Position numbers and translations under genes: made by a program. The notes beneath the pieces are model-generated. The model worked only from the letters and a program-made list of their open reading frames with translations, had not been told where the DNA came from and did not search any database. 64,000 nt of DNA from Ceratodon purpureus (lineage: Eukaryota > Streptophyta > Bryopsida > Pseudoditrichales > Ditrichaceae): assembly GCA_014871385.1 (NCBI GenBank), contig CM026426.1, positions 2,801,852 to 2,865,851 on the forward strand. The letters are read 5' to 3'. Shown in pieces: positions 1 to 64,000 of the stretch (its first letter is position 1; every line of letters begins with the position of its first letter).

Positions 1-1932
1 GCGACCCGGACGGACCAGTACGTGCAGGATAGGTTCCACGGGAAGATCCATAGGAACAATGGATACGAGATAGACGCCTGCAAGGATAGGAGGCAGAGGC
101 AGGTCTTAGCTTTCCTCGTTCCGATCCTGTATCCGCAGAAACCGGCACAAGTCACCATTACGGTCGGGAATACCATCCTCGGAGCGTATACAGGAGAACG
201 CCCGGTGAATTGGGCTGCACTCATGGCGGAAGTGGTGCAGAAGATGGTTCCGACGATCGGAAAGAAGCCGACCCCACTCTCCCCTTACCTCTTTCACCTT
301 TACCATACGTATGACTTGCTGACCGATAAGGAGGACGAGACGTACACGCACGCGAAGAACTGCCTCAACTTCTCGGAGATTCCGCCCGGAATGGAACCCG
401 ATCCGAGAGGTGAGCCCTCTGATACAACGGACTCGGAAGATGAGGACGATACGAGGGAGGTTCCGAACCCTGGCGCTGCTAGGGCTCAGTCCAGATTGAG
501 ATCGGAGCAGCCAGCGTCACGACATGCGGAACCGTCTACGGCCCGGGGAGATCCGGAACGGAGAGAGGTCAGTTCCGATCGGGGATTTCCGGTGGACCTG
601 TTTCGGGGGATTCGGGAGGAGACTCATCGGGCTCAAGCTTCTTACGATCGGATCGAAACCCTGTTCCGGAGGGTCTGTACAGCGCTGGGAGGGTGCTTAC
701 CGGAAGAGGTGATCCGAGAAGTGGAGTTGTTGAAGGATGCCCCAACTCTCCGGAGTGAGAAGAAGCGGCTGGAGCTTCAGTTGCAGGAGTTGACGAAGGA
801 GCTGGCGGCGAAGAGTGACGAGATCCGTAAGTTCCACGCCGAGCAGGAGGAGACTTTGGGGGAGCTTCGGAAGTTGGTGGGAAGTTCGGGAGCGGTAATC
901 AACAAGGCCCGGCTGTTCGATGAGAACGTAGTGCAGCCGGCTGATTTCGAGGACAAGCAGAAGATCATCAAGATCCTCTCCAAATGCGAGCACTCGATGA
1001 ACATGATCCTGAAGAAGGTCCGGCAGCTACTCAATCCGAGCACCGGAAGTCCCAGTCTCGTAGGCGCTGGCCGGGGTCTTCCGCTCCCCGGATCGCCCTC
1101 TCGTGCCGTGGTAGGAGAATCTCGCGGGGTTGGGTTCCGAACCCCGATAGGGAGTAACCTCCAAGCAGCAGAACAGATGACGGTCGAAGAGGCCGCCATG
1201 ACAAATCGGACGATTGCGGAGGCGATCCGGGAAGTCCAAGCACAGGCGGCGTCACCCGGAACCAGTACAGTCCAGCAGAGCTGCGCGATCCCCACCGGAC
1301 AGGTGCAAGTGACCGGAACGACAGTCACCGAGAGGCGGATCGAGGAGAGGACGGTTTCGGAACAGGTGACTCGGACCGTGCCGCCGGATGTTCTTCCACG
1401 ACTCGGAGATGAAGTGATCATAGCGAAGTACCGAGGGGAGGCAGCGGGACCGGAATGGGGACGACCTATTTCACCACCCGGACGGACCCGAGTAACTCAG
1501 GAGGGGGGATTGACCCCTTCACCCACAGCCAAGACCGGAACGGTGACGCCTACTCCCACCGGAACGCCAGCAGCAGGTTCTCCTCCGAACACTGCCGGTG
1601 AGTTCCGGAGGTTGCGGAAAAGGAAGGAACCGATTACAATTTCCGAGTCCGACTCAGAGACACATGGGAGCTCTCCGGTCAGGACCACCGGAACTGAAAC
1701 TCAGACTCCGACGTCCGGAACTCCTCCCGCACATATGATTCCGAAATCGCCCAATTCTCCCAAACCCCGGATCGTTACCCGGTTGTCCTTGGAGGCTCAG
1801 GAGAGAGAGTCAAAGGCGGAACGGAGTGCTAGGCGCAAGGCGGCACGAGCAGCAGGGGCGGGCGGATCAGAGCCGCGGGTGACCAGGTCGAAGGATCGCG
1901 AGCAGGAGAGCCACAAGAAGACAAAGAAGTGA
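1..1932 (+). CDS. LTR-encoded accessory protein of element A (5' LTR copy, start outside window)
   Basis: The frame is open from base 1. The matching region of the 3' LTR shows that the protein starts about 90 codons earlier with a true ATG, so the GTG at 22 is not the start. In order one sees the end of an N-terminal globular domain (to about nt 350), an acidic Ser/Asp/Glu linker (about 400-470), a predicted coiled coil rich in Leu, Glu and Lys (about 700-1020), a Ser/Thr/Pro-rich stretch, and a basic tail ending in HKKTKK that could be a nuclear signal. No transmembrane segment, zinc knuckle or enzyme motif is visible. By layout it resembles the accessory ORFs after pol in families B and C. 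Function is unknown. An ORF this long inside an LTR is unusual, and this copy is intact across the visible part. Confidence 0.85.
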   Translation, partial: ATRTDQYVQDRFHGKIHRNNGYEIDACKDRRQRQVLAFLVPILYPQKPAQVTITVGNTILGAYTGERPVNWAALMAEVVQKMVPTIGKKPTPLSPYLFHLYHTYDLLTDKEDETYTHAKNCLNFSEIPPGMEPDPRGEPSDTTDSEDEDDTREVPNPGAARAQSRLRSEQPASRHAEPSTARGDPERREVSSDRGFPVDLFRGIREETHRAQASYDRIETLFRRVCTALGGCLPEEVIREVELLKDAPTLRSEKKRLELQLQELTKELAAKSDEIRKFHAEQEETLGELRKLVGSSGAVINKARLFDENVVQPADFEDKQKIIKILSKCEHSMNMILKKVRQLLNPSTGSPSLVGAGRGLPLPGSPSRAVVGESRGVGFRTPIGSNLQAAEQMTVEEAAMTNRTIAEAIREVQAQAASPGTSTVQQSCAIPTGQVQVTGTTVTERRIEERTVSEQVTRTVPPDVLPRLGDEVIIAKYRGEAAGPEWGRPISPPGRTRVTQEGGLTPSPTAKTGTVTPTPTGTPAAGSPPNTAGEFRRLRKRKEPITISESDSETHGSSPVRTTGTETQTPTSGTPPAHMIPKSPNSPKPRIVTRLSLEAQERESKAERSARRKAARAAGAGGSEPRVTRSKDREQESHKKTKK

Positions 1933-2866
1933 TAGATTCCTCTCACTGCCACTTGTCGTAACTTTCCGGATTTATAGGAGTAGATTCCGGATCGGAGGAT
2001 CCGTTCTTGTCGTAAAGTAAATTTCTAGGTAGATAGTTAGGGATTAGGGTTTTGATTGAACTGCCGGCGCCGCCACTTTTGTGGAAGCCCCTGCTTACTT
2101 AAACCGGGCAGGCGATGTGATCCGGGTCTTCGTTTTGCATGTTTTCCCCCTATAATCCTTATCAGTAAAGTATTTGTGTTTCGTAAGTACTGTGCGTGAT
2201 TTCCCGCTAAGTGTGAATGATCCGGGAAGGATATGAGAGTTCCGCTGTAGCTCGGATAGGAAGGTGATGGGAGTTGCAACGAGACCCGAACCGGAAAGGA
2301 AATGGGATTGAGCGGAAAGATTTAGCGGATTGTCGTAGGAGTGAAGCCTCACTGTTCCGCCCTCAAATCAACCTCATACGGAATAGCCGTCGCTAGGGTC
2401 GAAGCGGATCGAGAACTACTTGGTCGGGCTCCCTGAACTTCTGAAGAGGTTCCGTGCACAGTGAGAGGGGGAGTCGGAACGTGGTACGGGTCGCCTAGGG
2501 ATAATCGGATCCTGGTTCTCCCAGATCCGGATTGGTTTGTCGTTGTAGTCCCACGGATCGGAGAGGATCGTTTGTGTGACCTGCTGGCCAGAGTACTCTA
2601 GGACAGTTGTGAGACGGTAACTGATCCGAGACGTTGGGGTTTGTGAACGAAACACCTCATGAGAGAAGAATAGAGAAGGAGATAGTTCGGGAGTTACGTT
2701 CCGAAGACACTATCCGAGCAGTGGCAAGGCTCGGAACGATTAGAAGTAACTGCTTGGTGAAACACTATTGAATCCCTGGACGATACTCGGAACCTAGTGA
2801 CAGTATGGAAGTTTACGCTCGATTAGAGCGCTATCCGGATGTTAGTTGCGTTTCCGTGTTCCGACA
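1..2866 (+). repeat. 5' LTR of element A (truncated by window start)
   Basis: Direct repeat of 9712-12582. It ends TTCCGACA just before the primer site. About 790 bp of its left end (U3 and the promoter, judged from the 3' LTR) lie outside the window. It holds the end of the LTR ORF (1-1932) followed by 934 bp without a convincing ORF (1933-2866). Confidence 0.93.
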
Positions 2867-2876
2867 CGTAAAAATC

Positions 2877-2893
2877 TGGCGCCGCTGCCGGGG
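2877..2893 (+). other. Primer-binding site of element A, tRNA-Asp type
   Basis: TGGCGCCGCTGCCGGGG lies 10 bp after the LTR end. It closely resembles the TGGCGCCGTTGCCGGGG site used by plant Tat/Athila-type elements, which is complementary to the 3' end of tRNA-Asp (family knowledge). There is one difference from that consensus. Confidence 0.8.
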
Positions 2894-3064
2894 ATTCGAT
2901 AAGCTGCGAACCAGGTGGATACTCGGAAGATAAGTGAGCGCAGATTTGAAGAAAAGTGGAGTCAGACCGTGAAGGCTTCATTCAGGTGGATATGCGGTAG
3001 GCGGAAGTCTTACGTGCAGATCTTGCCTTCCGAGGAATCGGAAGAAGAATTCCCAATCTCTTCC

Positions 3065-4735
3065 ATGGTTGGGGCGCAACCGGAAGAGTTAGGGGGAAGA
3101 AGATCCACTCGGTTGCTACAGAAGAGGGGAAGAGTTTTGGTACACGATCTACCGGGAACGAATCTACTTCCCCGGATCCAGACTGCTGTAGAACGAGAAG
3201 GAGACGTAATCGTGGTGTCGTTGGCCGGAACCTCCACAGCCGGAGCAGGTACAGCTCCAGATCCGGAAGAAGAAGAGGTCGTAGCTGACGAAGTCGGAGC
3301 CGACGCAAGAGTAGAAGAGGAGACCGAGGAAGAGGAAGAAGACGAGGAAGACAATCCAATGGCACCCTCTACCCGACTGAAGTACAACAGATTCAAAGGG
3401 GACGGAAGTCAAGACGTGGACGAATGGCTCTGTGAGTTCGAATCCATCGCTCTGGCCAATCAGGAAGATCCGGATGCGAAGAGGAGGATATTCCAGGGTC
3501 TTCTGAAGGGAGAAGCTCTCCAATGGTACCAAGACGTTCCGGAACGTACACGTAACGACTGGACCAGTTTCGTGACCTTGTTCCGACGTACGTTCCGTGA
3601 GGCCGGAGGAGAAGCTCGCGCACTCGGAAAGCTGAGTCGGATGACGATGAGATCTTCCGAGTCAGTACGGAAGTACAGTCAGAGGGTAAAGGCGCTCATA
3701 CAGAAACTCACTACGGCCATAGCCCCGAGTGTACAAGTGGAATGGTTTGTCGCCGGATTCCCAGAGGAGATGGGGTTTCAGATCCGACAAACCCGTCCCG
3801 CCACACTTCAGGAAGCCGTGGAAGCGGCTCAGAACTATGAGAACTCGGCCCAATCTCTACGGAAGTCTCTGAAGCATACCGAGAAGCGGGGTAAGAAAAT
3901 CCGGAAGGAGAGAGAGCGCCGGCGGAGGCACGAATCCTCTTCGGAAGATTCCGACTCTACCAGTAAGAGCGATTCCACTTCATCCAGTTCCGATCAGTCG
4001 GAAGAGGACTCCAGGGGAGCCTCGAAACGCCGAGGGGGCTCCAGTAGAGACTCCCGGCCTAGACGGAACCGAGAGTTGATCAAGGTGAAGGTGGAAGATG
4101 ACGATTCTCGGAAGGTCATGAAGGAGATGAAGGAGATCCGAGAATCGATTGCCGAACTCAACGTCCACCTTTCCGAGAATCGGAAACCTCGTAAGATGAT
4201 TCCCACCAGCAGAGCTAATGTGTGGTGTGCTAACTGCGGAAAGCAAGGACATTATCCTCCGGAGTGTACTGAACCCCGCCAGAAACGTATCCACTACGTC
4301 CATCCGGAAGAAGAAGTATACTTTGCCTATCCGGAAGAGGAAGAGTTTCAGATGGAGGAGTACCAACCTGTATATCAGGTTCAGACCACTTACGGACGGG
4401 GGAAGGCTCCGATCCAGATAGCCCGTCCTCCCGCCGGATACCGGATCCCACAGAACGTTCCGGGTAGGCCGATGTACCCAAAGCCGACCCACGGGTACTG
4501 CTTCAACTGTGGGAGCCCGGATCATTACGCACCTAACTGTCCGTTTGAGCGACAGGGGCAGGGAGCACCGCGGATCCTTCCGTGCCAAAATTGCGGAGAG
4601 TACGGTCATACGGCTCCTCAGTGTGCCAAACCGGCACAACCCCGCCCGACTTTCAAACAGGTGGAGGTCCCTCCGAGAGAGATGACTGGGCTAAACTACG
4701 GTCACTCGGGTGGGATAGAGAATCCGGACAAATGA
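3065..4735 (+). CDS. gag: Element A gag
   Basis: Structural Gag polyprotein. The frame is open from about 2903, but the first ATG is at 3065; an ATG at 3359, at the start of the conserved capsid-type domain, is the other possible start. Features in order are an acidic N-terminal region, a retrotransposon Gag domain (about nt 3359-3880, with DEWLCEFE and LKGEALQWY motifs), a Lys/Arg/Ser-rich region (about 3880-4130), and three CCHC zinc knuckles of the form CX2CX4HX4C near nt 4228, 4501 and 4588, expected to bind RNA. Three knuckles is more than the one or two typical of plant Ty3 elements. The ORF ends with UGA and is followed in the same frame by pol. Confidence 0.9.
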   Translation: MVGAQPEELGGRRSTRLLQKRGRVLVHDLPGTNLLPRIQTAVEREGDVIVVSLAGTSTAGAGTAPDPEEEEVVADEVGADARVEEETEEEEEDEEDNPMAPSTRLKYNRFKGDGSQDVDEWLCEFESIALANQEDPDAKRRIFQGLLKGEALQWYQDVPERTRNDWTSFVTLFRRTFREAGGEARALGKLSRMTMRSSESVRKYSQRVKALIQKLTTAIAPSVQVEWFVAGFPEEMGFQIRQTRPATLQEAVEAAQNYENSAQSLRKSLKHTEKRGKKIRKERERRRRHESSSEDSDSTSKSDSTSSSSDQSEEDSRGASKRRGGSSRDSRPRRNRELIKVKVEDDDSRKVMKEMKEIRESIAELNVHLSENRKPRKMIPTSRANVWCANCGKQGHYPPECTEPRQKRIHYVHPEEEVYFAYPEEEEFQMEEYQPVYQVQTTYGRGKAPIQIARPPAGYRIPQNVPGRPMYPKPTHGYCFNCGSPDHYAPNCPFERQGQGAPRILPCQNCGEYGHTAPQCAKPAQPRPTFKQVEVPPREMTGLNYGHSGGIENPDK

Positions 4736-7700
4736 CGGTTCGTGACGGAACTACAGGAGGGCGCGGAAGTACCAGTACACAGAGTATCAACCCGTAGTTC
4801 CGCTAGAGAACGTGCCCAGGAACCGGAGCTGCCGAAATCCCGGAAGACCAGGAGGAGGGTAAGATCCAGGAGAGTGGATTCGGATTCGGGATCCGAACCC
4901 TCTACGGTAACCAGAGCTTTACCAGCAGAAAATGACCGTCCAAGAGCTGAAAATGGGGTGGAAGGAGGGAACCTCCCGGAAGATATCAGTGAGGAAGTTC
5001 GGAAAGAACTCACGGATCCCACTGCCCGGAAGATCACCAAGCCTTCGGTCCGGTTTGATGACGTTCCGGTGGTTATTCCTTCCGATCCCAGAGTGGACGA
5101 GTATGACATTCTTGGGGACATCAAATCCCTCAAGGCAAATGTCACGATTGGACAGTTGCTCCATGACAATGTGAATTACCAGAAGGTAATCCGAGAGGCA
5201 TGGACGAAGCGGAGGCGCCGAGGGGTGAAGCTTCCGTCTGTAGCTACTAACTTCTTACAGGTTGAGGATCACGGAGCCCCGGAACTGACGGTGCTAATAG
5301 AAGGATGTGCTATACCGAAAGTTCCGGTAGATGGAGGATCCGGTGTGAACCTGATGCTGGAAGATACGGCCTTTGAACTCGGATACACCTCGTTCGAATC
5401 CACCGATCAAGTGTTACGAATGGCGGATCAATCTAGAGTTAAACCCGTGGGAAGGTTGTCCCAGGTTCCGACCACGATCGGAGAGGTAACATACCTCTTG
5501 AATTTCGTGATAATCCGAGTTAGTACGGGCCGTCCCTTTCCGATGTTGTTGGGAAGACCCTGGCTATACATGGCACGAGTCCTCGTTGATTGGGGAGCCA
5601 AGGAGTTCGTACTCGGAAAAACCAATCAGCGGATTCCGTGGAAGATGGATGGATATCTAGGGGAAACCAGTGGCTCGGATGGGTATACGTCTGATTGGTC
5701 CGACCCGGAAGAGGAGGATGACGAAGTATTTAGTTATTTCGTGAATCAGTTCTCGGAAGTTACCGAGGATGACTTCCGATTTCATAATCCGATCAGTGAG
5801 CAACCCCAACCATCATCGGAGCACGTGAAATTCCCGGTACCGGAGGATCGCTCTCTCGGAGAAGGAAGTGTTCCACTCTCAGCCGAATGGTTCCGACAAC
5901 AGGTCGAGGAGGGAAACCTGCCCGCCATGGGTCTCGATCCGGACACTCCTGTCCGGGTGTGGAGCGCATGGACGGATCAGGGAGAGGAACAGGAATCGGA
6001 ACGAGTCAAGAACGTTGTGAAACTATCCGACTATGAGAAGGTGGAGGTGGCCCCCGGAAAGACATTTCTGCTAGGGCGAAGCATGAGCAAGGAGCAGAGA
6101 AAGGAGTATGTGGATTTACTAAAGGAATATTTAGACGTATTCGCTTGGTCACCATCCGACCTCAAGGGGATACCTCCGGAACTCGGCCAACATCATATAG
6201 ACTTGGTTGACGGATCAGTTCCGGTCAGACAACGCCAGTACAGGCTCAACCCGAAGTACTCTCTGATGGTGAAGGAAGAGATCGATAGCCTCCTGAAAGC
6301 CGGATTCATTTATCCAGTAAATAATTCCGAGTGGGTATCGCCCATAGTCGTCGTCCCGAAGAAGGTTGGCTCGGATGGGAAAGTCAAGATCCGAGTCTGT
6401 CAAGATTTTCGGAAACTGAATGCGGCCACAAAGAAGGATTACTTTCCATTACCTTTTACGGACATTATCCTCGATCACGTGGCAGGGCAGGAGTGCTACA
6501 GCTTTCTCGATGGATTTTCCGGTTACAATCAGGTGTCGATCCGGGAAGAAGATCAGCTGAAGACGACCTTCACCACGGAATGGGGGACGTTCGCCTTCAA
6601 CAGAATGCCCTTCGGACTGTGTAACGCTCCCGGAACATTCCAAAGGCTGATGGTGGATATTTTCCGAGATTTCTTGAGGCATTTTCTAGAAGTCTTCATC
6701 GATGACTTCGCGGTGTTCAGTAAGTGGAAGGAACATCTCGAGTACCTCCGAAGGACCTTCCAGAGGTGCAGGGAAACCGGACTGAAATTACACCCCGGAA
6801 AATGTTTTATGGGGATGATTTCCGGAATTCTTCTCGGGCACATCGTAAGTCGGAACGGGTTGGAAGTCGATTCGGATAAGGTACGAGCTATCCTCATTCT
6901 AGTGTCTCCCACCAACGTCCGAGAGGTCCGGGGATTCCTAGGATGCGTCGGATATTACAGGAGGTTTATTATTGCGTATGTCAAATTGGCAGCCCCATTA
7001 ACGGAACTGTTGAAGAAGGAAGAAGAATTTTTGTGGACGGAACGGAGACAGCAGGCGTTCGAGGAACTGAAGAAGGCCCTGACCACCGCTCCGATCCTAT
7101 CAGCACCGGATTGGTCGAAGGAATTCCATGTGACAATCGACGCTTCCGGGTGGTGCCTAGGGGCGATTCTGTGGCAGCAAGGGGAGGATCGGAAGGAGCA
7201 CCCGATCTATTATGCTAGCAGGCAGATGAGCCTTGCGGAACGGAAATATACTACCACTGAACGGGAAGCCTTGGCGGTAGTTTACGCCTGCAAGAAGTTC
7301 CGACACTACCTTCTCGGATACAAGATCGTGTTCCATACGGATCATGACTCCCTGAAGTATTTGGTGAACAAACCGGATCTCTCAGGGCGTATTGCACGAT
7401 GGATCTTGCTGCTCCAGGAATTCAACTACGAGGTAGTAGTGAAACCGGGTAAGGCCAATGCCAACGCTGACTACCTGTCAAGGATGCGAGGCCCGGAAGC
7501 AGTTTCGGACATCACCGCCACGTTTCCGGATGAGTTTCCGGAAGAGGCGGAGGTATTTCATATTTCCGGAACGGAGAACTCCGATTATTCGGAAATTATC
7601 CAGTATTTAACCCAACGGAGGTACCCGGAGGGATTTACGCGGGAGGAGAAGATGGTATTTCAGAATACAGTAGCTCCTTTCACACTGATCCGCGGAGTAC

Positions 7701-8887
7701 TTTTCCGGATGGGACCGGATGATGTGTTACGCAGGTGCCTCGAGGAATCCGAAAGAAGGCAGGTCATGAGGGCCTTACACGCCGGACCCTCGGGCGGCCA
7801 TTTCGCCTCGGAAACAACCATCAAGCGGATCCGATCAGCCGGATATTGGTGGCCTTACCTCTCCCGGGACGTGAAGGAATTTGTAGGGCAGTGCGACCAA
7901 TGTCAAAGAACCGGGGCACCCTCGTTCCGGAACCACTGGCCCCTCACTCCCATTATTCCCTTGGCTCCGTTTGAAAAATGGGGGATAGACTTTATCGGAC
8001 CGATCAATCCGGTCACAGCCCGGAAGAGGAGATACATTATCCTGGCTACGGATTATGCGACCAGATGGGTAGAGGCAAGAGCAACGGTGAAGAATGACGC
8101 CGCGGCCGCAGCCACATTTCTCTTTGAAGAAATAATGATGAGATTTGGACATCCGTTAGAACTGGTGAGTGACCGGGGAAAACATTTCCTAAACGATGTC
8201 ATCATCAATATCACGGAACGGTATCTCATCAAGCACCGGAAGACGACCCCTTATAATCCGAAAGCGAATGGACTGACGGAACGAGCTAATGGCATCGTCG
8301 GAAAGATTCTGAACAAGATGGTCTCGGCTCATAAGACGGATTGGGATCGGAAGCTCCCTTCAGCTGTACACGCCTACAATACCAGCGAGAAGAAAACCAT
8401 GGGTAAGAGTCCTTTCTTCCTAGTTTTTGGACAATCCGCAGTTCACGGAGTGGAGTTGGAGGTAGAAACCTTACGGGTTATGGCTGCCCGTCACGGGACG
8501 AGAGTCGAGGATCCGGGGTACCGGATCGTGGCATTACAGGATCTGGAAGAAGTCAGGAGAGGCGCTCTACAGCAGGCCGTAGATGTCCAGGCAAAACGTA
8601 AGGAGACCTACGACAAAAGAATTCCTAAGGACAATAAGGTGATAGAAGGAGGCTTGGTGCTCTTATACGATAATCGGCACCAAAAGTTTCCGGGAAAGTT
8701 ACATACGAGATGGATGGGACCTTACCGGGTTACGCGGATCTTTGAGAACGGATCATTACAACTGGCGGACCTCCAGGGAAATAGCTTCGAAACCCGGGTG
8801 AACGGATCCCGAGTGAAAAATTACAACCCTGAGGAGTTCACAGACACCGAAGGAAGCGAAAGCCCGGAAGGGGAGGAAGAAGAATAG
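4736..8887 (+). CDS. pol: Element A pol polyprotein: protease, reverse transcriptase, RNase H, integrase
   Basis: Replication and integration enzymes. A protease with a DGGSG active-site motif lies near nt 5330, followed by the LLGRPWL signature at about 5545. RT spans about 6290-6900 with its catalytic box as FIDD at 6695-6706. RNase H runs from about 7126 (TIDASGW, then HTDHDSLKYL). Integrase has an HHCC finger at about 7771-7910 and the DDE residues at about 7987, 8171 and 8279. A GPY/F-type C-terminal module (WMGPYRV) follows and there is no chromodomain. The block is in the same frame as gag, without an ATG of its own near the start. The codon after the gag stop is CGG, and UGA-CGG resembles the type II read-through context known from plant RNA viruses, so Gag-Pol may be made by read-through (inference). 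The ORF looks whole. Confidence 0.93.
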   Translation, partial: RFVTELQEGAEVPVHRVSTRSSARERAQEPELPKSRKTRRRVRSRRVDSDSGSEPSTVTRALPAENDRPRAENGVEGGNLPEDISEEVRKELTDPTARKITKPSVRFDDVPVVIPSDPRVDEYDILGDIKSLKANVTIGQLLHDNVNYQKVIREAWTKRRRRGVKLPSVATNFLQVEDHGAPELTVLIEGCAIPKVPVDGGSGVNLMLEDTAFELGYTSFESTDQVLRMADQSRVKPVGRLSQVPTTIGEVTYLLNFVIIRVSTGRPFPMLLGRPWLYMARVLVDWGAKEFVLGKTNQRIPWKMDGYLGETSGSDGYTSDWSDPEEEDDEVFSYFVNQFSEVTEDDFRFHNPISEQPQPSSEHVKFPVPEDRSLGEGSVPLSAEWFRQQVEEGNLPAMGLDPDTPVRVWSAWTDQGEEQESERVKNVVKLSDYEKVEVAPGKTFLLGRSMSKEQRKEYVDLLKEYLDVFAWSPSDLKGIPPELGQHHIDLVDGSVPVRQRQYRLNPKYSLMVKEEIDSLLKAGFIYPVNNSEWVSPIVVVPKKVGSDGKVKIRVCQDFRKLNAATKKDYFPLPFTDIILDHVAGQECYSFLDGFSGYNQVSIREEDQLKTTFTTEWGTFAFNRMPFGLCNAPGTFQRLMVDIFRDFLRHFLEVFIDDFAVFSKWKEHLEYLRRTFQRCRETGLKLHPGKCFMGMISGILLGHIVSRNGLEVDSDKVRAILILVSPTNVREVRGFLGCVGYYRRFIIAYVKLAAPLTELLKKEEEFLWTERRQQAFEELKKALTTAPILSAPDWSKEFHVTIDASGWCLGAILWQQGEDRKEHPIYYASRQMSLAERKYTTTEREALAVVYACKKFRHYLLGYKIVFHTDHDSLKYLVNKPDLSGRIARWILLLQEFNYEVVVKPGKANANADYLSRMRGPEAVSDITATFPDEFPEEAEVFHISGTENSDYSEIIQYLTQRRYPEGFTREEKMVFQNTVAPFTLIRGVLFRMGPDDVLRRCLEESERRQVMRALHAGPSGGHFASETTIKRIRSAGYWWPYLSRDVKEFVGQCDQCQRTGAPSFRNHWPLTPIIPLAPFEKWGIDFIGPINPVTARKRRYIILATDYATRWVEARATVKNDAAAAATFLFEEIMMRFGHPLELVSDRGKHFLNDVIINITERYLIKHRKTTPYNPKANGLTERANGIVGKILNKMVSAHKTDWDRKLPSAVHAYNTSEKKTMGKSPFFLVFGQSAVHGVELEVETLRVMAARHGTRVEDPGYRIVALQDLEEVRRGALQQAVDVQAKRKETYDKRIPKDNKVIEGGLVLLYDNRHQKFPGKLHTRWMGPYRVTRIFENGSLQLADLQGNSFETRVNGSRVKNYNPEEFTDTEGSESPEGEEEE

Positions 8888-8910
8888 TGTTCGCGGGGAC
8901 TCTCACATTT

Positions 8911-8923
8911 GAAAATGGGGTAA
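8911..8923 (+). other. Polypurine tract of element A
   Basis: GAAAATGGGGTAA sits directly before the 3' LTR start TGTGGG. It parallels the AAAAGGGGGATAA before the 3' LTR of element B, which supports the LTR boundary chosen here. Confidence 0.65.
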
Positions 8924-9288
8924 TGTGGGATCCGAGACACTCAGAATAAACCGGAAGAGCCCCAGCCGGCGTAAGTATTCCATTTATTTTTCATTTTTTT
9001 GGTTAATTAGGTAGAAACTGGCCAGACACTAGCAGCATTAGCAGTTAACGCAAATCGGATACTCCAGAAACGATAAAACAGTTAACATAGGAAGTGTTCC
9101 CGGAACCTGGATTCCGGAAACTCGGAAGATAAGATACGGAACGGGTGGACGATCCGAGTACTGACCGTTACTGTAACCGCGTCAAGGATCCGAAGCGACG
9201 CGGAAGTCATCATGACTCGGATAGGCGTTTACCCCGGTACGTTGGCGGCTGCAATGACGGGCCGCCACAGCGTTTATTATGCCTGGGG

Positions 9289-9296
9289 TATATAAG
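9289..9296 (+). promoter_or_regulatory. TATA box of the element A LTR promoter
   Basis: TATATAAG in GGGGTATATAAGCGAGG lies 365 bp into the LTR. Transcription would start about 30 bp downstream, which puts the ATG of the LTR ORF (9448) roughly 125 nt into the transcript. If so, the genomic RNA started in the 5' LTR has the accessory ORF, not gag, as its first ORF. Confidence 0.6.
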
Positions 9297-9447
9297 CGAG
9301 GGTGTTAGGGTTTGGAGTTCCTTTTTGCGAACTGGAAGTAGAGAGTGAAAGAGCGGTGAGGTGTCCTTGTCTTTTCCGATTCACCGGCAGTTGGATTGCC
9401 GGGTTTCTTGCTGTCGGATCGTAGAGGGAGAGAAGTGAGGAGTAGAG

Positions 9448-11646
9448 ATGGCGCGCGTACAGTGTTGCGTCCTTAGCCCCGGAACTCCAGTGAAGGAATC
9501 GGATATGGAGGAACTGATCACCGACCTCACTCGGATGAGGTGTGAGGGATTGTTGGCACGGCCGTGGTTACTGAAAAGTGAGGTGATGGTGAGGGAGGTC
9601 CTGGAGGGTCCGGACAACCGGTGGGATAATACGGTCCGAGGCAAGCCCACGCTGTGGAATGCGGAACAGTGGGCGGAAGCTTACGGTTTCGAGCAGAAGG
9701 GACTCCTTTGGGCGACCCGGACGGACCAGTACGTGCAGGATAGGTTCCACGGGAAGATCCATAGGAACAATGGATACGAGATAGACGCCTGCAAGGATAG
9801 GAGGCAGAGGCAGGTCTTAGCTTTCCTCGTTCCGATCCTGTATCCGCAAGAAAACCGGCACAAGTCACCATTACGGTCGGGAATACCATCCTCGGAGCGT
9901 ATACAGGAGAACGCCCGGTGAATTGGGCTGCACTCATGGCGGAAGTGGTGCAGAAGATGGTTCCGACGATCGGAAAGAAGCCGACCCCACTCTCCCCTTA
10001 CCTCTTTCACCTTTACCATACGTATGACTTGCTGACCGATAAGGAGGACGAGACGTACACGCACGCGAAGAACTGCCTCAACTTCTCGGAGATTCCGCCC
10101 GGAATGGAACCCGATCCGAGAGGTGAGCCCTCTGATACAACGGACTCGGAAGATGAGGACGATACGAGGGAGGTTCCGAACCCTGGCGCTGCTAGGGCTC
10201 AGTCCAGATTGAGATCGGAGCAGCCAGCGTCACGACATGCGGAACCGTCTACGGCCCGGGGAGATCCGGAACGGAGAGAGGTCAGTTCCGATCGGGGATT
10301 TCCGGTGGACCTGTTTCGGGGGATTCGGGAGGAGACTCATCGGGCTCAAGCTTCTTACGATCGGATCGAAACCCTGTTCCGGAGGGTCTGTACAGCGCTG
10401 GGAGGGTGCTTACCGGAAGAGGTGATCCGAGAAGTGGAGTTGTTGAAGGATGCCCCAACTCTCCGGAGTGAGAAGAAGCGGCTGGAGCTTCAGTTGCAGG
10501 AGTTGACGAAGGAGCTGGCGGCGAAGAGTGACGAGATCCGTAAGTTCCACGCCGAGCAGGAGGAGACTTTGGGGGAGCTTCGGAAGTTGGTGGGAAGTTC
10601 GGGAGCGGTAATCAACAAGGCCCGGCTGTTCGATGAGAACGTAGTGCAGCCGGCTGATTTCGAGGACAAGCAGAAGATCATCAAGATCCTCTCCAAATGC
10701 GAGCACTCGATGAACATGATCCTGAAGAAGGTCCGGCAAGCTACTCAATCCGAGCACCGGAAGTCCCAGTCTCGTAGGCGCTGGCCGGGGTCTTCCGCTC
10801 CCCGGATCGCCCTCTCGTGCCGTGGTAGGAGAATCTCGCGGGGTTGGGTTCCGAACCCCGATAGGGAGTAACCTCCAAGCAGCAGAACAGATGACGGTCG
10901 AAGAGGCCGCCATGACAAATCGGACGATTGCGGAGGCGATCCGGGAAGTCCAAGCACAGGCGGCGTCACCCGGAACCAGTACAGTCCAGCAGAGCTGCGC
11001 GATCCCCACCGGACAGGTGCAAGTGACCGGAACGACAGTCACCGAGAGGCGGATCGAGGAGAGGACGGTTTCGGAACAGGTGACTCGGACCGTGCCGCCG
11101 GATGTTCTTCCACGACTCGGAGATGAAGTGATCATAGCGAAGTACCGAGGGGAGGCAGCGGGACCGGAATGGGGACGACCTATTTCACCACCCGGACGGA
11201 CCCGAGTAACTCAGGAGGGGGGATTGACCCCTTCACCCACAGCCAAGACCGGAACGGTGACGCCTACTCCCACCGGAACGCCAGCAGCAGGTTCTCCTCC
11301 GAACACTGCCGGTGAGTTCCGGAGGTTGCGGAAAAGGAAGGAACCGATTACAATTTCCGAGTCCGACTCAGAGACACATGGGAGCTCTCCGGTCAGGACC
11401 ACCGGAACTGAAACTCAGACTCCGACGTCCGGAACTCCTCCCGCACATATGATTCCGAAATCGCCCAATTCTCCCAAACCCCGGATCGTTACCCGGTTGT
11501 CCTTGGAGGCTCAGGAGAGAGAGTCAAAGGCGGAACGGAGTGCTAGGCGCAAGGCGGCACGAGCAGCAGGGGCGGGCGGATCAGAGCCGCGGGTGACCAG
11601 GTCGAAGGATCGCGAGCAGGAGAGCCACAAGAAGACAAAGAAGTGA
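9448..11646 (+). pseudogene. LTR-encoded accessory protein of element A (3' LTR copy)
   Basis: This is the second copy of the ORF seen at 1-1932. It includes the 5' part missing there: it begins MARVQCCVLSPGTPVKESD at a true ATG and then carries a globular domain of about 190 residues. The full product is about 730 residues: globular domain, acidic linker, coiled coil, Ser/Thr/Pro-rich region, basic tail. This copy has about two or three small breaks and the 5' copy none in the visible part. No close family is recognised. The N-terminal domain is weakly reminiscent of the putative plant transposon protein domain seen in ORFs of plant Ty3 elements (inference by eye). Confidence 0.75.
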
Positions 11647-12582
11647 TAGATTCCTCTCACTGCCACTTGTCGTAACTTTCCGGATTTATAGGAGTAGATT
11701 CCGGATCGGAGGATCCGTTCTTGTCGTAAAGTAAATTTCTAGGTAGATAGTTAGGGATTAGGGTTTTGATTGAACTGCCGGCGCCGCCACTTTTGTGGAA
11801 GCCCCTGCTTACTTAAACCGGGCAGGCGATGTGATCCGGGTCTTCGTTTTGCATGTTTTCCCCCTATAATCCTTATCAGTAAAGTATTTGTGTTTCGTAA
11901 GTACTGTGCGTGATTTCCCGCTAAGTGTGAATGATCCGGGAAGGATATGAGAGTTCCGCTGTAGCTCGGATAGGAAGGTGATGGGAGTTGCAACGAGACC
12001 CGAACCGGAAAGGAAATGGGATTGAGCGGAAAGATTTAGCGGATTGTCGTAGGAGTGAAGCCTCACTGTTCCGCCCTCAAATCAACCTCATACGGAATAG
12101 CCGTCGCTAGGGTCGAAGCGGATCGAGAACTACTTGGTCGGGCTCCCTGAACTTCTGAAGAGGTTCCGTGCACAGTGAGAGGGGGAGTCGGAACGTGGTA
12201 CGGGTCGCCTAGGGATAATCGGATCCTGGTTCTCCCAGATCCGGATTGGTTTGTCGTTGTAGTCCCACGGATCGGAGAGGATCGTTTGTGTGACCTGCTG
12301 GCCAGAGTACTCTAGGACAGTTTGTGAGACGGTAACTGATCCGAGACGTTGGGGTTTGTGAACGAAACACCTCATGAGAGAAGAATAGAGAAGGATAGAT
12401 AGTTCGGGAGTTACGTTCCGAAGACACTATCCGAGCAGTGGCAAGGCTCGGAACGATTAGAAGTAACTGCTTGGTGAAACACTATTGAATCCCTGGACGA
12501 TACTCGGAACCTAGTGACAGTACGAAGTTTACGCTCGATTAGAGCGCTATCCGGATGTTAGTTGCGTTTCCGTGTTCCGACA

Positions 12583-13775
12583 GCTACAGCCGTCAAGAGC
12601 CTGGTGCATGTCAAGGCAACTCTAGCCCTTTTGGTAGATGTGGCCAACTTGTGCGCCATCTACTAAGAGTCTTTGACGCGCCAAATGGATCCAGCTTGGA
12701 AGGCCATTGTTTTGTGTATGCACGACCAAACAGAGGTGATGGAAGGAACCTTGGCAAAGATGAGGAAACTGGTGGTGACCCTTGAGAAGAATAGAGCTGG
12801 TCAATTGGCTCCACCTGTTCCACGAGCAGACCACGAGGCACTTAGGACTCGGGAAGCGCCAGCACTGGATGTGGGTCCGGACCAGGTACCACCAGTAGAG
12901 ACTCCGATCCAGTCGGTCATCCGATCACCTGCGCGACCGGAATAGAGACGGCCGTTAGCAGATCTTCTTCCGGATACTCTGGACATTTACCACGGTCTTC
13001 CCATTCCGGAAGGGGTGGAGGCCTTTAACCCGGAGGGCATCAACCTAGATTGGAGTCACGGGCCACTTGTAGAATCGGCCTTCGTTCCTGTATAAGGAAC
13101 CCCGTCTCCTGAACAAGCGCAAACGGTCATCAATGCAATTTTGATGGCTACACGGTCTCCCTCCCCCGCTGTTAAGGCAGGTCGGGTTTGAAAGGCCGAC
13201 GACCGACAAGTGCCAGAAACTCGAGGAGCAGGTCCATTGGTAAAATGGTTGAAGAAAGGCGGCCAGAAGAAAGGAAGATCGAAAGGGTCCCGGAGTAGCC
13301 CAAACTTTGGGAAGGAGTAAGGATGGAATAGAAACCGGATATAATGGCAACGACTAACGATGGGGCTGAGTTGCACTCGGCTGTCAATCTAGATAGTTAG
13401 CGGGAGTAACTAGGAGCAGAAGGAGGCCACCGGTCCGGGATTTGCAAGGTCCAAGATCCAGAAATTTTGGATTTCAGTTGGCCACTTGTCTACTGGAGGC
13501 TCGGTAGGAAGTAGTACTTAAGTCAGGAGTTTTTTCCAAGGCTTGGGCCTTGTTTTTGTACGGCATTTTTTATTATGCAACTGAAAATATTCTTTTGGAT
13601 TTGTTGTGTAGAACGGTTGGCGGACAGGTCCATTGCAGTAATGGTATGATGGTATTGTTGCCTCTGATAGAGTTTTGGGAGAGTGTTGAACAGTGTGACA
13701 GTTAAGAGATCGCCCGGAGAGAGTGGAAAGGTGTCAAGCGCCGAGTGTTGACATTTTCCAACGTCCGGAAGGAGC
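12583..13775 (+). pseudogene. Remnant of an accessory-type retrotransposon ORF and unassigned flank
   Basis: Element A is inserted at the left edge. Between about 12600 and 13330 there is a worn coding stretch with ATG candidates at 12673 and 12712. It shows a short Leu/Glu/Lys-rich helix (MEGTLAKMRKLVVTLEKN), a Pro-rich linker, a segment reading NPEGINLDWSHG, and a basic end (KKGGQKKGRSKG). Composition and order resemble the accessory ORFs of families A-C, so it is probably the 3' end of a further degraded Ty3 element. It is clearly broken. Nothing is recognised in 13340-13775. Confidence 0.4.
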
Positions 13776-14552
13776 TGTTAGTCGGGGATTTAAGGTAGTA
13801 GAGTAGGAGAGCAGTAAAATTGCAATTATTGGGGAGGCTGTAAAATGTTAAGTTACTGTCCTGTCCTGTAGTAACTCTGTTTGGACGAAAACTACTTGTT
13901 TTGGATGAAAACTGCCAAATGGATGAAAACTATAAGATGGATGAAGTCTGGTGGTTAGATGAAGTCTAGTGGCCGGATGAGAACTGTTTGCAGTTAGGGT
14001 TTTGGGGGTGACGGCTAGGGTTTTGGATGGGGTTGTGAGGGAGGGAACTGCAAAGGTCATTCTTTCTCTCCCCATTGGAGTTTAGAAGCTCTCAGATTGT
14101 AGTATGTGTAGAATGTATTGTAGGACTGTAGAAGAGATGCTGCCAGGACAGTTTGAGGATCCTGGAGGGTCCAAGGAGTAGTGCCAGTAGGGAGTAGGAT
14201 GATGTACAGATCTATAGTGAGTAAAGGAAAGGAATTGATTACTTTTGTATGTACATGTATGGAGTTCCAGAAATGAGTGGTTGAAGGACCATGTTAGTCA
14301 ATTTGTCTAGTGAGTCTTGTAGATCTCGTGTTTCAATTAGTGGGTATTGTAGATCAGACTAAGGAGAGTAGAAATATGTATCAAATCTAAGAATATACCT
14401 CAAGAATTTTTGTAGATCTAAGTTGGCAATTTCAGATCTAAGGGCAGGATTTGGGGCAGTTTCTGGCGGGCAGTACAGTGAATTTTGCAGGATTTCAGAG
14501 AGATATGGTTAGTATTCATTTTAAAAGGAGTAAGGAAAAAACTCCTTTCACA
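13776..14552 (+). repeat. 5' LTR of element B'
   Basis: 777 bp, starting TGTTAGTCGG and ending TTTCACA, diverged from the 807-bp LTR of element B. It keeps the short tandem GGATGAAAACTG-type repeats (about 13885-13985) seen in the B LTRs. Confidence 0.88.
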
Positions 14553-14631
14553 TTGGCGACCATGAAAAAGTTCACACCATGTAGCTCTTGCTGCACACAC
14601 CTAGGTTTAGGTTTAGGATTTAATACTCGAT

Positions 14632-15369
14632 GGGGCGGAAGCACAATAAAGTGGACCAAAAAAGTGCTTAGCTATTTGCCAGTTTCAGCCCTTTTGCAAA
14701 AATTGCACAAAAATCATGGAAAGATGTAATTGAAGTCAACTCTTTTTGCTAATATGGATTTTCAACTTGTTCTTCTACAACTTGGAAAAGTTTTGTGCAA
14801 AGTAGACACTTTAAACTTATCGTATAGAGGCTTTAAATCCAAGCAAAGTGAATGCAATCATTTGAAAAAGTGACTATAAAAGAATCAAAAACTATCAACA
14901 GATCACTTTTAGTTAAGTAATGCCCTCTGTGTGTTTAAGAGGTATTCTAAAATAATCAATTCATATACTCACTAATTGGTTTAGGGTTCCAAAAGTACCG
15001 CAAGAATGTTTTTTGAGAGGGTGACTTCCGCGGTACTTTTTGTGCGTTTTTTTTCCCTGAACATTGTTTTTTAAATTTGAAAAAAAATTCTCTAATGACA
15101 ATAGAAGGCACCAAATGAAGAAATTAAGACTTCAGAAAAGTTCATTTTTATGATTTTGAACTACTGATCAAATTAAGTTTCAATTGAGGATGATCTTTTT
15201 ACGATGATGTGTGTAAGGTGCCTTATGACACCCTAGAAAGTGACTAAAATGCTCAAAAACTACACCAAAATGCTCAAAATCAGCTTTGAGCTTTAAAAAA
15301 CAGCACACTTCATATTCACTTCTTAGTAATCACATTTTGCACTTTGTGGTCCTCTTTATTGTGTTCGCC
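14632..15369. mobile_element. MITE-like non-autonomous DNA transposon, copy 1
   Basis: 738 bp with inverted termini. The left end reads GGGGCGGAAGCACAATAAAG; the right end is its imperfect reverse complement (CTTTATTGTGTTCGCC). The inverted repeat continues inward as GTGGACCA..AAAGTGC. The whole unit is found in reverse orientation at 29388-30124. It interrupts the leader of B', where family B reads straight through. No ORF beyond chance length. No exact target duplication could be matched for this copy. The superfamily is not assigned. Confidence 0.75.
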
Positions 15370-16370
15370 ATTGATCCGTACTACTCCATGGATGATAGGT
15401 ACTGTGGGGATTTGGGGTCTATGAAGAGCAAATTTGACAATTGCAGTGCCAGATCTGCAACAGTGGCAGTTAGAGTGACCGAATCTCTGACAGTGAAGGT
15501 TACAATGACCAGATCTGCGACCCATCAGTGACGGCAAGACCGGTGCAGTCATGACTAGGCGGGAGTAGTCAAGCGAGAAGAGGCGCATTCCAAGAGCTAA
15601 GGGTAGCTCTATAGCAAAAGGGGGATAGTCAGCGAGATCTAGGTAAGCTATTGTTTCCTCTGGATCTGAGGTTGCATTGCAAAGAACAGTAGACGGAATG
15701 TTGGACTAGCAGTGAACAGATGGAACAGTCAGTAAAAAAGTTGTAGATCTACTGTCTAGGTGAACTTACAGACAGTAAAAATGACGTAGTAAAAATTGAG
15801 GTAAAAAAAGAGCAGTAAAAAATTACGCTAAAAATGGGGCAGTAAAAATGAACACCATGAGTAAATGAGGAAAGGAATCTAGGGACCAGTGATAAGAGTC
15901 TGGAAAGGAAATTGAGCCAGTAAATCACTAAACTTAGATAAAACAGTTAAACTCGACTAGGAGAGTGTAAAACTAGACCAGATTCACTGAAAAAATATAG
16001 TGGCAGGACTGTGAGGACCATGAAAGACCTTTTGGAAAAAATGTAAATCTGTATTGCTTTGAAATTTGTTAGAATTCTAGACTAAGGACGAACTTGAAAA
16101 CCTAAAAGGCAGTTAGGACCAACCTAAGTAGGAGCAGTAGCTATTGATAGATCCACAGAGGACCAGATTGAGGTGGCAGAAGGATGTATGGACAGGGACC
16201 AGGAGTATGAAGTACTAGCACGCAAGGACTAGAGGAAGACTGGGAGAGAGATCCACAGTACCTACCCAAGAGATCACCTACAGGGGAAGACTCGACTTAC
16301 TGGAGAAGTAGACAGACCAAAAGACCACCAGCAGAAAGGACGAGGAGGGAGAAGCAGTAACCGTCCTATC

Positions 16371-19300
16371 ATGAAAGGCGGCCACCAAGGGAGGGACAAG
16401 GAAGACTTGGCTAGGAGATAAGCAGCAAAGAGGCAGGCTAGATACGGGCTCAGGAAGCAGCAGAGAGCAGCTGTTGAACTAGGAAGAAACATGGGAGGGC
16501 AACCCATCCTTGAGGAAAGCATTGCCAAAGGAAAGACTAGGGACTTGATTAACATGGACCTAGTGGGCGGAAATTCAAGTTAGGAGACATTGCTTGGAAT
16601 AAGCAGGAGGACAGGATCAGCTAAGGGCGAACCTCAACCTAGTTTCAAGGACAGGTAGGAGAATGAGGAGATCAAGAGGTATGATGGCTCACTGCCATCA
16701 CCGAGGACCAGTAGAAGGGAGTTTCCAAGACCAAGAGGTGGAGACATCCAATATAGTTGGAATCCTCAACTCGAGACACTAGTAGCATATGACCAGTTTC
16801 AAGAAGAGGAGAGGAGAAGCACTAGCCGACCTAATACACCAAGACCAAGAATACAGACACCAGGAGACTTGGGGGAGACGCTGGAGACACTGAAGAAGAA
16901 ACTGGACCAGGTCAGGAGTGAAGACAGGGCCTCAGGAGAAGCAATACCCACTTCAGACCCGACCAAAACCAGCAGACAGGGAGAGCTCACCACAAGGAAC
17001 GAGACAGTATAGTTCGTCCAGGACCAGTTCGAAGGACTAGAGCAGGATGAAGAAGAGGAAGATAATAGGTAGCTGGAGCAGATCAAGGCCTGACAGCAGG
17101 CCAAGGGGCAAGCGGAGCAGGCTAGAAGGGACGAGCAGACCATGGAAGAGCTGTACAAACACCAGATGGAGGAATTAGGACAATCCACAAGGTTCAAGGA
17201 AACCATGCACGCTTGGGAGCAGAAAACAGGGAAGAACTCCAAATGAAGGAAGCCATGAGGTTATGGCAGTAGACCAAGAGGATAGAGGAGCAGGAGCAGG
17301 AGAGACAGAGGCAGGAAGCCCTTAGATCCTGGCAGGAGGCTCAAAGGAGGAAAGAAATCAAGCATGCAGTAGTAGGAGAAGCAGGAGGCCATGGAGTAGG
17401 ACATGTTACGCCACAAGGCTATGCGCCTTTAGTACGAGGCCTAGAGACAGGAGGACTAGAAGAAGAAGCAGTAGAAGTGAGAAGAAGCAACCCGCCAATC
17501 TACCATGTACAGGGGGCAGGAAGTATTGAGGGAAGAAAGCCAAAAGCTACAGGCCCAGCAGAAGGAGAACCTATGGCCAGGATATGAATCGCGTGAGGTA
17601 CAGGGTAGAAGGTCTGGTCCAGCAAGATCAGTAGAGGTGATGGGGGTACCAGTACCAGCAATTGCTATACTGCAGGGACCAGAAGAGAGCCATTTCCACC
17701 ACCAGACAAGACCAACAGGTCCATCAGGAGGAGGAGGAGCATCAACGACCTACATGGATCACCTGGCTGGTGATCTATACCAACCAGAGGCACCCCAGCT
17801 AGTGTACTGACTACGTGGGGGAGCAGATGTGGGAGCAGGAGCCACCAATGTAGGGACACAATTCCAATGACCAAGAGAAGCAGTTGGAGGAACATCACAT
17901 GGGACCAAACCACTAGTGGGAATTGGAGTACATGTGGCCACAACAGCCAGCAGTTATCCAGAACAGCCGGTACCACCAGTTTACCCACCTGTTTTATGAC
18001 CAGGTATACCACAAGTACACCCACTAGATGGAAGACCTGGGGTATAACTCCAGTGTACCCCCCAGTTGGAAGACCAGGCGTACCAACAGTTTATCCACCA
18101 GTTGGAGGACCAGTTTACCTACGAGTTGGAGGACCAGTTTACCCACCTGTATCAGGACCAGTCAGTGTCGCATATAGGAAGCCACTGCCATACTCCAAGT
18201 ACAAAGAAGGTACAAATCTTGATGCTTATATTCGTCAATTTGAGCGCACCTTGTGGCACATTGGGGAAACTAATGAGCAGGTTATTATGAGCCTGATGGG
18301 TATTTACCTTACTAGTCAAGGTCAAGGCGTGGTATGAGAATTTTTCTGGAGAGTCATCTCTAGTGCTCATGGGAGGAGTTCAAGGCAGCCTTCAGGAAAA
18401 GATATAGGGACCAGACAACAGATGAAGTAGTCTACAGGGAGTTGAAGTCCTTCAAGCATCAGACAGGGAGAAGGTGCAGGATTACTATGACAGGTTTATG
18501 ACCCTCATCAAGTGTTCGCAGTCAGACCCTGGAGAAGGATTTCTAATTACTAATTTCAGGGCAGGATTCCTGGAGTACATCAAGATTACAATCAGTATGA
18601 CACCAGTCAAGACCCTGACAGAGTTGGTGGATGCTGCTCTGAGGTGTGAAGAAAACGACACCGATTCAAGTGGTAAGCCAACCAAGATCCAAGTTAAGAA
18701 GGTGAAGACCACTAGTAAGCCAGCAACTGTGACCAGGAAGGAACCAAGTCAAGATGCGTCTAGGCAAATCTGTGGCACATGCAAGATGTTGTGCCATGAC
18801 GATGCTAACTACTGGTACAACCCAGCAAACCAGAGGGGACTAGGTATGAAGAAAGAAGGAGAGGAATGAGTAGGGGTGAATAAGGTGTCTGCCTAAAGCC
18901 AGCAGCCACCTACAACAGTAACTACAACCAGGGGCACTAGAGGTCACCAAACACCAGTGCTGATAATGGCTAGCACGGTAGTTTCGGTGACAAGCTTGAA
19001 TGTTGCTATTTGTGTGGGGGAACATGGCAAAGAAGTTGGAAATGCCCTCTGAAGGCCCAGTGGGACCTCTTTTGAGCACAAGGGGATCAGGAAATCAAGA
19101 AACTGGTCCACCGAGTAAACAATGTGGAGATTGAGTTATTGGAGGATCCAGAGGACGAGATGAGCGTGGCTAGTATGACTAGGGCACAGAGGCGGAAGAC
19201 TGCCTCCAGTTGAAGACGAGTCCAAGGTACCAAAACCAAGGAAGGTCATAACCAGAGAAGACTGGGAGGAGGAGGAACGACTCAAGAACTCTATGCTGGA

Positions 19301-20450
19301 GGCCGTGAAGGAGATCCAGCTTAGGGAAGAGGAGGAGGCCAGAGTGGCAGAGCAGGCAAAAACAGTTCAAGCACCAGCAGAGAAGGACACAGATGAGGGG
19401 GATTCACTGGACAATGATTGGGCAGGGTTTCCAGATTTTGACGCCCTCGATTACAGTGTGAAGACTAAGCAACTTGGACCAGTACAAAAGGGGAGCAGGG
19501 TGAGTACTATATAGATCTGGTAGGCAGGATGATACAGGACAATCCCGTTACGGTGTCTTTGGGGCAGTTAGTGAAGGTAGCTCCAAACATCACTGAGTAC
19601 GTCAAGGCACATTTGTTCTCAGAGTTGGGACCAGACAAGAATCCTGGACCTGAACAGCCACTAGCTGTGAAGCCAAGGACCCGTACGGTAGGTAAGCCGG
19701 ATTCAATTAGTAGTCTTGCTATAAATGTTGACAGGGAACTACCGGTGTTGACTATGCAAGTTGACAACGGGACCTTGGATAATGTACTGCTGGATGGTGG
19801 ATCTGGTGTCAACCTGATCACTGAAGAGGAGCATAAGCAATTGGGACTGAAGAACCCCCAGCCTGTACCCTTGAGACTTAGGATGGGGGACCAGACATTA
19901 GTAGATCGGGTGGGGATGATTCGAAATATGAAGATGCACATTCATGGTATCCCTTACCTAATCACGTTGAGTGTAATTAAAAACAAAGAGGTCAATGAAG
20001 CATATAGTATGTTGCTAGGTCGTCCTTGGTTAATTGATGCTAAGGTGAATCATGACTTGGGTTATAATCTGGTTACAATCAAAGGTAATGGGACAGTTAA
20101 AATTGTCTTAGTCACTCAAAGGAAGGGGCCCTGGCCTAAATTGCCTCAGGTCCTCGTATGGCACAATTTCATTAAAGGACTAATGGACAAGGAAGGAGCA
20201 AGATGGTTGGCTACAGAGCAAGATCTGATGGCTAACGGGACACTCACCATACCACAACTGGACCAGGACCAGGACCACTGCAAGGCCAAGGACCAGAACC
20301 TTTTCAAGGCCAAGGACCAGGACTAGTTCAAGGCCAAGGATTAGGATCAGGACCAAGTCAAGCCCAAGGACCTGGATCAGGACCAAGTCAAGCCCAAGGA
20401 CCAGGATCAGGATCAGTCCAAAGCTAAGGGCTAGAAGAGGGACCAGTTCA
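16371..20450 (+). pseudogene. Element B' gag and protease region
   Basis: Homologous along its length to the Gag and protease part of element B. It starts at the equivalent ATG and has a Gln/Glu-rich N-terminal helix, a Pro-rich YPPVG-type repeat region (about 17990-18150), the Gag core (about 18190-18650), a zinc knuckle remnant near 18770, the protease with a DGGSG motif at about 19793, the LLGRPWL signature at about 20010, and a Lys/Asp/Gln repeat tail (about 20255-20450). RT and later domains are absent. It has many breaks. Confidence 0.85.
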
Positions 20451-20459
20451 ATCCCCATA

Positions 20460-21351
20460 CGTTCATGCTGCACGGTGTGCACGAACTAGAGCAGCCGCTC
20501 TACACAGGTGGCCATCTCGTTAATTTCCACTTGAAATTCCGTGGCTTGGGGTCCAAGGTCTCCCTTGACGTTGCCTCCCTCGGGTGTTGCAAGATCCGCT
20601 ACTCTCATGCGCTTGTTGGAGGATGGTGCAGCAAGGTCTTTGTTGGCAGCCATTGCATCCCCCGTTGCAAATCCAGAAACGTACCTATCAGCCGCGGCTG
20701 GTGGTGTCTTGAAGTATGCAAGGAACTTGGCAATGTAGGCGGTGAAGAACGGGCCTATCGGGCTGGAGTAATCTTTGTTTTTGCGGTACCGACGAAGCTA
20801 GACTCGGAGCTGATCATCCAGGATCAGTCCCTAGTTTATCTTCTCCTCCTTGTTAGCAAGGAGCAAGACACTCACGTGCTTGGGTTGTATGCGATTGTAA
20901 TTTTTTTTAAGAAAATCAGACTAAGAACCCCTTGCATCCTAGCAAACCATGGCTCTTGCAATGCACTTCCTAAGGCATACACATCATACATGCCGTTATC
21001 TTGAGGATGGACACCATTGATGGCCGCGGTGACATTGGGTCGTGAAGTTTTGTACTCTGATGTCCACTCTGTCACTCTGGTTCCGTCCAAGCCAAAGAAG
21101 GCATTGAGATACTGAGGAGAGTATTGGACAAGGATCTTGTCCACGACGCCCGCGGGGAACTGCTCCTCCTTGCTATGCACCTTCATCGACTTCAAGAACT
21201 CGAGGCATCGAGCTACATCGACCTTGCCGTCCAAACGAGTCCAATACTTGATCAGGTTGGTCTTTGTCAACCAAGCTCCACCTGTCTTCTGCTTCCATTC
21301 CCGCAACATCCTTGGAAGGTAGATTGGTCCCATGGAGGTCTTGGTGTCCAT
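20460..21351 (-). pseudogene. C2 accessory ORF after pol
   Basis: It begins at an ATG (MDTKTSMGPIYLPRML) and has a globular domain with LVQYSPQYLNAFFGLDGT and DVYALGSALQEPWFARM motifs. These are clearly homologous to the accessory protein of element C (LVQYSSPYLHKFFGWDGL and DIFALGKIYEDPWLARM). A linker and the start of the helical region (EFQVEINEMATCVERLL) follow before truncation. No known enzymatic motif. Conservation between two diverged copies suggests that the protein was under selection while the family was active (inference). Confidence 0.7.
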
Positions 21352-22168
21352 GATGTGTGTGAAAACTGAGAGAGCGACGTGTGGTAGGAAGATGAGAGAG
21401 AGGAGTAGAACGCTGCGGGCTGGCACGAGGTGTGTGGAAGAGCTGTGAGAATGGTCGTCCAGGAGTCTGAGAGGGAAGGAAAGAGGAAGAGGATGAAGAC
21501 CCCATGGGGCTGTTGCAAAGGGGACTGATGGGATTTCCAGGATGTGACTTGATGTTTGGTGGCAGATTTAGACAGCGAGGATGCGCTTTGGCGTGTTGTC
21601 CGTGGATGATGGCGGCGGAGTCCTATCTCGTCGGGATTGATCATGGTGACTTAGTTTCCCCGGTCCTTGATGTGCTGGTTGTCCATGAAAAAAGGCTAGC
21701 TCATTGGAAGAGTAGCCTTGGCTTGGTGGAACTTGTCTGGGCTGTCCATGGCGGCCGAGGTGATAGACGGGATGGTTGAGAGTTTGTGAGCTTGGGGCAG
21801 AGGTAGTGGCTATCCTTGGTAGTCGATGATGTCTAGGGTAGCTTTATTGTATAGACATGCCAAATCGGGTTGGACAATTGGTAATGGGATTGTATAGAGG
21901 TGTCTCGGGACGAGCGTCGTACCCAGGGTAGATACCCAGAGTGCAGAATCTACAGTTGGAACCATTGGCGAGGGTATCGTGAGACATGGTCTTAGGATAT
22001 GCCTCATACTCAGGGTGGATACCTACGAGTGTGGACTCTGGTTCACACATCTCCACCCGAATGCGGTTGACCTGGACGTGTGGTCATAGGTCTTGGATGA
22101 GGGCATTATCCCTGATGGCCGTGGTTTCCACGTTTGGTTCAGCCGTGGTTTGTGCTTCGGCTGCTGAG

Positions 22169-23160
22169 TTAGTATAGATCTCTCCCAAACTTAGGTGCCA
22201 CATTAGATGACGTGGTATAATAATGTTTAAGCTTATTTGTATTAAAAATAGTAGCTTGAGTATCATAATATTCAGTATTTACCAAAAGGGCAGTACTATT
22301 TGTTAACACTAGTTGGACACGGTACGAGCCGTGCCAGATGGATTCATACTTAGTTTTCTTCAATTTGGGATCGCGGGGGCACGAGAGCACTTGATCCCCC
22401 GTCTGAAAAAGTCGGGCAGGTTAGAAGGCTTGGAAATATTTGGCGCTTAGGGCCTGTTTGTCACTGATGTTTTAATTGTCAATGCACGGATTTCTTCCAA
22501 GTGGTGGATGTCTTGGATTCGGGCCGCGAGGAATTTGTAAGGTGAGTAATCTGTGGGATTCATGGATTGGAATGTCGGGGCTTTATACTCGGTGGGAAGC
22601 AAGGGTTGCGTCTTATAGACCATCTCAAATGGACTAAGTTAAGTGACGGTTTTTGTAGCAGCAGGGAGGCAATCGTCCTAGTTGGCTTGGTTGGCATGGA
22701 CGAATCAGCCAAGCATGTTGATGATAGTTTTGTTAGTTGATTCAGCTTGGCCGTTTCTATGACGATTGTACACGTTACTAGTTCTGTGCTTGATGGTATG
22801 CTTCTCCATGAAATCCTCAATAACAAAGTTAACAAAATGGGTTCCCTGGTCCGACACGATTGCTAGGGGGCAATTAAACCGTGTAATGATATTATCAAAA
22901 AGAATGTCGCCGTGACTAGCGCTGTGTTACTACGCAGTGGCTTGGCCTCAATCCATTTAGTCGTGTAATCCGTGGCGAGTAGGATTACCTTGGTGGGTTA
23001 TAAGACGAATTGGGCCTACGAAATTTAGTCCTCACCATTGGAATGGGCTCAACGGTGGTGTGGATTTTAAACATACTTTACATTGGTATTGAAAATTTGT
23101 GGTGGATATTTGACACGCATGGCAATTCTTAATGTAGGTGTGTCGTAGCATGGCGGTAAC
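22169..23160 (-). pseudogene. C2 integrase fragment
   Basis: The minus strand shows the end of the integrase finger (NCHAC), the core signatures FGCPL-like, VSDQGTHFVN and NGQAESTNK, and a GPY-type end (IWHGSYRVQLVL), all closely matching element C at about 38040-39000. It has several breaks. Confidence 0.75.
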
Positions 23161-24751
23161 ATATTCAGCTAAATAACCTAAATAACGCGTAACACACTCA
23201 AACCGCGCCAAGTTTGTTCCCAGGAGAAACCTGCGGTTGTAAACACAACTGAGAGAAGAGATAATCTAAAGAAAAGACATAAAAATCCCAAACACAACCC
23301 CACGAAAACACCCAAGGCTACAAAATCTAAGGGATTTGAGAAATCAGGGATGCTCCCAGTCACAAAAAATCCCACTATCCAAAGGTAGAAAGTGGTACAC
23401 TATCTGTCCTGGTCTCGGATAGTAAACAGAAGAGGTGAATCTAGCGTAGGACGCAGTCCGAACTACGGAGGCCCGAGAAGAGTAAGGGTTAAGTTTCCAT
23501 AGCCAAGGAAGCCACCCGCTAGTCGAGACCTCTTAGTTGTTCAAGTAAGCTCAAGGAGACTTGGACGATACAAAGGAGAATAGAAAGAGATTCAAGTTTG
23601 GGAAATTGTAGTAGCGGTAGAGAAAGAGCAAGCTGTGAGCACGACAAGATATTGAGAATTCAGAAGTAGAGAACGGCAATTTAGAAAGACACGACCAAAC
23701 TCGTATGTTTATTCATTTATATGATAGCTTGGTAATAATAAGTACAATGCGTTGAGGCAGTAGAAGAGAGGATGATCATCTAGAGAAAATGACCTAAGGT
23801 CCTTAGCTATGAGCGTACTATCCTATAACACTAACTCGGAGGCCATGGGAAAAACTAGAGATCCTGGCGACTATGCTACTGCTAATTATTATACTAGTTT
23901 GATCCTGCTATTCTTGGCTGTGACCGTGCGTCTAACTCCCTGTTTGCGAAGGTGCTGCGCTTTAACTCCATGTTTGCCATGGTAGATCTTCAACCCCCGG
24001 TTTAACCATGTTGGTACTCCTCTAACTCTTAGTTCGCCATGGTGGTAATCCCTTGCTCCCTATTTGCCATGGAGCCCGTGCCTTGGACTTGTAACAGTAG
24101 GTTTCTAGATCAAAGGTGTAGCCTGTGATCTACCAAATTGTATTAGGACAAGTTGTGATTGTGAATTTGGTCATCCAGCAATTATAATAACGGTTTAGAG
24201 TGTTTGTTCACATTTGTTCTTGGCCTTGGAGGTGTCCTAGAATCATAACAAGTTCTCTTGGTTAGCTACAAATCACTAAGTTGCCCAAGGGAGATCCAAT
24301 CGAAAGTTTGGATTTTTTGTTTCACAATTGCAGCTAGGGCTGCACAAAACACTGAGTACATTCCTGAGTTTCATTAGACGCACATTATGCCCCGGTCATC
24401 AGACGAGGTTCTGAACAAGTTGAGTTGCGCATGAGAAGCTTGTTTTGAGCATGGAGGTGTCTTGGAGACAACAAATTTGACTTGTGAATCAATGGAGACA
24501 TTAGCCGTGTTGACCCGTTAATACGGCAGCCACGTCCAGTCAAAATGCTTAAAGAGTTCATTGAATTTATATGTCATGGAGAGTAGGGTCTCCAAGGATA
24601 TACATACAGGTTGATGGATCATTGTGTACATGGTCCTACACAAGAGGAGATGTGGATCCAGATGAGACAGTTGAGTAAAGGAGTGCTTATGTTTAGAGGC
24701 GAAGGTGTGGCCAACAATTCAAGATTGGCCTAAAATCTCCCAATAGAGAGA
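23161..24751. other. Gene-free stretch with a short degenerate repeat
   Basis: No supported ORF or known element end was seen in these 1.6 kb. The only structure noticed is the degenerate tandem repeat at about 23930-24075. It may be part of the DNA flanking the transposase-like gene that starts at 24752. Confidence 0.5.
23930..24075. repeat. Degenerate minisatellite, about 4 units
   Basis: Units resembling AACTCCATGTTTGCCATGGT recur about every 33-38 bp (for example at about 23934, 23968, 24014 and 24055) with mismatches. Non-coding and of unknown meaning. Confidence 0.5.
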
Positions 24752-25514
24752 ATGCGTTGCGTTGATTTTGAGAAAACATGCACGGATTTGCGGGCTGAAT
24801 TACAGGTTGTGCTCAATTGCGATGCCCAAAGGGTGAAGCAATTGGAGTGCCATGTGCGGAGACTCGAAGAAGACGTTGATCGCTGCCAGCGGAGGGCCAA
24901 CTTTGAAAAGGAAACCCCCATGGGCATGCGACGTAGGGCTTGGGCTCTTAGAGGAATTCATGAGTTAAATCTTAGATCAAGTGGAACAAAAGCAAGAGTG
25001 AAGCTTATGCAGACAGTGTTGCAACCAGATGTGGTGGAGTCTGTTGTCAACAAAACCGAGTGGAGCGTCGACGTCAATGCATGTTGGGGGATAAAGAATC
25101 CCAAAGTAGAACCGCTATAGCACTAGCTCGAATTCTGTCAAAGCATGAAGGTGAAGCCCTCGCTTCTTAGCTCACTATGGCACATGTTGAGGGTAAGATT
25201 GCCAACAATGTGTTTAAATTGATTGGTCAGAGTATAGGATCGGACAACTTCACTTTGGTGTGCAGGTACATCCCCGAAACATTGTGAATGCTTTAGACTG
25301 GAGAATTGCGTGCCTAGATGTCAACCAGCAGTATAAACTTCTGAAGCGGGCCAAGCGGGCTGGCTTGTCCGATTACGTCAAAGAGGCTATGCAAGTGTTT
25401 TGCCATGGGCGGACACGCATTTCACCCAACAAAAAGGACGTAACTAGGCGGCGCATAGAGAGGAATGAGTATGTCATACATGCTACACGTTACCTCACGG
25501 ACGCCCATATATGA
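24752..25514 (+). pseudogene. DFAENY-family transposase-like gene, 5' part
   Basis: Two coding blocks. The first (24752-25120, true ATG) has a coiled-coil-like helix (RVKQLECHVRRLEEDVDRC) followed by a region of unknown fold. The second (about 25260-25514) contains SPNKKDVTRRRIE and HATRYLTDAH. This order fits the N-terminal half of a widespread, poorly named family of DDE-transposase-like proteins common in animal genomes, whose C-terminal half lies at 31308-33449. Between the blocks the frame changes (about 25121-25259), so there is an intron or decay. The break between 25514 and 31308 looks like an intron, because a plausible acceptor (ATTCATTTGCAG) ends just before the next exon; element E sits inside it. 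It could be a DNA transposon gene or a domesticated host gene. Confidence 0.55.
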
Positions 25515-26001
25515 TTGACAATCCCAATCTTAGTCCATTTTAACACCTTGCTAGGAGCTCAGATTTCCATTAGAGTTCTCAAGTTCTTACAATACTCGTG
25601 TGTATGTCCACATCTACTCCGAGTCCTCCCTTAGTTTGTGAAGAGCACTTATTGCGCCTTTTTTGTTATAGAGTTGTTACCCTAGCTACTCCCACATTTA
25701 GGTCTGTAGTTCTGTAGTAGTCATGACCTCTTGTACGTTGCTCATAGTACAAGTAAAAGATAGTAGTTCATTGGAATGGTAATCAAGATAAATATCCAGT
25801 GGTAGAGAAGAACTCTTGGTAGATAATTGGTTGGCTCAAGGTACAGCTTATAGTACTGTGGCTACCGACGAATTCGGTTTAGAGAATTTGGCGGAACACT
25901 CTGGTACTCTGATTTCAAAGAGTACCAAATCGAATACTCTGACTAGCTTCTACAATATCCATGCCAAAGTTAGTAGTAATAGAGGGTTTTGCTGCATAGT
26001 A
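25515..26001. other. Probable intron or flank left of element E
   Basis: AT-rich and without a convincing ORF. By position it is the left part of the presumed intron of the DFAENY gene, ending at the insertion point of element E. Confidence 0.4.
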
Positions 26002-26563
26002 TGTTGCACTATCTTATTACTCTGAGTATTTTATACGTCTGGAGAATAAGGGTGTTAGAATTAGGAGTACTCTTATATGTAGCCCACGTATCATGGTCAT
26101 AGAGACTATATACTCAGAGTATTGGTAAAGGCAAGATTTAACCACTAAACCCTAGCCAACACACTCCTATCAAAACCCAAAAAAACCCAACAAAACCCAA
26201 CTAAACTAAGTGTTCTAAACCTTCATAGAATGCTAGAAATGTACAATACAAGTGCAAAAAGTGGTCAAAACTGCATAAAATGGGTCAAAACAGCCGCAAA
26301 ACATAGTATAACAGTTCCTAACAGCTTTTAGACCTTTCTGACTCTACCTGCTCTAGTGTAGAATGATCTCTCATAACCCTAAACCTGCCTTTTAAACCCC
26401 CTAAAAAGTTACAGAATCATTTAGTCGGCTTCGACAGAGTTCATCCAGTCGGCTGACAGAGTTCATTCGTAGGAACTGGATGACTATCGAGGACATCCTG
26501 GATGAAACTGAGAGGGGACTAGATGGGGCAAAAGGGAGAGACCGGTTAGGTCATTGGTTAACA
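26002..26563 (-). repeat. 3' LTR of element E
   Basis: On the plus strand it starts TGTTGCACTATC and ends GGTTAACA. It pairs with about 30690-31232. It contains an internal 12-bp inverted pair (TACTCTGAGTAT near 26018, its complement near 26112). Confidence 0.75.
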
Positions 26564-26839
26564 TTATCTCCTTTTTCCAGTAGTTCTGCATTCAGAACGC
26601 GTGGACAGTAAGAGAGAGGGTGGTAAATGGAAAGAAGTCGAATTGGCATGTAGTAAGAATAATTGCCAGACATTAGAACATGGTGGATAAGAAAACTAAT
26701 CCTTAGATCAAACACATGGAATCCCTCCTAACTAGCAGTGATGCTAACTTCTGCTGTGAAGTTGTTTGTAGGTGGTGTAGCTCTTGCTTGAGCCTATCGG
26801 TGGTGCTTAAGTTTGAAACAGTCAGCTCCATAGAAGTCG

Positions 26840-29800
26840 GCTATGTAAAAGTTGGGTGCATAGAAGCTGGAGCGGCGCTTTGATAATCATCTTGAGAGAC
26901 CTCTGAAGAAGGCTGTGGCGGTCGGCTGTGTAAAGGAGTTGGCTCGCAAGAGCCATCTAGGGAGCTGCCTCTTGGAATTGGGACTTCACTATCTAGAATA
27001 GTTGGGGAGTGAAAGCAGTGAAAATACTCCTGTTGTACTGCTGTCTGCTTTGCTGCCAAGATTGTCTCTTTCAATGCAGTGTTAACAAATAGCAGCCGCT
27101 GCTTGAATCCAATGGAATTTTGTAAGGCTTGTACCGTCACCTTCTCCTCTTCTGTAATCAAGCTGATTGTAGAGCCCTCTTCCAGAAGTACGTTTTCAAA
27201 GGTCGAATCCTCGACCTTTTACAGGAATCACAAGAAGACCAAGATCAATAACCACAGCTCCGACAACCACCATAGACTATATGCTTGGATCATTGGAGAC
27301 CTTTGGAATCAACTCAAGGAAACGTCGTTTGACAGTTGGCACGGCATGGTAGGCTGGTGCACGCAGCTCTACCAAGTTTACAGACGCAGTCGGCTCACAC
27401 GCACTTGTTTGGAATTCTTGACTCTTCACGTACTCTGTGAGAGTAGGGGCCACTGCCAACAGTTGTTCTGACGACACCGTAATGGGGGTCTCCAGGATTT
27501 GGCGGCTGATATCCTACACCAAAGCTTCTAGCTGGATTCCAGGAAGACTCTCCATACTTACCTTCGGTGCCTTCTTTGGGATATTCTGAAGACAATCAAG
27601 GTTAGGAAAACCAATCTAGTCACCATTCAAAATCGGTGCCGCAAGTGCGTTAGCCTCCAAGTTGGTTGTTGTGGCCCCTTCAAGTTCCTCTTGTGCCACT
27701 TTGTCTTCCAATTGATGCCCAACCTTCACTCTCGCTGCTCCGATTAGAGAAACTGCCACCTCAGAGTCTTCGAGCTCCTGTAGTTTCACATTATTGACAC
27801 CCACATTATCAATACCAAGTTTTTTAGATGCCACAAATTGCTCAAACCTCAACTTGTAAGAATAGTTGTGCATTTGATGGTCGGTATCGTCGCAAATAAA
27901 GCAAGTATCGTTTTGGCTAGAGGCATCATGCTGGAACCCTTCAGGTCGGCTGTTATCAAGTCGGCTAGTGTTGTTGCCGTGTTGCAAAACAATTACTTTG
28001 TCGACCGCCACAATTGGTGTACCTTCAGGCCGTCGAAGTCTATTGTTTGGGTTGGCTAGGTTGAAAAAGCAGTAAGCATCATCATGGTCGTATTTCTTGC
28101 AAACAGTGCAATCCCTCCACCTCAGCTGGTAAGGCAGTCGGCTGTCCACTAGTCGGCTCTAACTGTCAGGCTTGAAAGTACAGTTCCTTCCCTAAAGCAT
28201 TTGTGCAGTTGGTTTCATAGCGGAGCTACCTCCTTTAATTTTGCTAGAGAGTTGGTTGTTTGGGCGCTTGTCGTGACCTTTAGGTAGTCCACCAGGACTG
28301 CCCTGAAGTAGGTCACCTTGAAGCCTTCTCCAACATCTGTTTGCAAACACTTGATCAGTTTTCTAAACCTCTCATAATAATCTTGAACCTTCTCCCCCTC
28401 ATCTTGTTTGAAGGTCCTTAGAGTCATGTACAACTGTTCATCAAAGTCTTGCTCTCTGAATCGCAACTTGAACGCCTCCTTTGTCTCCTCTCAAGTGCAA
28501 TTGGAGTGATGATCCAACCAATCATCAAACCATCTCTGGGCCTTATCAACAAGGGTTGTTCCATACAAGAGAATGATGATACTCTCATCAATCTCCCCAT
28601 TGAACCAAGCACACTTGTCAAAATGTCTTCGGTGAGCATCAGTGTTAGCTCCCTCCATGTATACCCGGTACGATAATTGCTTCCGCTGTGCACTGACTGG
28701 TAGCTGTGGAGGAGACTTAAAGTCGGTTGTGCGCACGACTGGTACTACACGGGGATATCCTGCCAAAGTAGGCGGATAAGTCGTGTGAATCTTAGTGGCA
28801 GTCAACACTGCTCGGTAGTCTCGCAAAAAATCACCAAAACTATAGCCCTAAGGTACTGGAGTGGGCCGAGCATCCACTGACCAAGCCACATGAGTTGGAC
28901 CAGGTATTGACTCTCTAACAGACGGCTGTATTGATTGCTTTGGATACCATACTGACTGAGTCGGCTGTCGCGCGTCATACACATCACCTGTCAGGTTGCC
29001 CAAATATCCAAACACTAGTGTGTCATCAAGGTCATCTGTGCAAGTAGTGGTCTTGAAATGCACTTGCCCGCAATTGACTCTAGATGAAAAGTAGATAAAT
29101 CAGGCAGCCGTGATGGTATCCCTCCACTGCGCTCATACTCTTGCCTCCTTTCTTGCTGTTTTTACCAATCCTTGTTTTGTGTATGCTCATGCTCCTCCCG
29201 TCCAAGCCGTTCTTCTTCCCTTTGTTGGGTAGCCAATTGCTGTGCTGCCAAGTGCAGGGCTGCAGACTGCTGTGCTGCCAACTCCTGTGCTGCCAACTCT
29301 TGTGCTGCCTTCCAAACACGCCGGTTAAACTCCATCTCGAGCATTGTCGGGTGTTGCTTTAATAGCCACTATGGCTCTGTATGACTAGGGGAGAGCACAA
29401 TAAAGTGGACCACAAAGTGCAATATGTGATCACGAAAAAGTGAATATGAAGTGTGCTGTTTTTTAGAGCTCAAAGCTTATTTTGAGCATTTTGGTGTAGT
29501 TTTTGAGCATTTTAGTCACTTTTTAAGATGTCATAAGGCATCTTACAGGCATCTCCATAAAAAAAACATCTTCAATTGAAACTTAATTTGACCGCTAGTT
29601 CTAAATCATGAAAATGAACTTTTCCAAAGTCTTAATTTCTTCATTTAGGGCCCTCTATTGTCTTTAGAAGATGTTTTTTTCCAATTTAAAAAACAATGTT
29701 TGGTGAAAAAAACCTCACAAAAAGTTTCACGGAAAACAATGTTTTAAAAACGTCCCTGCGGTACTTCTTGCCAATCTAGGATTGCAAACACGGCCACCCG

Positions 29801-30563
29801 GATCATTTCTACAAGCGTAATGTACAAACAAAGGGCCCCGCAAAGTCAAAAGTGATTTCTGTCAAAACTACAATGTAATACGGTCACTTTTCCTAATGAC
29901 TGCATTCACTTTGCCAAACTTTAAGGTTCTCGTACGGCATTGTAGAAGACGCAAATTTGTACCATATTCTCCCACACTTTAGATAATCAAGTCTATTTTC
30001 TATACCTAAACTTCTTCCCATCATACTAACAACCAAGATGCCACTTTTTTAAGTCTTTGCAATAGGGGCTGAAATTGGCAATGAGCTAAGCACTTTTGTG
30101 GTACACTTTATTGTGCTTCCCCCCGACTATGGTGTAACGATGCTACTCTCGACGGTGCACCTTGCTGCAAGGCTTCCAACTATAGGAGATATTTTCCTGG
30201 GTCTGTAATGCCTTGTGTTTGAGTCGTGTGATGCTGTCTGGCCCGCTCCTTCTTGGCCAACATGTCAACCTTGAACGCCTCTACTGCCAGTCGGTCCTCC
30301 TCATCTAGCTCTTACTCAGCCAGAAGTTGGAATTCATCTAGGAAGTGAACATTCCTACTAGCGATGTCTTCAAAGTGGTTCACTGGCCCGTGCTCTTGAA
30401 CTAATTGACTCCTTGTTTTTTTCCAACTTCTGCCTTGAGTTCGAAAATGCGGCTCGTAGTGACTCCGTACACCCTGCCGATAACAGTTCAGCACCTCGGA
30501 ATAACAATGACAGCAGTTAAACACCTCTAAACACTCCTGACACGCACAGCTGCACCTTTGCAA
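26840..30563 (-). pseudogene. Element E gag and protease
   Basis: Read on the minus strand it has an Ala/Gln-rich helical N-terminus (about 29344-29160), a Gag core with GTTLVDKAQRWFDDWL (about 28560) and VQDYYERFRKLIKCLQ (about 28370), two zinc-knuckle-like boxes (CTVCKKYDHDDAYC near 28100 and CFICDDTDHQMHN near 27890), a conserved LLAVAPTLTEYVK segment also present in B before the protease, and a protease remnant near 27170. It is interrupted by MITE copy 2. It has many breaks. Confidence 0.7.
29388..30124. mobile_element. MITE-like non-autonomous DNA transposon, copy 2
   Basis: 737 bp, the reverse orientation of copy 1 at 14632-15369. The termini are GGGGAGAGCACAATAAAG on the left and CTTTATTGTGCTTCCCCCC on the right. 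GACTA flanks both sides (29383-29387 and 30125-30129), a likely 5-bp target duplication. It interrupts the gag region of element E and so came after E. No coding capacity. Confidence 0.78.
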
Positions 30564-30689
30564 ATTTAATGTGTGTACTTCAAGACCTCTCTAGTGTGTG
30601 GAACAACCTACAACAAGCTGGAGATCACATGATACACACTGTAATACGTTGACTTGTAGCAGCCTTATCTCGTTTTTCGCTCCTAGACT

Positions 30690-31232
30690 ACCTTATTACT
30701 CTGAGTATTTTATACATATGGAGAATAAGGGTGTTAGTACTAGGAGTACTCTTATATGTAGCCCACGTATCATGGTCATGGAGACTGTATACTCTGAGTA
30801 TTGATAAAGGTAGGATTTAACCACTAAACCCTAGCCTTAACAATCCCATCAAAACCCAACAAACCCCAGCTGAACTAAGTGTTCCAAACCCTCATAGAAT
30901 GCTGTAAATGTACAATACAAGTGCAAAAAGAGGTCAAAACTGCATAAAATGGGTCAAAACAGCCGCAAAACAAAGTATAGTAGCTCCTAATAGCTCTTAG
31001 ACCTCTCTGACGCTACCTACTTTAGAATAGAATGATCTCTCAAAACCCTAAACCTGTCTTTTAAACCCCCTGAAAAGTGACTGAATCATCTAATCGGCTT
31101 CGACAGAGTTCATCCGGTCAGCTAACAGAGTTCATCCGCAAGAACTAGATGACTGTCGGGGAACTTCTTGGATGAAACTAAGAGGGGACTGGATGGGGCT
31201 AAAGGGAGAGACCGGTTGGGTCTACGGTTAAC
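30690..31232 (-). repeat. 5' LTR of element E
   Basis: Direct repeat of 26002-26563, ending GGTTAACA on the plus strand. The edge facing the internal region is blurred, and no clear primer site could be placed next to it. Confidence 0.7.
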
Positions 31233-31307
31233 AAGTATCATGTTTGTTACCATTTCCAAAACAGGGTTTTGGTGGTGAGGCAATATGTGACTGATTAGTG
31301 CATTCAT

Positions 31308-33449
31308 TTGCAGGCCCTGCTGTTTGTAAATTTGAAGGAAGCGCATCATGAATGCCACAGCAAGCAAAGAGCTTTTGACTATCTAAAACCCTGGTATGTT
31401 AAAACTTTGAAAGATCAAAATTCTTGTTGCTATCTCTATCATGTAGAAGTTGATCTTTTAAGGGAAGCTATAAACACAATCCGAGATTCCTCTAAGGTGA
31501 ATCAATGTCAGAAAGGTTGTACATGCGGGTGTGAGGTCTGTGGTAGTCATGCTAATGGTTGTTGTGCTACCAATAAGACATCTGAACAAATCTCCTCATT
31601 ATGGCAAACATGCGTGTGTCCCAAGGGGGACGTTGAAAAACGGCATAAACTATCTTGCTTAATGGGCGATTGCTCATCTTGTCGTGTTGGGAGGCTCAAA
31701 TTTTGTCCTCAAGAGTGCTCCTTTGCTACTGATTTGGTGGTCAAGTGGAGATGTTTTGAGATGAAAGTAATAGGAATACATGAGAAAACAGGTCAACAAA
31801 AGGTACGTATCCAAGAGGTGTTCAAAGAAAAGAGAGCCGGTGAGTTTGTAACGTACTTGAAGAAAAAGGTACAGCAGTTTGTCACTCACAATTTTGTTGC
31901 CAATTGGCAAGATGCAAAGTGCCAGAAGATGATGGAGAACGTACCACATGGTGTTCTAATTTCACAACCTGATTTCGCAGAAAATTATACTTTTGCAATT
32001 CAAAAGGAGGTGCAACATATGCGTTGGTTTAGTAGTTCCATAACTATACTTGTGCACATTACATTGAATAAGCCTCCCTTGATAGAAAGGTGAGGATTTA
32101 GGCTTAATCAAGCATACTCATGACTACATTAGTGATGATAAAAAGTATGACGATTTGTTTGTACAACATTGTATGCTTGTGCACTGGAAGTGGGTGGTAG
32201 ATGTAAGCTTGAAGCCTAGAGAACACTAGGTGTATAGCGTCGGGTGTGCCCAAAAATTTAAGGAAGCTCGTGCCATGTATTTTGTGGCTCGCTACCCCAT
32301 GCTCACACGATGCACGATGAGATGGAGTTTTTTTGGTACTGGCCACGGAAAACCAATTGCTGTGTCACTTAACGATTCATGCCTATAGCTCGTCTTCTCT
32401 GAACATTGTGGGTACATTGGAGTTCCCGTGTGGTTCAAGGTTATACTATAAGTATTTTCCTCGCACGATGCATGAACCAGCGTACTAAATTTATACTCTA
32501 AGTACTCTCTATGTAGCATGAGTACTGACGTCGTTAATACAAATGGTGCAAAAGTGTGGGATGGAGCTGGAGCGGTTGCGAAGAGGGCTTTACGCATCCA
32601 TGAAATCCAGCACCCAGAAGACGAGTTGGCCAACGCATCACAGTGTGTTTATTTCTTAAAAACAAGGTTCAGTCGTAGAGTGGTCAGTTCCTCAGATGTT
32701 TCTAAAGAGGTGCCCATATCTAGAGTGTTCTGGCATATTGGCCTTGGAGATGTCGACAGAGTGAATGAATATAGAAGTGTAGAACCATCTCAGGTTCTAG
32801 GCAATTCCATAGTATACTCAATATTTTGAGGGCTGATTCTACATTGCTAATGGTGCGTGATTTGTCATGTCTCTGCGCACGCTGCATTAATCAAGAGAGG
32901 GTGCACTGCGAGCAAAAGTCACATGTGGAAAATTGGCAATTACTACGTCTTCGACCAACAAATGCACTTGGAATACAAGAGCAAATCGAATGTCAAGATG
33001 ATCTTGAGAATTGGGTAGCACGCGATCATGACAACTCACATTCAACCCTTCTCACAGTAGGTGAAAACTTCTTGATACCGGCTTTCAAAGGCAACGATGA
33101 GGGGGTTAATTTTTATGTATTGCAGTGTAAAATGAATGGGTCTCAGGTCCAAGAGTACTTCATTTTCCCATGGGGCAAATCTCTTCAGAAGGAAGATTAT
33201 GCAGTGGCTGGCACGTACTATCAGAAGTACGAGAGAGGGTCAAACACCATTGTCTAACTCGAAAGATCCGTGCAGGCCCAAAAACATGCAAATAAGGTGA
33301 GGGCTGTGAAATTCCCGATGATCTTAGCTTCACATGTAGTTCGGGGTGGTGATGCAATTTACAAGATGACGGAGGAGACATTCGAAATGATCCAACAAGT
33401 CTTATCTGCATGGTAGGCAATTGATGAGGTTACAAGTAGAGTGCTCAAT
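31308..33449 (+). pseudogene. DFAENY-family transposase-like gene, 3' part
   Basis: It continues the gene at 24752-25514. After the acceptor ATTCATTTGCAG the protein shows LKEAHHECHSKQRAFDYLKP, then a Cys-rich region (about 31501-31690, with CTCGCEVC, CVCPKGD and CSSCRVG) likely to bind zinc, then DFAENYTFAIQKEV at about 31972, the first catalytic-type Asp of the family. Further on come a stretch corresponding to the SDG...QY box, here SVG (about 32231), and WSFFGTGHGK (about 32323) and DGAGAVAKRA (about 32559), a motif normally contiguous in the family but here separated by about 200 bp containing palindromic TATACT..AAGTA sequence, probably an insertion or intron. The end matches the family's Cys-rich and C-terminal part (LSCLCARC at about 32865). 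Several stops and the SVG change say this copy is inactive as a transposase. Confidence 0.6.
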
Positions 33450-33955
33450 TGTTACCGGGCAGGGTAATACAATGGCCACGGACTACCTGTTGCGGCCACG
33501 GTCACCAAGCAACAGGCTAGGGGCAGAACTACGAGTAGTAGCAGGAAAATAGGTTGCACAATATAGTATAAAAGTGTAGCGAATAGCAATTGGACCTCTC
33601 TCTGAATTTTATATCCTCGTGGCTTTCCTCACTCATCCTTGCTTCATCAATCCCTTAGCCATTCCTCACAACTGTTTGTGCAAGGCCTCTCCTTTAGGCT
33701 TACTTCGTGGATTCTTGGTTGTAGACTTTTACCTGGGTGACTAAGGGCGCATGATTCTACAGTCAGAGATCCACGGTATGAAAAGACCCCTCGGTCACAG
33801 AGACTCCTCCTAACCAAGTCTTCCCTAAAACACTAAGTCCTTCTTAGGTAGGACCAAACTTAGCCAAGGGCCCGTACCTTGTTTGGACTCTTCATCTCTT
33901 GGTTGTACTTACTCTTCCCTGGTCTTACATCTCCATTGGTAAACCCAGCCTAACA
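33450..33955 (+). repeat. 5' LTR of element C
   Basis: 506 bp, TGTTACCGGG to GCCTAACA. A TATA box (TATAAAAG) lies at 33567-33574. It lacks about 150 bp that are present in the 3' LTR. Confidence 0.88.
33567..33574 (+). promoter_or_regulatory. TATA box of the element C LTR
   Basis: TATAAAAG in AGTATAAAAGTGTAG; the same site is kept in the 3' LTR at 42157-42164. Confidence 0.6.
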
Positions 33956-33958
33956 TTT

Positions 33959-33975
33959 TGGCGACCATGCTGGGG
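33959..33975 (+). other. Primer-binding site of element C
   Basis: TGGCGACCATGCTGGGG begins 3 bp after the LTR. Families B and B' share its first 11-12 bases right after their LTRs. The matching tRNA was not identified. Confidence 0.6.
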
Positions 33976-34022
33976 ATGGAATGTTGAAGTAAAATCAAAA
34001 CTCTCTTCTAAGCTGAAACACC

Positions 34023-35860
34023 ATGCCACGAAGAGAATTTGCCACAGAAAGAAACACTGAGGCAGAAGAAATTGCACAACATGATGACCCTAATGCCACA
34101 AAAGAATTCGTGCAATGGATGAAACTATAAATGACTAACCTAGCAGCTAAAAATGTGCTACCAATGCCAAACTTGAGATGCTTAGCATCCAATATCAGAC
34201 TTTAGAGGACAGCCACTCCCAGGAAGCGAACCATGTAAACCAGGCTTCCAAGGCTCCTATAGAACCACTCAGATTAGCCACACTTCCTAGAAGGAACCTT
34301 AGAGCTACAACCACTGGCAGTGACCCTGAAAGGCAGGCCAAGCTCCCGAAGATTCCCTACCTTGTCTTCGACGAATCAAGAGACCTAGACTGGCACATAC
34401 GCCGTTTCAAGGTCATTGCACGCACAAATGGGATTAATAACCTTGCAATTTTACAAAATATCTTTGGCACCACCCTTTAGGGAAACCACATTAACTGGTA
34501 CATCCATTTTGAAACCAAGCACACCCATGCCACTTGGGATGAGATCGAACGAAGTTTTTTGCAGAAATTCAGAAAACTCAAAACGAGCTCGGAAATACTA
34601 CATGCCTTGACTAGCATCTCACAAGAAAGAAATGATTCCGTAGACAAATTTTATGACAAGTTTAAACAATTGGCAGATAAACTGAGCCAACAACCCGAGG
34701 AAGATTACTTGTGTGAATGGTTTAAAAAAGGATTATTACCATGGATTCAACAAGGAATTGTCATCCGAGGAGTCAAAACCCTTCAGGACATACTCACAGC
34801 TGCAAATGATATTAGCAGGGAACTCAGGGCATTACAAAAGACTCAGGCTCCATTATTACCCCTGCCTACATTCCGCATCGAGGCTCGGCCAGCCCTAGCT
34901 CCATGTGCTACCTCTGGAAAAACGCACAATGGACGATGTTGGTTCGCACCAATAAATAGTCGCCCAGAAGAAACTCGACGTCCCATAGCAACCACCGCTG
35001 CCATATTTTCTGAAGAAGTCAACGTGGACGCCTTTCAGCCCAGTAGGAACGATGCTTGTTGGCACTGTGGCTCCCTGCAACATTGACGTGGCCAGTGTCC
35101 TGTGTTCAGACAACGATGGAGCCAGACCCGAAACACCAAGGAAAACCATGGTTCCATGCCTGCTGAGACACAAAGGACTAACTCTCACCCCGACGTGGAG
35201 GAATAACACTAACAGAAGTCCATGGAACCAAAACAAACGTGGCCACCATAGGTACCGCGGTAGTAACTACACGTTCCAAAACCAGAGACACCAACCATGT
35301 GATCAAATATAGGAAACCCTTCTCAGACCAACATTGGGAAAGGATGAACAATATTTGTAGAGAAATACAACAAGGATTGGAAATGCTCATGGTTGACCTT
35401 GGTATGCAAAAAATCCTAGATGACACCAATGTCATCATTACCTTGGCAAAATTGTTACAGTTAAGCCCCGAACTCCAAAGGTACGTGCAACAAGCATCCC
35501 TCTTGGATGCCCTTCAAGATCCTGCAGTCATCAAAGTTAACTCTACCGCGCTCAATCTAGATGCTGCTATCATTCATCTGCAACTCGGAAACAACAAACT
35601 CGGTAATGTCATAGTCAATAGAAGTTCCGAGGTAAACATGATGAGTAACAACCCCCAAGAATCCCTGGGGTTACCATCACCTTAGCAAGCCCAATTCATA
35701 TTACACATGGCCAACGACGCTCCAGTACCTCCATTGGGCATCTTACCCGCAATAGCTATCACCACACATGGGGTATCCACCCCTGCAACTTTCGTGGTCA
35801 TCGACATGCCCGATAGTAGAAGTTTCCCCATCCTCGTTGGGCAACCTTGGCTTTGAGACA
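34023..35860 (+). pseudogene. Element C gag and protease
   Basis: Gag starts at an ATG (MPRREFATERN). The core has DWHIRRFKVIARTNG (about 34390) and ISQERNDSVDKFYDKFKQLAD (about 34615). One zinc-knuckle-like box CWHCGS lies near 35058. Upstream of the protease is the conserved LLQLSPELQRYVQQ segment, equivalent to [13 protein letters not shown] in B. A protease remnant lies at about 35580-35860, ending in a PILVGQPWL-type signature. It has several breaks. Confidence 0.75.
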
Positions 35861-36189
35861 TGAACGCGATTCACGACTGGTCAAGAAATCAAATTCGGAT
35901 ACAATGCCAAGGTACCACTGCAGTTATTCTAGTAGATAGCTGCATCACTTGGGCTAAAGCTAATCAGATTAGACACAAAGCGGGGACAAGTTGGATTGAG
36001 GTTGTGTCAATTGAACAAGAAGCCTTGGTTTTTCAAGCTAACCTGGACCTCATCCCACTAGCTGAGATCCACTTGGCTAGCTTGATTGCGGACCAAGAAA
36101 AAATGGACATCCTAGAACACTTTTCCAAGGAAGTCAGGGAAACAGTAATAGTAAACGCCACCCCAGCTACCCATGCCCTCTAAAAGGCG

Positions 36190-39100
36190 GTGATTACTGG
36201 ATGGACCTATGGCGCCAAGGAACAAGTTGAGTTGGCTAACCTAGGAACCATAGAAAAACCTCAGTATATTAAAATTAAAGCTGATGCTCCCAATACCATC
36301 AAGCAAGCTGCCATTGCCCTTTTTTACGAATACCAGGTTATTTTCGCCTGGGGGCATGAAGATTTACATGGTATTCCACGCACAATCGCCGCGCACACCA
36401 TCGATTTGGTCCAGTGTGCCACCCCAGTTCAACAAAGAAGGTATCCATTGAATCCAAACTACGCCATCCGAGTTAAAGCTGAGCTGGACAAACTGTTAAA
36501 AGCCAAGTTTATATCCCCGGTTGACTCTGTGCCTTGGCCATCACCCATGGTCATCATACCAAAGAAAAACGGCACATTAAGAATCTGTGTCGACTTCCGC
36601 AAACTAAACGCACCTACCAAAAAAGATCACTATCCGCTCCCATATATAGAGGAAATCATAGATGAGGTAGCCGGCCATGAAATGTATTCATTCCTTGATT
36701 GCTTTTCCGGTTTCTACCAGGTAGCTATAGCCGAACAAGATAAAGGCAAAACAACGTTTTCCACGAAATGAAGACCATACCAGTTTGAAAGAATGCCTTT
36801 TGGCGCCAAAAATGCCCCCATGACATTTCAAAGAGTCATGGAATTAATTTTCAAACCCTACCTCAAACCTTTTCTCCAAATCTATTAGGATGATGGAACA
36901 GTCTATGGTTGCATGGAAGACCATGTCACCCATTTGCGCCAAATCTTCCATGCCTGTAGACCAATCGAGGTAAGCCTCAACGCTGGAAAATGTATGATTC
37001 CCTTCTTTGTAAGAGTTATCTTAGAGTACATCGTATGTAAGCATGGCAAACTCTCAGACTCCAAGAAAATCCAAGACATCCTCGACATGACTCCTCCTAA
37101 AAATCAAAAAGGTATACAAAGACACCTAGGACTATCCCAGTTCAATAGAATATATATAAAAAAAATTGGCCCATATTACAGAACCATTTCCGCCTTAAAT
37201 TACACAGGGTACACATACCCTATGGATTGAACCCTAGAGGCCCAAGCCGCCCTGGACAAAATAAAGGAAGCCTACTCGAAGGCTCCTAACCTAATTGCCC
37301 CAGATTGGTCCAAGCCCTTCCATATGCACAGCGACACCTCAAACATTGCCGTGGGAATTATGTTGGCTCAGAACATACAAGGAAATTATGACCAATCTGT
37401 CACTTATGCAAGCCGCCTCGTAAACCAAGCTATGCGTAACTACTCTACCACAGAACGAGAAGCTCTAGCAATGATTTACGCAGTCAAAAAACTTTGCCAC
37501 TACTTACTAGGAAATAAGTTTCGGTTTATGGTTGATCATCACAGCCTTCCTGACCTGGTCAACCAACCCTTAGTCACCAGACGAGTAGCAAGATGGATCA
37601 TGATACTCCTAGAATATGACTTTGAGATATTCTATGCCCCTATGAGGCAAGACACATAGTAGCAGATTACATGTCCTAGGATTACCAGGCAACGAGGAGG
37701 GCATCGACGATTCCTTCAATGAGCCGTACCTTCAAGCAACCAACATCACCATCGACCCCCAAGGAGATTGGCAAAGCAATATCATGTACTATTTGACCCA
37801 AGGCACTATATTAGCAGGGTTAACTAGGACTAGGAAAATTAGCTTTGTTTGCACCACGCTACCCTACACAATGGTCCAAGGTCAACTATATCGCTGTGAC
37901 CCAAACCAAGGACTTCAGTTATGCGCACCTACGTCACAGCAAGACTCTATTATATCCACCCTGCATAATGGCCCAGCAAGAGGATACAAATGACCTGAGA
38001 CTACCATTAAAAAGGTGCTCACTGCCAAATATTGGTGGCCCACACTATACAAATATGTGTACGCCTATATCAAAAATTGCCATGCCTGCCAAATGGCCAC
38101 GACAAATTTCCAACACCAAGGCCGCATACCCCTCAAGTCCATACCTCCCCTTGGTCCATTCCAACGCTGGAGCTTAGATTTTGTCGGACCCATACGCCCT
38201 GCCACACGCCAGGGATATAAATATATCCACGCTGTCACTAACTACACAACCGAATGGGTGGAAGTTCGGCCCCTCCGGAACAATACGGTTGTGGTCACTA
38301 ACACATTCACATGTGAGAATATTATTACCCGATTTGGTTGTCCTTTGGAAATCGTGTCTGACCAAGGAACACACTTCGTAAATACGGTAATTGAAGACCT
38401 CTTGGACAACCATGTTATCAAACACAGGACTAGCACTGTCTACTATCCTCAGGGTAACGGCCAAGCCGAATCTACCAATAAAACACTTATCAACATGCTC
38501 CGCAGGTTTGTTCATGCCAACCAGGCTGATTGGGATGATTGTTGCCAGCAACCCTTTGGGCATACCGGGTAGCCACGAAAAGGGCCACACAGTCTAGTCC
38601 CTTTGAACTTGTTTACGAGACTCAACCTCTGTTACCTACAAAATATATAGCTTCCACATTTAGCACCTTGCAACCCAAGGAATACAGCCCATAGGGTCGT
38701 AGCTGCCCGGCTCCACAACATCCATCACCTAGAAGAAGTACGGGCCTTCGCTATAAAGAATATCACCAGTAAACTAGACCTGACGGCTAATTATTTCCAA
38801 GCCTCTAGACCTCCTAGGATTTTCCAAAAAGGGAATCAGGTTTTGTGGTGCCCTACAGACCTCAAGCTCCAAAAGACAAAGTTTTAATCTATCTGGAATG
38901 GCCCCTACCGAGTTCAATTAGTCCTACCAAACAACACAGTGTTACTAGTGAACAATGATAACTATGATCCACAAGCAACTATAGTCAATACTACTAAACT
39001 AAAACACTACCACTCAGTGACTCCCATCACATTCCCTGAGCTCAACCTAGGTGACATCCATAACACCTTGGCTACCGGGGCACACAATATCCTCTAAGCC
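36190..39100 (+). pseudogene. Element C reverse transcriptase, RNase H and integrase
   Basis: RT carries ARKNG-type signatures such as MVIIPKKNGTLRICVDFRKL (about 36545) and YSFLDCFSGFYQV (about 36685). RNase H has MHSDTSNIAVGIMLAQ (about 37324) and [17 protein letters not shown] (about 37443). Integrase has an NCHACQMA finger end (about 38077), FVGPI, VSDQGTHFVN (about 38356) and NGQAESTNK (about 38458), and closes with a GPYRVQLVLPNN module (about 38900). There is no chromodomain. The C2 fragment matches the integrase closely. It has many breaks. Confidence 0.85.
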
Positions 39101-39769
39101 TCGAGCGATCCGACTTCTCATCAATCAGGGGAGGGCACTCCTCTAGTTTATCCGGATCCCAAACATAGTAAAAATCAAATGGACCCTCACTCCTTGGCAA
39201 TCCATGCAAAATCCATACAAATCATTCAGAATTAGGTCGGGAAACAGTCGGCAACTTTGACATCCAAACCCCTGGGAGTCCATGTGAGCCAAATTCCCCA
39301 AAAACTAGCCTCAAATGTGACCACCATGATCCTAGAGATCCATGTCAGCCACATTCAAGTAGACCTAGGCAACCTTAGCAATCAAGGGCATGCTAGCAAT
39401 GGGTGAACCAGGGCCAGCTGTACGCTCCGCACCACTAGGGCCTCCCCGCCACCATTTGCGCTAGGCAGTAATCCTTCCCTACAGCTGCCCTAGCAATGTC
39501 CCCCTTGTCTATGTCTCCCTCATCTGGTCACACCATGTCCAAAACGTCCTCCGTCATCTTCCTTTGGGCCCTTGGTCCTCCCAAAGAAGGAGCTTGGTCA
39601 TCCAAGCATCCCACATAGTGCACATGCAATAGCTCTCCAGACTGCGTGCGCTCCGCCTTCCCCGCAAGCACTGTCTTTTAGCTCCCCATTGTCTCTTTTT
39701 CTCTTTGCTATCCTGCGACACATCCAGCCCACAGTGGAGTCTCGTAGTAGTCAGTGCAGCATTGTCACC

Positions 39770-42020
39770 ATGGAGAGCAGGAAACGTGCCCCGCCGTTCT
39801 TTGTTCCCCGCCAGATCATGGAGTGGAAGAGGAGGCCAGAGCTGATCTGGACCACGAAGACACGATTGGGGCGTTATTACACACTTTTGAAAGGCAAGGT
39901 CCACATCAAGCATTGCCATGAGTTTGCCGCATCTAATCGGGACCACCCAGAAGATGAGCAGTATCCATCCGGGATGGTCGAGGGAGTCTTGGTGCAGTAC
40001 TCAAGTCCGTACCTACACAAGTTCTTTGGCTGGGACGGCCTTGGAGCGACCAAATGGAGCCCGGCATGTACACATCCGCAACGAGACCTCATCGCCCTCG
40101 CCCACACCATTAGAGACAATGGTCGGTATGATATTTTTGCCCTCGGTAAAATTTATGAGGATCCATGGTTAGCCAGGATGCGCGGGAGTCTCAACCAGGT
40201 TTATTTTAAGAATGATTGTAATGGCATTTTTGCTGAGCAACCCAGTCTCTTGCTTCTAGCCAACAAGGGAGAACGCCTCAATTGGGGATTGTTGGTCAAA
40301 GAAAACTTCGAGATTGAGCTACGCGGGCATCGTCGCAAGCCAGGATAATAGAGCCCCATTGGCCCATTTCTCTCTTCCGACACTGCACACTCTCTATCAT
40401 TCCACCGGCGCAATCACCAAGCGCCCCTTATGGGGACGTTCTTGGATGTCTAGCACAAGATCGTAGCAGCAGCCGCACAAGGCAGTGCAGCCCTTGGTAC
40501 TAGCAAGAGGCCGCGATTGATTGAGCTTGCTCCGACCACAACAATTGCCACAACGTCTACTTGAGGTCCGCATGCCATGGAGTTCCACTTGAAGAAAGAA
40601 GCCCTCACCGCATGCATAGAGACGGTGTTTCAATTTGTCCATCCTGCCGAGCAAGAGCATCAGTCTTTGGACAGGGCTCACAAGGACTTCGCGGAGCGTA
40701 TCTGACACAAGGCCACCTAGACAGTTTAAGCCGCGCATACCAAGGCTCACAAACAGGTAGAGGCCGTGAAGATAGAATATCAACAGCAGATGGAAGAGAC
40801 AAACCAGACACTCCACAACCTCCGATAGCAGCTGCAAAATCTCAAATTAGAGCTTTGTGCCACACAAGACCATAGGATACACTCACCAAGGAGAAGATGT
40901 TCTTAACTGAACGCACCAAGGCGCTGGAATCCCAGAGTGCTAAGACTCTCGCAAGGTGCAAAGCCTTGGTCACCAACAACAAAGCCCTAAAGTAACACCA
41001 AGGAGCACCATTTCCAGCAGCAGCAATTCCACAGGAGCTATCACAACTGTAGCAGGAACGGACGGCCATAGAACATGTGAAGGAAACCTTTGAAGCAAAC
41101 AAAGTGGGATGGGTCCATAACGCAACTAACCTGATTGCAACGTATGCATATGAGTATCTTCGAAGCCATCTTCCAGTTGCTGATGCCCCACTCTCGAAGT
41201 ACATGGAGCAGTGTATCGATAACGCTCTGGTCACCTTGGAATTGGGGCAGTCGAAGCATGATTGGGAGACAACAGACATGGATATGGACCTCCTAGGTGA
41301 TCTCCCTAAAGCATCCTTATCCATGTCCATTACCACCCATAGAGTCCACAAAATCTCTTCGCTCCCAATGCTATTCCAGCTCCTAGCTCCAGCTCAGGCA
41401 AGGCACATGTAGGGACTGCCACATCATCCACCTCCAACCCCGATCCCGCACATCTTGACCCCGTAACTTTGAGGAGCGCGTGGACATTCCCGACCATCTG
41501 ACCGATGTGGAGGACACACCCCAACCATCCCCGCGTCTGCTCCAACCTCTCTAAGCTTCTCCCAGCCAGCAAACGGTACCATTTCAACCTAAACCCTTTA
41601 AAATTCAGAGAGAAGCATTAAAAAAGATTGAGGAAGAAAATAACCCATGGGCACAAGCGAGTGATGAGAGCGAAGCAAATGAAGAGGTGGAAGTAGCGAT
41701 TAAGAAAGTTAAGAATTATTTCACTCACAACCCTAACTTAGACGCAATCTACAGCAACCCTGAATCCGACCGCGTCCAGTGCCCACCATGCGACAAACTG
41801 TTGGGTAAGACAATTTAAAATGTCTATCAGCACGCCTTGACTCCGTGTTCCACGCACAACTTGATACATCAAGGTGTGGCTGCCGCCATTGCAACATTCT
41901 ATGGTGGCCAAGCTCCTCCCCGACGACAGATGCAGGTGCCACTTGAAGAGACTCGACCCGACAAAAGGCCGGCTCATCGGCGTACCCGTGGCTCACGAGC
42001 GATCCGAGGACAAATTGCAC
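39770..42020 (+). pseudogene. Element C accessory region: globular domain, helical region, zinc-finger-like box
   Basis: The first block (39770-40348, ATG at 39770) is a domain of about 190 residues homologous to the C2 accessory ORF. It is followed by a linker and a Glu/Gln/Lys-rich, probably coiled-coil stretch (about 40575-41300), then an acidic segment (about 41590-41740). Near 41780-41900 a box reads CPPCDKLLG followed by YQHALTPC and later HQGVAAAIATFYGG. The CxxC...HA...H arrangement recalls the zf-XS finger of SGS3-type RNA-silencing proteins (visual comparison only). The region lies between integrase and 3' LTR, where some Ty3 elements have env-like ORFs, but no membrane segment or signal peptide is visible. 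It has several breaks. Confidence 0.6.
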
Positions 42021-42039
42021 TCTTCAACGGAGGGCAAAA

Positions 42040-42698
42040 TGTTACCCGGCATGGTAACACAGTGGCCAGAGACTACGTGTTGCGGCCACGGTCACCAAGC
42101 AGCAGGCTAGCGGCAGAACTACGAGTAGTAGCAGGAAAATAGGTTGCACAGTATAGTATAAAAGTGTAGCGAATAGCAATTGGACCTCTCTCTGAATTTT
42201 ATATGAAGGTCGGACTTAAGCTCGCGAGCTGCCTCTCTGAATCTCTCTTTTTCTTAATACATACCGTGGCCACTTACATGGCACTTGGACTTCTCTGCTA
42301 ATCTCTTTGGTATTCATGGTTCTCCAGTCCAACTAAGTTTTTCGTCTATATTGTATCCTCGTGGCTTTCCTCACCCCTCCTTGCTTGATCAATCCCTTAG
42401 CCATTCCTCACAACTTTTTGTGCAAGGCCTCTCCTTTGGGCTTACTTCCTGGATTCTTGGTTTTAGACTTTTACCTGGGTGACTAAGGGCGCATGATTCT
42501 ACAGTCACAGATCCACGGTATGAAAAGACCCCTCGGTCACAGAGACTCCTCCTAACCAAGTCTTCCCTAAAACACTAAGTCCTTCTTAGGTAGGACCAAA
42601 CTTAGCCAGGGGCCCGTACCTTGTTTGGACTCTTCATCTCTTGGTTGTACTCACTCTTCCCTGATCTCACATCTCCATTGGTTAAATCCTGCCTAACA
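42040..42698 (+). repeat. 3' LTR of element C
   Basis: 659 bp, TGTTACCCGG to GCCTAACA, preceded by a purine-rich GGAGGGCAAAA tract. It includes about 150 bp (about 42205-42355) missing from the 5' LTR. Confidence 0.88.
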
Positions 42699-44094
42699 CG
42701 GTCGAAGAGAGGTCAACTGGGAGTGTAAGTACCGTAGACCCATGTACTTTTCCAATCATAGTCATATTTTTCCAAGGTGCGGTCTGTTTGTTTTGTAAAA
42801 TACTATTCAAGGTAAATGTTTGTACGTTTTCTAATAGGTTCGCATAATAACTATGCTTGTCTAGATCCTATGTGGAGTGTCAAAATAGTTTATTTATGTG
42901 ATCACCCATGATTGTATTGTATTTCTTTACAGTTCATCGAGAAGTCACAAGTACTAGATTAGCAGAAAAGTACAAATTCTTTGTTTGTCAAAAACTTTGA
43001 ATCTGATCTCTTTCATGCAGAGGAAAGAAAAGCATACCGTCTTTAGATTCTATCAGCTAATTGATGGTTTTGTAGCTTATTTGTGGAAAGTCTAATAAAT
43101 TAGTATTGATTGCTTAGCAAGGATAAAAGGGGGGAAATGTTATACGTTTTCAATATCCAGCGGTGGATTCTCGACGCCTTAGGATAGGTCTAAGTTGGCC
43201 TACTGTTTAATTTGGCAAAAGAGAATTTTTCCGTAATTCATTTAGTAGCCAATCACAAAGTTGAGAGTGTACATACAATACCAATAGTACGCAATGTACA
43301 TACAATGTCGCATCCTAACTGTCAACGTCGACGACTTTATCATTTAGGCCATTCATTTTGGAGAAGTTGATCCAAAATTCAAGAGTGTTGAGCATTGGAA
43401 GGAGCGCATGCATGACCAACGAAGCAATCTTGTGAGCAGCGAGCAAGAAATCTAAAATTGGACTAAAATTTTGAAAAAAAATTGACTTTTTTCAAAATTT
43501 GCAATTTTTTTCTTTTTGTCAATTTTTTTTTTGCGGGCAGTCAAAAATGATTATATTTAGTAAAGTACCTATTTCCATGGATTCCATGTATAACCACAAA
43601 TTATACATATAATTACGAAAACACAAGTTTTATTCTTTAAAAACAAGAATATATGGATTTAGGATGAAAAATACTTAAAATATATTGCAATATTCTGTTT
43701 TAGAATAATTTGATTCTGTATCACAATTATAATGATTTCCAGCTCTCTTAGGGGGTATCTCGGATCCGAGGGACTCCACATCGTCATTCGGTAGGTGTGT
43801 CTCGGATCCGAGATACCCTTTGACTAGGCTGAAAATTACAAATTTTTTTTACCGGAAAAAAAAAAAAAAAAAAAAAAAAACGCCAAGAAAATAAAATAAA
43901 ATAAAGTATATGAATGATTATTGCCTCTTCAAAACTATGCATGTAAATCATCTGTGCACAATAAATAACTAAAGTAAGATAATAGTAGAAACTTTATTCT
44001 TCGCTGTTCAAATCAAATACAAATCCATTTCAAAATCATGGGACTGCTAGGATATTGTTAACATGGATGTTCACTTCTGAAGGGTAAATGCATG
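42699..44094. other. Gene-free AT-rich stretch
   Basis: No supported ORF. The first 30 bases could be the last codons of the DFAENY gene interrupted by element C (see findings). It contains the hairpin-forming repeat at 43753-43818 and a 25-base A run at 43856-43880 followed by AAATAAAATAAAATAAAG. The A run alone does not prove a retroposed tail. Confidence 0.5.
43753..43818. repeat. Perfect 18-bp inverted repeat with nested palindrome
   Basis: GGGTATCTCGGATCCGAG at 43753-43770 is the exact reverse complement of 43801-43818, with a 30-bp loop. Each arm also contains the 12-bp palindrome CTCGGATCCGAG, so several alternative hairpins are possible. It is not a transcription terminator of any gene seen here. 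Confidence 0.85.
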
Positions 44095-46998
44095 CTACAC
44101 TGCGCCCATACGTTCTAAGACGCGCATAACTTCATTGTAGCTATAGCTAGGAGCATGCATGAAGAAGTCCTCCTTAGGATCCATCTTGCACATGTATCGA
44201 AGAATATAGTATACGTGTTTGCAATATTTCCATTGCTTTGCCTTTCCAAGAGTCTCCGAAAGCATCTTTACAAAATTTGGGCAAGTGCATTCGGGGAAGT
44301 TCGCAATGGTGATGCGGTACATCTTGTTCCCTCCTGTATTTAAAGTTACCACGCACTCATAACCAGGATAAGGAATAGTGGTTATTCCTGTAACACCGCA
44401 ATAGTCCATGAGAGCGGCGCTTTCCCACTTGTTTCTGTGATCTACAGTGGGTACGTCAAGATTCATTGGAATGGAATGATTATTGTGGAGCGCAGGGTGC
44501 GCATTTGGGTTTGCTGGTTCCATAAAGTGGGACTTGGGAAGTGCCCACTTCGAAGCTCCTTGGTATTGGCGCCTTCGGGACAATTCACCTCACTCCTGCA
44601 ATTGAAATCCAGCCTCCTCAAGATTTAGAAATTCCTGATGAGTAAGATTAGTTCCAATTTTCATAAGCCACACCATTCAGATGCTCGGCCAATCCATAAC
44701 CCAAGTCTTGGTCCCCGCCTTCACGCAACGGCTCGTATCATCGGGGTAGAACCAGAACTCTGCAAGAACAATACGTTTGGTGTGATAGTCTTTCTTCCTC
44801 CCAGAATACGTAGGCGCAGGTGTGCCTTTTGCTCCCCTAGAAATCTTTGCATCGCATTTCTTCCTCGTCTGAGCTTGAAGGGCTTGACATTGTCGTGCTG
44901 ACCGATTTGAAAGGCGAGCAATGTGCCACGTGTTAGGATCACAGTCTGTTTCCTATATAGACGTGGTGTGCTGCACACCACACGTTGGATCCGAAAGTGC
45001 TTCCTCATCCTTGCTCTTCTTGACCTGGTCCCCATGGCAGGTATTGAATAATTCACCTTATCTGAGCGATGTGAGTCGTGAGCTGATCCCAAAGGGAGAT
45101 CAAGCTTCCGCTTTAATGAGCCAAAGATCTCGGCGCCCTCTAGTCCTTTCTCATTTGTTAGCACATCGTCCACTCTAGGATAGGCCTTCATTGCTTCAGT
45201 AATCATGACAGGGTCCAAGCTTCCTTATGTTTGACAAAGTCGAAGCTCTGCTTTATCCGGTCCTTTGCCCCCTCGCCCCCCCTTCAGATACTTCCTGTAC
45301 TGCGTGCTTTGAATGAAGGCGCGCATCATATCATCCACTGTGGCGTCATATAGGCAGTTCCCCGTGTTACCAGATTGTTGTAGCCACTTGTTGTGTATTG
45401 TCTCCGCTAGGTTGCAAGAAGGCATGTCTGCTCGTTCATCAAGCAAGAGATTCTGTTGGAGAAGAAGAGAATTGATTAAGTAAATAGAAGAATTTGATAC
45501 AGGGCTTGCATATGGGCCAAGGTTTAGGATGAGTTACTTACCAACTACATTGCTCCACCCCATTGCGTGTAGCGGTAGTGCCAGAAGACCATCCAGTCGT
45601 TGAGAGCTCGTAATGCAGCGTCCGAGGTGACGCACCCTCCACATTGCCACCATTCTCGGATGACGTTGTACATGTCCTCCCCTCCTCCTGGGTCTTAGTG
45701 TCCTTCCACTACTAGCATAGAGATCTCATTTTCTCTTGATTGTCCGGCTTGATGTGGGCTATCGTCACCCGCTCATGGCACTTGGTCGAGTGAAAAAGAC
45801 AAGTTCGTTCTCCACCTTCCATCTTGTCATTCACGTTTCCGTTGCCGTACACCTTTCGCACAGCATGCGAGTTCGCACCTGCACTGTCCGCCATGAATCC
45901 TTTGAAGTTCGGCTTTAGATGTCCATTGTCCTCCATCACACTGTTCAGGTTGTCCCAGAACAAGGTCTGGGCAGTGGCGTCCTTGGACTGCATATCACAT
46001 AGAGCTATGGTCTTGACTCTGCAATATCTACTATCGTATACATGACACGCCATGGTGCTTTAGTCCTTTACTCATATGACGTGGTCGAACATGATCCACG
46101 AATCTTCAAGGTCTCCCCCAGGCTGCATGCGCTTCACTAGGTCCGTACCACTGCCTGACATTTTGAAGATGAACACCTTCCCTTTCGTCTGGCCTGGAAA
46201 GCGGTTATCGTGGATGAATTTGAAGGCGTTGTACTCCTTCAATCGCATGATGTTATTGACTAGACCATTGTCCTGGCGTAGGAATTTCTTTGTACCTGCA
46301 ACAAAGTGCCCAATGTTTGCATCCGACATGGTCTCAAACTTGTCCATCACCTGAGCCATAGGTGAACCACGAAGGTGATTCTGCCCTAGAATCGCTCGAA
46401 TGAGGTAGTCCGCCAGAAATATCTTACTCGCTCCCAAGACGATGGCAGAGTTCTTCGCATTTGGAGTTCTTCGCACTTGCTCGCCTATGCACTCGTACAT
46501 GAGATCCAAGGTCTCGAGGCTAGATGTTTATGATGCCCGAGATGGATGGCGGCCCGAGTCATGTCTGGATCTTTGCTGGTGACATGGAAGATCCTCGCAG
46601 CACATAATTCTAAACAGACAGGGGGAGTATGGCAGATTTATACACACAAGAGTTGAGTTAGACGGATGCTTCTCTCCTACTAAAATCTGACTTGTGGTAA
46701 GCCCAGCTCACTCAGTGGAATTCACCTTCCTTGGATTCCTATTTATATAATCACAGGTCAAGTTCAGGCACTGAAGATGGCCCGTACAGTTAGATTTGGG
46801 AAACTTGAGGCCGAAGTCATTCTGAACATTTGTGGTCATAGTCCTACACCACGTGTGCCTGTCCTATTGCGTCCCCATTCCATCCAACTCTCCACTGAAT
46901 GTCGTGGGGATGTTCTCACGGAGAGGAGGCAACTCGAAGATCTTGTCACCATCATAGGTTGCGGGAAGGTAATTCACTTCTACATGCTCGAGGGTAGC
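44095..46998 (-). pseudogene. MULE/SWIM gene, 3' part (split by element B)
   Basis: Minus-strand coding blocks in family order. Just left of element B: DFAT is continued by LEHVEVNYLPATYDGDKIFELPPL. Then FGLKFPKSNCTGHLQC (about 46800), a domain with LVKRMQPGGDLEDSWIMFDHV (about 46100), a transposase-like core with MADSAGANSHAVRKVYG (about 45895) and ERTCLFH (about 45805), WWQCGGCVTSDAALRALNDW (about 45640), and a SWIM zinc finger CTCPNF...CKHVYYIL (about 44290-44200). An 89-nt GT-AG intron fits at 45453-45541 (GTAAGT to CAACAG) and restores the expected frame. A few frame changes elsewhere suggest decay or missed introns. This is a MULE-type transposase-like family known from plant genomes; whether it is mobile or domesticated is open. 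Confidence 0.65.
46994..46998 (+). repeat. Target-site duplication of element B, left copy
   Basis: GTAGC, identical to 62066-62070 on the right of the 3' LTR. Confidence 0.9.
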
Positions 46999-47805
46999 TG
47001 TTAACTGGGGATTTAAGGTAGTAGAATAGAGGGGCACTAAAACTGTAGGGGAGCAGTAAAACTGCAGTTACTGGGGGGGGGCAGTAAACTGTTAAGTTAC
47101 TGTCCTGCCCTGTAGTAACTTTGTTGGATGAAAACTGCCTGTTTTGGATGAAAACTGCCAGATGGATGAAAATTGTCAGATGGATGAAATCTGGTGGTTG
47201 GATGAAATCTGGTGGTCGGATGAAAACTGTTGGCAGTTAGGGTTTTGGGGGTGGCGGCTAGGGTTTTGGATGGGGTTGTGGGAGAGGGGGCTGCGAGGCT
47301 CATTCTCTCTCTCTCCCTCTCAGTTCAGAGCTCTCAGATGGTAGTTTGGGTGTAGGACATGTTGTAGGACTGTAGGAGGATGCTGTTAGAGCAGTTTTCA
47401 GGATCCTGGGGGGTCCAGATAGTGATATCAGTAGGGAGCAGAATCATGTACGGATTTACAGTGAGTAAAGGGAAGGAATTGATTACATTGGGTGTAAATG
47501 TCTGAAATTGCAGTTATGAGTGCTTGAGGGACCAGGTTAGTGGATTCACCTGGTGGGTCCAGTAGATCTGGTGTTTAAATGAGTGGGTATTGTAGATCAG
47601 ACCAAGGAGAGTAGAAAAATGTATCAGATCTAGGAAAATACCATCAGGATTTGAGTAGATCTAAGTTGGCAGTTTCAGATCTCGGACCCGGATTCAGGGC
47701 AGTTTCAGGGCAGTTTCAGGGACAGTACAGAATTTTTCGCAGGATTTCAGAGAGCTTTAGGACAGTATTCATTTTTGAAGGAGTAAGAAAAATATTCCTT
47801 TCACA
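46999..47805 (+). repeat. 5' LTR of element B
   Basis: 807 bp, TGTTAACTGG to TTTCACA, identical to 61259-62065 except at one base. It contains about five short tandem units of the type GGATGAAAACTG (about 47125-47232). Confidence 0.97.
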
Positions 47806-47806
47806 T

Positions 47807-47818
47807 TGGCGACCATGC
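47807..47818 (+). other. Primer-binding site of element B
   Basis: TGGCGACCATGC starts 1 bp after the LTR; the same motif follows the LTRs of B' and C. The tRNA is not identified. Confidence 0.6.
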
Positions 47819-49001
47819 AACAGTTCAAACCATGTGGCTCTAGCTGCACACACCAGGACAGTACCAGATCCGTATTGTTCTAGGGGTGACCGGTACAGTG
47901 GCGATCCAGGGTTTGGGGGGAGCAGATCTGACAGTTCCAGGAAGCAGATCTGCACCAGTGGCAGTCACAGTGACCAGATTTGTGACAGTCAGGTTACTGT
48001 GACCAGATCTGGAACAGTAAGAGTTTTTGAAGCAGTCATGGGAGGAGTTTCATCTGTGACACCAGGAGCAGTGCAGACAAGATCAGTCGGGACCAGACAA
48101 GAGCCAGCTGGAGAGGAGGCGCATCTCTGGAGCTGAGGGCAGCTCTACAGCAAAAGGGGGATAGTCAGCCAGGACCAGGTAAGTTGCTGTTTCCCACTGA
48201 TTTGAGGTTACATTGCAAGGAACAGTAGGCTGAATGTATGACCAGCAGTAAAAAAACGGAGCAGTCAGTAAAAACAGTCATAGATCTACTGTCTACGTAA
48301 ATGGGCAGAAAGTAAAAATGTCGCAGTAAAAAATGAGGTAAAAAACAGAGCAGTCAAAAAATCGCAGTAAAAACGATGCAGTAAAAAATTGAGGTAAAAA
48401 TGGCACAGTAAAAAATTAAGGTAAAAATGACGCAGTAAAAAATTAAAGTAAAAAGGTGGCAGTAAAAATGAACACCAGGAAAAAGGAAGGAAAGGAACCT
48501 AGGGACCAGTGATAGGAGTCTGGGAAGGAAACTGGACCTAAAAATCACTAGATCTAGGAAAAAAAGAAAAAACAGTCAAACTGGACCAGGACAGTGAAAA
48601 ACTGGACCAGTTTCACTGAAAACTGTAAAGGCAGTACTGGAGGGTCCAGGACAGACCTTTTGGAAAACACTGTAAAACTGTATTGCTAAGAAATCTGGTA
48701 TAATTCTAGACTAAGGATAACCTTGAAAACCTAAAAGGCAGTTAGGACCAACCTAAGTAGGAGCAGTAGCTACTGACAGACCCACAAAGGACCAGACTGG
48801 GGTGGCAGACGGCTGTACTGACAGGGACCAGGAGTACGGAGGACTAGTACCGGCAGGGACCAGAGGAGGACTGGGACAGAGATCCACATTACCTACCCAA
48901 GAGATCACCTGGAAGGGCAGACTCGACTTACTGGAGGAGCAGACAGACCAGAAGACCACCAGCAGGAAGGACCAGGAGGGAGGAGCAGTAACTGCCCTAT
49001 C
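47819..49001 (+). other. Leader of element B between primer site and gag
   Basis: 1.2 kb without a conserved ORF. It holds a polypurine-like AAAAGGGGGATAG (48152-48164), a GCAGTAAAAA-type repeat field (about 48250-48475), and many GGACCAG words. The leader of B' has the same layout, so the structure is a family trait and may include packaging signals (inference). Confidence 0.6.
48250..48475 (+). repeat. Degenerate GCAGTAAAAA tandem repeats in the B leader
   Basis: About a dozen irregular units of the type CAGTAAAAA(A)T with G/A-rich spacers. A shorter equivalent lies in B' at about 15770-15850. Non-coding. Confidence 0.7.
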
Positions 49002-52000
49002 ATGGAAGGCGACTACCAAGGATGGGACAAGGAAGAGTTGGCTAGGAGACAGGCAGCAGAGAGGCTGGCCAGATACGAGCTCAGGGAGCAGCAGAGAGCA
49101 GCAGTTGAACCAGGCAGGAACATGGGGGGGCAGCCCAGTTCTGAGGAGAGCATTGCCAAAGGAAAGACCAGGGACTTGATTGACATGGACCTGGTGGGCG
49201 AAAATTCAAGCCAGGAGACACTGCTTGGAGTAAGCAGGAGGACCGGATCAGCTAAGGGCGAACCTGGTCCCAGTTTCAAGAACTGGCAGGAGGATGAAGA
49301 GATCAGGAAGTATGATGGCACAATGCCATCACCAAGGACCAGCAGAAGGGAGTTTCCAAGACCAGGAGGTGGAGACGTCCATCACAGTTGGAATCCTCAA
49401 CTGGAGACAGCAGTAGCATACGACCAGTTTCAAGAGGAGCAGAGGAGGAACACCAGCCGACCTAATACACCAAGACCAGGAATACAGACACCAGGAGACT
49501 TGGGGGAGACGCTGGAGACACTGAGGAAGAAACTGGACCAGGTCAGGAGTGAAGACAGGGCTTCAGGAGAGGCAGTACCCAATTCAGACCCGACCAGGAC
49601 CAGCAGACAAGGACAGCAGACCACCAGGAAGCAGACAGTCCAGTTCGTCCAGGACCAGTTCCAAGGACCAGAGCAGGATGAAGAAGAGGAAGACAGGAGA
49701 CAACAGGAGCAGTTCAAAGCCCAACAGCAAGCTAGGAGACAGGCTGAGAGGGCCAGAAGGGACCAGCAGACCATGGAAGAGGTGTACAGACACCAGATGG
49801 AGGAGCTAGGACAAGCCACCAGGTTCAAGGAAACCATGCAGGCTTGGGAGCAGAAGAATAGGGAAGAAATTTAAATGAAGGAAGCCATGAAGCTATGGCA
49901 GGAGACCAAGAGGATAGAGGAGCAGGACCAGGAGAGACAGAGGCAGGAAGCCCTTAGATCCTGGCAGGAGGCTCAAAGGAGGGAAGAAATCAAGCAGGCA
50001 GCAGAGAAGCAGGAAGCCATGCAGCAGGACCTGCTACGCCAGGAGGCCATGCGCCTATGGCAGGAGGCCCAGAGACTGGAGGACCAGAAGAAAAAGGAGG
50101 AAGAGAGACAAGAAGCAACCCGCCAGTCTACCATGTACAGGTGGCAGGAGGTGTTGAGGGAGGAAAGTCAGAAATTACCGGCCCAGCAGAAGGACATGTG
50201 GCCAGGATATGAACAATGTGAGGTACCAGGTGGAAGATCGGGTCCAGCAAAATCAGCAGAAGTGATGGGGGTACCAGTACCAGCAACTGCTATACCCCAG
50301 GGACCAGTAGAGAGCCATTTCCACCACCAGACAAGACCAGCAGGTCCATCGGGAGGAGGAGCAGCATCATCAACCTATGTGGACCACCTGACTGGTGATC
50401 TATACCAGCCAGAGGCACCCCAGTTAGTGTACTGGCCAGGTGGGGGAGCAGAGGTGGGAGCAGGAGCCAACAATCCAGGGACAGGATTCCGAAGATCAGC
50501 TGAGGCAGTTGGAGGAACATCATATGGGTCCAGACCACCAGTGGGGGGTGGAGTACCAGTGGCAACAGCAGCCAGCAGTTACTCAGACCGGCCGGTACTA
50601 CCAGTCTACCCACCAGTTGGAAGGCCAGGTATACCACCAGTCTACCCACCAGTTGGAAGGCCAGGTATACCACCAGTATACCCACCAGATGGAAGGCCAG
50701 GTATAGGACCAGTGTACCCACCAGTTGGAGGACCAGTGTACCCACCAGTTGGAGAACCAGTGTACCCAGCACCTACAGGACCAGGCTACCCACCAGCTAC
50801 AGGACCAGTATACCCACTAGCTACAGGACCAGTATACCCACCAGTTGGAGGACCGGTCGGACTACCAGCATCAGGACCAGTAAGTATGGCACATAGGAAG
50901 CCACTGCCATACTCCAAGTACAAAGAAGGTACAAATCCTGATGCTCATATTCGTCAGTTTGAGCGCACTTTGTGGCACAATGGGGAAACTGATGAGCAGG
51001 TTATCATTAACCTGATGGGTACCACCTTACTGGATAAGGTCGGGGCCTGGTATGAGAATTTTCTGGAGAGTCACCTTTACTGCTCATGGGAAGAAGTCAA
51101 GGCAGCCTTCAGGAGAAGGTACAGGGACCAGACAACCGATGAAGCAGTTTACAGGGAGTTGAAGTCCTTCAAGCAGGCAGATAGGGAGAAGGTGCAGGAT
51201 TACTATGACAGGTTTATGACCCTGATCAAGTGTTTGCAGTCAGATCCTGGAGAAGGATTCCGAATTACAAATTTCAGGGCAGGTTTACTGGAGTACATCA
51301 AGATTACGACCAGTATTGCACCAGTGAAGACCCTGACAGAACTGGTGGATGCTGCTCTGAGGTGTGAAGAAAACTGCACCGATTCAAGTGGCAAGCCAAC
51401 CAAGATTGAAGTCAAGAAAGTGGAGACCACCAGTAAGCCAGCGACTGTGACCAGGAAAGAACCAGGTCCGGATGCTCCTAGGCGAATCTGTGGTACATGT
51501 AAAAAAATGGGCCATGAAGATCGTGACTGCTGGTACAATCCAGCAAATCAGAGGGGTCCAGGTATGAAGAAAGAAGGAGAGGAACCAGTAGGGGTGAATG
51601 AAGTGTCTGCCCCAAAACCAACAGCCACCTACAACAGTAACTACAACCAGGGGTACCAGCGGTCATCTAACACCAGGGCAGGTAATGGCCAGCAAGGTAG
51701 TTTTGGAGACAAGCCTGAATGTTGTTATTTGTGTGGTGGAACAGGGCATAGGAGCTGGAACTGCCCTCTGAAGGCCCAGTGGGACCAGTTTCGGACACAA
51801 GGGGACCAGGGAACCAAGAAACCGGACCACCAGGTAAACAACGTAGAGATTGAGTTACTGGAGGATCCGGAGGACCAGGTAAACGTGGCCAGTATGACCA
51901 GGGCCCAGAGGAGGAAGGCAGGACTGCCTCCAATTGAAGACCAGTCAAAGGTACCCGAACCAAGGAAGGTTAGGACCAGAGAAGACTGGCAGGAGGAGGA

Positions 52001-55000
52001 ACGACTCAGGAACTCTATGATAGAGACCCTGAAGGAAATTCAACTCAAGGAGGAAGAGGAGGCTAGAGCAGCAGAGCAGGCCAAACCAGTTCAACCACCA
52101 GAAGATAAGGACACAGCTGAAGGAAATTTACTGGACAATGATTGGGCAGGATTTCCGGATTCTGATGCCCTTGATTACAGTATGAAGACTGAGCAACCTG
52201 GACCAGCAGTACCGGCAGGGACCAGTATAGAGGGGGACCAGGGGCAGTACTACACAAAACTGGTGGGCAGGAAGATACTGGACAGTCCAGTTACAGTGTC
52301 TTTGGGGCAGTTACTGAAGGTAGCTCCCAATATCACTGATTATGTCAAGGCACACCTGTTCCCGGAATCGGGACCAGACAAGAATTCTGGACCAGACCCG
52401 ACACCAGCAGTGAAGCCAAGGACCAGTACACCAGGTAAGCCGGATTTAATTAGCAGTTTGGCTATAGATGTTGACAGGGAACTGCCGGTGTTGACTGTGC
52501 AGGTTGGCAACGGGACCCTGGACAATGTACTGCTGGATGGTGGATCTGGTGTCAACCTGATCACTGAAGAGGAGCGTAAGCGATTGGGATTGAAGAACCC
52601 CCAGCCTGCACCCTTCAGATTGAGAATGGCAGACCAGACAGTGGTAGATCCGGTGGGGCTGATTCGAAATGTGAAGATCCACATTCATGGTATCCCTTAC
52701 CTTATCACCTTGACTGTAATTAAAAACAAGGAGGTCAATGAAGCATATAGTATGCTGTTAGGTCGTCCTTGGTTGATTGATGCTAAGGTAAATCATGACT
52801 GGGGTAATAATCTGGTTACAATCAGAGGTAATGGGACAGTAAAAACTGTCTCAGTCAGTCAGAGGAAGGGGCCCAGGCCAAAACTGCCTGAGGTCCTGGT
52901 CTGTTATAATTTCACCGAAGGACTAACAGACGAGGAGGAAGCAAGATGGTTGGCTACAGAACAGGATCTAATGGCCATCGGGACAGTCACTATACCACGA
53001 CTGGACCAGGACCCGGACCAGTTCAAGGCCAAGGACCAGGACCAGTCTAAGTTAAAGGACCAGGGGCGGGACCAGTTCAAGCCACAACACCAGGATCAGG
53101 ACCAATTCAAGCCACAACACCAGGATCAGGACCAGTTCAAGTCCAAGGATCAAGATCAGGACCAGTTAAAAGTAAAGGACCAGAAGAGGGACCAGTTCAA
53201 GGCCAGGTCCAAGGACCAGGACCAGAGCCAGGACCAGTCAGAGCACCAGGAGGGGGGACCAGGTCGAGCCTATCCAGACCAGTTCTACACCTTTGAGGAG
53301 GGGGATATTGAGGTAGATGAGACACCAGCCAGGGAGAAGGTGTTGAAATTGAAGATCGCTGCCTGGACCCTACCGGAGTCGGAGCAGCTAAGGAAGATGA
53401 ATCTGGGGACAGAGGAGGACCCCCAGTATGTGCGAATTAATGCCCATATCAGTCCAGAGCAGGCCCGGGAGGCAGAGGCCCTGTTCAGGGAATACAAGGA
53501 TGTGTTTGCCTGGACCTACAAGGACCTGAAGGGTATCCCGCCATCGATTGCACAGCACAGGATAGAGCTGGAGAAGGACATACCACCAGCACACCAGGCC
53601 AGATATCGGATGAATCCGAACTACGCCAGTATTGTGAAGCAGGATCTGGACAAACTGCTCCAGGCCGGGTTCATAGCACCAGTGGAGGATGCCACCTGGT
53701 TATCACCCATTGTTATTGTGCCTAAGAAAAATGGAAAATTGAGAATTTGCATTGATTTTCGAAAGTTGAATGCTGCTACAAAAAAGGATCCTTACCCACT
53801 GCCATTTACTGAGGAGGTGTTGGATTCTGTGGCAGGACATGAGCAGTATTCATTTCTGGACGGGTACTCCGGGTACCACCAGATTCAGATAGCACCAGAG
53901 GACCGGTACAAGACTGCCTTTGTGACTGACTGGGGGGCCTTTGTCTGGGTGGTGATGCCATTCGGGCTAAAGAATGCTCCACCGACCTACCAGAGGGCAG
54001 TAAACCGTGCTTTTCGTGATTTTATTGGTGAATTCATGAAACTGTTTTTGGATGATTTCAGTGTTTACAGTGACATAATCAGTCATCTGGTTAAGTTGAG
54101 GCAGTGTTTCCAGAAATGTCGGGAGTATGGCATAAGCCTGAACCCGGAAAAATGTGCTTTACTGGTGTTTTCTGGTATCATCCTGGGCCATATTGTGTCC
54201 CAGGAAGGTAAGTTTCCGGACCCCAAGAAAATTGAGGCCATTGAAAAAATGCCTAGACCCCAGAAACCGGTTGATATCCAGGTTTTTAACGGTTTTGCCC
54301 AGTTTAACAGGTGTTACATCAAGGCCTATGCCCAGATCATGGAGCCCATCACCAGGCTGATGAGGAAGACTGAGGACTTTATCTGGTCCCACCAGTGTGA
54401 ACAGGCCTGGTTGAAGATCAAGGAGCAGTACCAGAATGCACCGATCCTGATTGCCCCCAGATGGGACCTGGAGTTTCATGTGCATACTGATGCCTCGAAC
54501 ATTGCAGTCGGGGTGATGCTGGCCCAGAACCCAACAGGGAAGTGTGACCAGCCGATTTCTTATGCCAGCAGACTTTTGAATTCTGCTAAGAAAAATTACA
54601 GTACTACTGAAAGAGAGGCCTTAGCTATGGTTTATGCTCTGAACAAGTATAGACATTATTTACTGGGCAATAAGCTTGTTTTTTATGTTGACCATATGGC
54701 ACTGGTGTATCTGGTCAACAAACCGCAGGTATCGGGCCGGATTGCGAGGTGGCTGCTGCTGTTTCAGGAGTTTGAGTTCACTGTGGTGTATAAGCCAGGG
54801 AAGAACCATGGAGTAGCAGATGCACTGTCCAGACTGCCCAATGGAGAACCAGCAACTGGTGTTGAGGACCAGACCAGTGATGCCAGTTTGTTTTATGTGA
54901 AGCCGGAATGGTTAGAGGATGTCAATTCTTACCTTAAAACTGGTGTTGTACGGCAGGATTTGACCAGGGAGGAGCAGCGGAAACTGGTCCTCAAGGCACT

Positions 55001-56915
55001 GCCATACACCCGGATCCGGGGGGTACTGCACAAGAGGGGCCAGGATCTGGTCCTCAGGAGGGTACTGGACCCGGTCGAGGCCGAAACAGTGATGAAGGAG
55101 ATGCATTATGGAGCGGCTGGTGGTCATTTTTCACAGGAGATCACCACCAGGAAAATACTGGATGCCGGGTACTGGTGGCCAGCAGTACACAGAGATGTTT
55201 CTGAGTACTGTAAGGCCTGTGACCGGTGTCAGAGGGTTGGAGGCATGGCGAATACTGGACTGGCCACCCTAGTGACCAGTATGCCAGCAGAGCCATTCAT
55301 GAAATGGGGGCTGGATTTTATAGGACCAGTCAAGCCTATGGCTGCCCGGTCAGGTAACAGGTACATACTGGTGGCTACAGATTATGCTACCAAATGGGTG
55401 GAGGCCCGGGCGTTAAGGACAAATTCGGCAGCAGTAACTGCTAAGTTCCTGTATGAGCAGATACTCACCAGGTACGGGTGTCCATTGACATTGGTCAGTG
55501 ACCAGGGCTCTCATTTCATCAATGAGGCAATTGAACACCTGGTGGAGCATTTTCTGCTCCAGCACCGGACTTCTACGACCTACTACCCCCGGGGTAATGG
55601 CCAGGCAGAGTCGACCAACAAGGTAATTGGCCAACTGCTCAGCAAACTGGTCAATGAGAAGAGGACAGATTGGGATGAACACCTGCCTACAGTGTTGTTT
55701 TCCTACAGGACTGCTTTCAAGGTGACCACCGGGTATACACCATTTCAACTGGTGTATGGGCTCCATCCATTGATGCCCACGGAATACTTAGTTCCGACCA
55801 GGAGGACCAGTATGGAGACTGATTATACACCAGCCAGGGTACTACAGGCCAGGATAGCAGACCTGGAGCAGATGGATACCACCAGACAGGATGCACAGGA
55901 GCAGGCAGGGACCCGACAGTGGAGCAGGTCACTCTGGAGCCAGCAGCATTACAAGAGGAAGGATTTTCAGATTGGGGACTATGTACTCTGGTATCCCAAG
56001 GGGCACAAGGAGCATGTGGGCAAATTCAAGAGCAGGTGGTTTGGACCTTACAGGGTCCAGTATAGGCTGCCTAACAACACTGCTCTTTTGGTTTCAGTGC
56101 AGAATTTCGAGCCGGACCCGGTGATTGTCAACATCAACAAGCTGAAGCCTTACCGGTTTTATGACCAGGACCAGCTTGTTACTGTAACACCAGGTGATTC
56201 GACCAAGGGACTGGTCGAACAGCAAAAGGGGGATAGTGTGCAAGCAGGCCAGGGTGGGACCAGTTCGGGTGACCAAGCAGGCCAGGAAGGGACCAGTTTG
56301 GGTGACCAGGAAAGTACCAGCACCAGACAACGACATGCACCAGAAACACAGGACCAGGACATCCGACGCACCAGGGACCAGGACAAACGACAAGACCAGC
56401 AAGACAGGACCAGACAGGACCAGGACAGGCAAGACCAGCAAGACAGGATCAGACAAGACCAGCAAGACAAGACCAGACAGGACCAGGACAGAACAAATGA
56501 AGAGGGGCAGGAAGAAATCCCACAGCAGCAGAACAGGTTGAAGGGGGACCAGGAAGTAGACAAAGGGGATGAGGGCGAAATTAGTGAAAAAAATAAAGAA
56601 AAAAGAGGAAATAATCAAAAAGAAAAAAATAATGAAAAAGAGGAAGCAATCAAAAAAGGAGCAGAAGAGAAAGAAAGGAAGCAGCCAGCAGTACTATGTG
56701 GAGTAATGGAGGTCATCCCAGTCCAAGAGCGACACGTGGCAGAGGCGATGTTACAGCTAGGGGGGCGGCCAATAAAGGAAGAGGATGAAGAAAATTCATC
56801 CAGTCAACAGATTTCATCCATCATGGATGAAAAACGGCTACTAACCCTAAAACCTGTTTTCAGTTATTGGTGGTGTAGGGTTAACCGAGCCACAAATGAA
56901 GTAGAGGAAAGCTGA
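49002..56915 (+). CDS. gag-pol: Element B gag-pol polyprotein
   Basis: It starts at ATG 49002 ([16 protein letters not shown]). In order: a very long Gln/Glu/Arg-rich helical N-terminus, a Pro-rich YPPVG repeat region (about 50580-50880), the Gag core (about 50910-51370; [20 protein letters not shown]), CCHC boxes [14 protein letters not shown] (about 51490) and [14 protein letters not shown] (about 51720), and protease with DGGSG (about 52537) and LLGRPWL (about 52755). Then a Lys/Asp/Gln repeat linker (about 53000-53260), RT (about 53560-54200, catalytic box FLDD at 54045-54056), RNase H (about 54480-54830), integrase with HHCC finger (about 55104-55241) and DDE residues near 55313, 55496 and 55610, a GPYRVQYRL module (about 56045), and a Gln/Asp-rich tail of about 250 residues. 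No chromodomain. Gag is much longer than usual for Ty3 elements. About one break. Confidence 0.93.
50580..50880 (+). repeat. Pro-rich tandem repeats in B Gag
   Basis: Units encoding [12 protein letters not shown] and shorter VYPPVGGP variants, about 36 and 24 bp long. They end just before the Gag core. B' has a decayed version at about 17990-18150. Confidence 0.85.
53000..53260 (+). repeat. Lys/Asp/Gln tandem repeats between protease and RT of B
   Basis: Units encoding DQDQFKPQH and similar, about 24-30 bp, rich in GGACCAG. Likely a flexible, highly charged linker; the array may vary between copies by slippage (inference). Confidence 0.8.
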
Positions 56916-56996
56916 AGAAGGGTTCGGGTGGGTCAGTCAGGGGCAGAACGAGCACCAAGAGCCAGCACCCACGGCTCGCTGGAACGGACTTGGGAG

Positions 56997-59780
56997 ATGG
57001 GGCAGCCGGAGCAACCGCAGGTGGATGAAGTACTGGCAGGGACGATACCCGGCCACAGCAGTTCATCCGTCAGGGAGAGAAGAAGACGACCAGAGGAAGG
57101 GGACTTACCCTATGGGACCGAAACCGTGGGTCTTTTCGAGAGCAGCAGTGGAAGGTCACAGCAGCCAGGGTTCGGGAGGAGGAGTGATAGTGAGTTTCGA
57201 CGCAGTGGCAGCCGACAGCACCAACCGGTGGCAGGTTACAGTGGCAAACGGGGAGCAGGAGGGAGCTGCGAGAGAACCATTCGGCAGCAGAAGGCGGCGG
57301 CAGGGGGCGCTCAACAGCAGGAGGCAACAGCCGGGAGCGCCCAACAGCAGGAGGCAACAGCCGGGGGAGCTCAGCAGGAAGAGGTAGCAGCCGGGGGCGC
57401 TCAGCAGCAAGACACAGCACCGGGAGGCGCTCAGCAGCAGGAGGCAGCACCGGGAGGCGCTCAGCAGGAAGAGACAGCAGCCGGGGGCGCTCAGCAGCAA
57501 AAGGTAGCGGTGGATGGCGCGCGAGGAGATAGGCAGGGCCGACAGCAGCAGCCAACACCAAGCAGTGGAGAGAGACGAGTGTTTTTAGAGCAGCTAGGGT
57601 TTGCAGTCGGAAGACCTGCTGCGAGCAGTCGGCGCCGACAGCAGTTGGGCCGTGAAGGATCGAAGTTGGTAGGCGCCGAAGAAGGAGCAGCCGGCGGAGG
57701 AGCTAGGCAGTCAGCTGCAGGTGGCGGACAGCAGCCGCTAGGCGCCGAGAGAGAAGCAACGGGCGGTGGCGGACAGCAGTCGCTAGGCGCCGAGAGAGGA
57801 GCATCGGGCGGTGGCGGACAGCAGTCGCTAGGCACCGGGAGAGGAACAACGGGCGGTGGCAGCAAGCTGACCATCGGGGAAGCGCAGCAGCCAGCGGTTG
57901 GAAGGGAGCAAGGAGCGGGGCAATTGGAGACAGTGCGGGGGTTACAGCCGCAAAGTGATAGCGGGCAGTCGACACAAGAGGAAGATCCGAGCTTGGGCGA
58001 GAGGGGAGCCAGCGGCAGCAGCTGGGCGGTACGAGGAGAGATAGGCAGGGCAGCACTTGCCGACAGCAGAGAAGAAGGTGACCAGAGCCGAAGCAGGGTA
58101 GACCAGCTCTCCATCGAGCGACAGCCGGGACACCAGGTAAGGCACCGTCCATACAGAATTCCGGGTGCTTTGAGGGCTGCAGGCAGAGAGGCAGGATCGG
58201 TTAGGCAGGGATCGGAGGGGCATAGAAGGGATAACAGGAGCAGTAAACCAGCAGCCCGAGAGGAAGCGACAGCAGGAATAAGGGTTAGAGCAGGAAGACC
58301 AGTAAGGAGAATTTCGAAAAGGGGTTCGGGGGCAGTTTTAAGGGAAGCCTCAGTATTGACATTTAAGGATTGGGGCGAAGGGAGAGATTCAGAAGAGGAG
58401 GTGCAAACCAGAAGAAGAGTGGAGCAAGAGAAAAAATTAAAAAGAAAAGAAAAATTAAAAATGAACAAAAAACAACTAAGGCAGGGAGCAGGTTGGGACA
58501 CCAGGGGGGGTGCAGGATCAGGGGACCAACAGTTTCCTACATCCAGTAGAAGAACTGCAGTCAAGGGGGACTTGCGACCTTACCTACAGGGATCAGGTGT
58601 GATTTCACACCAGGAGGAGATGGACCTAGAGCAGATGGAGGGGCAGGAACCTCCACAGCCGACACAGCAGGGACCCGGACCAGCACCAGGAGAGCAGGGA
58701 CCAGGACCAGCACCAGGGCAGCAGGGACCAGGACCAACACCAGGGCAACAGGGACCAGCACCAGCACCAGGGCAGAAGGGACCAGCACCAGCACCAGGGC
58801 AGCAGGGACCAGGGCCAGCGTCAGGGGAGCAGGGACCAGGGCCAGCGTCAGGGGAGCAGGGACCAGGGCCAGCACCAGGGGAGCAGGGACCAGGGCCAGC
58901 ATCAGGGGAGCAGGGACCAGGACCAGGGAACACCACCAGGAGGAAATTCACCAACCCCATGGCCAGAGTTCCTAGGAGGACCAGAGTTGAGAGGAAGGTA
59001 GACAGAGCCATTCAGCTCACCTTTCTTCCCTTGAAGCATTGGCAGGGATGGAGAGACCTCCAGGATAGTGACTGGGCAGAGCAGGTGGGTCTGGGGTCTT
59101 TTTATGAGTACACCTGGCCAGCACCACGCACAGAGCTGGTAGCAGACCTGGTGGAAGGGTTCCAGTACACCAAGGGGGAGAAGATTGAGTATTCCATGCC
59201 GATTCGGGCCACAGTGAGGGGTATTCCAGTGGAGATCACAGCATGGACCATACAGCAGGCTTTGGGGATTGAGGGGACCCGGACACCACCAGTTCCGAAG
59301 GGCGGCACTACCCTGGAGAAGAAGTATATGACCATGTTTGGGTTGACCAGGGCAGACCACACCAGTGATGGAACCAAGATCAGGGGGTTTGATGAGCAGT
59401 ACCAGGAGCGGGTCAAGGCATTGGTGGAGATCATGTGTGTGAAGAAGACTTCCCAGTATGCCAGCAATGAGCTACTGGAGAACTTGTACCAGGCTGTGAG
59501 AAAGGGGAACCACAACTGGGCCCCCCTTATACTTTCCAGCTTGAGGAGGCTACTTATCCGGATCCACAACAGCCAGACCAGAGAGATCAAGGGGGCAGAG
59601 TTGATGGATGCACTGCTCCGAAATTGGTTCCCGGATGATGAGGAGTATGTGGATCCAGCCCCCCAGGTGAGCTCCAGTGAGGAGGAGGATGACAGTGCTG
59701 GACCACCAGATGTGACACCAGACAGACCAGCAGGACTGCTACCACCAGATGTGGCCAGTGGAGAGGGGTTCGAGACTTAG
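56997..59780 (+). CDS. Element B accessory block 1: repeat-rich protein with plant-transposon-type domain
   Basis: The frame is open from just after pol; the first ATG is at 56997. The N-terminal two thirds is low complexity: Gln/Ala/Gly repeats GGAQQQEAA (57290-57510), Gly-rich SLGAERGA repeats (about 57730-57870), a Lys/Arg-rich patch (about 58420-58490), and Gly-Pro-Gln repeats (58670-58925). The C-terminal third (about 58975-59640) is globular, with LPLKHWQGWRDLQDSDWAEQ, IRATVRGIPVEITAWTIQQA and NWAPLILSSLRRLLIRIHN. This pattern resembles the putative plant transposon protein domain (PF20167-type) of ORFs in plant Ty3 elements (recognised by eye). An acidic tail follows. It is in the same frame as pol and as block 2, so it may be made as part of a longer product. 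Function unknown; no membrane segment, so not an envelope by appearance. Confidence 0.75.
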   Translation: MGQPEQPQVDEVLAGTIPGHSSSSVRERRRRPEEGDLPYGTETVGLFESSSGRSQQPGFGRRSDSEFRRSGSRQHQPVAGYSGKRGAGGSCERTIRQQKAAAGGAQQQEATAGSAQQQEATAGGAQQEEVAAGGAQQQDTAPGGAQQQEAAPGGAQQEETAAGGAQQQKVAVDGARGDRQGRQQQPTPSSGERRVFLEQLGFAVGRPAASSRRRQQLGREGSKLVGAEEGAAGGGARQSAAGGGQQPLGAEREATGGGGQQSLGAERGASGGGGQQSLGTGRGTTGGGSKLTIGEAQQPAVGREQGAGQLETVRGLQPQSDSGQSTQEEDPSLGERGASGSSWAVRGEIGRAALADSREEGDQSRSRVDQLSIERQPGHQVRHRPYRIPGALRAAGREAGSVRQGSEGHRRDNRSSKPAAREEATAGIRVRAGRPVRRISKRGSGAVLREASVLTFKDWGEGRDSEEEVQTRRRVEQEKKLKRKEKLKMNKKQLRQGAGWDTRGGAGSGDQQFPTSSRRTAVKGDLRPYLQGSGVISHQEEMDLEQMEGQEPPQPTQQGPGPAPGEQGPGPAPGQQGPGPTPGQQGPAPAPGQKGPAPAPGQQGPGPASGEQGPGPASGEQGPGPAPGEQGPGPASGEQGPGPGNTTRRKFTNPMARVPRRTRVERKVDRAIQLTFLPLKHWQGWRDLQDSDWAEQVGLGSFYEYTWPAPRTELVADLVEGFQYTKGEKIEYSMPIRATVRGIPVEITAWTIQQALGIEGTRTPPVPKGGTTLEKKYMTMFGLTRADHTSDGTKIRGFDEQYQERVKALVEIMCVKKTSQYASNELLENLYQAVRKGNHNWAPLILSSLRRLLIRIHNSQTREIKGAELMDALLRNWFPDDEEYVDPAPQVSSSEEEDDSAGPPDVTPDRPAGLLPPDVASGEGFET
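57290..57510 (+). repeat. Ala/Gly/Gln 30-bp tandem repeats in accessory block 1
   Basis: About seven units of roughly 30 bp encoding GGAQQQEAAP-like peptides, with interruptions. Confidence 0.85.
58670..58925 (+). repeat. Gly-Pro-Gln 27-bp tandem repeats in accessory block 1
   Basis: About nine units of 27 bp encoding EQGPGPAPG-like peptides, collagen-like in composition but without a strict Gly-X-Y triplet. Confidence 0.88.
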
Positions 59781-59813
59781 CTGACCAGGCAGGAGGAGGA
59801 CCAGGCCACTTCA

Positions 59814-61118
59814 GTGGAGCGCCAGTCTTCATCTTCACCCGGGCAGAGGAAGGGCAAGAGGAAGGCTGTAGTATCACCAGGACCAGGGGAGCAGCCGGGC
59901 AGGTTCAAGAGGCTGAGGAGGATGGGTAACAACCCCAGATACCGGGAGACTAGTCCAGACTCCTTAGAGGAGGGGGAGAGGTGTGTCACAACACCAGGAG
60001 GAGCCGGAGGACATCATGGCAGGAGGATGAGGGGCCAGGTGAGCAGTCCAGTACTGATCTCCAGTAGTCCAGAGTTGGTGCTGGTAGCGACACCCACCAG
60101 GGAGCAGCCAGTTTCAGAGGGCCAGCACCAGGACCAGTACCAGGACCAGCCCCAGGAACAGCCTCAGGACCAGTACCAGGACCAGCCCCAGGACCAGTCT
60201 CAGGAGCAGCATCAGGACCAGGATGTGGGGGACCAGGTACAGGAGCAGGATCCCATGGACCACCAGGAGGAGCCAGTTGTGGATTTTCCCACAAGCTCGG
60301 TAGGGACCAGGATTCAGCCAGGATCAGCAGGGATGGGGGACCAGGAGGATATCACCAAGGAGGTGGACCAGTTGGTCCAGCAGTTGCAGGTGGCATTGGC
60401 CCAAGCATCTCGGGTGCAGATGTTACAGGGGCAGGAGGACAGGTCTGGACCGACCTACCAAGTGTTGTTGACCACCAGACAGGCCCAGGAGGAGCTGATT
60501 CGGCAGTTGACTGACCAGCTGCAGCATGCTCAGCACCAGCTGGTAGTACTCCAGGAGGACCAGGACAGGGAGAGGCAGACTTGGGTGGATCAGGGGGTCC
60601 AGGCAGAGGCAGTCAGGGCCCGGAGATTGGAGTTGGAGGCCAGGACCAGTGCCAGGTTCAGAGACTTTGATCGGCTGGCCAGGGAGAACCAGCAGCTCAG
60701 GCAGAGGGTGGAGTTGGCTGAGGCCAGTTCTACTCAGGCTTCTAGGGGGTTGACCAGGCATCTGCTGTCTACCACCAAGAAGCAGGTACTGGACCAGATT
60801 CAGGCCTATTCAGAGGACCAGGCCAGGTACTCCAGGTATTTGATGAGGTTTGCTGAGGCTTACCCATCTTTTGTGTACTGGTCTGAGGATGACCAGGATG
60901 AGGGGGACCAGGAGATGCCTGATGGGGGGCAGTTTGCGGATGATGGAGGGGCTTCCAGCAGTGGCCTGGGGACCACTTCTGGTATTGGATCTCAGTCAGG
61001 TGATGGACCAGCAGGTACCACTCCTGCTGTACCACTAGTACCAGCACCACCAGGACCAGAGGCAGCACCAGGGGGACCAGCATCAGCAGCAGGAGGGGCG
61101 GCACCAGTTAGTGGCTAG
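59814..61118 (+). CDS. Element B accessory block 2: coiled-coil protein
   Basis: Open frame from about 59781 to 61118. No ATG occurs near its start (first at 59922), and it is in the same frame as block 1, so a joint product is possible. In order: basic patches KGKRKA and RFKRLRR (possible nuclear signal), a Gln/Asp repeat region (about 60120-60250, DQYQDQPQ), a long coiled coil (about 60340-60780, Leu/Gln/Glu-rich, DRLARENQQLRQRVELAEAS), a conserved-looking end (YLMRFAEAYPSFVYW at about 60833), and a Gly/Ser/Pro tail. The counterparts in A and C also put a coiled coil after a globular domain. Confidence 0.72.
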   Translation: MERQSSSSPGQRKGKRKAVVSPGPGEQPGRFKRLRRMGNNPRYRETSPDSLEEGERCVTTPGGAGGHHGRRMRGQVSSPVLISSSPELVLVATPTREQPVSEGQHQDQYQDQPQEQPQDQYQDQPQDQSQEQHQDQDVGDQVQEQDPMDHQEEPVVDFPTSSVGTRIQPGSAGMGDQEDITKEVDQLVQQLQVALAQASRVQMLQGQEDRSGPTYQVLLTTRQAQEELIRQLTDQLQHAQHQLVVLQEDQDRERQTWVDQGVQAEAVRARRLELEARTSARFRDFDRLARENQQLRQRVELAEASSTQASRGLTRHLLSTTKKQVLDQIQAYSEDQARYSRYLMRFAEAYPSFVYWSEDDQDEGDQEMPDGGQFADDGGASSSGLGTTSGIGSQSGDGPAGTTPAVPLVPAPPGPEAAPGGPASAAGGAAPVSG

Positions 61119-61245
61119 ACAGTAGATGTAGGCCAGGTTACTGGTAGGACCAGTAGTACTTCTTTGTTGATTTTTTTTGATACCTTAGTTTTTTTGGTTA
61201 ACCCCATAAAACTTAAAACCGAGCATCTGAGGGCAGATGCAGACT

Positions 61246-61258
61246 AAAAGGGGGATAA
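61246..61258 (+). other. Polypurine tract of element B
   Basis: AAAAGGGGGATAA directly before the 3' LTR TGTTAAC. Near-identical motifs occur inside the element at 48152 and 56224. Confidence 0.8.
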
Positions 61259-62065
61259 TGTTAACTGGGGATTTAAGGTAGTAGAATAGAGGGGCACTAA
61301 AACTGTAGGGGAGCAGTAAAACTGCAGTTACTGGGGGGGGGCAGTAAACTGTTAAGTTACTGTCCTGCCCTGTAGTAACTTTGTTGGATGAAAACTGCCT
61401 GTTTTGGATGAAAACTGCCAGATGGATGAAAATTGTCAGATGGATGAAATCTGGTGGTTGGATGAAATCTGGTGGTCGGATGAAAACTGTTGGCAGTTAG
61501 GGTTTTGGGGGTGGCGGCTAGGGTTTTGGATGGGGTTGTGGGAGAGGGGGCTGCGAGGCTCATTCTCTCTCTCTCCCTCTCAGTTCAGAGCTCTCAGATG
61601 GTAGTTTGGGTGTAGGACATGTTGTAGGACTGTAGGAGGATGCTGTTAGAGCAGTTTTCAGGATCCTGGGGGGTCCAGATAGTGATATCAGTAGGGAGTA
61701 GAATCATGTACGGATTTACAGTGAGTAAAGGGAAGGAATTGATTACATTGGGTGTAAATGTCTGAAATTGCAGTTATGAGTGCTTGAGGGACCAGGTTAG
61801 TGGATTCACCTGGTGGGTCCAGTAGATCTGGTGTTTAAATGAGTGGGTATTGTAGATCAGACCAAGGAGAGTAGAAAAATGTATCAGATCTAGGAAAATA
61901 CCATCAGGATTTGAGTAGATCTAAGTTGGCAGTTTCAGATCTCGGACCCGGATTCAGGGCAGTTTCAGGGCAGTTTCAGGGACAGTACAGAATTTTTCGC
62001 AGGATTTCAGAGAGCTTTAGGACAGTATTCATTTTTGAAGGAGTAAGAAAAATATTCCTTTCACA
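61259..62065 (+). repeat. 3' LTR of element B
   Basis: 807 bp, one base different from the 5' LTR, followed by the right GTAGC target duplication at 62066-62070. Confidence 0.97.
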
Positions 62066-62692
62066 GTAGCAAAATCAATAGACAAAATATCTGACCTGCA
62101 GCCTTTCCTTCCAGTAGTCTTCTTGATGGCCTCCAAGATGCTACGCGGCTTTCGTAAAAATGGATGAATCGGGGGACGGCAACCGGAAATTGATGGTGAA
62201 CGTAGATGAGTCCTACTTGGCAGCGAGCAAGTAGAACCCACAGAGGTTCGTTGTTGGAATGGATTTGCACAAGTATATGCAAGCGTGATATCAGGGACAA
62301 CATCATCATCCAAATAACTAAGGCAGTGGACGTCAGGAGCTCTGCCTTCTATCTTGACCTTCACCAAAGCGGGAACCCAAACAATAGAAGTAGAACTGGG
62401 CGGAGTCAACATGACGGTAGACTCTGACATGTGTGAATCCGTGAGGCCGTAGACTTTATATGTACCACTCTTTGATGTCCAAACAAAACCCTCTTCCTCT
62501 TTGGTTTTCACTTGGAGAACAGTCTCACTCAACACTCTGTTGTCATCAAAAATCTCTTTCTCAACGTACATAGACCCCATTCGAAAAATGAAACCTAAGA
62601 CTCAAAAGCTACTCCGAAACCTTATCTGATCCATCTTTACCTAATGGCGCTGTAATCGAGGCCACATGGCCATGGGCACGAATAGATGCCAT
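62066..62692 (-). pseudogene. MULE/SWIM gene, 5' part (split by element B)
   Basis: The ATG at 62692 lies in a good context (ACAATGGCA). The protein begins MASIRAHGHVASITAPLG. A short GT-AG pair at 62595-62640 would join it in frame to FIFRMGSMYVEKEIFDDN, although 46 nt is short for an intron and a small break is the alternative. The frame then stays open to the element B insertion point (DILSIDFAT). Across the insertion, counting the GTAGC duplication once, the frame continues at 46993 and below (LEHVEVNYLPA), so this is the N-terminal part of the gene at 44095-46998. Confidence 0.6.
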
Positions 62693-63348
62693 TGTAAGTG
62701 CCTGGTAGAAGATTGGAGATGTAGAGTCATGCATTGAGAGAGAACTGCAGGAAAAGAGGGAATAAGAAGTGAGGTGATGATGATTAATCAGGAACTCATT
62801 TATAGTGGTATCACTTCATGTGCCATCAGTTAGGTAAGAGCAACATGGATGATATCAAATTAGATTAGTAAAGTTGTTAAGCATTGGCGTTAAGCAGGAA
62901 GACGGCTGAGAGAAATACTGTTGGCTAGATTAGCATAAAATATAAATCAATTACACCTTTTTTAGATACAAACAGGAGGAGCTGGCGCGGTGGAGAGAAA
63001 ATATGTCTTTTGGATCCGAGGGACAGTTTTACGCCGCAATTTGCAAAGTGTAAAAGCGAACAAAGATAGACATGACTGACATAGAGCTTACAAACTAACA
63101 GCCTCAACAACATGACACAGTATTACAAAAAGCGTATGCAACCGCGTAAATGATAAAGGAGAAACGAATGACGGCGACCTACACCAAAACAAGATTGGTA
63201 GCTTTAATATTATTAAGAAATTGAATGCTACTTTCCAGTGATACATGTCCATGCATATAGAATTAAATAAGTGGAAGTGATATAACAAGTAAATATAAGA
63301 TCATGGTCCTAGCAGAGTCTCAATACTCCTCCGAATTCAGACCAATAA
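62693..63348. other. Region between the MULE/SWIM gene and the next gene
   Basis: Holds the promoter of the MULE/SWIM gene (TATA at 62798-62804). No other ORF is supported. TTTGGATCCGAGGGAC near 63010 echoes part of the 43753-43780 repeat. Confidence 0.5.
62798..62804 (-). promoter_or_regulatory. TATA box of the MULE/SWIM gene
   Basis: TATAAAT on the minus strand, about 105 bp upstream of the ATG at 62692, a normal spacing for a plant-type promoter with a short 5' UTR. Confidence 0.55.
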
Positions 63349-63807
63349 TCAGACGTGGCGGCCTCGCTTGGAGGTACCATTTTCGCGCATATTGGCCCTA
63401 CTATTCTTTTGGGATCCAGGGTCTTCATCAACAATTGCTAAACATTCCTTCATCTGAAGGTTGGGTCCTTTCCGACGCGGTGTACCACGTAACAGAGCTC
63501 TTGTGTACGTTCCCGGTTGAATGATCCCAACATTAACATAGGCATGCTTCTTCCTGGTACCAGAATCAATAACGTGAGCATCGTCAACGTCACCCGCAAT
63601 AGCCTCAACGCAAGGATGTATCGGGGACTTTAAAATATGAGAATGTAATGAAGTAGGAAGGAGATCAGGAGGAGGTGAGACGTGGGCTTCATCACTAGCT
63701 TTCGGAATAGGTTCGAAAGGGCCTTGGAAATCGTCAATTGAAAACACTAATGGCATGGCATCCTCGTTCATGGGGGAACTAGATCGCATGGCTCCCTCTG
63801 CATCCAT
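63349..63807 (-). CDS. Small unknown protein, 152 aa
   Basis: The ATG at 63807 has a strong context (CACCATGGATG) and a TATA box about 70 bp upstream, so it looks like a real gene or first exon. The protein is hydrophilic, with an acidic Ser/Pro-rich N-terminus, no membrane segment or signal peptide, and a basic C-terminal end (SKRGRHV). No family is recognised. It points the same way as the MULE/SWIM gene 660 bp downstream and could be a separate gene or an upstream exon of it. Confidence 0.5.
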   Translation of the reverse strand: MDAEGAMRSSSPMNEDAMPLVFSIDDFQGPFEPIPKASDEAHVSPPPDLLPTSLHSHILKSPIHPCVEAIAGDVDDAHVIDSGTRKKHAYVNVGIIQPGTYTRALLRGTPRRKGPNLQMKECLAIVDEDPGSQKNSRANMRENGTSKRGRHV

Positions 63808-63872
63808 GGTGAGATGTGCGAAAAGTTCAACTACAACGTCGACAATGAGAGAAAGAACTAAATGGTATGGTC

Positions 63873-63880
63873 CTTATATT
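63873..63880 (-). promoter_or_regulatory. Possible TATA box for the 152-aa gene
   Basis: AATATAAG on the minus strand, about 70 bp before the ATG at 63807. Weak on its own; supported by spacing. Confidence 0.4.
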
Positions 63881-64000
63881 ACCACTGATAATTCATTTGT
63901 GGACGAATAAAAATTGACATCCACGGAACTATTCATCTAAACTATGATTTTAAATATATGTCTAGAGGGGCAGAGTATAAGTACTGAAGCGTGTCCTGGA

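What the first reader, a model, noticed from the sequence alone, without database searches (positions are those of the whole stretch)
1..12582. A retrotransposon whose LTRs encode a protein of about 730 residues
Element A carries the same long ORF in both LTRs (1-1932 and 9448-11646) and has gag and pol between them. The LTR boundaries are fixed by primer site, polypurine tract and TG...CA ends. A TATA box at 9289 in the LTR puts this ORF first on the genomic RNA. Long LTR ORFs are rare; the best known is the MMTV sag gene. Families B and C keep a similar protein after pol, so A seems to have absorbed the accessory gene into the LTR, doubling it and placing it next to the promoter.
Basis: partly seen in the sequence, partly recalled or inferred. 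Interest (0 to 1): 0.88.

Follow-up and report, generated by a model that had tools for sequence, protein, structure and literature searches.

The report
Moss retrotransposon with gene inside LTRs
A young retrotransposon family in what is probably a moss carries a whole protein-coding gene, with its own likely promoter, inside its terminal repeats, so that even an insertion worn down to a single repeat can still carry that gene.

Summary
Element A is a Ty3-type retrotransposon whose 3.65-kb LTRs contain a 731-codon ORF. The window lies in a held 362-Mb genome (probably the moss Ceratodon purpureus), so other copies could be read. Of 15 LTR pairs, 14 have matching 5-bp target-site duplications at the exact LTR ends, as do 7 of 7 solo LTRs, each with the ORF inside. 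The tandem-array objection is refuted. The ORF is intact in all 39 fetched, best-scoring LTRs; the window's own 3' copy is broken, and a wider protein search shows a few shortened copies. Polymorphic sites by codon position are 33/26/135; mean pN/pS is about 0.13. A second family (LTRs 3.8-4.2 kb) has a diverged homologue (28% identity) in the same place, so the arrangement predates family A. One element with the same primer site has no such ORF within 4.4 kb. The claim that A absorbed a gene that B and C keep after pol is not supported: no significant similarity. The protein has no Pfam match and no candidate transmembrane segment; a helical N-terminal domain, coiled coil and basic disordered tail suggest a nuclear accessory factor. 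A TATA box (39 of 39) suggests its own LTR promoter; transcript ends are unmapped.

The parts
1..2866 (+). 5' LTR of element A, its first 788 bp cut off by the window edge; ends ...TTCCGACA
   Evidence: genome copy L009 shows the full 3654-bp LTR with TSD GCTAC
1..1932 (+). LTR ORF, 5' copy: codons 89-731 and stop
2877..2894 (+). primer binding site TGGCGCCGCTGCCGGGGA, 10 nt after the LTR end (tRNA-Asp type, recalled)
   Evidence: sequence; 92 exact LTR-PBS junctions in the genome, reversed-pattern control 0
2903..4735 (+). gag: Retrotrans_gag domain and three zinc knuckles
4736..8887 (+). pol: reverse transcriptase, RNase H, integrase (Ty3 order); no chromodomain found
8911..8923 (+). polypurine tract, ...GAAAATGGGGTAA directly before the LTR
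   Evidence: GGGGTAA precedes the 3' LTR in 14 of 14 fetched pairs
8924..12582 (+). 3' LTR, TGTGGGATCC...TTCCGACA
9289..9296 (+). TATA box (within GGTATATAAG, LTR position 364-373)
   Evidence: 39 of 39 fetched LTRs keep it
9432..9442 (+). possible splice donor GAAGTGAGGAG just before the start codon (untested)
   Evidence: 38 of 39 fetched LTRs
9448..11646 (+). LTR ORF, 3' copy, broken in the window by insertions at 9848-9851 and 10738; 731 codons in the 39 fetched copies
11902..11976 (+). non-coding block without variation in 39 LTRs (LTR positions 2976-3050), next to a variable part; 5' copy at 2188-2262
12583..12587 (+). target-site duplication GCTAC; its partner lies left of the window (L009)

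Best explanation
Element A is a recently active Ty3-type LTR retrotransposon in which each LTR contains a complete accessory gene: upstream promoter region, 731-codon ORF, downstream untranslated part. SHOWN: the LTR limits, the position of the ORF, its intactness in the copies fetched, purifying selection on it, a homologue in the same place in a second family. INFERRED: the gene is transcribed from the TATA box about 160 bp upstream of its start codon, in both LTRs of an element and in solo LTRs. Because reverse transcription rebuilds both LTRs from one template, each new insertion starts with two identical copies of the gene, and recombination to a solo LTR removes gag and pol but keeps the gene. 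The product (helical N-terminal domain, acidic linker, coiled coil, long disordered region, basic tail, no membrane segment) most likely acts in the nucleus for its own family, as a regulator of LTR transcription or a counter to silencing, rather than as an envelope protein. I put the LTR-resident, selected gene at about 0.97, own-LTR-promoter expression at about 0.7 and the nuclear regulatory role at about 0.35; the number below is for the whole picture without the exact role.
For: TSDs and exact ends in 14 of 15 pairs and 7 of 7 solo LTRs. ORF intact in 39 of 39 fetched LTRs with no gap column. In the wider protein search 56 of 81 scored places show the 734-codon stop-to-stop frame of family A (my count). 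pN/pS mean 0.126 and median 0.133 over the 430 of 496 pairs of 32 distinct ORFs with pS above 0.02; by part 0.07 (codons 1-215), 0.09, 0.06 (300-440, coiled coil) and 0.20 (440-731). Polymorphic sites by codon position 33/26/135. TATA 39 of 39. Homologues at 97%, 55% and about 30% identity. Second family with the ORF in the LTR: TSD CAATT, PPT, PBS, and solo LTRs with TSDs. LTR pairs differ by 0-5 substitutions in 13 of 14 pairs compared, so the family is young. Highest 19-residue Kyte-Doolittle mean 1.14; last 60 residues net +10.
Against: No transcript, protein or localisation data. The 39 LTRs are from the 40 scored of 626 candidates, so intactness is biased upwards, and pairs of copies are not independent. 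In one search four places in family A's score range have shorter open frames (516-625 codons), so broken copies exist besides the window's own. Purifying selection may date from before solo LTRs formed, so it does not show that solo LTRs are expressed. In the second family the paired element read has a split ORF (376 + 251 codons), and selection looks weaker (pN/pS 0.20-0.39). An element with the same PBS (L057) shows no such ORF in the 4.4 kb upstream, so the gene may not be needed by every related element; that element's LTR limits were not determined. The fold model is weak overall (mean pLDDT 54) and finds no solved or viral fold, so the role is a guess.
Confidence: 0.78

Rival explanations
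1. The ORF lies in U3 of the genomic RNA. A second promoter downstream of the ORF drives gag-pol, and the ORF is made from its own upstream promoter or from the 3' LTR, as with the MMTV sag gene (recalled).
For: With the promoter at the TATA box and 3' processing after the ORF, the terminal repeat R would be about 2.5 kb and gag would lie over 3 kb behind another ORF, which is awkward for translation and strong-stop synthesis (inference). A TTAAA-like site after the ORF is kept in 36 of 39 LTRs, and a 75-nt block after it does not vary.
Against: That site lies in the most variable part of the LTR (25-nt means up to 8.9% in LTR 2776-2975), and the CCTATAATCC box there is in only 15 of 39. The upstream TATA is in 39 of 39.
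Confidence: 0.35
2. The repeat is not an LTR: a tandem array with shorter true LTRs, the ORF being an ordinary gene after pol.
For: Three pairs of LTR-PBS junctions about 9.71 kb apart exist in the genome (C1, C6, C10), so tandem arrangements do occur.
Against: TSDs flank the full 3.65-kb unit in 14 of 15 pairs and in 7 of 7 solo LTRs, with PPT and PBS at its exact ends.
Confidence: 0.01
3. A took an accessory gene that relatives such as B and C keep after pol into its LTR.
For: The A-B profile alignment is collinear over 141 columns against 7-14 in five shuffles, and the predicted helices of the aligned parts follow a similar order by eye. C's post-pol protein has a weak match to Pfam Transposase_32 (E 0.18).
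Against: hhalign probabilities 0.3% and 2.1%, not separable from controls (gag scored 2.1%). The model for B is poor (pLDDT 39.9). The LTR position is shared by two families about 28% identical, so any move predates A.
Confidence: 0.15
4. The ORF is a passenger captured from the host and not needed by the element.
For: No Pfam family. The L057 element shows none.
Against: Low pN/pS, no frame loss in 39 fetched copies, same place in two families.
Confidence: 0.05

Closest known systems
MMTV superantigen gene (sag) in the U3 of the LTR (recalled)
   Same: A long protein-coding frame wholly inside the LTR and therefore present twice per provirus.
   Different: Here the gene lies downstream of a conserved TATA box, so perhaps not in U3; the host is a plant (if the identification holds); the protein has another layout (no membrane segment, coiled coil, 731 codons); Ty3 element in which I found no env.
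Additional ORFs of plant Ty3 elements: Athila env-like, Grande gene23, RIRE2, Retand ORF4 (PMC7264820, parts 1-2 of 3 read), Ogre eORFs with plant mobile domain (PMC6317226, passages read)
   Same: Conserved extra ORF beside gag-pol in many copies, function unknown; some products nuclear.
   Different: PMC7264820 describes such ORFs in the internal region, mostly between pol and 3' LTR; the parts I read mention none inside the LTR. PMC6317226 sorts extra ORFs only by position relative to the polyprotein, so LTR ORFs could be hidden in its classes. The domains it names did not turn up in my Pfam scans of the A protein.
Element B of this window (46999-62065)
   Different: 807-bp LTR without a long ORF; extra ORFs (56916-61118) lie after pol; no significant similarity to the A protein.

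Membership tests
Ty3/gypsy LTR retrotransposon | LTRs TG...CA with target-site duplication | tested here: met
   5-bp TSD in 14 of 15 pairs
Ty3/gypsy LTR retrotransposon | PBS and PPT at the LTR borders | tested here: met
Ty3/gypsy LTR retrotransposon | gag, then RT-RNase H-integrase in that order | tested here: met
Ty3/gypsy LTR retrotransposon | aspartic protease | tested here: inconclusive
   no Pfam protease match in A's pol at E up to 1, though a stretch before RT is present
Plant OTA lineage (Athila/Tat) | no chromodomain; Tat elements have an additional RNase H | tested here: inconclusive
   no chromodomain or separate second RNase H seen by Pfam; no pol tree was built
Plant OTA lineage (Athila/Tat) | PBS type | tested here: inconclusive
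   sequence fits tRNA-Asp from memory; no tRNA gene was compared
LTR-encoded accessory gene (MMTV sag-like position) | long ORF wholly inside the LTR | tested here: met
LTR-encoded accessory gene (MMTV sag-like position) | ORF in U3 | not testable with these tools
   needs transcript ends
Env-like plant aORF | transmembrane segment | tested here: not met
   highest 19-residue hydropathy mean 1.14
Env-like plant aORF | position between pol and 3' LTR | tested here: not met
   inside the LTR
Plant mobile domain / Transposase_32 accessory proteins | Pfam match | tested here: not met

The most novel reading that the evidence does not exclude
The LTR itself is a freestanding mobile gene. Every insertion, and above all every solo LTR (usually taken as dead), stays a working source of a trans-acting family protein, so that purging by LTR recombination leaves promoter and gene behind and may even raise the ratio of regulator to gag-pol. 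In the second family, the seven full-length copies at 97% or more (L048 included) have no partner at LTR-pair spacing in the DNA search; 5 of 7 keep the 629-codon frame, and of the four that are solo LTRs with TSDs three keep it. Against it: one of the seven, L056, is preceded by a PPT-like tract and so is a 3' LTR, and expression is untested.
Probability: 0.3. Interest if true: 0.85.

Novelty: new variant of a known kind. Interest (0 to 1): 0.72.

Why it matters
Extra ORFs of plant retrotransposons are described in the internal region, and solo LTRs are normally counted as non-coding debris (the latter from general knowledge). A selected 731-codon gene that lives in the LTR of at least two families changes both points. 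It makes gene dosage rise with each insertion and survive solo-LTR formation. It also poses a concrete puzzle of how gag is translated, or where the genomic RNA starts, which long-read RNA could answer. Annotation that masks LTRs as non-coding would miss such genes.

Tried and rejected
Tandem array instead of LTR: rejected by TSDs. Chance ORF: rejected by intactness and codon-position bias. Similarity of the LTR protein to B's and C's extra ORFs: BLASTP, hhalign with shallow and deeper profiles, shuffles and unrelated controls gave nothing significant. The B domain model was too poor to compare. Pfam, PDB and viral folds gave no family. Viral contigs gave no relative of P0001. Non-coding LTR parts of family A do not align with those of the second family above shuffles. 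Literature searches for ORFs in LTRs found nothing relevant; one search listed a fungal paper that uses 'LTR ORF' in another sense (passages) and a foamy-virus paper (listing only); one search listed PMC2448423, in whose held text neither searched term occurs. One search gave the three plant papers used. Searches for the genome paper; the paper itself is not held. A count of all LTRs and solo LTRs was not obtained: the pattern search for LTR starts did not complete.
Full report
WHERE IT IS. The window is G000:C6:2801852-2865851 of a 362.5-Mb genome in 151 contigs; C6 is 110.5 Mb, the other chromosome-sized contigs from which pieces were fetched are 16-29 Mb. A review says the moss Ceratodon purpureus has U and V sex chromosomes over 100 Mb each, about 30% of a 360-Mb genome (PMC8000587, passages); C6 is 30.5%.

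ANATOMY. Element A: PBS 2877-2894, gag 2903-4735, pol 4736-8887, PPT before 8924, 3' LTR 8924-12582. The repeat 1-2866 / 9712-12582 has one mismatch and six gap openings. The 5' copy of the ORF is open; the 3' copy is frameshifted by insertions at 9848-9851 and 10738.

IS IT AN LTR? The DNA search with the ORF scored 40 of 626 candidates. I grouped the 40 rows as 15 pairs spaced about 9.71 kb and 10 single rows. I fetched 39 LTRs with flanks: 29 from the 15 pairs (the window's own 3' LTR was read from the window) and the 10 singles. They run from TGTGGG (TGTGAG in L044; start lost in L032) to CCGACA or CCAACA. TSDs agree in 14 of 15 pairs; the exception, E13, has lost the first bases of its 5' LTR. 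Of the 10 singles, 7 are solo LTRs with perfect TSDs, 2 are 5' LTRs followed by a PBS, and 1 is a 3' LTR on a short contig. The LTR is about 3654 bp. An exact pattern for LTR end plus PBS finds 92 junctions in the genome, reversed control 0; copies with changes in the pattern are missed. By my count of that list 85 have A's type of spacer (5 of them with a change), 7 have other spacers, and 30 of 92 lie on C6, about what its length predicts. Three pairs of junctions about 9.71 kb apart show occasional tandem elements.

IS IT A GENE? 39 of 39 fetched LTRs have exactly 731 codons; the window's 3' copy stops after 157. A wider protein search in the genome scored 81 of 1557 candidates. By my count 56 of the 81 show family A's 734-codon stop-to-stop frame and 4 places in the same score range have shorter frames (516, 577, 590, 625), so decayed copies exist; the rest are mainly more diverged relatives. 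Among 32 distinct ORFs, 430 of 496 pairs have pS above 0.02 and mean pN/pS 0.126. Polymorphic sites are 33, 26 and 135 at codon positions 1, 2 and 3, with no gap column. Mean diversity is 0.6, 0.5 and 3.3% at the three positions, against 1.2% in the region before the TATA, 0.8% between TATA and start codon and 1.8-4.0% after the ORF. The copies are best-scoring ones and related to each other, so this overstates certainty, but the direction is clear. LTR pairs differ by 0-5 substitutions in 13 of 14 pairs compared; E10 differs by 32. Learning of the decayed copies did not change my odds.

RELATIVES. Public protein sets hold a 97% identical 731-aa protein, a 55% identical 723-aa one and a 30% identical relative over half the length; a profile search, in which only the 7997 candidates sharing most words were scored, lists 27 proteins. 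A diverged 629-codon homologue at L048 (28% identity) sits in a 4230-bp solo LTR with TSD TTTAG. The DNA search with that ORF (40 of 94 candidates scored) lists seven full-length copies at 97% or more, L048 included, without partners at LTR-pair spacing, and one partial copy 32 kb from one of them. Of these, L052, L053 and L054 are solo LTRs with TSDs (read by eye), L051 has no TSD, L055 is unclear, and L056 is preceded by a PPT-like tract (3' LTR). The 629-codon frame is intact in L048, L051, L052, L053 and L055, broken in L054 (382 codons); L056 lacks the usual start. pN/pS among the five intact ones is 0.20-0.39, weaker than in A. A paired relative, L049/L050, has 3835-bp LTRs, TSD CAATT, PPT and the same PBS, with the ORF split into two frames of 376 and 251 codons; another pair at about 9.87 kb is on C9 (not fetched). 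So the LTR position of the gene is shared by two families. An element with the same PBS but another spacer (L057) shows no such ORF in the 4.4 kb before its PBS; its LTR limits were not determined.

THE PROTEIN. P0011 has no Pfam match at E up to 10; homologues have only weak matches, largely in the coiled-coil part. AlphaFold2: a helical N-terminal domain (17-210) and a coiled-coil region (290-432) are predicted with fair confidence in parts, the rest is mostly below pLDDT 50; mean 54.1, pTM 0.33. No PDB or viral fold reaches E 0.001. No membrane-like segment; net charge +10 in the last 60 residues.

B (LTR 807 bp, TSD GTAGC) has extra ORFs after pol at 56916-61118. They do not match A's protein significantly. 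C's post-pol ORF has a weak Transposase_32 match (E 0.18) and no significant match to A (2.1%, the same as A's gag as control). The A-B alignment is long and collinear, so a remote relation stays open.

HOW IT WORKS. The TATA box is in 39 of 39 LTRs; from it to the start codon diversity is low except for 2.7% at LTR 401-425. If it drives the genomic RNA, the ORF comes first and R would be about 2.5 kb. If a downstream start drives gag-pol, the ORF lies in U3 as in MMTV. A donor-like GTGAGG before the start codon is in 38 of 39 and could serve a spliced gag message; a GTAAGT after the ORF is in 13 of 39. None of this is tested by transcripts.

WHAT IS KNOWN. [quoted passage not shown] The survey that defines plant lineages (PMC6317226, passages) sorts extra ORFs by position relative to the polyprotein and notes LTRs up to about 5 kb, so ORFs in LTRs might be among its counts without being named. 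My searches of the open library found no plant LTR-encoded protein. Subscription papers are mostly not in that library, so absence from print is not shown. MMTV sag is recalled.

VERDICT. A real, conserved, LTR-resident gene: a new variant of the known kind 'LTR retrotransposon with an accessory ORF'.

Noticed in passing
46999-62065: Element B is nearly intact: LTRs of 807 bp, TSD GTAGC, one 2346-codon gag-pol frame and then extra frames of 954 and 445 codons (56916-61118) with many short repeats. Its extra protein has three relatives in public sets.
   Followed up: partly
13773-20451: A relative of B, about 80% identical in LTR and gag region, apparently truncated.
   Followed up: no
33447-42698: A degraded third element (C) with LTR remnants and, at 39494-40348, a post-pol frame with a weak Transposase_32 match.
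   Followed up: partly
2188-2262 and 11902-11976: A 75-nt non-coding LTR block without any variation in 39 copies, next to the most variable part of the LTR; possibly a leader or packaging element.
   Followed up: no
9848-9851, 10738, 12321, 12395, 12523: The window's two A LTRs differ almost only by small insertions or deletions, unlike the 14 other pairs (substitutions only, apart from one indel in E13), which suggests local assembly error in the 3' LTR.
   Followed up: partly
L049 and L048: The LTRs of these two second-family members are 83% identical in their 3' half but 63% in the 5' half, which hints at recombination between families.
   Followed up: no
L027 and L042: The 3' LTRs on contigs C67 and C120 have the same TSD (GCAGA), so these small contigs may be duplicates.
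   Followed up: no
L044: A solo LTR whose fetched surroundings also hold two further LTR fragments in the opposite orientation.
   Followed up: no
15046-15369 and 29390-29713: Inverted repeat of 324 nt, 85% complementary, 14 kb apart.
   Followed up: no
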